From positions 156,493,577 to 156,557,576 of the forward strand of contig CP136065.1 in assembly GCA_032622095.1 (NCBI GenBank): DNA of 64,000 nt, written 5' to 3'. Every line of letters starts with the position of its first letter. The stretch's first letter is position 1. The stretch comes from Siphonodentalium dalli. Taxonomy: Eukaryota > Mollusca > Scaphopoda > Gadilida > Siphonodentaliidae. The notes under the pieces were generated by a model. That model did not search any database. It saw only the letters and a program-made list of their open reading frames with translations, and had not been told where the DNA came from. A program made the position numbers and the translations under genes. This document shows, one piece after another, positions 1 to 64,000 of the stretch.

Positions 1-264
1 ATATCTTATTTCTGCTGCAATGTCCGCCTATTGGTATGAACTGTATATATACTGAATACATATAGATTCACTCATTGCGTCATCTTTGTGTTCTAATCAT
101 CATCGTGCAGTAAGAAGACGACCAACTGCGACCATGTTGCTCCTGTACACTATATATATACTGGTCGTGTTATCTTTTTTTATGATTATGATTATTAAAC
201 ATGTACAAATAAACTTTTCAACCAATGCTCCCTGTCGTGATCTGACCTGACGGCTGAAACGGCA

Positions 265-1199
265 TTAATGGGGTGCGCACGTTTTCCATATATCTAGCCA
301 AAAATGACAAGAGATTTTCCACTAAGAATTTCTTTAACTATCTGGACAAAATCTTGAGTTTCTCATACCGTCATCTTCATTGCATATATAGTCTGAGCAA
401 TTATTACGAGACAACAAAAACAATGGATTCTAATACATTTGAGAGGTTGAAAATATTATTTTATTTGCTGTCCCTATCAGTACCAAGAACCAATAACTAA
501 TAATTTCAGTAAATCCAATCACCAACTTGAAATAGCTTATTTCCTTGCTCTATGAGAGGAGGCTTCATTTGTATCATAATGTTTAGTTAGATTTTTAATT
601 TCATAATATAGAATCATACCCCCATATATTATAATGAAGTATAAAGCATTCACAAATAGTCCAGCCCAATGAAAACAAATGTTGATATGCAGTGTGGTCC
701 ACTCAAGCAGGGAGTAGGGAACTGATCTTAGGCCACAGTCTTAAGAGATATTGTGGTCAGATTTAACTTGGTTATGAACCCATGAATCACAACTCAACTC
801 AGCCCAATTTGTCATTGATCAACATGCATGACATGAAAATTCATGGGTAGTTGCCTTTCTTAATGAAAATAATCATTAAATTTCACAAATCAAGAATAAT
901 ATACATGTAAGTCTACTCTCATGATCTTGAGATATGATATCATGGATATATGAACTGCACTTGAAAAAGAGATATTTTACACAAGTTCTTAGTACCTGAA
1001 AACAGTAAACTTTTAAATATTGTTCATGCCAGAATAGTGAAGTAAATGAGGTTATAATATTCGATGGGTCGATGGTTCTTAAATATTGTGTCACAATAAT
1101 CGCTTGTACCAAATTTCACAAAGAAATTCCTGACAAATTTGGAGATAATCCATTTTGAAATACCAGGACATTTTGGCAAAACGTGCGTCTGACCCTTAA
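265..1199. mobile_element. TTAA-flanked non-autonomous DNA element, family A copy 1
   Basis: The left end reads TTAATGGGGTGCGCACGTTTT and the right end is its approximate reverse complement (AAAACGTGCG...GACCCTTAA), so TTAA lies at both edges (265-268 and 1196-1199). The same 0.93 kb sequence recurs at 4655-5619 and, cut by the window, from 63726. Only short spurious reading frames are present, so it carries no transposase. TTAA targets are the hallmark of piggyBac-type transposition (also of Kolobok), which is inference here. This copy has drifted at its left end compared with copies 2 and 3. Confidence 0.65.
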
Positions 1200-1352
1200 A
1201 CCTTCAATCGATCAATCGGTGAATAAACGATCGGGCATGTGCGTGTATTTAGTCCACGTCCTTGACATTGAGTGTCCACAAAAGTATACTTGGACAACCG
1301 AGACGTGACCATAAACAGCATGCGGATCATTTCTAACGTCATGTTAGGGGGG

Positions 1353-1608
1353 GGGGCATTATATTTACCCTTTCTTTGCTAAATGGATTCGACCGTTCGT
1401 TTTTAAAATTATATACTGGAACGGTATATCGTTCGTCTGGGGGTATGGTCAGGTAATATAAGCAGACGACAAATAATACAAGTGCACAAGGATTTCTATT
1501 CATTGGGGGCGAATTGTCTGCATGATGTCTATGGCAGCGTTTGTTGAACTTATTATTCGAACATTTCCTAAGGTAACCACTCGTCATAGAGTGTTTAGTT
1601 AATAATAA
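1353..1608. mobile_element. Degraded copy of TTAA family E
   Basis: This stretch resembles 49919-50165 throughout. Shared landmarks are TTTCTTTGCTAAATG near the left, AAGCAGACGACA in the middle, and a GAACTTATTATTC...CATTTCCTAAGG...CACTCGTCAT run towards the right. The terminal TTAA motifs seen in the intact copy are eroded, so the edges are approximate. It contains no coding sequence. Confidence 0.4.
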
Positions 1609-1819
1609 TGACCAGTTTTATATAGCGATTAACCAATTACTTGCTCTAACAAGCTTGGTACAATATTACCCCAGTCATTTGTACAAGCCAACCAATGAAC
1701 CGGCTGCAGCCATTGCAGGCGCTGCTCTAGTTTGATTAGAACATGCTCTGATACTCATCAGTATGACAAGCTGACTGGTACTCTTTTAACGCATGAGTGA
1801 TGCGAAGCCCACACAGTAC

Positions 1820-2015
1820 GAGCGACCTTGCTCAAGGGCCACAACTTGGCGCGGGTTTTGAAACCGCAAGCAATCCGACAATTGCACATCGCTCAAAGCG
1901 GCCAATTTGAGCCACTGATATGCGGAGACTCAGTGACCGGCGACGAACTGCGAACCCATATCGATGTGTTTACAACGAATACAAGTCCGACACGCTAACC
2001 ACCGGACCACGGAGC
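1820..2015 (-). repeat. tRNA-derived SINE
   Basis: Read on the minus strand, it starts with an A-box-like TGGTCCGGTGGTTAG (complement of 1995-2009). About 40 bp later comes a B-box-like GGGTTCGCAGTTC (complement of 1945-1957). These are RNA polymerase III internal promoter elements at normal tRNA spacing. No acceptor stem can form, so it is not a working tRNA. Further along is a second block, GCTCAAGGGCCACAAC...GGGTTTTGAAACC (1829-1868), of the type common in SINE bodies. The outer edges are approximate. Confidence 0.5.
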
Positions 2016-2019
2016 TCCA

Positions 2020-4654
2020 CAGTTAAGAAACGGTTAAGCCGTGAGCATGTTCGCGGATATGTTCTCGGTATTCAAGTCGACGACTGCATGCTGGTGTATT
2101 CGAAATCGCGTTGTTGTGTGGTCGCGAGCGGTAGACCACCAAAAGAAGATCTGCATTTGATTATTCGAACATCGAGAACCTACCAATGATATGGTGCAGG
2201 AACAGCGGGAAGTAAAGAACTGTTCGCGGATTGAGATACTTCATATCTTTCTTTATTTTATTAGAAGCTGTACACTGATAATTCGAACCAGCAAACATCA
2301 CACGTCACGCTGTTCCCATCCATGTCAGTTGAACTCAAAGAAACTGAACGCAACCACAAAGATCATGATTGGCATGCATCCAGCACACCCACCATATTCT
2401 TCACGACACATTCATATCGTGATAAAGTTCCAATGTGAGCAACAAAACATCGAGTAATTCACGAGTAAAACGTCGATAGCGAATCATAACATTGCACCAT
2501 AACACACCCGAACTATCTTGTAATACTATATATGTATACGACAAAATTGTAGCCGGCATAGATGCGCCATATATATATTTAAATGTTTGACAAATATATA
2601 CCTATAGCTCATTCGCTCATTTATCAATGTCGTTAGATCCCGCGAACAAGTAATATGCGAACAATGTTCGGCTTAACGTATATCTTGGATAGTTTTGATC
2701 TATACCTTGAATATTGGGGAAATGCGATAAATTAAAATAAAAACTGACTGGAAACGACTAGACATGGATCAATATAATTATAGTAAATAAAAAGTTATCG
2801 GTGACAGAACTGGGAATGTATTGCATCTACTCACCAAATAAAATCAAACTTTCTGCGAACATATACATATATAACTGTCAGCTAATTACCATAAATAATA
2901 GTAGATCGTGATCCTGAGGCAATAAAGTATAAAGATGTTGTTGATAAATCCTAACATTACATACATAATAGCAAAGCAAATTGTTGTATTATCACATTTA
3001 TAATGAGAGTCTGGGGTTTGGAATGAAAAAGCCATGAAAGTAAATCACCAATTGGTTTTAACGGAGATGTACTTTAATAAGTATCTCCGATGCATACAAT
3101 GTCCATATAAAATGTTTCACGTATTTATAGACCTGATTTGATCTTGGGAACCGAGCAAGAATGTGACGAAAGCGAAAATATTGATACTTTGAGTATCCAA
3201 GCGGCCACTGCATTGGTTTTAACTCCGATGTGACAGTGGACGTATAGTTAGATTACCGTTAACATATTCTAAAGTGGATATTGCATCAAATGGTTCGGTC
3301 AATCTGGTTCAAATTTGATGTATTCTTTCTTATTAAAGAACTTGTCCTCACACCCCTGGGGATATAACTGGTAAGGCTTATCGGTGCGTCCCAATGAATA
3401 ATTAAATCTAGTTTCATTAATTGAAAACACATTGTGTTTATATGGTCCAATGTGAGCCAATACCGTTGCTAATTAGTTTTGTAAGTCAACATATATAGTT
3501 AATAAGTGGTCTTCGCGATCTAATTAATGGCGTTTTTTTTTCAGCACTACGAAACATATCTTTGTTCAACCCTTTTTATACTAAATACTCAATGACGAGT
3601 GTAGTTCAGGACTCTTATAGGTCGCTTGTTTAACTTATTATCGGAACTGTCCCCACCCATGAATGTGAATCATTCTGCTATTGCATTATCTGTTTAATCC
3701 ATTTAGTAAATTAGGGGTTAAAACGTGCCCACAATATGGTCCCACATAGAAGTACGGTTCATTTTTTCATTTTGTTTTTGCTATTGTGGTTCATTATAGA
3801 ACTAAAGAGTTCGAACCCGATGCATGGCATTATCAGTTGCATCAGTACTTTGCTGTATGTTCACACTTCAATCTTCATCATGTCTAACGTTTTGTTACAG
3901 GGTGCGACCCCGTTGTCTCAATAAGCGTGGGCAAGTTGGTGAGTTGCTTCAGGGAGGTCGGTGTTTTTTACATGCAGTTATGTGGTAGTTTAGTGGCATG
4001 AGCCCTCTGCGATTGGATCTGTAAATACAACGGAAATGTGGTATGGTCGGCAATCATAATAGACATGTTTTTTGTTATATAAAGCCAGTTAGGTCATAGC
4101 CCTTTATAAAATAACTGAACCTCGCAACTGCATGGTGCAACATCGAATTACATTATATAAGAACGAAGTCTCGTTGTATATGCCAGACCTACCGCGACGA
4201 AGGTCTCAACCTGTTATGAAAAACAATTCATTTGACGTTCCGTGCAATCTGAACAGCACGGATGTCATATTGCTGTTTCAAAATATGTTTCCGTTGCTAA
4301 ATAAACATCCAAGTTGATATTCCCAGCATGTGAAGTTGTGAACAATATAAATTGCACTGCCAATTTGTTGCTACACTTTGTCGACGCCAACGGCATATGT
4401 GCGGAGTAACGCACTGGTGCGTTGGATTATGTTGACCGAGTAAATATGCAGACGAGTGCTTATAAGCAGGAATTGTCTGTTCTCTGAAAAGAATATTATG
4501 GCCTCTCATCCATTCAAAGTACGCATTGCTGACCAAATGTTTTTTCGTTGAGTTGCAGTTATTAAACTCTCAACACATCAACACACATGTCTATCCTCCA
4601 TATACCGGGACCTGTCGATTTATTAGTACAAATTAATGCTAGTACGGACCGCTA
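2020..4654. other. Unassigned AT-rich stretch
   Basis: No convincing gene, RNA or transposon end was found. Short frames such as those at 2191-2457 and 3736-3924 lack recognisable motifs and lie in AT-rich DNA with no codon bias I can see. TA-rich patches occur around 2520-2600. Confidence 0.5.
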
Positions 4655-5619
4655 TTAAGGGGGAGACGCACGTTTTGCATAAATCACAGTAAATCCAGCC
4701 AGAAATGGCAAGTGATTTTCAACAAAGAATTTCTCTGGATCTATCTGGTGAAAAATCTTGAATTTTACATATGATAATTTTCATTATATATAGAATCAGA
4801 GCAATTATAAAGAGACAATAACAATAATGGATTTTAATACATTTGAGAGGTTGAAAATATTTGTTTCGTTTCTGTCCCTTCAGGTACCGAGAACTGCCAG
4901 AAAAAATTATAATTTCAAACAACATGTCAACCATCAAATAGCTTATTGTCTTGACTCCATGAGAGGAGGCTTCATTTGTATCATAATGTTGAGTTAGCTT
5001 TTTAATTGCATATTATAGCATCATACCCCATGTATTATAATGAAGAACAAAGCAGTCACAAATATGCCAGCCCAATGAAAACAAATGTTCAAATGTGGTG
5101 CTGTCCACTCAAGCAGGGAGCAATCAACAGAAATTAGGCCACAGTGTTAAGAGATATGGTGGTCAGATTTAACTTGGTTATGAACCCATGACCCAGAACT
5201 CAACTGAGCCCAATTTTTCAATGACCAACAAGCATGGCATGAAAATTCTCAATAATACAAAATTATTTATGGTAGTTGTCTTTCTGAATGAAAATAATCA
5301 TTTAATTTCATGAATCAAGAAAAATTAAGTCTCCTCTCATGATCTTCAAATATGTTATCATGTATATATGAAATGCACTTTCAAAAAAAATCTGTTTTAC
5401 AGTAGTTCTCGGTACCTGAACACAGTGAAATTTTAAAGATTTTTCATGCCATAAAAGTAAAGTAAATGAGATTATAATAACCAAATGTCCAATGGTTCTT
5501 ATGTATGGTACCACAATAATCTCTTGTACAAAATTTCACAAAGATATTCCTGATAGATTTAGAGAAAATACATTTTGAAATACCAGGAAAGTTTGGCAAA
5601 ACGTGCGTCTGACCCTTAA
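4655..5619. mobile_element. TTAA-flanked non-autonomous DNA element, family A copy 2
   Basis: This is the best-preserved family A copy. It runs from TTAAGGGGGAGACGCACG (4655) to CGTGCGTCTGACCCTTAA (ending 5619), with inverted ends of about 20 bp and TTAA at both edges. The interior parallels 265-1199 step by step, for example GGATTTTAATACATTTGAG near 4827 and CTCAAGCAGGGAG near 5110. There is no transposase. A 149-residue reading frame on the minus strand crosses its right edge (5444-5893) and is a chance product of the junction. Confidence 0.75.
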
Positions 5620-5790
5620 GAACCGTAATTTGCCTCCAATCAATTGCCATTTTCGTAGTTGTTGTGTCCTCCGTACGATTCAAGCCAGCGACGTTAGTAG
5701 TAGGACAGTGCAGCGCAAATATAATTGGAATGGTTGATATGGTCAGGGTCTCAACATTTATACTAGCAACAAATGTTAAATAAGACTCAG

Positions 5791-6322
5791 TTAAAGGCAC
5801 GGGCGGCGTTCGTTGCAAAAAATATTCATATTTGTTCAAATCGCCATCAACAGAAGGAATATTAAAATATATATAGTTTTGTTCGTATGCCAAACATAAT
5901 CAGCGTGTAAATAGTATATTGTCGTCAAGACGTACGATGATGTACGTAAACAAAAGCCTGCTGGTGTTACAGAAGTTTTGATTCTGTTTACATAACACAG
6001 CGCAATTCTATTGGTTAATCACACGCAAATGGTATAAACGCTCTGTATTATTTCCATATCAGGAAAACAGTAACAAATAACGCTCTTTATGTTTACCATA
6101 TCCGGATCTAAACAAAAGTCAGGTTCTGTAACGTTTTTTGCTTTTGTTTACATAACAAAGGAAAAAACATTTGACAATAACATACTGTTTATGCCATAGT
6201 TCCGATTGGTATAAGAACAAGGTATGTCTATATATTTTACTATTCTTTCTGTTTATGGCGGTTTTTGACGGAGGTGAATATTTTAAAGGCATACCCACCG
6301 CCAACGCCGCCCGTATCTTTAA
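5791..6322. mobile_element. TTAA-flanked non-autonomous DNA element, family B copy 1
   Basis: The left end TTAAAGGCACGGGCGGCGTT pairs with the right end AACGCCGCCCGTATCTTTAA, so about 20 bp of terminal inverted repeat are bounded by TTAA. A second copy of the same sequence lies at 51144-51647. Shared interior landmarks are ATATTCATATTTGTTC, AACGCTCT...TATTTCCATATCAGGAA and TTTTGTTTACATAACAA. No transposase is encoded. This is a separate family from A, with a similar target preference. Confidence 0.75.
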
Positions 6323-8259
6323 GCACGACAATGGCTTACCGGAAGATACGAAATAAATCACAGATCGCATTCAAGTTCCCTGTTCGTGTCAAGAATAAGA
6401 TGCGTTTTTAAACATAAAACCTATTTATAACTCGAAATTGTATTCGGTGCCGGCTATAGTGGCACACTTCTTTTGGTTGTGATAAAAACGACAATCAATT
6501 AGCAGAATACTGACGATGAACCCCAAACATGTGCGGCAAGTTTCGACATCTTCCAGATAAAAGTTTAAGCCCGAATAAATCTGCGGATAGTATAATAAAC
6601 AAACAAATAATTTTGAAATTGATATATATTTATTTACACATCACTATAATTTATCGAGAAGATATACAGGTCAGGACTCGAGAACCCTAAATTGATCTTT
6701 AAAAACGACGGAGCAAAAATAATGCTAGAGGTCTTAACCATGGTGAATCATCTTATCGTTTTTAAATAACCAGTGCCGCTATATCATAGGACATGGCTGT
6801 TGGAGGCCACAAATTGTTTTCAGTAATGCTCTGCATTTTTACACCCGGGCCGGTTATGGGGATCAAAATATATCGATAAATACGTGAAATACTTATATAC
6901 TGACTTTATATGCAGCGGAAAGACTAATGCAAGTCAAATTCTAGAAAACCGTAAAGAGCGTCCTTTGTTAGTATTTTGTGATATGAATAAAGAGCGTTTA
7001 TCTCACTTTCGCGACAAAAATAGAAACCGTTAGAAAACTCCTACGGCTTCAGTATAGGTTTAATCAGAGTACATGTGGATATTGGCATTTCTTGTTCTTG
7101 TCGACCTATAATACCCCTAATACTAAAATAGCGTATTCAATCATTCTATGTTTAAATGAGCCATGTCCGTTTAAAATCTGTGTTCTGTAATCGTGCCTGC
7201 ACCTCGACACAATTACCTAGCCATAAACTGTTCAGAATGGTTGATGACTGCCAGAACTATAAAATGAGGCAAATAATGCCAAACATCACATGGATCGAGC
7301 TCCATGCCTGTCATGTTTGTCCATTAATCGTTCGAAAGTTAGCATATCCATCATCATATCATCATACTGATACATGTGCATACTTCAAAACAACATGGTC
7401 GATTTCATTCAATTTGATAAATGTGTGGTGATTCCTTCGTTAACTGCTGATCATATGTTATCAAACAATAGGAGTCCGGGTAGGCGGAATTAACTCATAA
7501 GATATGTTCGTAATAATATCATTATAATATTTGTTCTATACTTCCACTGTATTGGAGACTGGTACGCAATTTCTGTATAACATGACTTGACTTGAAACGT
7601 ATTTTATTTGCATATAATACAAAAGGGATCGGGGCACAAGTTTTTTCAACTTATGAAGCCCCCCTCCCAATACAATCGATTTAGATACAAAATGTTTACA
7701 AGATGACAGCTGAACATCTGTATAACATTGCGTGTATACATATGGATCCGTCACATTCGTCGAATTTTGTATACTTCGGGACCTTGTATTTGCTTCAAAT
7801 GCCAAAAAAGGTAACCAAACACATCGACAAATTCTCAAACTGCTGCTTGAAATGCATTCATATCTACCACGGATGTGAATTGTGCATTTAGCTGTTTATC
7901 GAGTAGGTATGGCTCGATCGATTAGGGAAGAGTCAAGGGAGCATCTCCACAATAAAGTAACGTTTCAGTTCGGAACTTCAGAATCCAACAAAAGTCCATT
8001 TATGAATATTTGAGGACAAACAGTTCCAGTTTTTGCGAGTCGCAATGATGCATTGAGTGTGTATTAGTTGGGGCATTCAACATTAACACTAAGTCTAAAA
8101 GGTCGCAAGTCGAACTGGAAATGCATTCCAAAAACTCAATAAATCAATTGCAGTATAACGGCACGTTGAACACCAGTAGGCCTATACATCTTTTAGTTGG
8201 GTTCGTCATATTTTAAGGTTCACCATGCAACGTGTTCCCCGTAGTAAGGAGACATATAG
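6323..8259. other. Unassigned stretch
   Basis: No supported gene. It contains several copies of the short phrase AAAGAGCGT, which also occurs inside family B. The overlapping short frames on both strands at 7536-7891 have no recognisable domain. Confidence 0.45.
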
Positions 8260-8401
8260 AATACACACGTAGTGTTTCTGAATACCAAATTTACACCACG
8301 AGTGGAATTGATGATTTACCACACGAGCTTTAGCGAGTGTGGTAAATCATCAATCCCACGAGTGGTGTACATTTGGTATTCAGAAACACTACGTGTGTAT
8401 T
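8260..8401. repeat. Near-perfect 142 bp palindrome (MITE-like hairpin)
   Basis: The arms AATACACACGTAGTGTTTCT and AGAAACACTACGTGTGTATT pair across a centre near 8330. The tip is ACACGAGCTTTAGCGAGTGT. Almost the whole length is self-complementary with few mismatches, so a transcript would fold into a long hairpin. Flanks are TAGA and TTTG, and I see no clear target duplication. Confidence 0.8.
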
Positions 8402-9054
8402 TTGTTTATACCATGACCGGTACAGGAGCAAAAAATGCTATGAAATCGAAATAAATCCACTTAAATTAAGACGATTCTGTCGCACCATTCACAATCACCC
8501 CCGTTGTGTTCCCCATATCGACGTACACTATCACAGCTGATCAGGTGTATTGATACATTGAATTAGGTCAACATTCAATTGTACGAATATGGCATCATTG
8601 TAGCCAATTCACAATAAAATGTAATGAAACAGCCATAAATAAATAACATGAATATATTTGGGAATACGAATTTAAAGAATATAAATATAACACATTGCGG
8701 GAACATTGCGCTACGTTTTAAAAATAGAGTCATTTTGATCGAGGTCACGGAAGGTTAATGAAAGGTCAACTCGGATGTAGTTCTACTATGGGTATAAACT
8801 TTAACCATTGAAATGCCATTCAAACGTGTTACCCACTGTCGGACTCATGTTCACACACAGTAGGGTGTACAGCACAAATGTATTATATAGCATGTTTGTA
8901 TACAGTACAATAGGGAGTCATGGTATAAATAGTGTTTCGGAAATAGGAAAGCTATTCCAATCTGGTATTATCATAAGGATTTTTTTTTGATCGGGGGTGG
9001 TGTTAAAATATACTATGTCCAATTTGGCACCAAGTTAGTCAAAATTTCATAAAT
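8402..9054. other. Unassigned stretch
   Basis: No gene, inverted repeat or tandem repeat seen. A short homopolymer (T)8 ends near 8987. Confidence 0.4.
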
Positions 9055-9207
9055 AGAGAATCTCTAATTCGTCGAATTTCTATACAAAATATAATAACCG
9101 AGCGTAATAAATTTGACTCGAGTCGAGCTTTTTTAGCGAGGCTCGAATCGAATTTTTTGGAGGAGGTTAATAAATAGCGTATAGTATTGTAACGAATTTG
9201 AGACTCT
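9055..9207. repeat. Degenerate palindrome, MITE-like
   Basis: The left arm contains AATTCG...CTATAC...AATAACC...CGTAATAAATTTGACTCGAGTCGAGC. The right arm reads back as an imperfect complement (GAGGCTCGAATCGAATTTTTT...GTTAATAAATAGCGTATAG...CGAATTTGAGACTC). The tip GTCGAGCTTTTTTAGCGAGG resembles the tip of the hairpin at 8260-8401. It is older and more mutated than that copy. Confidence 0.55.
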
Positions 9208-9884
9208 TTTTATAATATGATAACATTTTAGAAAGAAAAACGATATCGAAACGGCCGTGGTTAAAAAATAATTAGTATCTATTTCCTTATCACAACCATA
9301 GCGGAAGTAAAACCTTCAATAAAACATAAAGTCTCATTTTAAATGTGTCTTTTCGTGTTGACAGAATTGTTCAACCACCCTTATCACCCGTGTTTATCTC
9401 ACAGTCAACACTAAATAACCCAACACAAATTTAATATCATAATTATATTCTATTCTAATTAACATATTAATAACATCGATCGGTATCATTGCGCTAAACT
9501 CTTGGGCCACTGCGCGTACCGATAATACACGTGTGCTTCACTAAAAATAAAAACATACGAGGCCGGATTTATGGCCTAATTATGTGATAAATTAATTATC
9601 AGCACACCAAGCAAAAGAAAAACGAAAAATTCTTGCAATCACTGTCATTCGTATAGAACACGAATCGTGAAAATAGTCCAGTGATCGATTGAAGATGACT
9701 TCAAACGCTCGTAATTATGAACTCTCTTTATTATCTACCGCTTGTGTACAACAGAAGCATGGACAAAAAACATAAACGTGTTAAAACTTCCTCTTTTGAA
9801 AGTCGATATCTGGCCATCAATATCTCCTATTAATGGGTTCATGATGGGTCAGATCAAATTATCTTCTGGTATAGAAAACGTACA
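9208..9884. other. Unassigned stretch
   Basis: AT-rich, with no supported feature. Confidence 0.4.
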
Positions 9885-10080
9885 TTAATGCCCTAAATAA
9901 TCGACTCCTTAACCACAGCAGAATTATTGGTAATTTGTTATGATTTAGTCGGAAGTATGGCTTGTTGCCATTCATCGGAAAGCTCTCCGATGAATGGCAA
10001 CAATCCATATTTTCGACTAAATCATGAAAAATTACCCATAATTCTGCTGTGGTTAAGGAGTCGATTATTTTGGGCATTAA
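9885..10080. mobile_element. TTAA-flanked palindromic MITE, family C
   Basis: It is flanked by TTAA at 9885-9888 and 10077-10080. The ends are TGCCCTAAATAATCGACTCC and its complement. Nearly all of the 190 bp is self-complementary, with the centre near 9985 (CATCGGAAAGCTCTCCGATG). One end of this family, GTTAC...TTCTGCTGTGGTTAAG...TTAGGGCA, is also present inside both arms of the large palindrome (37612-37658 and 43289-43335). That shows the family has been active elsewhere. Confidence 0.8.
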
Positions 10081-10438
10081 TGTACATAATTATGGTGGTG
10101 TTATGGTGACAAATCGGACAGGGAATCTTTACCATAATCGGTGATGACGTCATTGCGACGTATGAAGCATCCAGTCAATGCGTATACGGTATATAACCCG
10201 CATGTCGTCTCCTGCATGGTGATTTTTTTATACAATTTAATCAGTTCACTTCCAAAAGACCACATAGAAATGGTCTGCCATACGTACAGCCTATTCGAAT
10301 TTTGTTAAATGCGGTATCTCATTGGATAAACAATCATAACAATATCACGACAAATATTTTCAAATGTGTGGAGGGGTACAAATATGCATGAATGAAAAGA
10401 ATCCTACCAAACGGCAATCACATCAATATTTTGTGTGG
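10081..10438. other. Unassigned stretch
   Basis: No gene or repeat structure recognised. Confidence 0.4.
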
Positions 10439-11283
10439 TTAGGGTGGATACACACATGCATGTAATCTCTGTAATTATCGTGTATTTGGCGTTTTACATG
10501 GATCACACAGACCATGTAATATGTGTCCATTGACAACCCAATCATTGCGGCTATGTTTGACCACAGTGAGCCAAGCTTTGAGCGTGCAGAGAACCGTTGA
10601 CTGAACGAAGTCGTCAGGCCGCTTAGACTAATTGTTCGCGCGATAACCCAAATGTTGGACTTTCTATTTAAATCATTGTCAGTCTTCTCTTGATTTTTAT
10701 ACCGATGATGGCCCCAGGAGTTCCCCAACCCAGGGGTTATGATCCCCCAACATGGGGGCAATATTATCAGGATTTCCTGACGCAGGGGCTAAATATTACC
10801 CCCGACTTGGGGCTATATATGATCCCGAAAGCTACCAGACGGGGTGGCTAACTCTGAGCTATTTAAGTAAAACATATATTGTACCTTCTTGCCCAGATTA
10901 TTCCGACCGATACATTCAACTAAGTCACTTAGCGATGTGAAGCTTTCGAAACCCCACGCCAAGCAAGCATCATGGTCGAAAATGTTCTATATCAAGCCTG
11001 TATATACCAGATGTGTCGCTTCTGGTGATGTGCATTAATAAAATGTCAGATATCACACAGACTTAACTAATTTCCACATCCATAAGAGAAGACATGTTTT
11101 GGACTGGCCTTAAATGTCCTGATAGCAGAGAATTTGACTTCGCTTATGACTACTCACTTGTCTGGCCTGTTAACAATGAACCGCTCGCGCGCAGGTGATT
11201 AATGTTGTCAATTATTGGTGTGGCCATGTAAAATACATGTATTTTACATACAGAGATTACATGCATGTGTGTATCCACCCTTA
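10439..11283. mobile_element. Non-autonomous PIF/Harbinger-like element with TTA target duplication
   Basis: The left end GGGTGGATACACACATGCAT (from 10442) is matched by the complementary right end ending CCACCC at 11280. Inverted repeats of about 65 bp continue inward (TGTAATCTCTGTA / TACAGAGATTACA, then a looser GTATTT...TTTTACATGG match). The trinucleotide TTA is present immediately outside both ends (10439-10441 and 11281-11283). TTA/TAA duplications and GG-rich ends are characteristic of PIF/Harbinger and Tourist MITEs. The 0.84 kb interior has no transposase. Confidence 0.7.
10711..10825. repeat. Short internal repeat with GGGG/CCCC dyads
   Basis: A unit of roughly 40-45 bp containing CCCC...GGGGCTAATATTA-type motifs is repeated about 2.5 times inside the Harbinger-like element. 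A diverged relative appears in inverse orientation around 23435-23515 (GGGATCATAATCGGGGAA). Confidence 0.45.
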
Positions 11284-11445
11284 TGTCAGAACTCGGGTAT
11301 AAGGTACTGTTAATTAGTGTTGACAATGCATTGCAGTTGATTACCTTTCCGTAAGTGCGTGTAAGTGAAGATAATTGAGTTTCTTTAAATAACATGTAAA
11401 TCAAAGCAGTTCATTACTTTGCCTTAAGAGCAGTAATTCAATAAT
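11284..11445. other. Short spacer between two elements
   Basis: No feature recognised between the TTA flank and the double hairpin. Confidence 0.4.
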
Positions 11446-11699
11446 CAAGCCTTGAAATAATGTGTCTGTCATTTGCAGAATGAGGTCCCCAGAGGGTGAA
11501 TTTAGTGATGCTACCCCGTATAGCGGGATAGCATCGCCAAATTCACCCTCTGGGGACCTCACTCTGCTTACATCTCAGCAGAATGAGGTTCCCAGAGGGT
11601 GAATTTGGTGATGCTAGCCCGCTATGCGGGGTAGCATCACTAAATTCACCCTCTGGGGACCTCATTCTGCAAATGACAGACACACTATTTCAAGGCTTG
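11446..11699. repeat. Double-hairpin foldback repeat
   Basis: An outer inverted pair (CAAGCCTTGAAATA / TATTTCAAGGCTTG, continuing through TGTCTGTCATTTGCAG) encloses two tandem hairpins of 93 bp. Hairpin 1 is 11475-11567 and hairpin 2 is 11578-11670. Each hairpin has stems built on GCAGAATGAGGT...CAGAGGGTGAATTT and a tip of CCCGNTATNCGGG type. The whole unit is itself a palindrome, so it can fold either as two hairpins or as one long one. There is no coding capacity. Confidence 0.85.
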
Positions 11700-12837
11700 T
11701 CAATAATAGTCTCATTATATTCCGAACTACTAGTGCGCGTGTTTGTATAGCAAGGTATGTTAACATATTGAAAAACACATCAAGTCTCGTCCACGTAAGG
11801 TCGATTCTAATGACAATACTAAAAGACCAACATCAACTTTGAAGTCAGTGTTTATATTTACATTCGTCATCGACTAAGGCACCGTCACTGATCATGGTTA
11901 CGCTTTGACGATATGAGATATATTGTAAAACGTGATTGAGAACTTTATTTCCATTCAAGTCCGTTTCAGAGTGCTTAGTTGGGGGGGGGGGGGTCGGCCA
12001 ATGGAATCGAGGGTGCAATGTTTTCAACAATGGTTTGCCTATCCATTGCATTTTATGATTGTGTGTGTTTTATATAGAAAGCCACATTATCCAGATTCAG
12101 CTATAACGTGTGTTACTGTGGTATGTCGACTCTATTGAGGGTACACATGGCGGGAACAGCAAGACGACTTTACGGCGGCAAACCTACACGTTTATAAATA
12201 TCGGGCAATGAAACTTTTATGTAATAGTCGGGTGACGAGAACAAGCGGCCATAATGCGACCAATGATACGCTTAATTAGCTTCAAATTAATATATTTTCG
12301 CGCAGGAAAATCACTTCTCATTCGGTTATAAGAAATTGGGCTATTCCTCTTCGCTACAAGTTTCGTATGCTACAAAGTGGACACAAAGCACCTAAATAAT
12401 TTGACCGTGTACGTGTATGCGGAATGGTCTCGGGAGTCAGGTGAACTATTTTGGTAATGGCATTACACGTTACATGTTATAGTAGATGCCGCTGAACCTG
12501 GCTGATGAATTAATGAGTGAAACAAATTAACATATACATGTAGGCTACATAGAAACACTAACTAATTATATACAATAACGTTCTTGTGATATTAAAATTG
12601 CTAGTTATTCCGTAGCACATACATCGTATTAGTACATTAGCTATTGTATAACACATTTTATCACATAATTTGGCCATAAAAGCAGTTTCATAATTATCGG
12701 TAATAGACACGTTTAATATCAGCGCGTGCGATGACGTCACGGCGTTCTTCAAATAACTTGCGATCGCTGTAGTTTATGATTGTTGTTTTCGATGAATATT
12801 TCGCGTTGCTTCGGGTTTATTTGATCATGTGATAAAA
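11700..12837. other. Unassigned stretch with a G homopolymer
   Basis: It contains (G)13 at 11981-11993. Reading frames spanning it are artefacts of that run. No gene or repeat was recognised elsewhere. Confidence 0.4.
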
Positions 12838-12983
12838 GGTATCTCACACTCGTCCTATTTTATACGTAATTTATCAACCTTGTCCTCTAAATTCTATTTG
12901 AGCCTCGGTAAACCTCGGCTCAAATCGAATTTAGTGAACTCGGTTGATAAATTCCGTATAAAATAGAAACTCATGTGAGATCC
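12838..12983. repeat. 146 bp palindromic MITE-like repeat
   Basis: The arms pair through GGTATCTCACA / TGTGAGATCC, then CCTATTTTATACG / CGTATAAAATAG, AATTTATCAACC / GGTTGATAAATT and TTTGAGCC / GGCTCAAA. The tip is at 12911 (CTCGGTAAACCTCGG). Mismatches are scattered, so it is moderately old. Confidence 0.75.
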
Positions 12984-13290
12984 TCTATATAGTGGATATA
13001 ATGTATGTCACAAAGAAGGGAATCAATAAGTGTGTTCAGAATTGCATTTGAAATTCATATTTTAGTGTTGTCCAAGTCTAGAAACGAATATGCTGATTTT
13101 CAACATCAGAAACAAAATATTGGGGGTTACGTTCTAGATGTATATAGACTAATGTTGTATATTAGCCAACAAATGCAATCTCCAACTATTGGAAATTCGT
13201 CGGGACCTATGGTATAGTAAAATTTGAAATGTATAGGTGGACGAACCCCAAGCATCCGAGTCCCTTAGCGACACGGGTACTTGTCTACTT

Positions 13291-14260
13291 CCAATTAATT
13301 TGCTATAATTTCTAAAAGTTATCTTTGGATAATAATATTCAATAACACTACTCGGTAGTTGTTGTTTGTATCTTTTCGTCGCATATTTTTATCCCGACCA
13401 CATTATACTTTCTGAGACTAATAATAGGTAGCTTATTTTCCCAAGAGACTTTGATTTGATTGGAATTTTACAACAATATTATCGATCAATATATATTCAC
13501 TCATCGCGTGTTTAAGCTTTGTGAAGAGTTGTGATGATGCACACATGAGGTAATGGATAGATAATTCCCTACTTTTAAATCATGCGTCATTGCCTTCGTA
13601 TAAACAAAATAATGAAACCGTAAAGGCATCATCATTATAAATTAAATGTTGAGACTGGCTGTCCTGAAATTTCTCACAGTTGGATTCTCGCCCAACTTCA
13701 CAACAATTTCGGACAATTATCTTCTGTTTTCGGCATCATATTTTCATGGCTACACATCTATTTTGGCAGGTGCAAAATCCAATTAGTATGCTATAACTTT
13801 TAAAACTTTTCTTTGGATAATATTATTCAATAACACACTTCAATTGATGCTGATTTGATCTTTGCTTCGCATATTTTGGTTCAGGACATTTTTAACCTTC
13901 TGAAACTAATAATAAGATGCAACTCATTTTCTCAAGCTACTTTAATTTGAGTGGAATTATATACAACAATATTATCGATTAATTTGCATTCACTCAGCAT
14001 GTGTTTAAGCTATAGTGTAAAGAGTTGTGATGGCGCACACAGGAGTTAATGAACTGATAGTTCACCCACTTCAAATTATGCTTCATTTCCTTCCTATAAA
14101 CACAAAATTGATGGCATAAAAACCTAATCAGTATAAATAAAATGTTGAGACTGGCTGTCCTGAAATTACGCCGGGTTGCATTCTCGCCCGTGCCCACAAC
14201 AGCTGTGGGCAATTTCCTTCAGTTTTCGGAATCCAGTTTTTTTAATCTTCGCATTCTAAG
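13291..14260. repeat. Two-copy tandem duplication, unit about 490 bp
   Basis: The segment 13291-13778 is repeated at 13779 to about 14260. Matching landmarks are CCAATTA..TGCTATAA / TTTGGATAATA / ACAACAATATTATCGAT / TGTTTAAGC / AATGTTGAGACTGGCTGTCC (13644 and 14141). Divergence is substantial, with many substitutions and indels, so it is an old duplication. The second copy has a short frame (14142-14357) that is not conserved in the first. Confidence 0.75.
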
Positions 14261-14566
14261 ATTGTGCACATATAACTATAAAACTTTTGCGGCTATGTTT
14301 GGACGACTGTGTGCCTGCTCGCACTCTTCGGGCCCAATAAACTTGCTGGATAACTAGGTGTCTGTTGTATCTATAAGAGCATAATATAGTAAATTATAGC
14401 AAAGAGGAACACGACATTCGTGTATTCTTTTGAACGTACGTGCGCCTTTGTCTGATGGTGGTATAGCAAACAAAACTAATTGCTGTCGTATATTTCATGC
14501 AAGGATGGGCATGCTAAAAATATGATGGCGAATTCTTTTACCAATCAGTTTTCTGATGACTTCGAC

Positions 14567-14636
14567 ATATTCTTCACACACTTGTTATGAAATGATAATA
14601 TCACGTTTGAAGTCGGAGTGCAAAGCTGGATTGAAT
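14567..14636 (+). repeat. Direct repeat, copy 1 of 2
   Basis: A 70 bp sequence (TATTCTTCACACAC...ATATCACGTTTGAAGTCG...CAAAGCTGGATTGAA) recurs in the same orientation at 15507-15575, 940 bp away. No inverted ends or coding sequence were seen. Confidence 0.6.
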
Positions 14637-15486
14637 GTTATTCCGCACGCAGATTCCATGAAGTCGGAAGATACGCGAGACTGATGTCAAAGGCCATTCG
14701 GATCAATATGCCATAACTGATTCGGTGATAATCGAATTGATCTGTGTTACAATTCCCATTTGGCATTTTATAACAACGCTACCACGTTCTTCGTAAACAC
14801 ACTCTTTCATATACTGACTGAAATTCAATCCCTATTCTCAGATTTGGAACTCTTTATGTCGCCCGCAACGATCAATAACACATTACATCGACTAGATGAA
14901 ATATATGTTCCAGATGAAAAAAGAATACTACCTAAATCGAACGAGCGAATCATTTGAGGAGATTGTATTTACGCGATTAAACCCGCACTAGCTGTGTGCA
15001 CGTATTTACTATCACGTGGTCGCATTCCTGCTCATGCATACTTGATCAGAGCATGCAACTGATTGAAATTTCATACTTGTTTTAGCAGAGTTTGAATTGA
15101 ATGAAAGTTCGGGATGATAATCTGTTATATATGTGTTCAACTTATCTTATGATGAGGGATATGCATGGTGAGTGGTGGAAGAACCATCTGTTTGCATATT
15201 TGGACGCCAAGACACCACATATCTCAATAATTCGACAGCGATCAAGTAAACAAAATCAGTCTGAGGCTTCTATACAATTAAAGCTCCAACCAAATAAGCA
15301 AATGAACAGAACCTGGTACATGTATAATAAACATCCAATACTAATTTCTGTGCCTAAAAGAACATGTTTTGTGTATGGCCAATGACCCTTTGGTGCGTAT
15401 CGTTGGTATAACGGCACTTAACGCATTTCCTTTTGTTAAAATCTAACATCTACTGAATTGCCCTGTGACTACAGATGATTCAGATA
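14637..15486. other. Unassigned stretch
   Basis: No supported gene. Two short forward frames, 14760-14957 and 15101-15385, have no domain I recognise. Without splice context I do not call them. Confidence 0.4.
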
Positions 15487-15975
15487 TCAAAGAGCACTGT
15501 CATCCACATATTCTTCACACACTCGTTATGAAAGCATAATATCACGTTTGAAGTCGAATGCAAAGCTGGATTGAACAATCGTGATGGCAGCTATGAACAT
15601 TCCGTCACCAAACACCGTATGGTGCCACTAACATCATTCCCTCTCTGGTTCCTCACGGAATCAAAGAACACTGTCATCCACATAATTATGTCTCCCGCAA
15701 ATCAGGGTGACAGCAATGAACGTTCCATCAACCAAGCACCGTATTGTACCACTAACCTAATCCCCTACCGCGGGCTCCTCACGGAATCAAAGAACGCTGT
15801 CATCCACATATGTGTCCCGCAAAAGCAGGGTGACAGCGGTAAACGTTCCACCAACCAAACACCGTATGGTGCCGCTAACCTCACCCCCTACCGGGCTCCT
15901 CGTGGAATCAAAGAACATTGTCATCCACGTATGTCTCCCGCAAATCATGGTGCCACTAACAATTTCCTGAAATAA
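15487..15975 (+). repeat. Tandem repeat, unit about 122 bp, 3-4 copies
   Basis: Units begin with TCAAAGA(A/G)CACTGTCATCCAC at 15487, 15661, 15787 and 15908. They contain GTCTCCCGCAAATCAGGGTGACAG and ACCGTATGGTGCC blocks. A 134-residue frame (15571-15975) is open across three units, but it exists only because the units stay in frame. Its residues differ freely between units and no protein family is apparent. The repeat at 15507-15575 is inserted between the first two units. Confidence 0.65.
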
Positions 15976-16109
15976 AATGTGATGTTATATGTATGACACA
16001 AGGACCCGTATATCCTCATGTTTAGCATTTTGTTTTCTTAAACGTGAACGAGTTCATGATACAGCACACGATGATATAATTTCGACAATTGACTGTAAGC
16101 TTTATACAC

Positions 16110-16230
16110 CTTCACACCTCCCCTCTTGCTCTGTTCCTCTCTCGCTCTGGGACGCTATCTCTCCTCTCCCCCTCTCTCTCTCTCTCACTCTCTCCCGCTC
16201 TATTTCTCTCTCGTCCTCTCTTTTACACGT
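16110..16230 (+). repeat. CT-rich low-complexity tract
   Basis: CTCTCT-type sequence with interruptions (TCTCGCTCT, CCCTCTCTCTC). A similar tract occurs at 19018-19120 in a related flanking context. Confidence 0.85.
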
Positions 16231-16343
16231 TCTTCTCTGATCTCGGTCAACCTCACCACGATGTAGTAACTGTAAGTCATGTTGTTTCAATGCACGCTAG
16301 TTGAATCATTGTGGACATATTGAGTTCCACAAGCTATTTAGTG

Positions 16344-16575
16344 GGGAGACTTGAAGTTAACTTAAGAAAACTAAGCATTTTACACTGCAGAATTCGCAAC
16401 TATACTGTAGTGAACTCAAATCAGATATGTACAACAATTTTATCTCGTATACCTCTAATATATGTGGATACGAAGTCGAAGACGCCTTTCATTATTTTTT
16501 TGAGTGCCCCTGTTTGCAGCCGAAAGATGCGAACATTTCAACAAGATTGCAGCCAACCAATTTATAATATCTAAC
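16344..16575 (+). pseudogene. LINE reverse-transcriptase ORF, C-terminal remnant
   Basis: Positions 16463-16513 translate to CGYEVEDAFHYFFECPC. This matches the C-terminal zinc-knuckle pattern of many LINE ORF2 proteins (C-G-x-E-x-E..H-Y/F..ECP). Just upstream, in a different frame, LRKLSILHCRIRNYTVVNS resembles the arginine-rich stretch that usually precedes this motif (R.R....LN/NS). The frame changes in the AT-rich run near 16435-16460, so the copy is broken. It would have been the end of the protein that copies LINE RNA into the genome. Polymerase motifs and the endonuclease are absent, as expected for a 5'-truncated copy. The exact clade cannot be decided. Confidence 0.6.
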
Positions 16576-16916
16576 ATTTCCTCCTTACTCACAAGGATAT
16601 CATCAGAATCGAATCGACGGAATGACATTTTTTTCCATTTTGTTTATTCATACATTTCATCAACGAAACTATTTAATTAGGCCCCCTCTGCTAAAAATTA
16701 TTGGCGATCCTCCTGTGCGTTACAAATGTTGACTACCTCAGTTGAAATTTCAAAAGCAGGATAGGACTGACAGCAATCACAAACACACCACACATCATCC
16801 TGTATATATTTTATGTTCGTCATCTACGTTGTATTTGTTAAAATGTTAATGGGAGAGGGGCGGATGTAAGTTGTCAAAAATTGTGCCCCGATCCCTCTTG
16901 TAATTTAATATTACAA
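16576..16916. other. Unassigned flank left of the Helitron array
   Basis: No gene seen. The last base before the array is A (16916), as expected for the Helitron target A^T. Confidence 0.5.
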
Positions 16917-17584
16917 TCTCATATATATTTTGAAGACCTCTGTTTGTTTGTTTGTTTGTTTGTCTGTCTGTCTGTCTGTCATTTATACAAATCTACGATT
17001 CTCGACCGATCGGGACGAAACTTGGTACGTGTGTGTAGTTTGACCAGGCGGTGAACGTTGTCGTATTGGCGAGCCCGTGCGGCGCCCGCTTCGCGCATGC
17101 GCAGACGAGATCTCGGAAACGGGTGGAGCTATCGACTTGAAATTTGCTATGTGAATGTATCTTGCCCCGGATACGAATGTTATCGGGTCGCCGAGCCCGT
17201 GCGAAACCAGCTTCGCGCATGCGCAGACGAGATCTCGGAAACGGGTGGAGCTATCGACTTGAAATTTGCTATGTGAATGTATCTTGCCCCGGATACGAAT
17301 TTTATCGGGTCGCCGAGCCCGTGCGACGCCAGCTTCGCGCATGCGCAGACCAGATCTCGGAAACGGGTAGAGCTATCGACTTGAAATTTGCTATGTGAAT
17401 GTATCTTGCCCCGGATACGAATTTTATCGGGTCGCCGAGCCCGTGCGACGCCAGCTTCGCGCATGCGCAGACCAGATCTCGGAAACGGGTAGAGCTATCG
17501 ACTTGAAATCGTCGGGCTGGGTAGAGCTATCGACTTGAAATTTGGTTTTTGAATAGCCCGGACAACGTCGGGCTCATCGGCTAG
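16917..17584 (+). mobile_element. Helitron unit 1 (668 bp)
   Basis: The longest unit. It holds the (TTTG)n(TCTG)n tract at about 16939-16980, then four copies of the roughly 118 bp subrepeat (GAGCTATCGACTTGAAATTTG...TTCGCGCATGCGCAGAC), a partial terminal hairpin near 17507-17517, and the complete terminal hairpin plus CTAG at 17581-17584. Confidence 0.8.
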
Positions 17585-18025
17585 TCTCATATATATTTTG
17601 AAGACCTCTGTTTGTTTGTTTGTTTGTCTGTCTGTCTGTCATTAATACAAATCTACGATTCTCGACCGATCGGGACGAAACTTGGTACGTGTGTGTAGTT
17701 TGACCAGGCGGTGAACGTTGTCGTATTGGCGAGCCCGTGCGGCGCCCGCTTCGCGCATGCGCAGACGAGATCTCGGCAACGGTTGGAGCTATCGACTTGA
17801 ATTTTGGTATGTGAATGTGTCTTGCCCCGGATACGAATTTTATCGGGTCGCCGAGCCCGTGCGATGCCAGCCTCGCGCATGCGCACACGAGATCTCGGAA
17901 ACGGGTGGAGCTATCGACTTGAAATTTGGGTTTTTGAATAGCCCGGACAACGTCGGGCTGGGTAGATCTATCGACTTGAAATTTGGTTTTTGAATAGCCC
18001 GGACAACGTCGGGCTCATCGGCTAG
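17585..18025 (+). mobile_element. Helitron unit 2 (441 bp)
   Basis: Starts directly after the CTAG of unit 1. It has two 118 bp-type subrepeats and two copies of the terminal hairpin region. The first copy (from 17941) lacks CTAG and the second ends with CTAG at 18022-18025. The doubled terminator suggests recombination between units. Confidence 0.8.
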
Positions 18026-18409
18026 TCTCATATATATTTTGAAGACCTCTGTCTGTATGTATGTTTGTTTGTCTGTCTGTCATTTATACAAATCTACGAT
18101 TCTCGACCGATCGGGACGAAACTTGGTACGTGTGTGTAGTTTGACCGGGCGGTGAACGTTGTCGTATTGGCGAGCCCGTGCGGCGCCCGCTTCGCGCATG
18201 CGCAGACGAGATCTCGGAAACGGGTGGAGCTATCGACTTGAAATTTGCTATGTGAATGTATCTTGCCCCGGATACGAATTTTATCGGATCGCCGAGCCCG
18301 TGCGACGCCAGCTTCGCGCATGCGCAGACCAGATCTCGGAAACGGGTAGAGCTATCGACTTGAAATTTGGTTTTTGAATAGCCCGGACAACGTCGGGCTC
18401 ATCGGCTAG
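18026..18409 (+). mobile_element. Helitron unit 3 (384 bp)
   Basis: The shortest unit: microsatellite, two subrepeats, one hairpin and CTAG at 18406-18409. Its proportions make it the best model of a single complete element. Confidence 0.8.
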
Positions 18410-18836
18410 TCTCATATATATTTTGAAGACCTCTGTCTGTCTGTCTGTCTGTTTGTTTGTCTGTCTGTCATTAATACAAATCTACGATTCTCGACCGATC
18501 GGGACGAAACTTGGTACGTGTGTGTAGTTTGACCAGGCGGTCGTCGTTGTCGTATTGACGAGCCCGTGCGACGCCAACTTCGCGCATGCGCAGACGAGAT
18601 CTGGGAAACGGGTGGAGCTATCGACTTGAAATTTGGTATGTGAATGTATCTTGCCCCGGATACGAATTTTATCGGGTCGCCGAGCCCGTGCGACGCCAGC
18701 TTCGCGCATGCGCAGACCAGATCTCGGAAACGGGTAGAGCTATCGCATGCGCAAACCAGATCTCGGAAACGGGTGGAGCTATCGACTTGAAATTTGGTTT
18801 TTGAATAGCCCGGACAACATCGGGCTCATCGGCTAG
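18410..18836 (+). mobile_element. Helitron unit 4 (427 bp)
   Basis: Last unit. The microsatellite has more TCTG than the others. A partial duplication around 18740-18780 repeats CGCATGCGCA..CCAGATCTCGG. The terminal hairpin carries one change (AACATCGGGC). CTAG at 18833-18836 is followed by T. Confidence 0.8.
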
Positions 18837-18879
18837 TAAAATATATTTAAACAAAAAACTAAGTTCTCCAGACTTACAC

Positions 18880-19370
18880 CTGTTTTGGTGGACGTGTATC
18901 CTCAAGTTTTGGCATTTTATAACGTGAAAGAATTCATGACATATCCTCATAGCACACGGTGATTGAATGTCGCTAATTTCGTGAAAACTTCTTCTTTCTG
19001 TCTTACGCTCCCTTGTCACTTTCTCTCTATATATCCCTCTCGCTCTCCATCTCTCTAGCCCTCTCTCTCTATCTCTCGCTCTCCATCTCTCTCGCGCTCG
19101 CTCCCTCGCGCTCGTTCGCTCTTATTTGTTATTCTGTTAGCTCTGTCAACCGCACCATTATGTAGTAGTGGTAACTCATGTACAATACATATCTAGTATT
19201 GACACTCCCGATCCTATATATATATATATACAATAACATATAATGTTGAACCTCATGATCCTATCGTTACGTCCCTGTATATATGAGTATATATTCAATT
19301 AAATTATTGACGGAAGTATCGTGTTCCACAGGGTATATTTAGTGACGCGACTTGAAGTTAACTAAGTTCT
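18880..19370 (+). repeat. Diverged copy of the 16000-16370 flank
   Basis: Landmarks follow the order seen to the left of the array: GGACGTGTATCCTCA...GGCATTTT, AACGTGAA..AATTCATGA, the CT-rich tract 19018-19120, CTCTGTCAACCGCACCA..ATGTAGTA, and GACTTGAAGTTAACT. The Helitron array therefore sits between two halves of an older duplication. The LINE motif visible near 16463 is not recognisable in this copy. A (TA)n run lies at 19215-19230. Confidence 0.6.
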
Positions 19371-20764
19371 CCACAGACTTGTTTGGTGGCCGGAGGGAAA
19401 CGGTATCCGTTAAAACTATTATCGTCACGGATGTCGAATCATGTGACATCTCCTCGGTGGAATAAGCCACTCAAATGCCCGCTGAAGAATATTCTGGTAA
19501 GAACACCGTCTCACGCCACGCATAATCAATCAGATGACGAGCTCGATCGCCCCACTGTCTGGATCACAGAACACGAGCGCGCGCTGGAACAACAGAGGCG
19601 GTGTTGGTGATCATTCTAAATTCGATTGAAATAGCGCGAAAGCGATTAATAACCCAATGGATTTGTTTCAGAGAACCCCCAGGAATGGAAAGCACACGAT
19701 CGAGACAGTATCGAATATTAATTTTTAAATAGTCCTCAGGCAGAGACCAATCTGTTCAATCCCTTGCACAGTAGGCGAGAACCAGCCAGTTTTTATAGTG
19801 AAATAAATACATACATATACAATCATGCCAAGGAAACTATAGTCCATGCACCATCAACTTCGATCCATAAACATGTCCATGATGTTATTAAAGCAATTTT
19901 TGGATATTTCTTTAAAACTGACGTTTCTAGATTTTCAAGAGATATATGTCCCCTGTACCAATAAGTCATGCAGTGTACTATATGTACATCATCACGATTC
20001 AGTTGCAGCCAATCGGGACGGTATCAAAATAGGTGCCTTCAGTCCGGGACATATTTTGTTGACCATTATACGTGCAGTTGTCGTGCACCAGTCTCTTTAT
20101 ATTGAAATACATAGGCTGATCCACATGCAGAAACAAAGTTGCAACCTCTGTATGGATCCATGAATGTGGCATATGGGTGATTATTTCAACATTGAGTGGC
20201 ATGGGCATTTTTACTCAAAAACTTTAAGTACTTTTTTGCGGGGATAGGTTTAGGTAGTGTTCACACACTAGCACATTTGTCTGTTTTTTTTCTGCTGGCA
20301 TTCCGTCATAGAAAACCATATAGTACGAAAAAGTTAACGACAACATGCTTATAAAATACATGTTTATCAAACATAACGGCATGAGGAGTAAACTTTCGTT
20401 GGTTCCACATATAACGGTGCTACTGAGCATTTGCGCTCCAATACCTTATGATTGATTTTTGTGATATAATTAAATGCTATTTACATGCCAATTTTCGTAG
20501 CATCTTACAAGTGGAATTACAGTTTCTACTTCTGACGCAGTTAGCTGTGCTGAAGATGCATTTTCTAAGCTTTTTTGGGATCGTTTTATGGCTTTCTGTA
20601 TGGGAAGTGTGTGAACGCGGCCTTGTGGTATTGGAAAAGAAACTTTTAGATAAAACATAGAATGTTTCTGTCACCCATTGGCTGACTATAGTTCTCCGGG
20701 ATCTCTGTGGTCGACTTCGCATAACCCTTTCACGACGGGAGCTGCGCTGGTGCAGCATTAAAGA
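19371..20764. other. Unassigned stretch
   Basis: No supported gene or repeat. Short overlapping frames around 19764-20208 and 20448-20758 lie on both strands and carry no motif. Confidence 0.4.
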
Positions 20765-20946
20765 TCCTGTGCCAGTGCATTCTCTTATATATGCGATTCT
20801 CCCAAAGGGAGCCTCGCATAATATGTAAGAGAATGCACTGGCTTACAAGATGAAGGTAAACATTATTAGGCCAATGCATTCTCTTTTATATGTGAGGCGC
20901 CCTATATGGGCGACTCGCATATATAAGAGAATATATTGGCACAGGG
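20765..20946. repeat. Double-hairpin repeat, family H copy 1
   Basis: Two hairpins of about 70 bp (20772-20841 and 20871-20940) are built on CCANTGCATTCTCTTATATATG / its complement. They are separated by about 30 bp. The outer ends CCTGTGCC and GGCACAGG pair with each other. The second copy is at 22077-22262. The tips differ (CTCCCAAAGGGAG versus GCGCCCTATATGGGCG), but each keeps internal complementarity, which means paired changes. Confidence 0.8.
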
Positions 20947-21834
20947 TTTTCGCAAAATTACAGGAAAGTGTTAACGCCCCAGATACATCAAGTGTACGAA
21001 GCCAAGACAAGTTTATAGGGTCAATTGTACCTTACTTCTCTGCGAAATTCCAAACCAAAATTTACGTTCTAATGCAGCAAGCGGTCCACTTATTCTGTCA
21101 GTTCTGACGCAGGCGAATGATGTGTTATTACGGTGCATGTGGCACATAATTGGTCGCCTTCTGGACTCAATAAGGAATGCACAGAAACAATTTGACAAAT
21201 TCAAAATAATTCGGCAAGAAGCCACTATAATTTAGGTGATGAATCGTTCGTTGTCGGCGTAAATCATTGCGCTTGGGGAATTCGAGAAGTATTAACTGAT
21301 TGCTAGTTCACCCGCACTGCAGCGTTGTCTCCATATGAAAAGCCTATATATGCAAAAACTTCCATCAATGGCACTGAGACGTATCAATTTATGTCACTGC
21401 CGTGTAACTGCTTTTCGTTGAATGATCGGAAAAATTAATTAATAGCAACTCGATTTCATGTCAATGCGATTTATGAATTCTTACCCGGCGCATTTAACTG
21501 AGTCAGGATGACATGTGTTCTCATCAGTACACTACATGGGAGTTCTTCATCGTGATATAGTGCCTAAAGCGACAATTAATTTCAACCAATATTACTTCTT
21601 CACTCTTGCGTTCTGCAGCACCGAGGTGGCGACAGGGTGGGATTTGGGTGGGTGCAACCCAACTCAACACGTTCAACCGTTGGACATGCACCTCGTGCCT
21701 GAAACAACATCAGTTTCAGATAATAAAAAAAACGTCTTTAATTATTCTGATAGTTTGATTTCAACCTGTATTTAGCGTGAAATGTGTTATTTTAGACGAA
21801 CAATTGAATAGTTTCCTTCGGTAAATTTTTTGGA
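20947..21834. other. Unassigned stretch
   Basis: No gene or repeat recognised. Short frames at 20850-21107 and 21515-21775 carry no motif. Confidence 0.4.
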
Positions 21835-21965
21835 CTGAAATGGCCATCAGTTGGGCAATATCCAACATAGGGATCTTCGGTTGTAAATTTCCAATACTTG
21901 GAAAGCTTGAGGTACCAGCTGGAACATCTCAACCTAAGAGGTGTGCAAATTGAGTTTTCGTGACT
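21835..21965 (+). repeat. Dispersed repeat family T, copy 1
   Basis: AT-rich sequence rich in AGTTGG/TTCCAA motifs (ATGGCCATCAGTTGG...AATTTCCAATACTTGGAAAG...TACCAGCTGGAA). It is recognisably related to 24836-24990 and 47606-47735. Alternating AGTTGGAA and TTCCAACT give it weak self-complementarity. No ends could be defined. Confidence 0.5.
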
Positions 21966-22053
21966 TTGGAATTTGGTTGTGAATGTGGGTCTGTCTCAAT
22001 AGAGCGAAATTCAGATTCAAATAAATATGCCGATATGGGCTTATTTGTGTTTT

Positions 22054-22408
22054 TTAACCCTTTACCCAACAGAAGGGCCCTGTGCCAATGCATTCTCTTA
22101 TATATGCGAGTCGACCATATATAAGAGAATGCATTGGCTTAACACATTAAAAATTATAAAATTGTTAAAGAATGTAAGAAAAAATGGTCAATGCATTCTC
22201 TTATATATGCGAGGCGACCTATGGTCGACTCGCATATATAAGAGAATGCATTGGCACAGGGCATAACTGTAACTATCACAATGTGGTCAAGGAGCCGGTT
22301 CCAATGATATCCATATTTGTATGGTTCTATTGAGACAGACCGAAGATATTTTAGGCTGTTGAAGCTTTATTTGGCCGGTTTTGGCCGGTTTGTTGGGTAA
22401 AGGGTTAA
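22054..22408. mobile_element. piggyBac-like TTAA element, family D
   Basis: TTAA at 22054-22057 and 22405-22408 flank the complementary ends CCCTTTACCCAACA and TGTTGGGTAAAGGG. TTAA followed by CCCT-type ends is the classic piggyBac terminal configuration. The 355 bp interior has no transposase and contains the family H double hairpin at 22077-22262 as an insertion. Confidence 0.75.
22077..22262. repeat. Double-hairpin repeat, family H copy 2, nested in family D
   Basis: It runs from GCCCTGTGCC to GGCACAGGGC. Hairpin 1 (22085-22137) and hairpin 2 (22190-22253) share stems of GCATTCTCTTATATATGCGA type, separated by a 50 bp AT-rich spacer. Hairpin 1 has a shortened tip (GTCGACCATAT) relative to hairpin 2 (GGCGACCTATGGTCGAC). 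The outer arms (22077-22111 and 22228-22262) also pair with each other. Confidence 0.85.
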
Positions 22409-24835
22409 AGTACAATATGAGCTTATTTTCAGGAGAAAAGGCTGGCTAATTTTCATGGTGGTTCGCATACCATATCCCCCCAAAAAGGAGGTCTTCTACT
22501 TTGATGCTTATATCGCGATGTAGTACGTTAAAGTGCATGTCGATGTATTATTCGGCTCAGACACGTAAAGGGCCAGTTAAGTGGAGAAGAACGTGAGTAG
22601 CATCTTCGTCGTGTTCACCACACGTGCTGTTATAAATAGCATGGGTTCACATAGGCGGTTGTTACAGATTGCTAGCAACTAATTATATATAGAGTTACGC
22701 TTCCTGAATTCGTGTAGGGAAACTAAGAGTCAGCATAAAACAAATTCTGGCTGCTGATTGATTGATTATCTTTGAGGGAAAATTCCCTGAACGTGAACAG
22801 AAAATAATAGCCTACGTAAATATGGCGACCGTCTTTTGTTTAGATGACCAGGAAGAGTCTGGTGTGGTCACGAAGTTATGGAAGGTGTCTGGATATTTTT
22901 ATACTACTGATTTGTATGCAGTAAATGGGGTAGTTGTGGAAATGCAAGATTATTGTGTTTTTTTTAAATACCGCGAAGGGCGCATTTGTTGTATGGTGTA
23001 TCGGATGACTTTCTAATGGAAAATTTACCACTTAAAGTTCAAATAGGCTTAACCTATCACCGGCGGGGGTTAACGTTGACACTGTCGCCTATGGAAAATA
23101 ATTAGTTGTTTGTAACCTACAATTTAGGCCAAACATCATTCTGTATTATATCTAGAGATGTAATCGGTTACAAAGCATACGTTCGCCATATGTTTCACAG
23201 TATACAAACGGTATTTATTTAAAAGATAGTACGGTTGCAATAATATAGACAACCGTGTATGTACATTATTAGTTCATATGCCAACTTGTTAGAGAGACGT
23301 ATAATGAATGCGGTTAGATTTTCCGCTTCCACAACCTTGGTACATAAATCGGTCACCCTTGCCTTACCGTTTGGTAACTGATTATCGATTTTGACTGACC
23401 CGTGGCCATTGGGTGTCATGAATTAACCGCGGAAACGGGGTGATGCAAGGAGCTAATATATTACCCCGCATATTGGCAATAAATCAGTGATGTTAGGGAT
23501 CATAATCGGGGAATTCTGAATGGCGCTTGTTTCCATGTTTATTGCTTTCCGATGAAATGTTATTATTGTCCGATGATAAAGTTTGCCGAGTGTACTTTAG
23601 AATTACTATAATAGTTGATAGTGTAGACACTGTTGATGCGAATGTCGGCTTGCATAACATATGGATGATTCCACGGACAGTCAGAAATGGTGGCAGCGCT
23701 GTGATATGCATGATTTTATACAGATAATGTTGGATTATGCACACATGATAACGTGTTCCTCGCCTTTCACGCAAAATGAAAGGCACCATTATAACCATAG
23801 ATGAATATCCAATACCGGTGCACATATCGCAAAATCAATATGATATGATGTGACACCAAAATCGTTGTTTAAAATGCCAATTTGACATCTGAAAGTAATC
23901 GCGGATCTCCACATTTGTGCCAACAAAGAATTTCCAATGCAACAAATGACCGTTTTAAGTGTTGACTGGCAGTAGAATATATCTGCTAATAATTATTTGA
24001 TTGACAGTTTTTTTGGAAAGATCCATTGGCGCATTGACCATTTATAACGGCAAAGTTACATCAATATATGTAATCACAGTGAAGCTTTTTGCGTGGTATA
24101 TAGAGGATATGAAATGAGTGAAATGAAATTTATGAAACGAGTCTTAGAATTTTCTGCGTTTTATCGAGCCTTTGGAAATTTCATATATGAGGGACAGGAA
24201 TTTCATATATTAGTTATCGTATGGCTCGATTTGAGTAGATTTTCTATAAATACTACGTTGACACGACATAAATTGGTTAAATTAACTTATTCAGGTTCAA
24301 TGAAGATGTCCATTGCCTGCATGAGATGCTTCACGGCGCTGCGAAGCGAATGCAGCCATTCCTCACATAAAACATAGTTCTGTGGTCGAGTCTAGTTACC
24401 ATTGAAGTTCGTATACCACATATTTGTTTAGATAATCTCTAGTGAAGAATATATAATTAGCTTCGTAAAGATTTGAAGCTATAATGCCAAACTATCCCAT
24501 TGCCATGGTAACTGTCAATAAATTCTCCCAACCTGCAAGTTCTTTGACTTCCAAGTACAATTCCCGGACATTTTCAATGGCGCTATTAGTATCGACGAAC
24601 ACTTTATTCGTTTATATTATGTCAATATTTAAGATTTTAAAGAAATTCAGGACATGTGCATTTTATTGAAAGCAGTAAGTATACAGTTTAATCATCTCAT
24701 GATTTCATCATTTATCCTGGGTTCCAATAGTCAACAAACGGTGAAAACAAATTTCGATAGTTATTTTGTTAACTTCTCCAGAAAAGTTAACTACTCCCTA
24801 AGTTGAACTACAGTGTCATTGACACTTTCGGTCAA
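22409..24835. other. Unassigned stretch
   Basis: The forward frame 22762-23016 (84 residues) has a protein-like composition (…LDDQEESGVVTKLWKVSG…), but no family, splice sites or second copy support it. At 23435-23515 there is a diverged GGGG/CCCC repeat related to 10711-10825. Nothing else recognised. Confidence 0.35.
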
Positions 24836-24990
24836 ATAATGGACATACTTGGCACTTAGTTGGAAAATTCCAATCTTAGGTCTAGTTGGAATTTCCAACA
24901 GTTGGAAATATTGGGACACCAGTTTAAAAATTACAACACAAGGGATGGATGCAAAAGGGGGTGTGCATTCGGAAATTCCAAGTTGAACAC
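24836..24990 (+). repeat. Dispersed repeat family T, copy 2
   Basis: Contains AGTTGGAAAATTCCAATCTTAG, GTTGGAATTTCCAACAGTTGG and GGACACCAG in the order found at 47606-47735. A forward frame through it is not conserved in the other copies. Confidence 0.5.
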
Positions 24991-26239
24991 CCGCATACAA
25001 TGGAGAACATCTAGCCTCGGCCCTGCGTTGGTGTCTCTTCGATTATTTGAAGAGTATAGACTTTCGTCTTTGTTACTCGTTTTGTTACAACTCCGACAAC
25101 ACAAAAATGTCTTGAACCAAGTGGTCATTCACGTACAGCTATCACGATGGCATGATACACTGAGTGCATGTATAGTCAGTTGAATTGCAGTCGCTGTAGC
25201 TGGCTAATTTTCTAATCGTCTATAGTCATTGACGTGATTGGATACTCACGTGACTTTTGTTAATACTGTAATAGCAACTCGCGTCACGCGTAATTGTATC
25301 TGAACCTAGCTGTTATTTCCAAGTCTCGTCAGTTTCCCTACAATCTCAGTGTTATCAGTTCAATGGTAGTCCCTCAGAGGGGCAATTTTCTAATTTTCTA
25401 GTCATTGACTACATCCGATAGATCAAAGAATTGCGCACGACAGGGCCATATCTCTTGTCTGGGTCTTCCGACGTCTGTAACCTAATGACAGATCGATGGA
25501 ATGTCATGAGGTATATCGAAGTGAGTTCATTGGCAGAATGTTCCCGCCTCCATGCAATAAAGTGCACCTTACGGAACACATATTTTCGTTACGATTGTTG
25601 GGTTCGTCTTCCCGGTGACAAAGACATTTCATGGGGTCTGTGATGGGTGCTTATTTTAATGTCCCAACTCGACAGTTAGTTCTACTAAATTATACACTAT
25701 AGTTGACGGGACAAGGCAATCGTGCACTTTCGCTATGCATGAGGTATGTTCAGGGAAACGAGTGTTCTGATAGCTTATTCTAATGAAACAACGCTTGTCT
25801 GTTACACTGGTGTAAATGTTTTCCATAAGCATCAGTGCTAACGTCTTAGCGTATACTGTTGGCAATATAACTTTTGGCTCCCAAATTTTTCTTGTGTTCT
25901 TGTGTTTTCGTAACTAGTGTCAGAACCGCATAAAAAATACTGTCATATTTTAGACCACACCAAAAAATTCAAACTTCACTACAAAGGGTTAATTCCTGTG
26001 CCAATGGCTATTTTACCTATGGGAAATCATAAGGAAGAGGTGTGATTATTTTTTAATGCAAAAAGCACACAAGGCTATTGACCAATCAGGGCCCAGTGTC
26101 TATTTTATTCTCTCCTATATATTCCTCCCACATCCGCTAGATGTCACTCCGAACCCTATTTACACCAGTGTAACCTGTCGGTGTAGCCTCTTTCTACAAT
26201 TTCAGATGAAATCTATCTATATGCAGTTGCCCCCATTTT
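24991..26239. other. Unassigned stretch
   Basis: No supported gene or repeat ends. Confidence 0.4.
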
Positions 26240-27480
26240 ATATGGACATATGTGTCGCCTCGAGAGGGAATTTATGGGACCTACATTTTTGGTTAGTGTA
26301 AATACTAAACTTTCGGAATCCGTATGTTGGATATGTCAGATAGGCGGACTTTTTTTCTCACCGCGTGGTTTTCTTGAGGCACCCGATGAAAACATCGGTC
26401 ATTTTTAAAATAAAACCGACATTATTGACTGAGTATTTTCACACATTTTGAGAAGAAATATTCGTCCAATTTTGATACCTGAGAGTGGGGCGATAACCAG
26501 AGTAGGGTAATACATATAACCATTGAATCTCGGAATGACAATCATGACGTCATGTGACGTCGATTAATATTTTGGGTGAGACAAATATGACGATTCACGC
26601 AAAGCGTTGTCTTTCGTTTCTTTTAAATCACAAAGTAAGATGGGTATGCCACATTGTTTTGTACCGTGTGAAACTACTGCCAATTGTCTATATTTTGATA
26701 TATAACTTATCGCTGCAGGCCGCATTATTTTTTATCAGAGACAGAAAAATCAACCCTCCCCCTAAAGTTAAGATGCGCCATGCTGTGGTATAAGGCACAC
26801 ATAACTCACGGTTACATGTCAATAGGCTTAATTACCACAACGGCCGTTGAAAGTCTGCTAAAGAATGTAATAATATATAAGTTCCTGTCTACAAACTCGA
26901 ACATTAAAGTAGAAACAATATATAATGTACCCCCAGACCCGAAATTTTTATAAATTTTCGAATTTTTCATAAAAAATGATATAAAACGCATTTTTTTAAA
27001 TTTTCTGGAAGGCAAACAAAAGAAAAGAATTAGTAAGGATGGACATAATTCGTGTATACGGCAATTTCATTCCGCCTTGGATTAAAAAATTACATACTAA
27101 TCCAAAATGGCTGCCAATATGGCAGCCGCAATATAGGTGGAAATTGGGAAATATGTAAGAATGCACAATTACTTGCTTAAATGGCTTAACTAACAAAGCT
27201 GTCGTTGATGAACTGCTAAACTATAGTTCAATGTATATATCCCGATTTAAAAACTCGAACAATAAAGTGAAAATTTTACACAATGCACCTCCTGGCACAA
27301 AACTTTGATAAAATTGTGCTATTTTTCTCCAAAAATTAACCTAAAGCCATTTTTTGTCATCTTCTCGGAAGCCATAAAGCGCAGAATGTAGCGTGGTGGA
27401 GATATTTTTTGTGTACTATAATTCAATGTCGTTTTTGGATTACAAAATGGCTTAATAACGCATTTATCGCCATTGCCGCC
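26240..27480 (+). repeat. Left inverted repeat of the 6 kb element
   Basis: The outer part is single-copy (GGTTAGTGTAAATACTAAACTTTCGGAATCC; AAATATTCGTCCAATTTTGATACCTG; GACGTCATGTGACGTCG). The inner part is a degenerate tandem repeat of about 350-380 bp marked by ACGGCCGTTG..., AACTCGAACA.TAAAGT, TTTT..CATCTTCTCGGAAG and ATGGC(T)GCCA. Units start near 26844 and 27190. Confidence 0.65.
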
Positions 27481-30400
27481 ATCTAATGTCTCACACAACC
27501 CAAAGTATTATATTCATTGAGTCATGTTACTCCGGGACACCATGATGCCCAATTCTATTTAAAATTTCTACCAGAATGGTGCCCATTATTGACGAATCTT
27601 GCATTCATGACCATTCGTGCTCAAGTAATCCGTGTGCCTTGAAACAGATGAACAGGATTGTTTAAAACGAAGAACCGAGTAACAGTAATACATTGAATGC
27701 CTGATCGTTATTTATGCCGGTTACCTTTGACATAATCAATAAGAAATTACTTAAACCCGACAATAGAAGGTCAATCTTTCTCAAAGGATATTATTCCAAG
27801 TGCTACCAGGCATGATGGTACATATGAGGTGGACATGTCGCGGATACCATTATCGAAGTCAGGGCTAGACGAGGTTGATGCGGGTTCACAACCCGACTTG
27901 ATTGGGCGAAAATGGGACCGATTTTAAAGCTATATGTAAGATAAGGAACATAATTATCATTTTGCCATCCGTAAATACATGACCACTTCGATAAGATATG
28001 ATAATTTGTTCACACTCACTGAAGCAACCATATTTGAAGCAGTGATTTTGATTCTGAGTCAGTACCTCCATTAATCTTTTATATATACAATCTACAATTG
28101 CTGTACAATAGCTTCGACCCACAGAAGACGGTCGTGATAACACCGATTGAATTTTTCCAGACACTAAATCACAATCGCCGCTTTCATTGACTAGTGTCCA
28201 ATAACGCAAAAAAGATGAGATTCAGAAAAATATAGCGCTCGTCGTACAAAATTAGTTCAGATTTTACATCTTCTGAAAAATTGTTTGATCAGTGATAAAC
28301 ATATGAATAGTCCAGAATGAGAATCTCTCCTGTGTGTCTAACTTAATTATGCAGTTTCTGTTGAACAAGATCGCAACGAAGGACCGCTTTATTTGCAATA
28401 TATGAACGCGATAACCTTCAGAAATATAACTGTTGTTTCCAAATTGGTGGAAAAGTAAACTTGTCTACGTTATGTTAAATTTGAACAGCCCATATTCAGA
28501 CCAGGAGACCTGCTGCTGTTGCAAGCACCATTGGTGTTTGAAACGTAAAACTCATGTCATTAATGTTATTCAATATTCGTATTTACAGGCAACACCGGCG
28601 GAAAACAATATGGCGAATAATTCCTCGTCCCCATATCGTCCTGATTGAACAAAGACATATGCATGTATTCCCCACACGCTGTTCAGTAAATACTAAACTA
28701 CGGCTATCGTGTCCAGTTACTGATTTCGCTCAGCACATTCGGGGTTGTTATGGATGAGTTATCGTAGATCAGATTCTGGTCTGCACAGAAGTTGTTGCTA
28801 TTTGTCATTTCTGAGATGCAGAGACAAATTACACCAAGACTCGTGATCCCATTTTGTTTTACCCATTTGCACATCAAACACTATCACAATAAATATCAGG
28901 ATACGCACTATAGACGGTCCACTCACGTCGCGCATAGTGGGGCAACAAAAGATACATTTGAATTTAACTGTAACACATCTGGCGTTAGATATGACCGGTG
29001 GGTGGAATTATAATGCTTTAATCATGAACGGCCATAATCAAGATATGGTATGTTTTCAGACATCCGACCCGCTGGCATCAGCAGATCCCTAACCGCATTA
29101 TTTTTGGAATTATCTAGATAGTTATTATACGCTTCCTGGCAGTCGACATAAATTTCGACTCAGTATATCATATAAATTCATCTGAGTCGAACAGGGCTGG
29201 CCGGAAAGCTATTTCCAGACTTGGGGATATACCAGGAAATTCCTTGTTTTGGTTGGAAGCGGTACCAGAAACCGTTAACCCCGATTGGCTAACCGATAAC
29301 AGCTGCGCGTGTCCCATAAAAATAGCTCAGGTGTCATATGTATACGGCGAACGCAATAGTCGTTTAACTCGGTCATGTGGCACTGATTTAAAGTTAGTTT
29401 TAATAGTCGTATTGATTTTGACCAGCTGCTTTATTAAAGAAAAACACTTTTGACAAATGGCATGATTCTGATCGGCGGAGAAATAACCGATGCCGATATT
29501 CAGTGTTCTGTACTAGTAAATCTCTGCCGCTACGGTAACATTCCAATACAACCGCATAAATTATTCCTTATTTGGAATGTCTGTGACATCAGTATGACGT
29601 CACGATATTGGGGGAAGCCCATTGTTCTGGAAATGGGGGTTTACATGAATTCGTGTCGACGTAATATTATAATTATTACGGAGATGTTTACTTCGACTGG
29701 CTTCCTGGTATCAACCTGTGTATGGCATGTATACAAATAATTGCAATTGTCGTCCTTTTCATTTTGTTGTCATAATGAGCTAAAACTTACACTGGGATAG
29801 CAAACGTTCAAAATGTATCAGTCTACATGATAAAAATCCATGCCAATTATCCGATATATATGTTGTTTTCTGAGTGTACAGCCTTTCTGAAGTAATCCTA
29901 CCTACTCATCAGCATAGAACGATATGGGTAATATGAGTGTTCATCTAGCATGGGATAACTGTCAGTATTTGGGGTACGTCGTCTTACAAGCAATTGTTCA
30001 GTCACTTCTAGGGCAAATGAGGTGACACGAGACTCCAGTACCATACTATACAGTGCAAGATACAATCGAAATGTATAGGAACATAGTTTGACAGTTGTTT
30101 GTGATTGACCACATCGCTGGTATTTTCGTTGTTGGAAATGTCGCTTAGAGCCTTGACTTTGCTTTGCAACTTATCTACTGCTAGTACAAGCAAATACATC
30201 CCACCCGTTAAGCAGCTGACAAACTACAAGAGGGATATCAACTATGTTTACATCTCCTTGTGTGCGAAATATGTGTCATGGAAAATAATCCGGTAAATGT
30301 TAGAATACAAAATTCAACGATTCTATTGCGTGATGATGAAACAGAACGAACGTGTATAATGTGACGGTTTGATAATTTGCGGACTGGGCAGCAATTTCTA

Positions 30401-30959
30401 TTGGGCAGTGAGATCCATTTATACTTACTTTTAGAACGGTATACATGAGACCCAATGTATCAGTAGCTCCGTTCTTGTAATCACCACTCGTTGATAGAGG
30501 GTAACCAACGATTCGTATCAACATGAGTTATTTGATGAGGTATATATATCCGAATTGGTTAATTGGTTAATTCTGTTATTCGTGGTCGCATTTTGTTACA
30601 AATAGCCATAGAGAGTGCCAAGTATGCTTAAATGTCGTGTTAGATGTAATATAACCCACAAAATTACATTATTCTTTTCGCAAAGATAGTCAGACAGCCA
30701 TCTGATTTAAACTAATCACGTTCATTGTGAAATAATTTGCACGACATGCCACCGATTTTGAAGAAGAAATCTTACTTGAGCGCGAATGATTGCAAATTTT
30801 GTCGATCCTCTCAGTCGTGAGTACAATCTGGTTGTCATTTCAATATAACTGGCCACTGTTACGTGATAGTATTGCAAAATGATATGAATATAATAGGACT
30901 ATTGGTTTTATAAGACATTGCATTGCGATGGTGGTGTTAATTGCGACGTGACATATTTT
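27481..30959. other. Interior of the 6 kb element, no recognised gene
   Basis: Short frames on both strands (for example minus 27886-28209 and plus 28433-28648) have no identifiable domain. The sequence is AT-rich with ordinary complexity. It may be host DNA trapped between inverted duplications. Confidence 0.4.
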
Positions 30960-32231
30960 ACAATTTCCATCCATATACCGGCAACCGTTTTGGCAGCCAT
31001 TTTGGGGGTAATATGTCATGTACATGTAGTAACCGACGACTGCATGAAATTATCGTACATACAAATTATATCCACACACGCTACATTATTGTCTTTACGC
31101 ATTTTCGAGAAGATGACAAAAAGAGGTTTTTGATTAGTTTCGAACTAAACTAATTAAATATTTAATTAAAAATTGGGACCAGGAGGTGCTATGTGTACCG
31201 GTTTCACTTAACTTTTCTAGTCGATGGATCGGGATATACATGTTACATAAAACTGTAGCAGCTTATCAACGGCCGTTGTGTTAGTTAAGCCATTTTGGCA
31301 AGTAATCGTGCGTTCTTACAAATTTTACAATTCCCACCTATTTACCGGCCACCATATTGGCAGCCATCTTGTGTTATTAGGCCAGTTTTTAAACCAAGAC
31401 GGAACGAAATTACCGTATACACTAATTATGTCCACCCTTAATCCATTATTTTCATTTTTGCATCCCGGAAGAAGACAAAATGCATTTTTAGATTATCTTT
31501 TTGGGGAAAAAATCTAAAAAAAATTAAATAATTGAGTCAGGATGTACATTATGCAATATTGTTACTTTAATGCTCGGCTGTGTCGATCGAAACATATATT
31601 AGACAATACTGTAGCAGTCCATCAACGGCCGTTGTGTTAATTTCGCAATTTGGCACATAATCGTGCGTTCTGTGTGCCTTACACCACAGCCTGCCGCCTC
31701 TCAGCTTTAGGGGAGGGTTGATTTTTCTGCCTTTGATAAAAAATAATGCGACCAAAATCGATAAGTGATATATTATAACATAGCTAATTGGCAGTAGTTT
31801 CCCATGGTATAAACTAATTGGGAATAACCATCTTACTTCTGATTTTATAAGAAACGAAAAACAACGCTTTGCGGGAATCGTCATATTTTTCTCACCCTAA
31901 AAATTATTTTACGTCACATGACGTCATAACTGTTATTCCGAGATTCAATGGTTACTTGTATTATCTTACTCTTGTTATCGCCCCATTCACAGGTATCAAA
32001 ATTGGACGAATATCTCATCTCAAAAGGTGTGAATATACTCTGTCAAATATGTCGGCTTTATTGAAAAAAATACCGATTTTATCAACAGGTGCCTCAATAA
32101 AACCACGCGGTGCGAAAAAAGTCCGCCTATCTGACAAAGCCAACATACGGATTCCGAAAGTTAAGTGTTCATGCTAACCAAAAATGTAGGTCTCATAAAT
32201 TCCCTCTCCAGGCGACACCTATGTCCATATT
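30960..32231 (-). repeat. Right inverted repeat of the 6 kb element
   Basis: Reverse-complement counterpart of 26240-27480. The inner tandem units are marked by CAACGGCCGTTGTGTTA at about 31267 and 31623 and by TTGGCAGCCAT(T/C)TTG at about 30991 and 31359. The outer part contains TACGTCACATGACGTCATAAC and GGATTCCGAAAGTTAAGTG. Confidence 0.65.
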
Positions 32232-32351
32232 TGCCTGGACTATTTGCATCGAAATGCTTTGTGCATTGACATATATGACAGGAATTGGAGCAGATAACAC
32301 TTAATAGACTACATGTACTAATTGTGTTTCAATGTACTACCATGATCATCG

Positions 32352-32440
32352 GCGGTCTCAGTGGCTCAGTCGGTAATGGTCATGGTGTATGGGGCAACAT
32401 AAATGCCCTGCGATGGCGAAGCTGGTTCGAATTCCCATAA
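32352..32440 (+). repeat. tRNA-like SINE head
   Basis: A-box TGGCTCAGTCGG (32362-32373) fits the polymerase III consensus TRGCNNAGYNGG. B-box GGTTCGAATTCC (32424-32435) fits GGTTCGANTCC. The spacing of about 50 bp is slightly long. No acceptor stem forms, so this is a tRNA-derived SINE rather than a tRNA gene. The body and tail could not be delimited. Confidence 0.55.
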
Positions 32441-33627
32441 ACACTGATTTTGTTTAACCCCGTTCGTATATCTTGGCAAGTCAGTTTACGGGTTTCGTTG
32501 CATTCTATGTGCACCATTTCGTGGGGCAATTACGTCGAAGCTCTTTAAAATCTTTTCCTCAAACATCTCCGTTATGTCGTCATAAATACTGGCCACAATC
32601 CTAGCCTTGCGTGCCCCGTGTTATTGCGATTTAATATCAATCGCTATCTAATCGTGAATGTCGATTAAGTAAATTCAATCGTGTGCGTATTGGCTGACCA
32701 ATTACATGTTTGACAGATATCCTGCGCACGGATGCTAACGTGTTTATAGTGATTGTCTGAGCGGGTTATGACCTGTATTTACAAGCAATTCCAACATTGT
32801 TCGTAATTGTACAGTTTCCTATCAGTATTTGCGCGCTGGTCTCATTAAATATATTATACTATGTAGCAATCAGCTGTTTCCGCGGACAAGGGTCGTGTTT
32901 TATATCGCAAGTTATGCTTGCTTTGTACTAAATTAATTAAGATTACCCCAATTACATATGCAATACTCATATCACTCATATTGCGTTCGTTTATATATTT
33001 CAGGAGTTGGACCTGTCGGCACTCCAATGGCATTGTTCTAATAACGCAGGGCACAGCTTGGACGATGTAAAGTTATCTGCAAACTCGCTCAGTTCTATCA
33101 ACCAGGTAAATTCGACTGATAATTTTTACTGATGTATGTCATTGGAATAAATTTGGTAATGAGGGCGTGGTGGAAGTAAAACAAAATGGAAAGGTTGGAG
33201 TTGCCATACACCCCAGTCATGTTGCATATGGGGCCCTAAGGTATAACAAACTACATGTATTTAGAATCTTTCCTTGTGAAACTGAAGATAATATTGTAAG
33301 TCAACCAAAAAGACTGGGAACTTCAGCATTCGTGTAAACATGAGACGTTTCGTACCGTAACGTAACCATGTTTTTTTCGCGGAATGTGACAAACCGCTGA
33401 AATAGCTTTGGAATAGCGTGGAAATATCATTTCTCGAATAATATACCACGTAGAATGCTGATTTCGGTGTCAACCGAAAGCTTGATTGTCGTCCCAACCG
33501 AATCCATGTTGTTCCGTTTTGTCCGGAAATCAAGTGTGGTGTTATTGACCAACAACTGACCTACCCGTACATGTGTGAAGTCGGGTTTATTTCCTTCGTC
33601 TCTCATTAACTCACCTAATGCGCATAT
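32441..33627. other. Unassigned stretch
   Basis: Two overlapping minus-strand frames (33261-33533 and 33427-33651) have no recognised domain. No repeats defined. Confidence 0.35.
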
Positions 33628-33998
33628 GATTGTCCACTTATAAATGGACAATCGGTACCTAAAATGGTCGTTAATAAATGGACAATCCGACCACGCGTGG
33701 CACGCTCTTTAAAAACACTTCTTCGAATATTTCCGTTATTTCGTCAACAACTCTTCTTCAAATATCTCCGTTATTTCGTCAAAAACACTTCTTCTCATAC
33801 AAATCACCGTTATTTAGCAAATTAATATTATTTATAGAGTTATTGTCCTTCATATTAAATATGAAGCTAACATGCAGGATTACCAAAACATGTCTTCATT
33901 TAGTGGACAATCCCAAGCTCGCGTGCCACGCGTGGTTGGATTGCCCATTTATTAATGACCATTTTAGGTACCGATTGTCCATTTATAAGTGGACAATC
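33628..33998. mobile_element. 371 bp foldback MITE with 78 bp arms
   Basis: The left arm 33628-33705 (GATTGTCCACTTATAAATGG ... CCACGCGTGGCACGC) and the right arm 33921-33998 are near-exact reverse complements. The arms carry an internal motif GGACAATC(C/G)G repeated in direct order. The 215 bp loop has three short copies of ACTTCTTC.AATAT.TCCGTTATTTCGTCAA. No clear target duplication was found. Confidence 0.8.
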
Positions 33999-34407
33999 CT
34001 TGAAGAATTGCCTGCATTAACTATGCATGCAATTTGGAATATATGTCCGGATTAGAATAAGGAATACCTGTTTTAACTATTGTTTTAATTTTTCAAAGTA
34101 ATCATTTTTGTTGAATTTATTGGTTGGTTCTTTTCTGAAACACAACATAAAGTCAAAAGCAATGCGTGTGATCAAGTAATCATCAAAATTTGGGATTAAG
34201 CCCAATTACATCTGACTGCACATCCAAGCATTGGACTGCACTAACTGCTGTATTCTCGATCTTTTATATTAGAAATTCTTCCAATGCAGACTCTATCACT
34301 GGTTACAGTTAATTAAGCTGTCTTTATTTCCTTCAGTTATGTTGTACGATGGCATATATTTGGCCTAATGTTATTTAGATTCTTCAGCAATAAGTAGAAG
34401 TTCGGGC

Positions 34408-34464
34408 ATGGGAATAGTTCTTTACCGAAGACGAGATTTATTCTGGTAGAGAACTATTCGCATG
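34408..34464. repeat. 57 bp imperfect hairpin
   Basis: CATGGGAATAGTTCTTTACC pairs with GGTAGAGAACTATTCGCATG across a 15 bp loop. It is a single occurrence, and it could be a terminator-like or MITE fragment. Confidence 0.5.
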
Positions 34465-35785
34465 TTCTGGCCATCTTAGAGCACAATGGGCCTATCCGTA
34501 GGTACCGCCCACCTATAGGCTACATGGTTACTGTTACTAAGCACCACAAGCCATCTCAATCTCGCTATATATTCATTGCTAAAATGGCTTCCGGTGAGAA
34601 CGGATTTTGTTTTTAAACGCCATGTAACACGATAATATTGCTTCTTTCTGAGTTTCACGATTTTCAAGATGCCTATGTGTGTATACACATCTTGTAAAAG
34701 TGACTGTCGTTAGATATAAACAAACATAGAACCAGATTTGAAGAAAAAAACCAAGAGTGATTGTTTGGCCATTTCCGATAACCAACAAAGATCGATGTTT
34801 ACTGAAACAAACTGTGTGACAGAAGCCATTATAACTTCCATATCGAATAGAATATTTAATATCGAAGCTATGCTAATAGTTCACACCTTGATGAAATAAG
34901 CCAACCAGTGGTGTACATGTGGTAATTATTCTATAATCCCTCTTTTGTTGAAATAAATATAACGATATCAGTTTCCCGACTTGGCGACCGGATGCATAGG
35001 ATTATCAAATAGTGGTCTTTTTAAATTCCACATCCTATTTGGTCGTCAATAAAGTACATTAAAGAAAGCGCCGACTATCATGGAGTCAGTTACTTGTTGT
35101 CATGTGGCAACAATGACACAAAGTGAACTCGTTCGTTAAAGGTTGCGTGTATACACCACGAAGCACGTGCAATATGTGAAATTTCGTGAATTTCTCTTGG
35201 AAAACATTTGTTGATTCCCATTTACATGTACATTGTCGCATTAATATGGAGGAAGCTTTAGATTCTAAAATGGATTCAGTAAAACGTTCGCAGAAGATCC
35301 TACAGGTTGGTGTGAGTAGCAGACATTTGAACTCAATATTACCACGGTGTTATAACAGCAATACATGTATACATATATAACGAAAAACATAAAAAAAATG
35401 CTCGCGGCACAATTAATATTCATAACGCATCATCGATCGGGACTACTATTTCCACTTTTAGTTTTAAATATGTTATATTAATATTGGACTTTAAATAACA
35501 GTAGGATCCGAGTGTGGTCGTTGGCATTGTTTAATCCAGCGTAAACAGTTGTCTTCGTTACTTTTTGGTTTAGGAAACTTAACTAAAAACAGTCCGGGAT
35601 ATTTGTATAGATATCGTTCGTCAACCGGACATGTTCCCTATGCATATTTCAACAACTTTGTAACTAAATAACATATATCTTGCTCGCGTGTTTGTAAACT
35701 CCCTACTGCTTATACTGGATGCAATTTTGAATTAAACATTATAATATAACTGCAATTTTCTTCAAAAACAATATCGGACTTAGTT
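34465..35785. other. Unassigned flank left of the giant palindrome
   Basis: No gene or repeat recognised. This sequence is not mirrored to the right of the palindrome, so the symmetry stops exactly at the element edge. Confidence 0.5.
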
Positions 35786-35791
35786 GATAGC
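35786..35791. repeat. Target site duplication GATAGC (left)
   Basis: The same six bases lie at 45094-45099, immediately outside the other end of the palindrome, in the same orientation. A 6 bp duplication is what Polinton/Maverick integrases produce. Confidence 0.85.
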
Positions 35792-35800
35792 AGAAGAATA

Positions 35801-36028
35801 GATGTCTCGTTGGATTCACATCTAAAAATAGAATCTTTGGGTCTAAAATTGGTTGTGGATGCCTCGTTAGATTCACATCTAAAAATAGAATCTTTGGGGT
35901 CTAAAATTGGTTGTGGGTGTCTCGTTACCTTCACATCTAAAAATAGAATCTTTGGGTCTAAAATTGGTTGTGGGTGTCTCGTTCGCCTCACATCTCAAAA
36001 TAGAATCTTTGGGTCTAAAATTGGTTGT
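35801..36028 (+). repeat. Tip iterons, 57-58 bp unit x4 (left)
   Basis: Units start at about 35801, 35858, 35916 and 35973. Each contains CTCGTT..., CACATCTAAAAATAGAATC and TTTGGGTCTAAAATTGG. They sit within 10 bp of the element tip. Ordered iterons at a transposon end are candidate transposase or replication-protein binding sites. A fifth copy lies near the element centre (40118-40160). Confidence 0.8.
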
Positions 36029-36044
36029 ACTAAAATATTCACAA

Positions 36045-36380
36045 AAACCCCAAACTTCCAAAATATCAAAACTTCCAAAAAAAAATTTCAAAACCCAAAA
36101 CTTCCAAAATTTCAAAAACTTCCAAAATTTCAAAAACTTTCAAATATTTCAAAAATTTCAAAAACTTCCAAAATTTCCAGAATTTCCAAAACTTCCAAAA
36201 TTTCAAAAACTTCCAAAATTTCAAAAACTTACAAAATTTCAAAAACTCCAAAAATTTCAAAAACTTCCAAAATTTCCAAAACTTCCAAAATTTCCAAAAC
36301 TCCAAAAATTTCCAAAACTTCCAAAATTTCCAAAATTTAAAAAACTTCAAAAATTTCCAAAACTTCAAAAATTTCAATAT
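36045..36380 (+). repeat. AAAACTTCCAAAATTTC minisatellite (left)
   Basis: A 16-19 bp degenerate unit alternating CTTCC and TTTCA inside A/T runs. Long open frames across it on both strands are lysine/serine or tryptophan/phenylalanine-leucine repeats and are spurious. The mirror copy is 44493-44855. Confidence 0.85.
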
Positions 36381-36468
36381 AATGAAGATGACGAGCAACC
36401 AATTTTCGACTGGCCTGAGGCATTACGTTATGGAATGAATAACGACAGCGGATCAGAATGCATACATA

Positions 36469-36965
36469 TAGTACGTCACTTGGACATTTTATCAGTTTAT
36501 CACGTGATCACTAAATGTGGCAATCGGGTATCCACCGATGCCTGCAATGTATTATTTATAATAATTGGACTCATTGATCTCACGTAAATAATACTCTTAG
36601 TTGTTCCAATAAAATAGTTATCAAATTCGATCACCAATAGATTTGACTGTGGAATGTAATGACCTTTAACTTATTTATCGATCTAAAGGGACACTCATTA
36701 TGAATGAATGTTAACAATACAAGCGCACGAATGAAGAGCGTTGAACATATACGAAATTACTACACGAATGAATTGAACCTTGAAATTTATATTTCACATC
36801 TTACCAACAACAGCTACAGACATAATCATAGTATTATACTGTCTTGCATGTACACACACTATGACATCATTAAAGGCGGACAATCCACTCACGGTGTGAC
36901 AACAGATACGGACATAGGCATAGTGTTATACAGTCTTCTATGTACCCACGCTATGACACCATTAA
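36469..36965 (+). repeat. Arm segment duplicated within the same arm
   Basis: 36469-36687 reappears at 37922-38137 and 36685-36958 at 38533-38808, in the same orientation. A shortened relative lies at 38305-38450. Each arm therefore holds two versions, and the whole element four. A 92-residue frame at 36704-36982 differs from its 85-residue counterpart at 38554-38811 mostly by amino-acid-changing substitutions, so I do not call it a gene. Confidence 0.75.
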
Positions 36966-37010
36966 CGTACATTGGATGTTAGGTCTATGACTCTTGAGTA
37001 TGCACCAATC

Positions 37011-37542
37011 AATGAGCAAATGAGCAATAAAAATGAGCAAATGAGCAAAAAAATGAGCAAATGAGCAATAAAATGAGCAAATGAGCAATAAAATGAGCAA
37101 ATGAGCAAGAAAATGAGCAAATGAGCAAGAAAATGAGCAAATGAGCAAGAAAATGAGCAAATGAGCAAGAAAATGAGCAAATGAGCAAGAAAATGAGCAA
37201 ATGAGCAATAAAAATGAGCAAATGAGCAATAAAAATGAGCAAATGAGCAAAAAAATGAGCAAATGAGCAAGAAAATGAGCAAATGAGCAATAAAAATGAG
37301 CAAATGAGCAAGAAAATGAGCAAATGAGCAAGAAAATGAGCAAATGAGCAATAAAAATGAGCAAATGAGCAATAAAAATGAGCAAATGAGCAAAAAAATG
37401 AGCAAATGAGCAAAAAAATGAGCAAATGAGCAAAAAAATGAGCAAATGAGCAAAAAAATGAGCAAATGAGCAAGAAAATGAGCAAATGAGCAAGAAAATG
37501 AGCAAATGAGCAAAAAAATGAGCAAATGAGCAAAAAAATGAG
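37011..37542 (+). repeat. AAATGAGC tandem array, left arm (532 bp)
   Basis: About 26 copies of a 19-20 bp composite (AAATGAGCAAATGAGCAANA). The corresponding array in the right arm is 453 bp, about four units shorter. Three overlapping minus-strand open frames through the array are repeat artefacts rich in the residues FAHLL. Confidence 0.95.
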
Positions 37543-37611
37543 ATGTAACATTATATCACTGTTATTGTATCAATTGATAGGTTCAGACAAGTTCGATGTT
37601 TAGAAAAGAAA

Positions 37612-37658
37612 AGTTACCTATAATTCTGCTGTGGTTAAGCAGTCCATTATTTAGGGCA
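37612..37658 (-). repeat. Fragment of TTAA MITE family C (left arm)
   Basis: Matches one end of the palindromic MITE at 9885-10080 (ATTCTGCTGTGGTTAAG, ending TTTAGGGCA). Only one end remains. It is mirrored at 43289-43335, so it was present before the palindrome formed or was spread by conversion between arms. Confidence 0.7.
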
Positions 37659-38943
37659 TACCTGTATGTAGGCCTATCAGTGGATGAATAGTCTGTCGGA
37701 GAAGTACTGTGTAGACAGGTCTTGACGGTAAGAGAGTCAGAAGAGAAGTGAAGGCTCGGCTATTAAAACATAGTAATGCGATAGCGAACATCAAACGAGT
37801 CTGCGCACGCATATCTGTCAAAAGGATACAATAGCAGTCATTGGTCAATTTATCCCCGGTGTCAGCTCAGTACCCAATCGGGACGAAGCCGAAGGTCAAC
37901 TCATTTTTTTTTGCTCATTATAATACGTCACTTGGACATTTTATCAGTTTATCACGTGATCACTAAATGTGGCAATCGGGTATCCACCGATGCCTGCAAT
38001 TTATTATTTATAATAATTGGACTCATTGATCTCACGTAAATAATACTCTTAGTTGTTCCAATAAAATAGTTATCAAATTCGATCACCAATAGATTTGACT
38101 GTGGAATATAATGACCTTTAACTTATTTATCGATCTATGTTAGAACATGGTCTTAACAAAAAACTTGACCATAACAAAAATTACCTTACATTTATGCATG
38201 AATCTAATTAGACCATACGTAAATATTGTCAGCTTATCGTCTGATGAGCAAATCCGATGTTTATCAAAAATAGTACAACTTCCAGTTGGTAATTACTCTT
38301 ACGAATGAAGAGCGTTGAACATATACGAAATTACTACACGAATGAACTGAAATTTATATTTTCACATCTTACCAACAACAGATACAGACATAGTCATAGT
38401 GTTATACTATCTTACATGTACCCATGCTATGACATCATTCGAAGGGGCAATACACTCAAGGAGTTAAAGTGACACGAAACAAGGGACGTGATGTAATATT
38501 GGTGTTTGAATCTTAAAGGAACACAAGACACTCTAAAGGGGCACTCATTATGAATGAATGTTAACAATACAAGCACACGAATGAAGAGCGTTGAACATAT
38601 ACAAAATTACTACACGAATGAATTGAACCTTGAAATTTATATTTCACATCTTACCAACAACAGCTACAGGCATTATCATAGGGTTATACTGTCTTGCATA
38701 TACACACGCTATGACATCATTAAAGGCGGACAATCCACTCACGATGTGACAACAGATACAGACATAGGCATAGTGTTATACAGTCTTCTATGTACCAATG
38801 CTATGACATAATTAAAGGGGGATAATACACGCACGGTGTGGAATGTTAAAGTGACACGCGGTAAGGGACGTGATGTAATATTGGTGAAACCCCCTCCCCA
38901 CTTATAGATATATAACGAAGACGAGAATAACATGTTGATGAAG

Positions 38944-38949
38944 TTTATT
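38944..38949 (-). terminator. Polyadenylation signal AATAAA, zinc-finger gene (left arm)
   Basis: On the minus strand AATAAA begins six bases after the stop codon at 38955. The mirror copy is at 41997-42002. Confidence 0.6.
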
Positions 38950-38954
38950 GAAAT

Positions 38955-39524
38955 TTAATCATTGTCTGAATCTTCGACCGTTAGATTTACTTCTAAGAGT
39001 TTCTTGAATTTTCTCATCGCTTCATCTGCAGCCCATTCATTATTATATCCGTGTTTGGTCAGTTTGACCATTTTCTTCATGATCATGGTATGTATACGTG
39101 ATGTTTTCAATCGATACTGGTATTCTATTAATCGTCTATAACTTTTGAGAAACAGAGCAAACTCTGTGTCGATGGTATCCTCTTTTCCCGACATGCTCTC
39201 ATCTCCCGAAATGCTCTCTTCTTCTTTCACATCATTGGTGACGCGTTTCATCATACTTTTGAATGTGTCCATCTCGTTGACACATCGCGCAGCTTTCTTA
39301 AGACCGAATACCGTTCTACTACCGACGCCATTACCATCTTCTGAATCTGATAGCGTTCCACGTTCATCTTCATCTGAATCTAGAACCGCTTCGTCAGATT
39401 CATCGGTATCTTCTCCGAAGAGAGTTGGTTTTGTCTCGGACATAACTCCGTGTTTAATCTGTTTATGTCTTTGTAGATTGTAGTTCGTCGATAAAATAAT
39501 GCCACATAAATCACACCCGTGCAT
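38955..39524 (-). CDS. C2H2 zinc-finger acidic protein, 189 aa (left arm copy)
   Basis: I do not recognise a named family. Residues 4-25 form one C2H2 finger (C4-x2-C7-x12-H20-x4-H25), preceded by no signal peptide. Residues about 34-62 are strongly acidic (EDTDESDE...DSDEDE), and a second acidic stretch (EEES..GDES) lies near 101-116. The C-terminal half (about 120-180) is lysine/arginine-rich and looks helical (LKSYRRLIEYQYRLKTS; MIMKKMVKLTKHGY). The chosen start gives the finger directly after the initiator, and AATAAA follows the stop. It lies 190 bp beyond the 107-aa gene and is transcribed the same way, outward from the element centre. A TATAAG motif lies about 30 bp upstream of the ATG. 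The likely role is DNA or RNA binding for the element, which is inference. The same protein is encoded at 41422-41991. Confidence 0.75.
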   Translation of the reverse strand: MHGCDLCGIILSTNYNLQRHKQIKHGVMSETKPTLFGEDTDESDEAVLDSDEDERGTLSDSEDGNGVGSRTVFGLKKAARCVNEMDTFKSMMKRVTNDVKEEESISGDESMSGKEDTIDTEFALFLKSYRRLIEYQYRLKTSRIHTMIMKKMVKLTKHGYNNEWAADEAMRKFKKLLEVNLTVEDSDND

Positions 39525-39551
39525 TATCGCGAATTATTGGAAGAACCATCA

Positions 39552-39562
39552 CTCTTATAAGT
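39552..39562 (-). promoter_or_regulatory. TATA-like motif CTTATAAGAG (left, zinc-finger gene)
   Basis: It sits about 30-35 bp upstream of the zinc-finger ORF start. A similar TTTATAAGAGG lies upstream of the 107-aa ORF, so both genes of an arm may share a promoter type. Confidence 0.45.
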
Positions 39563-39714
39563 AGCGATAAAAAGAGAGAATAAGGTGTGGTATACAACCG
39601 TCGCTCTAAGAGTACGTTCGTCCCGGGGGGCTAGGGTATAGATATTTGACCGCCGGTGATTCAATTAATGCCAATTTATCAGTATGGTACTCTATGTATT
39701 CATTCATGATTTGG

Positions 39715-40038
39715 CTAATCGTATGACACTGATCTTTTCATTTTCTTCTTATTATTAGACAAACCTCCATCAGACACTCTCTTGTTGGTTTGTTTGGACG
39801 CTTTACGAGTGTTTGTCAACTTATTTGCTGCAACTTCAGCCTTAGCCATTTCAATCGCTTGAGCGATGGGTGTCACCACGTTAATAATTGGTTTTAGAAC
39901 GTCTTCTTCACTATCACTATTTTTAGTTCTGTCAATAAAGTATCGACCCTGATTATCTGGTATTAACTTCCCATCAACCATATCTCTGAAATGTTTTCGC
40001 CACATTTCAAGATCTGCTGGAATATACGGGATCGACAT
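39715..40038 (-). CDS. 107-aa basic-tailed protein, IPYIP N-terminus (left arm copy)
   Basis: Unrecognised small protein. The N-terminus MSIPYIP is followed by an amphipathic W/H/F-containing helix (residues 9-22) and a short acidic patch at 41-46 (DSEED). Residues 47-75 form a hydrophobic then alanine-rich helix (PIINVV...AIEMAKAEVAANK). The lysine/arginine-rich tail (78-102) has a nuclear-signal-like KKKMKR. No membrane segment or catalytic motif. Its codons are intact and identical in protein sequence to the mirror copy at 40908-41231. It is the first gene outward from the centre, with the 189-aa zinc-finger gene downstream. A basic tail would suit a nucleic-acid-binding or core-like protein of a Polinton, but that is only a suggestion. 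Confidence 0.7.
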   Translation of the reverse strand: MSIPYIPADLEMWRKHFRDMVDGKLIPDNQGRYFIDRTKNSDSEEDVLKPIINVVTPIAQAIEMAKAEVAANKLTNTRKASKQTNKRVSDGGLSNNKKKMKRSVSYD

Positions 40039-40097
40039 GTTTCTTCAAAATGTACAAGTCACTCTTTTTTCTGCATTTTATTTTAGAAAGTTTATCG

Positions 40098-40107
40098 CCT
40101 CTTATAA
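40098..40107 (-). promoter_or_regulatory. TATA-like motif TTTATAAGAGG (left, 107-aa gene)
   Basis: Lies about 60 bp upstream of the 107-aa ORF start, on the edge of the shared central region. Its mirror is at 40839-40848. Divergent use from both sides would make the centre a bidirectional promoter. Confidence 0.45.
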
Positions 40108-40387
40108 AAATCGATTATTGCATCTAAAAATAGAATCTTTGGGTCTAAAATTGGTTGTACTAAAATATTCCCAAAAACCCAAAACTTCAAAAATTTCAAA
40201 AAACTTCAAAAATTTCAAAAAACTTCAAAAATTTCAAAAACTTCAAAAATTTCAAAAATTTCAAAAACTTCAAAAAACTTCAAAAATTTCAAAAACTTCA
40301 AAAATAAGACCCCGCCGGCGGCGGACCCCGACGGCGGCGGCACCGCCGGCGGCGCCAGTTGTTGTTGTTGGTGGTGTTGTTGTTGTT

Positions 40388-40390
<3 letters not shown>

Positions 40391-40439
<49 letters not shown>

Positions 40440-40440
40440 C
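40391..40440 (+). repeat. (CGG)n triplet repeat
   Basis: About 16 uninterrupted CGG-type triplets, next to (GTT)n at 40360-40390. The mirror side has only five CCG triplets before (CAA)n, so this is the most asymmetric part of the palindrome. Strong G-rich structure is expected. Confidence 0.9.
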
Positions 40441-40479
40441 GGCATTGCGGTATTTTACTGGGGCGACGGCGCCGCCGCC

Positions 40480-40502
40480 GGGGTCCGCCGCCGGCGGACC
40501 CC
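40480..40502. repeat. Central hairpin, 10 bp stem and 3 nt loop
   Basis: GGGGTCCGCC-GCC-GGCGGACCCC is a perfect all-but-one GC-paired stem at the physical centre of the palindrome. It is enclosed by TATTTTACTG / CAGTAAAATA (40451-40460 and 40504-40513). It would seed extrusion of the entire 9.3 kb cruciform. Confidence 0.8.
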
Positions 40503-40838
40503 GCAGTAAAATACTGCAATACCGCCGCCGCCGCCGCCACAACAACAACAACAACAACAACACCACCAACAACAACACCAACAACAACTGGCGCCGCCGG
40601 CGGTGCCGCCGCCGCCGGGGTCCGCCGCCGGCGGGGTCTTATTTTTGAAGTTTTTGAAATTTTTGAAGTTTTTTGAAGTTTTTGAAATTTTTGAAATTTT
40701 TGAAGTTTTTGAAATTTTTGAAGTTTTTTGAAATTTTTGAAGTTTTTTGAAATTTTTGAAGTTTTGGGTTTTTGGGAATATTTTAGTACAACCAATTTTA
40801 GACCCAAAGATTCTATTTTTAGATGCAATAATCGATTT

Positions 40839-40848
40839 TTATAAGAGG
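40839..40848 (+). promoter_or_regulatory. TATA-like motif TTTATAAGAGG (right, 107-aa gene)
   Basis: Mirror of 40098-40107, about 60 bp upstream of the ATG at 40908. Confidence 0.45.
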
Positions 40849-40907
40849 CGATAAACTTTCTAAAATAAAATGCAGAAAAAAGAGTGACTTGTACATTTTG
40901 AAGAAAC

Positions 40908-41231
40908 ATGTCGATCCCGTATATTCCAGCAGATCTTGAAATGTGGCGAAAACATTTCAGAGATATGGTTGATGGGAAGTTAATACCAGATAATCAGGGT
41001 CGATACTTTATTGACAGAACTAAAAATAGTGATAGTGAAGAAGACGTTCTAAAACCAATTATTAACGTGGTGACACCCATCGCTCAAGCGATTGAAATGG
41101 CTAAGGCTGAAGTTGCAGCAAATAAGTTGACAAACACTCGTAAAGCGTCCAAACAAACCAACAAGAGAGTGTCTGATGGAGGTTTGTCTAATAATAAGAA
41201 GAAAATGAAAAGATCAGTGTCATACGATTAG
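40908..41231 (+). CDS. 107-aa basic-tailed protein (right arm copy)
   Basis: Encodes the same 107 residues as the minus-strand gene at 39715-40038 (IPYIP start, alanine-rich central helix, KKKMKR tail), transcribed away from the centre. The two ATGs are 870 bp apart and face away from each other. No difference was seen between the two coding sequences, although nearby repeats differ. That points to recent origin, arm-to-arm conversion or selection. The function is unknown. Confidence 0.7.
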   Translation: MSIPYIPADLEMWRKHFRDMVDGKLIPDNQGRYFIDRTKNSDSEEDVLKPIINVVTPIAQAIEMAKAEVAANKLTNTRKASKQTNKRVSDGGLSNNKKKMKRSVSYD

Positions 41232-41383
41232 CCAAATCATGAATGAATACATAGAGTACCATACTGATAAATTGGCATTAATTGAATCACCGGCGGTCAA
41301 ATATCTATACCCTAGCCCCCCGGGACGAACGTACTCTTAGAGCGACGGTTGTATACCACACCTTATTCTCTCTTTTTATCGCT

Positions 41384-41394
41384 ACTTATAAGAG
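41384..41394 (+). promoter_or_regulatory. TATA-like motif CTTATAAGAG (right, zinc-finger gene)
   Basis: Mirror of 39552-39562, about 30 bp before the ATG at 41422. The spacing fits a core promoter with a short leader. Confidence 0.45.
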
Positions 41395-41421
41395 TGATGG
41401 TTCTTCCAATAATTCGCGATA

Positions 41422-41991
41422 ATGCACGGGTGTGATTTATGTGGCATTATTTTATCGACGAACTACAATCTACAAAGACATAAACAGATTAAACACGGAG
41501 TTATGTCCGAGACAAAACCAACTCTCTTCGGAGAAGATACCGATGAATCTGACGAAGCGGTTCTAGATTCAGATGAAGATGAACGTGGAACGCTATCAGA
41601 TTCAGAAGATGGTAATGGCGTCGGTAGTAGAACGGTATTCGGTCTTAAGAAAGCTGCGCGATGTGTCAACGAGATGGACACATTCAAAAGTATGATGAAA
41701 CGCGTCACCAATGATGTGAAAGAAGAAGAGAGCATTTCGGGAGATGAGAGCATGTCGGGAAAAGAGGATACCATCGACACAGAGTTTGCTCTGTTTCTCA
41801 AAAGTTATAGACGATTAATAGAATACCAGTATCGATTGAAAACATCACGTATACATACCATGATCATGAAGAAAATGGTCAAACTGACCAAACACGGATA
41901 TAATAATGAATGGGCTGCAGATGAAGCGATGAGAAAATTCAAGAAACTCTTAGAAGTAAATCTAACGGTCGAAGATTCAGACAATGATTAA
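41422..41991 (+). CDS. C2H2 zinc-finger acidic protein, 189 aa (right arm copy)
   Basis: Same protein as at 38955-39524: one C2H2 finger at residues 4-25, two acidic stretches, and a basic helical C-terminal half ending VEDSDND. It lies 190 bp downstream of the 107-aa gene on the same strand. AATAAA at 41997-42002 follows the stop. The length and single N-terminal finger do not match a host transcription factor I know. A Polinton accessory protein is the best guess. A separate spurious frame on the opposite strand (41463-41801) should be ignored. Confidence 0.75.
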   Translation: MHGCDLCGIILSTNYNLQRHKQIKHGVMSETKPTLFGEDTDESDEAVLDSDEDERGTLSDSEDGNGVGSRTVFGLKKAARCVNEMDTFKSMMKRVTNDVKEEESISGDESMSGKEDTIDTEFALFLKSYRRLIEYQYRLKTSRIHTMIMKKMVKLTKHGYNNEWAADEAMRKFKKLLEVNLTVEDSDND

Positions 41992-41996
41992 ATTTC

Positions 41997-42002
41997 AATA
42001 AA
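41997..42002 (+). terminator. Polyadenylation signal AATAAA (right arm)
   Basis: Begins six bases after the stop of the zinc-finger ORF, mirroring 38944-38949. Confidence 0.6.
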
Positions 42003-42137
42003 CTTCATCAACATGTTATTCTCGTCTTCGTTATATATCTATAAGTGGGGAGGGGGTTTCACCAATATTACATCACGTCCCTTACCGCGTGTCACTTTAA
42101 CATTCCACACCGTGCGTGTATTATCCCCCTTTAATTA

Positions 42138-43024
42138 TGTCATATCATTGGTACATAGAAGACTGTATAACACTATGCCTATGTCTGTATCTGTTGTCAC
42201 ATCGTGAGTGGATTGTCCGCCTTTAATGATGTCATAGCGTGTGTATATGCAAGACAGTATAACCCTATGATAATGCCTGTAGCTGTTGTTGGTAAGATGT
42301 GAAATATAAATTTCAAGGTTCAATTCATTCGTGTAGTAATTTTGTATATGTTCAACGCTCTTCATTCGTGTGCTTGTATTGTTAACATTCATTCATAATG
42401 AGTGCCCCTTTAGAGTGTATTGTGTTCCTTTAAGATTCAAACACCAATATTACATCACGTCCCTTGTTTCGTGTCACTTTAACTCCTTGAGTGTATTGCC
42501 CCTTCGAATGATGTCATAGCATGGGTACATGTAAGATAGTATAACACTATGACTATGTCTGTATCTGTTGTTGGTAAGATGTGAAAATATAAATTTCAGT
42601 TCATTCGTGTAGTAATTTCGTATATGTTCAACGCTCTTCATTCGTAAGAGTAATTACCAACTGGAAGTTGTACTATTTTTGATAAACATCGGATTTGCTC
42701 ATCAGACGATAAGCTGACAATATTTACGTATGGTCTAATTAGATTCATGCATAAATGTAAGGTAATTTTTGTTATGGTCAAGTTTTTTGTTAAGACCATG
42801 TTCTAACATAGATCGATAAATAAGTTAAAGGTCATTATATTCCACAGTCAAATCTATTGGTGATCGAATTTGATAACTATTTTATTGGAACAACTAAGAG
42901 TATTATTTACGTGAGATCAATGAGTCCAATTATTATAAATAATAAATTGCAGGCATCGGTGGATACCCGATTGCCACATTTAGTGATCACGTGATAAACT
43001 GATAAAATGTCCAAGTGACGTACT
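42138..43024 (-). repeat. Mirror of the left-arm segment 37922-38808
   Basis: Contains the second version of the arm duplication in reverse order. Two single-base differences from the left arm are visible: the base at about 42147 in ATATCATTGG versus ATAGCATTGG, and TGTATTGTG at about 42415 versus TGTCTTGTG in the complement of the left arm. The arms are therefore close but not identical. Confidence 0.7.
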
Positions 43025-43288
43025 ATAATGAGCAAAAAAAATTGAGTTGACCTTCGGCTTCGTCCCGATTGGGTACTGAGCTGACACCGGGGATAAATTG
43101 ACCAATGACTGCTATTGTATCCTTTTGACAGATATGCGTGCGCAGACTCGTTTGATGTTCGCTATCGCATTACTATGTTTTAATAGCCGAGCCTTCACTT
43201 CTCTTCTGACTCTCTTACCGTCAAGACCTGTCTACACAGTACTTCTCCGACAGACTATTCATCCACTGATAGGCCTACATACAGGTAT

Positions 43289-43335
43289 GCCCTAAATAAT
43301 GGACTGCTTAACCACAGCAGAATTATAGGTAACTT
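43289..43335 (+). repeat. Fragment of TTAA MITE family C (right arm)
   Basis: Mirror of 37612-37658. It begins TGCCCTAAATAAT, the same as the terminus of the complete copy at 9885-10080. Confidence 0.7.
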
Positions 43336-43403
43336 TTCTTTTCTAAACATCGAACTTGTCTGAACCTATCAATTGATACAATAACAGTGATATAATGTTA
43401 CAT

Positions 43404-43856
43404 CTCATTTTTTTGCTCATTTGCTCATTTTTTTGCTCATTTGCTCATTTTTATTGCTCATTTGCTCATTTGTATTGCTCATTTGCTCATTTTTATTGCT
43501 CATTTGCTCATTTTCTTGCTCATTTGCTCATTTTCTTGCTCATTTGCTCATTTTTTTGCTCATTTGCTCATTTTTTTGCTCATTTGCTCATTTTTTTGCT
43601 CATTTGCTCATTTTTATTGCTCATTTGCTCATTTTCTTGCTCATTTGCTCATTTTTATTGCTCATTTGCTCATTTTTTTGCTCATTTGCTCTTTTTATTG
43701 CTCATTTGCTCATTTTTATTGCTCATTTGCTCATTTTCTTGCTCATTTGCTCATTTTCTTGCTCATTTGCTCATTTTCTTGCTCATTTGCTCATTTTATT
43801 GCTCATTTGCTCATTTTTTTGCTCATTTGCTCATTTTTATTGCTCATTTGCTCATT
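43404..43856 (-). repeat. AAATGAGC tandem array, right arm (453 bp)
   Basis: Complement of the left array but about four units shorter, with private variants (TTTGTATTGC near 43469 and a TTTGCTCTTTT interruption near 43686). These private differences show the two arrays have evolved separately. Confidence 0.95.
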
Positions 43857-43915
43857 GATTGGTGCATACTCAAGAGTCATAGACCTAACATCCAATGTAC
43901 GTTAATGGTGTCATA

Positions 43916-44400
43916 GCGTGGGTACATAGAAGACTGTATAACACTATGCCTATGTCCGTATCTGTTGTCACACCGTGAGTGGATTGTCCGCCTTTAATGA
44001 TGTCATAGTGTGTGTACATGCAAGACAGTATAATACTATGATTATGTCTGTAGCTGTTGTTGGTAAGATGTGAAATATAAATTTCAAGGTTCAATTCATT
44101 CGTGTAGTAATTTCGTATATGTTCAACGCTCTTCATTCGTGCGCTTGTATTGTTAACATTCATTCATAATGAGTGTCCCTTTAGATCGATAAATAAGTTA
44201 AAGGTCATTACATTCCACAGTCAAATCTATTGGTGATCGAATTTGATAACTATTTTATTGGAACAACTAAGAGTATTATTTACGTGAGATCAATGAGTCC
44301 AATTATTATAAATAATACATTGCAGGCATCGGTGGATACCCGATTGCCACATTTAGTGATCACGTGATAAACTGATAAAATGTCCAAGTGACGTACTATA
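43916..44400 (-). repeat. Mirror of the left-arm segment 36469-36965
   Basis: First version of the arm duplication in reverse orientation. A 92-residue minus-strand frame here is identical in translation to the one at 36704-36982 and, for the reason given there, is not called a gene. Confidence 0.7.
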
Positions 44401-44492
44401 TGTATGCATTCTGATCCGCTGTCGTTATTCATTCCATAACGTAATGCCTCAGGCCAGTCGAAAATTGGTTGCTCGTCATCTTCATTATATTG

Positions 44493-44855
44493 AAATTTTT
44501 GAAGTTTTGGAAATTTTTGAAGTTTTTGAAATTTTGGAAATTTTGGAAGTTTTGGAAATTTTTGGAGTTTTGGAAATTTTGGAAATTTTGGAAGTTTTGG
44601 AAATTTTGGAAATTTTGGAAGTTTTTGAATTTTTTGGAGTTTTGGAAATTTTGTAAGTTTTGGAAATTTTGGAAGTTTTTGAAATTTTGGAAGTTTTGGA
44701 AATTCTGGAAATTTTGGAAGTTTTTGAAATTTTTGAAATATTTGAAAGTTTTTGAAATTTTGGAAGTTTTTGAAATTTTGGAAGTTTTGGGTTTTGAAAT
44801 TTTTTTTTGGAAGTTTTGATATTTTGGAAGTTTGGGGTTTTTGTGAATATTTTAG
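44493..44855 (-). repeat. CTTCC/TTTCA minisatellite (right)
   Basis: Mirror of 36045-36380 with a slightly greater length and different unit order. Confidence 0.85.
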
Positions 44856-44857
44856 TA

Positions 44858-45085
44858 CAACCAATTTTAGACCCAAAGATTCTATTTTGAGATGTGAGGC
44901 GAACGAGACACCCACAACCAATTTTAGACCCAAAGATTCTATTTTTAGATGTGAAGGTAACGAGACACCCACAACCAATTTTAGACCCCAAAGATTCTAT
45001 TTTTAGATGTGAATCTAACGAGGCATCCACAACCAATTTTAGACCCAAAGATTCTATTTTTAGATGTGAATCCAACGAGACATCT
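44858..45085 (-). repeat. Tip iterons, 57-58 bp unit x4 (right)
   Basis: Reverse complement of the left iterons, with the same order of variants in all four units. Confidence 0.8.
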
Positions 45086-45093
45086 ATTCTTCT

Positions 45094-45099
45094 GATAGC
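45094..45099. repeat. Target site duplication GATAGC (right)
   Basis: Matches 35786-35791. Sequence beyond it (CTAATATCG...) does not mirror the left flank. Confidence 0.85.
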
Positions 45100-45342
45100 C
45101 TAATATCGTCAGAGGGTAACACTACGTCCTCGCCAATGTTTTCTGGGATACTTAATTGCATCGAGTAATTATGTGAACAGGGACGTGGTATAGGGGTATC
45201 AATTCCCACCTGTAGTACCCCCATGACCATGGCTGTTCATTACTCATTTTCCAACTAAGTTTTTTCTGTCCAACTCTTGTTTCGTCCTTGATGTTTAAGG
45301 ATCAGGAAACTTAAATATTTACCTTGAAATTGATTGACTTGT

Positions 45343-45657
45343 TTGGACATTATATCAATTTCACCCCATATTTTTTGTCATTCTGTGTTGGGGATTATGA
45401 CAAGAGTCATACAAAGAACGATTAATAAGACTGAACCTGATGTCCTTGAAATTCAGAAGATTCGGGGTGACCCCATAGAGGCATATAAGATCCTAAATGT
45501 TATAGCGTTGAGCCAAGGAAGTTTTTATTCACAAAGCATGTTATACAAGACTGGACCACAATTTATCATATCAGCTGGAAGTCTAGACCGGTTCAAAGCT
45601 TACCAAGACTCCTACTTTTACGACAGGAAGTGTGTATTTGATGATAACACTTGCTAG
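45343..45657 (+). pseudogene. CR1-like LINE reverse transcriptase, extreme C-terminal remnant
   Basis: The frame contains IRGDPIEAYKILN, which resembles the R-R-x-R-G-D-L-I-E-x-(Y/F)-K-I-L motif near the end of CR1/jockey-type reverse transcriptases. After a deletion it resumes with FYSQSML...GPQFIISAGSLDRFKAY. That resembles the usual final block (F-F-S-Q-R....W-N.L-P...V-A.S...F-K). The stretch between these motifs in intact elements is missing, and the tryptophan is lost. Polymerase motifs are absent, so it is a 5'-truncated, decayed copy. A GAT microsatellite follows about 100 bp downstream, a common tail for such LINEs. The reading frame is open but unlikely to be functional. Confidence 0.45.
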
Positions 45658-45753
45658 ATATCCACAATGTACTGGGCGGACATATTAACTGTAAATGTAA
45701 AACTTTCATGCATGTTACCAGAACTAGAAGTCACAAGACTTGTTCCGTGATCT

Positions 45754-45801
45754 TGATGATTCTGATTCTGATGATGATGATGATGATGATGATGACGATG
45801 A
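45754..45801 (+). repeat. (GAT)n microsatellite, probable LINE tail
   Basis: GATGATTCTGATTCTGATGATG... continues into pure GAT units and ends with GACGATGAG. It is positioned as the 3' tail of the LINE remnant upstream. Confidence 0.75.
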
Positions 45802-47249
45802 GTTCATGTTGACCATTAGCTCAGTTCAGCAGTGCGTATTTAGAGCACAATCCAATTATTATAATATTTCCCTGATTTGTTGGTAAAGCAAACCATGCAA
45901 TGTTGGCATACAAACAAATCGCATGGACGTATTGTCACACCGTGTAACCGACCAAACGCCCTTTATATCTCATCCGGAAAATAGTAACAACGAACGGTCT
46001 TAATTTTCTTTTTCAGTCTGGAAAAGAATTATGTGATATGAATAAGTCTGGTTGCGGCATTATACAAGTCCATATAAACGTGCTTCGTTTTTTTAACCAT
46101 TATTTTGATCCCGGAAACCTGGTCGGAATGTGATATATACGAGCGAGTATTACTATGAGTATATAAGTTGGGGTTTCAAAACGTTTGGTTTAACTGTTGA
46201 AAACTGTCAAAGTTGTAGAGTGAGACATCCCCCATGTGACCATTGCACTTCCCTGACGGCGGTCACACCTTTGCCTTGCCATGTTAATATCTTAATTTGG
46301 GCAAGTCGAAATGGTTACAGAATAACCGTTCCGCAGTTGCGTTTTTACCGAGTAAACAACCGCACGTTTTGTTTTGCTTACATTGTGTGGCATAACGGCT
46401 GTTTGTGTGGATGGCATGTGCCGAACAGTGGGGTAATAATTGAACTTATAAATCGCTAGCCTCGTGTGCTTTACCAAAATCCTGGAACGATTGTAACAAT
46501 GCATGGCACTGTGCTCTAATCTTCGGTGTATATATAATGTTCTTGAAGATTTGTATTCTTTTAAACACGTGTGTCATTGTATCACATTAGACTGTCATTC
46601 GCGCTGAGCCTTCATGCTTTCGGCTTTACTAAAAAAAGAGTCGAATCACTTTGCTCACCGGAAAGCTTACCACGCCACAGTGGGCACAGAGAACGAGTCG
46701 CGCGTGGTTTTCAAACAAAGGACAATGCCACGTAAAACTCGTTGCAGTTACCATTACTGGCTCAGACTGATTGCCGCAACGATATCGTCCCAAAGGAGAC
46801 CGTGTCACGTGGCTTTGTTATCTCCGAACGCGTCTCATGCACACGTGATTACTACTGGAGTTCAGTGGCTCCGATACTTTTTGATCGTTTTGCGACTATT
46901 GTTCCGACTCTATACTGATTTTTTTTAATTTCGACCATTGTTATCATGGGAAACCTACAATGGATATCAAGAGGAAATTGTTATTTTGGGTATATTAAAC
47001 AGTGATGTCTGTCCCATTTGAGAGTGAAATGAGTAGATTGAGTAGATGGATGTTCATCGAACCTACAGGTAAACGATTGTTGAGGTAGACGTCTCGTTGT
47101 GTCCATATGATAAGGCGATCACGCCGATTTTGCCTTGAATTTCAGATGCACAAAGATGGAATTATCCATGATACTTACGATAATTGTGATATGCCATCAC
47201 CAGACTGTCTAGTCACGTTTCGGTATAATCAATATGCATGGTCCGCCGT
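45802..47249. other. Unassigned stretch
   Basis: Forward frames at 46130-46459 (109 residues) and 46614-46928 have no recognised domain. No repeat ends found. Confidence 0.35.
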
Positions 47250-47545
47250 TAGGAAAATCATGTATAAAATGTTGTGTAGGAACTGCATGTGGCATAGGAA
47301 AATCATGTATAAAATGTTGGAAATGCACTGGCTGCATGGACTCGATTATTCAAAGGATCCGATTCGTATATCTCGAAATTTAAATGTACACGCGCGGGTT
47401 CCGACTCGTCTTTGCAGAGGCATTTTGCAGAGGCATGCACGGACTCTTATATCTCGAAAACGACGGGCTCCGGCTCGTTTGCATAGGAATATCATGTGTA
47501 AAATGTTTGAAATGCACTGGCTCCGACTCGTTTATCGTGAACTTT
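47250..47545 (+). repeat. Short tandem/interspersed repeat around ATCATGTATAAAATGTT
   Basis: The phrase AGGAA(A/T)ATCATGTRTAAAATGTT occurs at about 47251, 47297 and 47483, and GAAATGCACTGGCT follows twice. A 166-residue frame (47107-47607) spans them. Its arginine-rich translation is repeat-derived and matches nothing I know. Confidence 0.5.
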
Positions 47546-47605
47546 GTTGTTTGAAACCAAAAGTCTCATATTTTCTTACTCAAGGTAAAACAAATTGGGA
47601 CAGAT

Positions 47606-47735
47606 AGTATGGCTATCAGTTGGAAAGTTATAACCTTAGGGCTGTCAGGTTTGAAATTTCCAACAGCTGGAAAGTCTGGTGTACCAGTTGGAAAATTCCA
47701 TGACAAAGGGGAGCGTGCATATGGAACCTCTCGGA
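47606..47735 (+). repeat. Dispersed repeat family T, copy 3
   Basis: Begins GTATGGCTATCAGTTGGAAAG and contains AAATTTCCAACAGCTGGAAAG and GGTGTACCAGTTGG, paralleling 21835-21965 and 24836-24990. Ends are undefined. Confidence 0.5.
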
Positions 47736-48268
47736 CTTGTATAATTAGATCGTTTCAAGGGGGTATGCAGTTAGAAATTCTAAGGAGGAAACCCCCCTCC
47801 AACGGACCCCCCTAACAAAGATCCTCTAGCCAGTCCCTATCTCAGGCTCACTCTAAGATTACTCATTCCAAGAAAAGTCTGGTCAAATCAAATTACTTCA
47901 TATACCCACATACTCTTGGAATCCTTTCCAGATAGCGCCAAAAATAGACAATTGTTGAAAACTAAGTCATCTTTCACTCAATTAATTTGAAATGCAAATG
48001 TAACTCTTATCTGGATCATATGAACCTATTTGGAGGACGAAATAGGTTGAATGTGAATGTATTTCAAAACGTAATATGTCCTATATGGCACTATTTGAGA
48101 ATATGTTACTATATATCCTGGTAATGTGTTTTAATTGTGGCCCGCGCCACCTATCGGAATAACGGGTATAAGTTTACTGTGCAATTATTTTTTTCAGAAT
48201 TTTAGTAACTCGAATGTGAACCTAATGAATATTTAGGTTCAATGTGAACCAATACTAGTTCATATTCG
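47736..48268. other. Unassigned stretch with ATATGAACCTATTTGG-type phrases
   Basis: Short motifs (AGGTTCA.ATTGG, CCTATTTGGA) recur irregularly here and in the following direct repeats. No gene. Confidence 0.4.
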
Positions 48269-48392
48269 AAAACGAACAATATTAAAACTGTTTGGTTCCT
48301 GCATTTTCCATAAGGCCAAAACATCCTCGTACAAATAGGTTCATATTGGACCTATTTATTCACATATGTTCATATTCTGATTTGATTCTGAA
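48269..48392 (+). repeat. Direct repeat flanking the GC-rich insert (left)
   Basis: AAACGAACAATATTAAAACTG...TTGATTCTGAA is repeated at 49351-49478 with about five substitutions and one small indel. The two copies bracket a 0.96 kb GC-rich sequence. Confidence 0.85.
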
Positions 48393-49350
48393 GAGAGGAG
48401 TAGTGGTTTGGGGGGCTAACCCCGGGATTCTCGAAAGGGCCGAGTGGCCCTTTCCCTAATCCCTCATTTTCAGCTTTTAATTTAAAACACATAAAAAATA
48501 AACAATTTTTACAAATATTTTCATTTCTTCTTTTTTCTTCTCTTTGATTGTTGTTTTTCACTAGAAGATGGAGGAGATGTTGTTTGTCTAGGATGTTGTT
48601 GTTGATCTTTACGCGGTTGATCTTCTTTCCATAAGTTGTGCTCTTCGTTGAATCTGTCCATTCTTCTGTCATTGTTTTCATAGTTTCTAAGATCACGGCT
48701 GCCTTTTTCGGCGTCGCAGGGACGGAGGTGGTAGATTCTGCCCCTGGTGGAGACTGGCTAGGTGGTGTTGCCAACTCCACATTGAAGACAGCGGAGGGGA
48801 CGTCCGGGGGTGACGTCGGTGTCCCCGTTTCCGCTGTCATCGACGACGACCGGGACATCCGGAAAGACTTCGGCGTCCCTGTCCCTGCTGGTGGTGGTGA
48901 CTACAACCGCAGGCCGATCTTCTGGGCAAGAGGCCAAGTGGGAGGGAACTGGGCGTCTCTCGGTTCCCCGTTTTCACTTGGCCCTCCTGTCGGCGTCCCT
49001 CCGGCGTCTTGAGGGTGTCTTTTTCTTTTTCTTCTTCCTGGTGTTCTTGTAGCTGGTCTGGTAAGCCCGGGCCGGAGTCCGGTCGGTTCATCCAGGCCAC
49101 GGCCGGTAGAGAGTTATACCGGAGTGACCTGGATATCCAAAACCTCTTCCAGCCGACCCCTGTTAGCATGGAGAGTCCAGCTAACACAATGGGCCGACTG
49201 GAAACCGCTCAGCGCATGCAAAAGCTCGGTGGGGATTAGAGTAGAATCCATTGTCCACCGAGCCTTCGACAAATAACTCACGGTCACTCAATGGATTATT
49301 GCGTCTAGCACAAATGCGACCTCCCCATTGAGCGACCGGATCGAGAATGG
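48393..49350 (-). pseudogene. GC-rich broken coding insert, possibly a retroelement ORF fragment
   Basis: The insert is far more GC-rich than its surroundings. On the minus strand a start near 49232 reads MDSTLIPTELLHALSGF for 45 codons and then stops. Coding-like sequence continues in shifting frames: basic KKKKKK and proline-rich segments, a C-x2-C ... H-x3-C cysteine cluster near 48740-48790 interrupted by a TAG, then RNYENNDRRMDRFNEEHNLW and a lysine/arginine-rich end (KRRKKKK) with a TGA near 48520. An A/T-rich tail and a GGGCCACTCGGCCC hairpin near 48437-48450 follow. This looks like a small nucleic-acid-binding protein, such as a LINE ORF1 or gag-like protein, broken by a stop and frameshifts. 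The family was not identified. Confidence 0.4.
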
Positions 49351-49478
49351 AAACGAACAATATTAAAACTGTTTTGTTCCAGCATTTTCCATAAGGCCAA
49401 AATATCCTCGTACAAATAGGTTCATATTGGACCTAATTATTCACATATGTTCATATTGGACTGATTTGATTCTGAAAT
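49351..49478 (+). repeat. Direct repeat flanking the GC-rich insert (right)
   Basis: Second copy of 48269-48392. It retains GGAC within ATATTGGACTGATTTG, which is missing in the left copy. Confidence 0.85.
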
Positions 49479-49770
49479 AAGCCCATAGTGAACTCATACC
49501 CGTTAGTCCGTTGAATGGCGCGGGCCGCAGTGAGAACACATATACATATCGTGAATCTGTGAAGTCGTGTCGACGAGAAAAGGTAGATTAAATAATGCCA
49601 ATATGGGCTTATTCCTTATGGAAATAGTCCCATATTGGACTGTTTTAAAAGCCGCGCTTTGGGTCCACATAGAGCGTATATTGAAGTTAAATAATGCCAA
49701 TATGAGCTTATATCGCTCATTAAAATAAGCCCGTTATGTGCTTATTTTCACTAGAACGGGCTGGTCTCAA
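49479..49770. repeat. AATAATGCCAATATGGGCTTAT-type short repeats
   Basis: The phrase ATGCCAATATG(G/A)GCTTAT occurs at about 49594 and 49694. A relative is at 22026 (ATGCCGATATGGGCTTAT), and inverted counterparts (AAATAAGCCC, ATTGGACTG) lie between. Possibly the decayed ends of another element. Confidence 0.45.
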
Positions 49771-49918
49771 AGGCAGAGCCAAACAAAGAACAAAACAAAG
49801 TAACTAAGAATCAAACACGAAGCTTTTTGTGTTATAAATTATATATGTTTGACTTCGTTTGGTTTATTTATGGTTACCGTCGTTTAAACTGCTTAGGCCA
49901 TTTGTTTAGGCCGCACAG

Positions 49919-50165
49919 TTAACCCGTTCTTTACTAAATGAATTCTCCCTTCAGTTATAAGAGTATATATTGAGAATTGGTCCATTATTCATTTGGAGGG
50001 CTGTTCAGCTAATACAAGCAGACGACAGACAGATGAAAATTTAATGCAAGCACAGAATAATTCAAATTATATGGTGGGAATGTTCAGATAATAAGTTGCA
50101 CTTATTATCTCAACATGTCCTAATGGAACTACTCATCAATGAGCATTTAGTAGAGAAAGGGTTAA
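49919..50165. mobile_element. TTAA-flanked MITE, family E
   Basis: TTAA at 49919-49922 and 50162-50165 bound the ends CCCGTTCTTTACTAAATG and CATTTAGTAGAGAAAGGG, an 18 bp imperfect inverted repeat. The 247 bp element has no coding capacity. A degraded relative lies at 1353-1608. Confidence 0.7.
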
Positions 50166-51143
50166 CTTGTTGTTATCTCAACATTCCATACAAAGAAATG
50201 AACGTGGCCAGTGTATGTGTTATCAACAAGACCCCAAAATGAATACTAGACCATTCCAGTATATGTTTACAACTGAATTGGGGGAACCATGATACGACAG
50301 GGTTAAATCACTTTTAGAATGATATTAACACGTATCTAATGAGCTGACGAAGTACTAACCGTGCATCCTATAACACACTTTGCCATTCATTTATATGTAA
50401 ATCGGTGTCCGCGTGGCCAAGGATGAATTGTTGACCGGGATGTACGCATGGCCGATGTATTCAACAGATGCCAAATTAATTTCCGGTTTCAAATAAATTT
50501 ACGTCACGAGCAGTCAACGACAGCTTGATAATCTTATGGACTAATGGTTTTTTGACGGACAGACAACGACCCAAACACGTCGACTCCTAATTTAACTATC
50601 TGGTCGAAATGACTCCAATGTGAAAAGATACTGAATTTCATCTGACACTTGTCCCGGCTTCGCGAATTGATTTTCAAAAAATAACACGACTTTATTGACA
50701 CATCAATTCACTTTATCAATATCTCTTGGAACACCGCTCGTCTATGAGCGTCAAATGTTTAATGATACTAAAAAGGTCCCGAAAATTCCATTAAAACGGA
50801 AGAACGAAGCTGGTGGTGGCAAATAAAACCTCGGGCTCATTACGTTGTTAATACGTAGTGATTCCTTGGCATTTTAATTGGAATCTCATAAGATGTGCAC
50901 GGCCATTGTGTCCGATGAACCTCGCTAATGACAAGCAGATTGAATATGCCACAGTGTATAGAATCAGCTGTTGACAGTAACTTTGCTAATATAGGCCTAT
51001 ATCAATTTCCAAACCCAGCGAATACTGGGCGTATTTTTCACTTTTGTGAAGCGGCGCATCATTTTCATTCCTCAAGTTATGGAGATGCATGGTTATTTCG
51101 AACCCCAAAAGTGTCTATTTGGAGCGCACATTTCCACGGGACT
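50166..51143. other. Unassigned stretch
   Basis: No gene or repeat recognised. A forward frame at 50928-51251 runs into the next element and is a junction artefact. Confidence 0.4.
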
Positions 51144-51647
51144 TTAAAGGCACGGTTGGCATTAATTGTCGAAAATATTCATATTTGTTCCAAACACCGT
51201 AAACAGAAAAACATTAAAACGCATACAGTTTCGTTCATATATATACCATGACCATCGCGTAAAGAGCATGCTATCATAAAGACTTACTATATTTTACATA
51301 AGCAAGAGCCTGATTGTGTTACAGAAGACAGCACAGTGTCACTGGCTAATCACACACAAATGATATAAACGCTCTTTATTAGTTCCATATCAGGAATTCA
51401 GCAACAAAGAACGCTCTTTATGTTTACCATCATAATATAAACAAACACCAGAAAAGTAACTTTTTATGCTTTTGTTTACATAACAATGGTCAAACAAATG
51501 ACAATAACATACTGTTTATGCGATATTTCTTATTTGTATACGGACAAAGCCTGTCTACATTTTGATGTTCTTTCTGTTTGTGGCGGATTTTGATGGGTGG
51601 AAATATTTTCACAGGATACCCACCGCCAAGGCCAACCGTACCTTTAA
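51144..51647. mobile_element. TTAA-flanked non-autonomous DNA element, family B copy 2
   Basis: Ends TTAAAGGCACGGTTGGC and GCCAACCGTACCTTTAA. The 504 bp are colinear with 5791-6322. The terminal pairs have changed together: GGTTGGC/GCCAACC here versus GGGCGGC/GCCGCCC in copy 1. Inverted-end identity is therefore maintained within each copy, consistent with independent mobilisation. Confidence 0.75.
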
Positions 51648-53580
51648 ACCGGCGACTAAACCATATCATCGGAAAAACACCGTTTGGGTAGTCTATACAG
51701 GTCTGAGATGACGAATCCGCCATTTTGGACCGCGGTTTTCAATTTTTGCATGGGTGGAGCTGTAAATAATCTCAATTGACGGCGTGTCCGATCATGAAGT
51801 GAGAGTGTCTGCTTGGGCATGATATGTTATCATGTCATAGGCCTATAGCACATGAGATCATGTAAGCGTGCACCTGTTAACGTTAATTGGGGACGTGTTA
51901 ACCAGTAACAATTTAATGAACTTGCTGCCAATATACCACCTAAAACATCAAAGTTTTGCGGGGGGGGGGGGGGGGTCAATAATCAATAAACTGTCACAAA
52001 AAGTAGTCCGGTTCACTGCTCCAGTGTTAGATATTCGTACGTGTTGACAACAACTGACTTCCTAGTCTCGTTCCAGGCCCATCTAGATCCGCTCACTGTT
52101 CCGTTCCTCTCAACGACGTCACTATTACGCAGTACATGACGATGACGTTACGGAGTAGAGACATAGAGCTGGCGTCCGGTCTATTCCGTTACCCAGTTGG
52201 TTGATATATAAACAAAACAGCGGCGTAGCTTTTGTCGAAATTTGACAGTTAGTACATGCGCCCTGTATACATGTCCTTTCAGAAATCATTAAACACCACA
52301 CCGTTATCAGATAAATCATCATTGTCTCGATATATTTGACAAAATTTCTTGACACGAAACCGTGACAGATACGACGTGAAATACACATCGCAATGAGTAA
52401 ACATTTTTCCATCTTCCAATTCAACTTTAACTTCGCAGTAAGTGATAAACATCTGGAAAAAGACACCAGGTACATGCAAAAACTAATTGTGCATATTCAT
52501 TTCTATTCGAGGCACATTTTTTCGATGAGAGAGATGTTAATTGAGGGACTATACTTTATCCTACGCAAATTTAAAACAAAAAGTCGTGGATTGGCTGAGT
52601 GTTTTATATGGCTGAACATTTCGTTGATCATTACAAGTATGTGTGTCAAAATAACGTTTTAAGTTCGAAGATAATTAGAATGGGGATAACAGCACATGTT
52701 TTCTGATTTCGGAAAGGTACAGGGGGAGTATACTGTGGAAAATACCCGCTAATGGGCTCCGGCTCCGCCGTCGCACATTAACTAAATTTGCCATATATAA
52801 TAGTATATTCGCATTTTATCTTTCTGAAATCACAAAACACCACAGCGTTATCCCCTAATTATGCCCGTTTGCCTTTGAACTGCTTGGTAACATATAGTAG
52901 TTCGAATGCATGATCATCTCTCACCGAATTGAGTTGGCCACTGAAAGACTATAAGAATGCCCCATTTATAGACCCCGGTTTATCTGGACCGTCTATGTAG
53001 GTTGGATAACTCGTCAATGTAAGCCCGGCTTAAACTCGGAGGTTTAAACTGGATATGACAAATCCTTCTATGAGTCGCTTAAAAGCCCGTTGTGCATTGT
53101 TTGAGGATGACATTATGCATGATGATCAAGATAAATCCACATAATATTGTTATACGGTGTTACTCTTCGACACGAAAAAATCAAAGGCAGTCGTAGTTAG
53201 TCTAAACTTGATATGGTATGAGTAAAGACCGTGTGTATTGTATTGCTTCTATTCGAAAAATATAAAACAGCTGGAAAAAAAATTCTTTGACTGCAGTAAG
53301 TCTTTTTTCATGGCATATAAGGTATATATGTGCCGGCACTTTATTTATTTATCTATCTATATTGCCCCCCCCCCCCCACTATGTACTATCAAAATACGTA
53401 TACATTTACACATTTTATTAGGTTCAAATGGGCAAGTCCATTTAATGAGGGACTGTACCCTCAATCGAGCCATTTATGGTTCCATCTCATTTTATACTCA
53501 ACAGAATATAGGCAACAAATGAATAAATTTGAGCCATTGTTTAGTGCAAAAATACACGTATGAGCTCTATATGAACGATG
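51648..53580. other. Unassigned stretch with a G and a C homopolymer
   Basis: Contains a (G)15 run at about 51960-51974 and (C)13 at 53365-53377. Short frames on both strands (52125-52662) have no recognised domain. Confidence 0.4.
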
Positions 53581-53656
53581 CAAACAACATGGTAATTACA
53601 ATGTAAATGAATAAATAAAAAAATAATTTTCATTATAATTACCATGTTGTTTGTTG
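53581..53656. repeat. Short inverted repeat, 24 bp arms
   Basis: CAAACAACATGGTAATTACAATG pairs with CATTATAATTACCATGTTGTTTG across an AT-rich loop of about 30 bp. Single copy in the window. Confidence 0.6.
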
Positions 53657-54949
53657 ACCATAAAAGGAGATGGTCCCATAAATGGCCGGAATTAGTGTAC
53701 ACTATACCCCTTTAAATGCCAATATATATATATATATACTCTGCAGTGCGACACTCACATGCATGGTACCTATCCTTGCAGACATCACTGCCTCGTTGTT
53801 GTATTTAACGTTATAGGAATATACCACGTAATAGATTCGTTATATATGTAATCTGAACATTAATTGTGATGTGAATTTGTCGCTTGGTGTCTATGTTTCT
53901 GAAGGGACGCGTCGTAAATAAAGACATTTTTGCCAATTTGATGTGTGCCCGGGGCTGCTTTCTGTGTTAAGATTGGCTCATGTCAATTCTGAAATATTAT
54001 AGCCATCGATATTACAATTTAGCACGCGGGCGAGACAACATCATTTGTCACCCAATTCTCCGAGTGAGGAAAGTACATTATCGAGATCAATTTTCTTTGC
54101 AGGTACATGTACTTACCTTGAGAAATGTCAGAATTCAGTGTACAACTCGGGTCGCATGGAACTGGTATCGGATCTCTCGATCATATAATATATAGTTGTA
54201 AGTATTATGAAGCACATGTAATATAAAGGTCTTACGGTTACAAGAAGACCTATATATATAGTTTATAACATGCAGCAAATGTCACAAAGTTATACCCCCA
54301 TGCACATAATTAGATAATGGTGCTTGGGTATACATTATATTACATGCGTTCGGTGCGCCCGATCGTTCGTCAGAGCTAAGATCTCAGCAATAGGTTATCG
54401 TATCCCAATACAGTTTGGTAAGTGGTTGGGCATCACTAGGGCTTTCAGAGGAGTGTCCAATGATTTTGATCGCATTTTCCGTTCTAGCGTTATTTCTATT
54501 CACATGTATTTATCTGCTAATGTCGATTTTTGTATCCGTCCTTGCTGATATCCCATGCAGCCATGTCATGTTATCAGATTTCGATGGAATTGGGAAGGAT
54601 CTGGGCCATAAGGATGGCTTTCAAAGAAGTATCCAATGATTGTGGACGCATTGCCTTTCTATGGGATCTCGATTAAATTTGGCAAGGTTTTCGCTCCTTC
54701 AGTGTGGTTTTAATAGAAGTATCCGATGATATTGCTGACATTTTCAGTTTCCGTCATTGCTCTGTGTTCATCAGTCGCATGTTGGTTGTCGGATCTCAAT
54801 GTGATTTTCAGCCGCTATCCCACGATATTACCAGTTTATTATACCACGCATACGGGTAATTTTCACAGTGAAATAACACCACTTCGCGTATAAACAACAT
54901 ACCCAGTAAAGCAACTGATACACGAATCGGGTTACCTGCCTTTGTGCGG
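53657..54949. other. Unassigned stretch with weak tandem structure
   Basis: (TA)n near 53724-53740. From about 54430 to 54830 a phrase like AGTATCCAATGAT..TG..CATTTTC recurs about three times at irregular spacing, suggesting an old degenerate tandem repeat. No gene. Confidence 0.4.
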
Positions 54950-55045
54950 ATCACTATTTCAAACCAACTTCACCATCACTATAGACGACATACGTATCCG
55001 ACTTAACCAACTGAGCCACCGGGAACCCCTCTCCAATCTGAACCT
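54950..55045 (-). repeat. tRNA-like SINE head
   Basis: On the minus strand, A-box TGGCTCAGTTGG (complement of 55007-55018) is followed about 43 bp later by a B-box-like GGTTTGAAATAG (complement of 54953-54964). The A-box is a strong match and the B-box moderate. Similar in type to 32352-32440 but not an obvious copy of it. Confidence 0.45.
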
Positions 55046-55640
55046 CTGCAATATTTTAGTTGTTCATCACATCAATAACAATAATAATGAGAACTGTCCT
55101 TAGTCAATTTCTTTTACTCGTGAATCCTGACATCTCACTATTCTCGCATGTCGAACACACTGGATAAATAATAACATATTCCGCCCGGTATCCGTATATA
55201 TCACACGAAACCCCTATTATATCGTAAAAAGCCATTACATATATCTTTATCTCCAACTAGTTATGAATAGGCGCGTGCTACATGTACATATAACTTGGCA
55301 TCGCACCAACAAAATGACAAAAATTCAGGCAGATTAATATTATTTCGAAAAGCCGCGCATGGCACCAATACCAGACAATGCAAAATCAATGCTTTGTTCA
55401 TTAAAATTAAATTCTTGTCCAACTTCGTTGCACTAACGAAAATAGACACAAAACAAAGAGGACAATTGTGGGACTCTATTTTCCATCGCCAGCCCCAGAG
55501 CGCAATACTGTCGTATATATACGGTTGTGAAGCTTCTCAACCAACGCTATAAATATGTGCATTTTGCAGCTTCTTTTAAGGATTTTGATTTGTTAAAAAG
55601 GCATAAAGCTCTAGTTTTTTCATGTGGTATACAAGATTTT
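55046..55640. other. Unassigned stretch
   Basis: Overlapping frames 55261-55449 (minus) and 55295-55552 (plus) carry no recognised domain. Confidence 0.35.
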
Positions 55641-55766
55641 CAACTCGTTATGTTGGTATATAAGATTTTATGAAACTCGTTTCATAAATTTGTGTCGTAG
55701 ACGAGTTGTGAATTAAAAGTATCAAACTCGTTTCATAAAATCTCATATCCCAACATAATTCGTTGG
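55641..55766. repeat. 126 bp palindromic MITE-like repeat
   Basis: The arms CAACTCGTTATGTTGGTATA... and its counterpart ending CCCAACATAATTCGTTG pair with a few mismatches. The inner motif GAAACTCGTTTCATAAA is itself palindromic and appears in both arms. Confidence 0.75.
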
Positions 55767-56519
55767 AGATCCGTTATAGATATAGTCCTCAAATTGACCT
55801 AATTCTTTTTACCCCTTGGGGTTATTTAAAAACGCTTAATTGATGGTTGCGATGGACGATGGAATTTTCCTCAAGTTACTGGGCGAGGAAACTATGTATA
55901 TACTCCGGGAATCTTTTATTTATTTATTACCTTTGGCACCACATACTTTTAATGATTAAAGAGAAAGATGTGCATTAAATTTTTAAATAGTTTCATGTTA
56001 AAGACATATTACGGACTTGTTCGGGTGCGTGAAACTGACAAGTTAGTACTCAGGCGCTATGCCAACTGTGGGAATGTAGCAATCTACTAACATCGCCGAA
56101 AATCTCAAATAAATCGACCATACTACTCCATAGATATCATCGTTTGAACTACACTGTTAAATATAACGATCCGTTTAGTTTCTGTAGAGTACCAAAATGC
56201 GTCTCGTGCGAATGCTTTTGGTATTAAAATCATAACATGGTATTATACAGTCTGAGTGCCAAAGCTTTTGGTATTATCTCGATACCAAATTGATAACCCA
56301 AGATGATTGGTGTGGCGATCACGTGGTCCACGATAAATGTTCAGATTGAAAATGGAAAAAAACATGGCGGCATAGGATAAAAGTGTATAACAACCGATAA
56401 CTGATAACATGATCTCTAAGGACCTCGATCGGGGTATTGTACTTAATTCGATGTTTCATTCGGAATCTAACGTGCCACATCGTCATTGCCGTCGAAAATT
56501 GTTCCTAATTTTGAAGGCT
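55767..56519. other. Unassigned stretch
   Basis: No supported feature. Confidence 0.4.
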
Positions 56520-56815
56520 TGGTACCTGGGCAGGTTTTCCACATAGTACCTATATATGTGGTACTCTGGGGTACCAAGTACCACATATATAGTCTTGATA
56601 ATTAGTACCCCAGAGTGCCTGGGCAGGTACTCTAGAGTACCTGGATATTTGGTACTAGTATATACCAACAATATTTGGTACACCATGCAGAGTACAATAT
56701 TTTGGTACTCCAGAGTACCATATTTTTGGTACTCCAGAGTACCAAAAATTTGGTAGTCCCCACTGGACAAGTTCAGTACATACGTAGGTACTCTGGAATA
56801 CCTATTGTTTTATGA
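56520..56815. repeat. GGTACTCTGGAGTACC palindromic minisatellite
   Basis: Variants of the 16 bp self-complementary phrase GGTACTCNNGAGTACC and of TTTGGTA / TACCAAA recur about eight times at irregular spacing. The arms can pair in many registers. Frames on both strands (56483-56770 and 56556-56756) are products of this repeat. Confidence 0.75.
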
Positions 56816-58599
56816 GTGTACGCATAATTGTAAATAATTACATCTCGATTCGGGACGCACCAATCCATGATAAACTAACGCAAATGATTTCCCATCGAGA
56901 GTCATTGCATTTAATTATAATATAAGAATGACGGTGTGTGTGTGCTCGAAATTTGGATTAATATTCGTAATAATAACTACTTTGCGCAAGATCATTCTCC
57001 ATTTCTATTTGAACACCCAACCGGAGCGTTTCACATAACTTTAAGATAATGTAAGCAATATACCTCTTCCGGACCGTCGCGCGTTATTCGTTCAATAAAT
57101 GCAAATGGCGCAGGATTTGCTTCGATTTTGTTTCGAAATTGCTTATTTTGTTATGACTTCATTGCTTATAGTAAGGTAGTTCAGTTAATTATCGAACCAT
57201 TTCAATAACGACAAACTTTCAAAGGCGAATATGATTAGGCATATTTTGGGCAAACCGCCATATATGACTTTACATGTAAAAAAAAACATAACGACTCATG
57301 CTGCTCACGCTCCATTTCATACAACGTGAAATTACTTACAGGTATCACACATGTGATGTTCATCAGATGTTTCCAACTATCAAACACATACGTGGAATAA
57401 AACGTGCTTTCTTTTTACCATGTCATAGCAAGGAGCGCTCTTCATGTCATTATCCCGTTTCTTCTGAGGCGATAATTATTACAAGTCCTTCCGAGCCATA
57501 CAATGTGCGTTTACCGGTACACAAGAATTGCATGTATTTATCGACCCATTTTGTCCAAGAACGTGACGAAACAGAGGAATAACTAGGTTTAATTTGGCCT
57601 GAAGATTATGTGCCGAATTAAAATAGGGGAATATATTGGTCACTCTGCGTAGTATATATTGGCTGGAACCCATATAATTGATACAATTCTCTTCACCAAC
57701 TGGCATTTAGACCATCCTATGTGTCTCAAGGAATTCTTCTTAGCCGATATTACCATGTCTGGTCGTGATCAATGTAGACAATTCATGCAGATCTATTCAT
57801 ACTGTTGGCAGGTTTCGCTCTCTTTTAGCCTAAAATTTCGGTTATTTACCATTCATTTTGTGCCAATGTAATTCGGGATACAAATAAACTAAATACTACG
57901 AATGGGTATGTAGTTATAAAATTGTCACATCATTAAAGACTCAAGTTGTTTTTTATTTAAACGCAGGCTTTCGGCTGCATATGAACAGCCTTTGTCAGGA
58001 AAATAATGAGATATTATAACAATACCATTTATAAAGGAACACAACCTACAAGAATGGTGTCAATTGAAGCCTTGCAATTCGGATCAACTGGATGAATTGC
58101 CCAATCTCTTTACTGAATGCCACGGCGCTGTCTTCTAATGGCCGATACAATAACTTATAAGAACTACATTTGCTATATGTTATATTCTGTCAAAATTAAT
58201 GCTTCGGGTGAGCAAATTCCAATAACAAGCCTGCTTTCCCTGCTTATGTTCGTTTAGGCTCACAGTTGTCGCCTATTTGCGCGGTCTGGGTGAATACCGA
58301 GTTCCTGTTAAAACCATTATATACCACAGCTGGGCATCACTTTGGTGTGATTTTTCCGTAGATACCAACTGTGACTATTTGCTGACTAACAATAGAATCA
58401 TTTACTTCAGTTATCTGCCACACGTCATGGCCACGAACATGACATTCTACACTGCGTGTATTCCTGTTGTACCTTAATAATTTGTAGCTGACGCGCTCGT
58501 TTAAGCTTCGTCTGATATGGGGGCGAGTGGTATTCCGGACATTATGACGTATTTTACACCGTCAATAGTATATCTTATTCTTCATCCATCGGCGCATGT
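56816..58599. other. Unassigned stretch
   Basis: Forward frames 57298-57582 and 58277-58477 have no recognised domain. No repeat ends found. Confidence 0.35.
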
Positions 58600-58705
58600 A
58601 TTCAACGGAATACGTGTCATTTAATACGTATTAGTGTTTATTCCACACCCATTGACATGAGTCACATGTATTCAACGGAATCCCAGCCATTGAATACATA
58701 TTAGT
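58598..58705 (+). repeat. Two-copy short tandem repeat, about 72 bp unit
   Basis: GTATTCAACGGAAT..C...CATT.AATAC.TATTAGTGT occurs at about 58599 and 58669. Confidence 0.6.
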
Positions 58706-58708
58706 GTA

Positions 58709-58753
58709 CTCTAGTGGAATACAAGCCAGAACTATTCTTGTTGACGTTGTCGC
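58709..58753 (+). repeat. 45 bp direct repeat, copy 1
   Basis: CTCTAGTGGAATACAAGCC...TTGTTGACGTTGTCGC recurs at 59044-59088. The palindrome at 58898-59004 lies between the two copies. Confidence 0.75.
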
Positions 58754-58897
58754 CAAGAAAGATGACGTACATTACGTCGATCATCCGCTTGCCGTGATCC
58801 CCCATAATTACTGGTTATTTGTCAGACTTAAATCACAATAAAGATAGCTATAGTAACAATGAAGATGACATTCATGGATTGAACTTATCTGACTGAA

Positions 58898-59004
58898 TCT
58901 CGAATCTTTTATCGAACTCGTTGCGGACGGCGCAAAGTTATATTTCGCTCGAGCTACGCTCTCGCGAAATATATCCTTGCGCCATCCGATAAAAGAGTCT
59001 CGAT
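58898..59004. repeat. 107 bp palindrome with CGAGC tip
   Basis: The arms pair through ATC(T)CGA.TCTTTTATCG / CGATAAAAGAGTCTCGAT, GGCGCAA / TTGCGCC and ATATTTCGC / GCGAAATAT. The tip is TCGAGCTACGCTCTCG. The left arm has a 5-10 bp insertion relative to the right. Confidence 0.7.
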
Positions 59005-59043
59005 TAAGATGCGCGTTGTGTTCTGTCTATATATAGGGCCTAC

Positions 59044-59088
59044 CTCTAGTGGAATACAAGCCGGAACGATTCTTGTTGACGTTGTCGC
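59044..59088 (+). repeat. 45 bp direct repeat, copy 2
   Basis: Second copy of 58709-58753, with two substitutions. It is followed by a short hairpin, TGCGCGA...TTCGCGCA (59127-59147). Confidence 0.75.
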
Positions 59089-59274
59089 TGCGGCCCATTT
59101 GTACTAGAGGCCGGTGGCTCCTTTGTGCGCGATAGTGCTTCGCGCACATTTATACATCTTCAACAGCGGAAGCGCCTTTGTGCATTTTTTAAATTGATTG
59201 AACTCCTTACTCAATTTAACACAATTATTATTGTTTTTATTTTTAAATTATTACTATTTTTTTTAAATCAAACT

Positions 59275-59780
59275 TTTGAAAAACTAACGCCGATGGAAAT
59301 CGGGGATAACAAAAAATATTATCGATTTTAGTGTAAACATATTTTATTCCAATCCTAATACAGATATGAACATTTAACAAAAAAGTTTGACAATATAGTA
59401 TTGATATGTGAATTGGAAAGGGGATTAAACAAGCCCAGTGGCTTTTATTAAGTTTGCTCTTTATCGATTTCAGTGCCTCTATCAATCTCCATATCCTGAC
59501 TCGGACAGCAACACTCCTTTAAACCACACCATTAGACTCCTCATATCATGGAGATGTTTATATATAAATTTGGTGGAAATCGTGACAAAAAATATTTTTA
59601 TCGATTTTGGTGCCCTTCGCCCTCACCCTCCACAGCCCTGACTCAAATGGCAAAGGTTCGGCATCTTTATACCATACCATTAGATTCATCATATCATGGA
59701 GATGATTATATATAAATTTAGTGGAAATCGGCGACCGAACAAAACATATTTTGTTTCCACTCCCCTTTCCTACCCCTGAC
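59275..59780 (+). repeat. Degenerate tandem repeat, unit about 145 bp
   Basis: GGAGATG(T/A)TTATATATAAATTT(G/A)GTGGAAATCG occurs at 59549 and 59698 with a weaker match at about 59290. It is followed each time by AAAAATATT...ATCGATTT(T/G)..TG and a C-rich CCT...CCTGACTC block. Three to four units in all. Confidence 0.6.
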
Positions 59781-59932
59781 TCCGACAGCGTTACTTTAGT
59801 AAATGTTAATCTCCACCATTATCTTCCTTGTAAAAAAACGACTCCTTGTTAGACCCATTTGGGGCCCTCTTGTAGTCACCTGTTAATTTCTATATCAGAC
59901 AGAAAGACAAACATTCGCAAATATAAATATAG

Positions 59933-59992
59933 ATGCATGGCTTGGAGTTGACTATGCCAAAATATTGCCATAGCCAACTCCAAGCCATGCAT
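59933..59992. repeat. 60 bp near-perfect hairpin
   Basis: ATGCATGGCTTGGAGTTG.CTATG and its complement (ending CCAAGCCATGCAT) enclose a loop of about 9 bp, CAAAATATT. Confidence 0.8.
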
Positions 59993-60959
59993 TATTCATT
60001 ATATTATATCGAACACAATTTCTGTGTCTGATTTTGTCACATTTCTGTTAATTTTGGAATTCGGTCTCAGATTTTACAACCTACGGCAAACTTTTGACGA
60101 TGGCAGGGGAGTATAGCTCTGTTATTTGTTACAGCTAGCATCATTTTTTTGTGATTCATGTATTTCTATCTTTAAAAATCGTCGTTAGCAAACAATTTTT
60201 TTGGAAAATTTTAGAAGCTGATTTGTTAATCTTCGAGGAAGCTATACCAGTCACTCAAATATTAGGACTGTCCGCTTACCAAATTATTAAACGGAGAAAC
60301 TATTTTGATATACTGGGTAGCTATGATCACATGTAGGATTATTAAAATTCATAAACTTTGAATAAGTCTAATTGTATCAGATATTGCAACAAACAACGTT
60401 CGATATAGTTTCAGATTGGCCGTGTTGAGCGAAATTTATGTTACTATAAATAGAAAAAGAATAGTATGTGAGTAGTCTAGCTACTGGGGTGCTATCGAAA
60501 AATAGTAGATCAGTCTGCAGCCATTCATAACGTGAGAAAGTCACGTGAGATATAATATTCACCAATAGAAATTGAGTGCGCGCAAATAAACAGACATGAG
60601 AGTCGCAGAAACAATGACAGACGACAACTAAATAGCAATGTTCATTCTCTATGCAATAATATCACTTTTGAGATGGAAATATGTTATTAAATTGTGCTTT
60701 TACTTCCTTGAAGTAGAAACTTAGTCACTTGTTGCCGAATTGCGCGCATTAGACTGGTCCGTGCCCCAAATTGTACCAGTCACCCGATTCGTAATAACCT
60801 GATACTTTTTGCATTAATGCAAATAAATTCGGGCATACGCGTAGGATCATCATCGTCACGACACCGTTTTCCAATACTATCACAGTTATAATATAACAAA
60901 TCTAAATGAAACAAATAAAATTTGGATTTTGGTTAAAGATACATAAACAATCAACATTT
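59993..60959. other. Unassigned stretch
   Basis: AT-rich. No supported gene or repeat. Confidence 0.4.
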
Positions 60960-62045
60960 AATCATCATCACTATCACGGTGAGTCACCAATGACTCACCA
61001 TCAACACCTAGTCAATCCTCAAATCATAATCACACCATCATCGTCGTCATCCCACTATCACCGTAAGTCACCATCAACACATCGTCAATCCTCAAATCAT
61101 AATCACACCATCATCGTCATCATCCCACTATCATCATCATCACTATCACCGTGAGTCGCCATCAACACATAGTCAATCCTCAAATCATAATCACACCATT
61201 ATCGTCAGCATCACTATCACCGTGAGTCGCCATCAACACATAATCAATCCTCAAATCATAATCACACCATCATCGTCATCATCCCACTATCACCGTGAGT
61301 CACCATCAACACATAGTCAATCATCAAATCATAATCACACCATCATCGTCATCATCCCACTATCACCGTGAGTCACCATCAACACATAGTCAATAATCAA
61401 ATCATAACCACACCATCGTCGTCATCATCCCACTATCACCGTGAGTCACTATCAACACATAGTCAATCATCAAATCATAATCACACCATCATCGTCATCA
61501 TCCCATTATCATCATCACTATCACCGTGAGTCGCCATCAACACATAGTCAATCCTCAAATCATAATCACACCATCATCGTCATCATCCCACTATCATCAT
61601 CATCACTATCACCGTGAGTCACCATTAATACATACGCACTCCTCAAATCATAATCACACCATCATCGTCATCATCCCACTATCACCGTGAGTCACCATCA
61701 ACACATAGTCAATCCTCAAATCATAATCACACCATCATCGTCATCATACCACTATCACCGTGAGTCACCATCAACACATAGTCAATCCTCAAATCATAAT
61801 CACACATCATCGTCATCATCCCACTATCACCGTGAGTCACCACCATCAGCACATAGTCAATCCTCAAATCATAATCACACCATCATCGTCATCATCCCAC
61901 TATCATCATCATCACTATCACCGTGAGTCGCCATCAACACATAGTCAATCCTCAAATCATAATCACACCATCATCGTCATCATCCCACTATCACCGTGAG
62001 TCACCATCAATACATAGTCAATCCTCAAATCTTAATCACACCATC
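60960..62045 (+). repeat. CAT-rich minisatellite, unit about 73 bp, roughly 14 copies
   Basis: The unit contains CACTATCACCGTGAGTC, GCCATCAACACATAGTCAA, TCCTCAAATCATAATCACAC and CATCATCGTCATCATCC. Some units have an extra ATCATCATC block. Serine/histidine-rich frames across it (60906-61154, 61687-62261) are repeat artefacts. Confidence 0.9.
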
Positions 62046-63725
62046 ATCATCCCAATATCAACCGTCATCATTTCCCCCGCAATCTCCAGCGCCTGCATCG
62101 CCATCAACAATAAATATCCCTGCAAACGTTTATGCTGGCTACTTATCAGCCAAAAAAGTTCGACACAAACGCAGATCCATGTGTATATTCAGACCAAATC
62201 CTTGGCTCTCAGGAGAATAAAGCTAAACTATAAATATCACGTTTTAATTGATGCTAATTAAGAAGAGTATATTAAACGCGAATATATTTGCACTTTACTT
62301 TATCCTCATTCACGTTTAATCAGTGTTTATCGACAGTAACCCAAACATCGATTTGTTCAAGGGCGTATGAAACTTTCTTTAATGGTGCTGTAATAGGGCA
62401 TGGTGCTCGTGTGTCTTGGAAATAATCGACTACTTAAAGTTCTGTTAACTGGAACTTAACCTTACCAATATAGTCAGGTTTTATAATCGCCTGTCTGACA
62501 TGTTGGGTAAACACACCAATAACTTTATCGTCTTGTGAGTTTTCACACAGGAGAACTTTATCTCAAATAGTTTTATGCAGGTATATCATATTTTGGTCCA
62601 TAATAAATTTATACCCACAAAATGCATTGCCCTTGTAGGTGCGCTTGGTCGGTAACTTTACTGGGATTTTAATATGTGCTTATCAGTTCAGTTATGTTGG
62701 TAGTGAAGTCCCTCCTGTGTATGAAGAGCACCCCGGCATGCTGGGTTTCTTTAAAAAATCAAAGTGCATGTCTAGCATGACTAAGTTTTAAAAATCCAAA
62801 AATATAACATATTAGATCAGATAAGATAAGAGTTTGAGTAGAAGGGAATTTCTGTCTATTTACAATATAATTTTTTTTGAAAGCTCTATATTTTGCTAAA
62901 AGATTGGTACATGTGATGTACATGTTATATCTTGAATTTGCTGTATCGTGCCTGTACAGCTCACTGTGTCTTTTTATTGTTTGTCGTGTCAGCACTTTCA
63001 GAGTGTTCACTATTATACATGTATATAACCCATAGAGGTAATATCTCTCAGAAGTTTCTATTAGCAATGTTACTGTATGGGAGACGGTGGTGTTCTAGTT
63101 TGGTACAATCTATAGTCAATTGTGTCACGATGACTGTTCGTCTAATATCATTGGTTTCAATGATTGATGCTGGCACTATTTATGACACGTGATCTGGTTT
63201 ATCGCAGTGAATCGCTGCTCAGGTCTGCAATGAACAGAATGTTGTGTATATCGGCAATAACAGTCAGAGCAAATTATTACTATTTCTTTTTCTGTCCCTT
63301 TTATACAGACCAGTATGTTGTTTCATCGACTTGCTACCCTGAGAGTTAAAGATGTTAACCTTGAGAAATTTATCATTGGAGATACTACTCTAAGTGATAC
63401 ACAAAACAAGAACCTATTTAGGTCTGGTCAATCATATATAACTTCGACATCGAACTTCGAGCTATCCATGTAATGCTAAAAAGTTATGTTAGTGTTTTGG
63501 CATGTTCGGCTAATCTGCGTGATTTGAGAAGCCGTTGTCTATGAAAGAATCAAGAACAAATTTTATTTAAATAATGGCTGTGGTGAGCGTGCTATGTTAG
63601 CCATTTCAATTATGATAGGTTTGCAACAACACACAACCATTATAAAATACTTTACAATATGCATGTTTTTTAACAATAGATACAGACGTTTTTTCCTCAA
63701 TCGTTCAGATCGCGAAAATTTCAAC
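62046..63725. other. Unassigned stretch
   Basis: No supported gene. Short frames around 62759-63349 on both strands have no recognised domain. Confidence 0.4.
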
Positions 63726-64000
63726 TTAAGGGGAGACGCACATTTTCCATATATCCAGCCAAAACTGGCAAGAGATTTTCAACAAAGAATTTCTCTGGAT
63801 CTATATGGCCAAAAATCTTAAGTTTCACATAGCATCATCTTCATTGTATATAAAATCGTAGAAGTTATTAAGAGACAACAAAACCAATGGATTTTAATAC
63901 ATTTGAAGTTGAAAATATTGTTTTATTTGTTGTCCCTTTCGGTACCAAGAACTGCTAGCATAAATAATAATTTCACAAAAAACTACAATCACCGAATAGC
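63726..64000. mobile_element. TTAA-flanked element, family A copy 3 (cut by window edge)
   Basis: Begins TTAAGGGGAGACGCACATTTT and follows copies 1 and 2 (CCAGCCAAAACTGGCAAGAG, TTTCTCTGGATCTAT, GGATTTTAATACATTTGA). The right end lies beyond the window. Confidence 0.7.

Follow-up and report, generated by a model that had tools for sequence, protein, structure and literature searches.

A 9.3-kb end-to-end inverted repeat element of Siphonodentalium dalli with two open reading frames in each arm

Extent of the palindrome and its insertion site

Analysis of a 64-kb stretch of DNA from Siphonodentalium dalli (the window, 64,000 nucleotides) revealed that positions 35792-45093 (9302 bp, 9.3 kb) formed an inverted repeat along their whole length. 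The self-comparison gave inverted matches of 97.9% for 37092-43856 against itself and 97.7% for 35791-37462 against 45094-43404, and with the arm-to-arm alignment it located the left arm outside the core at 35792-40307 (+) and the right arm at 40639-45093 (-). An earlier note on this DNA had described exact complementary tips and an inverted repeat occupying the whole element; both analyses bore this out, and the 9.3-kb mirror-image structure was confirmed. The symmetry, which the same note took to be continuous to the centre, held for the arms but was imperfect in the last ~330 bp (40308-40638).

The alignment of the arms showed 38 places of difference in total. Twenty of these were inside two of the arrays, one of 18-bp units (36052-36377) and one of 20-bp units (37011-37542 on the left, 43404-43856 on the right), where the right arm contained one more 18-bp unit and the left arm two additional stretches (41 and 42 bp), together with point differences. 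Another 14 were in the central core, and 4 were single substitutions elsewhere, at arm positions 2113, 2132, 2736, and 3010, the last of which was inside a two-copy 92-bp repeat (38657-38840) that was kept in the count. When four arrays (35803-36028, 36052-36377, 37011-37542, and 40181-40305) and the core were left out, the arms differed by these 4 substitutions in 3307 bp. The outermost 431 bp at each tip were identical between the arms, as were arm positions 3011-4539, which held both ORFs.

The tips of the element (AGAAGAATAG), with AG...CT at its ends, were bordered by the target site duplication GATAGC at 35786-35791 and 45094-45099 (both +), as had been noted. The chance of a 6-bp match at two fixed places was about 1 in 4096 by our own arithmetic. 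With a T in front of GATAGC on both sides, a 7-bp duplication (TGATAGC) is an alternative reading. The sequences outside the element did not mirror each other. Hairpin-read artefacts are known to leave near-identical arms, and the analysis covered the assembled sequence; a hairpin read or a mis-joined inverted duplication, as an artefact of assembly or library, was considered as a rival. However, the symmetry stopped at the tips inside identical 6-bp duplications, the flanks were not mirrored, and the array lengths differed between the arms. The unmirrored flanks and the GATAGC at both tips therefore indicated a discrete, bounded insertion; the hairpin-read explanation was rejected on account of the flanks, and an artefact of either kind is very improbable. 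The palindrome, the duplication, and the flanks together supported the view of the earlier note that a discrete, gene-bearing, self-mirrored unit had been inserted with a target duplication. No second copy was found in the 64-kb window, where the element had short matches of about 50 bp only. The element may be mobile as a unit, as the single target duplication of this one copy suggests.

Repeats and open reading frames of the arms

Each arm contained several tandem arrays, given here by their left copies on the + strand. Close to the tip was an array of 57-bp units (35803-36028; mirror at 44857-45082), followed by an 18-bp (9-bp) array with the unit AAACTTCCAAAATTTCAA (36052-36377; mirror at 44492-44833) and a 20-bp array with the unit AATGAGCAAATGAGCAAAAA, which comprised 26.3 copies on the left (37011-37542) and 22.3 copies on the right (43404-43856). 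Direct repeats were also found inside the arm (36467-36965, +), with 36467-36685 recurring at 37919-38137 (98.6%) and 36682-36965 at 38532-38815 (94.7%). A scan with the tip unit gave no matches, Rfam gave none at gathering scores, and a tRNA scan with the bacterial code gave none.

Two ORFs were located in each arm, both reading from the centre toward the tip. ORF2 (189 aa), with a C2H2-finger-like start, was at 38955-39524 (-) in the left arm and at 41422-41991 (+) in the right arm, and ORF1 (107 aa) was at 39715-40038 (-) and 40908-41231 (+); the right copy of each was letter-identical to the left. The box TTATAAGAG was found upstream of ORF2 (39552-39560, -; mirror at 41386-41394) and of ORF1 (40099-40107, -; mirror at 40839-40847). 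It occurred five times on both strands of the window, four of them in the element, and is a TATA-like box common to both ORFs. An AATAAA was located just after the ORF2 stop (38944-38949, -; mirror at 41997-42002), a hexamer that was common in the element.

First-order Markov simulations (n=2000) of the region 37561-40100, which was picked after the ORFs had been seen, produced an ORF of at least 189 aa in 1 case, and in 2 cases a second ORF that reached 107 aa or more. The longest ORF reached at least 107 aa in 150 of the 2000 simulations, showing that a single ORF of that size was not rare by chance. The ORFs exceeded the chance expectation, and they probably encode proteins of the element that are expressed from both arms. 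ORF2 is perhaps a DNA-binding regulator; its match to Pfam zf-C2H2 (E = 0.003, 18.3 bits) was weak, below the family cut-off of 25.2. Pfam gave one further match, to Spc25 (E = 0.061), and PHROGs gave only matches of E 0.067 or worse in the scanned arm ORFs. No homologues of ORF1 and ORF2 were found at E <= 0.001 in the protein collection (3 and 67 word-sharing candidates), and a PDB sequence search up to E = 1 returned nothing for either. In IMG/VR, 20 and 14 stretches matched the pattern and none was confirmed as a relative, and a peptide-motif scan hit 2 contigs whose matching frames appeared by eye to be unrelated to ORF1. The structure models for the ORFs (mean pLDDT 43.0 and 66.2) were too poor for use. 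Ten flanking ORFs and four more gave Pfam matches below the curated cut-offs only. Long ORFs were lacking, which together with the repeats suggests a eukaryotic host.

The central core and the proposed formation of the arms

The GC-rich core (40308-40638) was an imperfect hairpin of nested inverted sequence and included GTT and GGC arrays. These trinucleotide arrays were unequal between the two sides, and 43 nt of the core (40461-40503) had no mirrored partner, except for a hairpin of their own. As single-stranded DNA, 40300-40648 folded with -215.4 kcal/mol, whereas 100 shuffled versions averaged -105.4 (sd 4.8). The sides of the core differed at 3 of 79 positions, in two stretches chosen by eye from the alignment with the microsatellite left out, versus 4 of 3307 positions for the arms (Fisher p = 0.0004). 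The core is therefore more diverged than the arms. One reading of this difference is an older imperfect hairpin from which perfect arms were copied outward; alternatively, the GC-rich repeats may mutate faster or be more poorly assembled.

The core was flanked by tip-type sequence consisting of part of the 57-bp unit, a linker, and an 18-bp-type array (40121-40305, +; right mirror at about 40641-40825). The left copy matched 35991-36174 at 85%, with 38 bp at 100% with 35819-35856, and lay in direct orientation to the left tip. Together with its two tip-type flanks, the core resembles a small foldback unit of the same family nested inside the element. A tail-to-tail dimer of a TIR element was rejected as a candidate because the inner tip-type sequence had the wrong orientation.

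The account that we prefer, and to which we give about an even chance, is a non-autonomous foldback-type DNA element, all inverted repeat with 4.6 kb per arm and a 6-bp duplication, whose arms arose by fold-back copying and which was inserted in trans. A strand of a smaller precursor would have folded back on the imperfect GC-rich hairpin now at 40308-40638, and the 3' side of the hairpin would have primed copying outward to the tip, producing two initially identical arms. An integrase or transposase provided in trans may then have acted on the AGAAGAATAG tips and inserted the symmetric molecule, after which the arms would have diverged slightly, chiefly in the arrays. The palindrome, the duplication, the unmirrored flanks, the strong core hairpin, and the tip-type flanks of the core all fit this account, as do the ORFs beyond chance with TTATAAGAG before both and the precedent of an all-TIR element of ~9 kb, Galileo copy 112, in the available part of its report. 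Against it, the Pfam scan of 10 of the 13 ORFs of one arm detected no transposase, only one copy with one duplication was found, the TSDs given for foldback-like elements in the available texts are 7-10 bp and not 6, and gene conversion between the arms would likewise give near-identity.

Gene conversion is also part of a stepwise route without fold-back copying, in which an ordinary TIR transposon would have extended its TIRs into its interior through unequal exchange or gene conversion. The tandem arrays and internal direct repeats of the arms are consistent with such growth, and the TIRs of Galileo are described, in the accessible portion of the literature, as growing through the expansion of direct tandem repeats and the recruitment of internal sequence. 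However, the near-identity of the arms extended over about 4.5 kb and took in the ORFs, and most differences fell in the arrays and the core. This suggests one event, and the stepwise route appears unlikely.

Relation to Polintons and foldback elements

Polintons have a 6-bp TSD and AG...CT tips. The element resembles Polinton/Maverick elements and adintoviruses in its TIRs, in its AG tips, and in its 6-bp target duplication, which was present as GATAGC on both sides of one copy, with the 7-bp alternative. Neither the tips nor the 6-bp duplication is diagnostic of Polintons. Ginger2 also prefers 6-bp targets, although its consensus in the available part of the report, RTATAY, does not fit the GATAGC found here (PMC2836005). 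Polinton/Maverick elements are described, in the portion of the source at hand, as 15-20 kb in length with genes for a protein-primed PolB, an ATPase, a protease, and a capsid (PMC4046053). In contrast, searches of Pfam and PHROGs with 10 of the 13 ORFs of one arm (ATG-started, >=40 aa; the other three were two repeat-array frames and a 40-aa ORF) gave no match to a protein-primed DNA polymerase B, a Gypsy-type integrase, a packaging ATPase, a protease, or a capsid protein. The absence of the usual polymerase, integrase, ATPase, and capsid genes reported in the earlier note was thus reproduced for these ORFs. Its designation of the element as a Polinton derivative was not upheld, since the same ORFs had no Polinton protein match, the main ORFs had no homologue, and a 6-bp target is not specific to Polintons.

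A defective genome similar to that of a Polinton or an adintovirus could nevertheless have become symmetric when one end folded back during strand-displacement replication, the symmetric molecule being inserted by the integrase of a helper. Symmetric defective adenovirus genomes, in which one genome end is duplicated palindromically by fold-back copying, are a precedent for this snap-back, although they are viral DNA and not an integrated unit with a target duplication; nothing on them was found in the literature searched. The 6-bp duplication and the AG...CT tips agree with such an origin, and so do the compact genes with a common TATA-type box and an AATAAA right after one stop. Zinc-finger regulator genes have been reported in some adintoviruses (PMC11071296, available part), and the Polinton-based casposon model contains a single-stranded intermediate with the TIRs paired as a panhandle (PMC4046053, available part). 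The lack of polymerase, integrase, ATPase, protease, and capsid matches in the scanned ORFs speaks against it, as does the result that neither ORF had a homologue in the protein collection or IMG/VR, and we regard the snap-back origin as possible but doubtful. In its most specific form, the element would be an endogenised viral genome, defective and self-complementary, from a virus of the Polinton/adintovirus-like kind. Two mirrored copies of one genome end, carrying two early genes with a common promoter box, would have formed by snap-back at the GC-rich hairpin, and the integrase of a helper would have carried out the insertion; this version is improbable. The titles and abstract openings of the listed papers that name both Polinton and palindrome contained no palindromic Polinton, which is not a claim of absence from print, and the term "palindrom" did not occur in the available text of an adintovirus paper (PMC8363768). 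Mobile elements that are whole palindromes show a route by which a replication error can give rise to new transposable units. Should the arms come from the end of a virus or Polinton, the element would connect defective viral genomes with a class of transposons, and the fold-back copying route would become testable.

In our preferred account of a foldback-type element, the closest comparisons are with elements of that class, which are characterized by long TIRs with internal repeats in the portions of the literature available. Long TIRs with internal tandem repeats and a flanking target site duplication were present here. Tetris and Tm1 have such TIRs as well, and most of their copies lack a transposase; they differ in their TSDs (8-10 and 9 bp), in having a middle region, and in that their non-autonomous copies are described as lacking coding capacity in the accessible texts. 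In the P superfamily, the foldback-like Galileo copy 112 of Drosophila willistoni measures 9021 bp and is made up of TIRs only (4246 and 4680 bp), with direct tandem repeats within the TIRs and identical TSDs; it lacks the transposase segment, and the available part of the report names no intact ORF in its TIRs (PMC4168063). A nearly all-inverted-repeat element was therefore already known, and the element does not constitute the new architecture that the earlier note had proposed. Nor is it new for TIRs to contain coding sequence: in the same available part, the sister copy 147 of Galileo carries at least 545 bp of transposase sequence there (PMC4168063). The likeness to Galileo is one of described structure, and the Galileo TSDs are given in the literature as 7-8 bp with the consensus GTATTAC, versus the 6 (or 7) bp GATAGC. 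Taken as an all-TIR element alone, the palindrome adds to the foldback pattern already described a case in which two orphan ORFs, apparently intact, are retained in each arm; it differs from the foldback elements compared here in these ORFs of both arms and in its 6-bp duplication.

Direct and inverted repeats

Comparison of the window with itself revealed two stretches, each roughly 0.9 kb long, that match in direct orientation (289-1199 and 4690-5619, 81% identity), and an inverted pair of 1.2 kb (26240-27423 and 31048-32230, 79% identity), the latter possibly an older repeat. A near-perfect inverted repeat of 254 bp, separate from the 9302-bp palindromic element, was located at 11446-11699; it matched its own complement at 93.7% in self-comparison and contained an internal repeat of 103 bp.

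Tandem arrays outside the element

A complex array with units of 122, 388, and 441 bp occupied 16917-18837, and its GC content was higher than that of the surrounding sequence. The satellite-like array at 60961-62048 was built from a 73-bp unit, and the GC skew within it was -0.66 across 61001-62000.

A short repeat in the flank and the arms

A short palindromic repeat was found at 9888-10077, in the flank upstream of the element. Sequence comparison within the window showed that about 50 bp of this repeat was common to each of the element's two mirrored arms (37608-37659 and its mirror, 43287-43338), with 90-92% identity. Judged from this match, the arm appeared as if it contained half of a MITE-like repeat.
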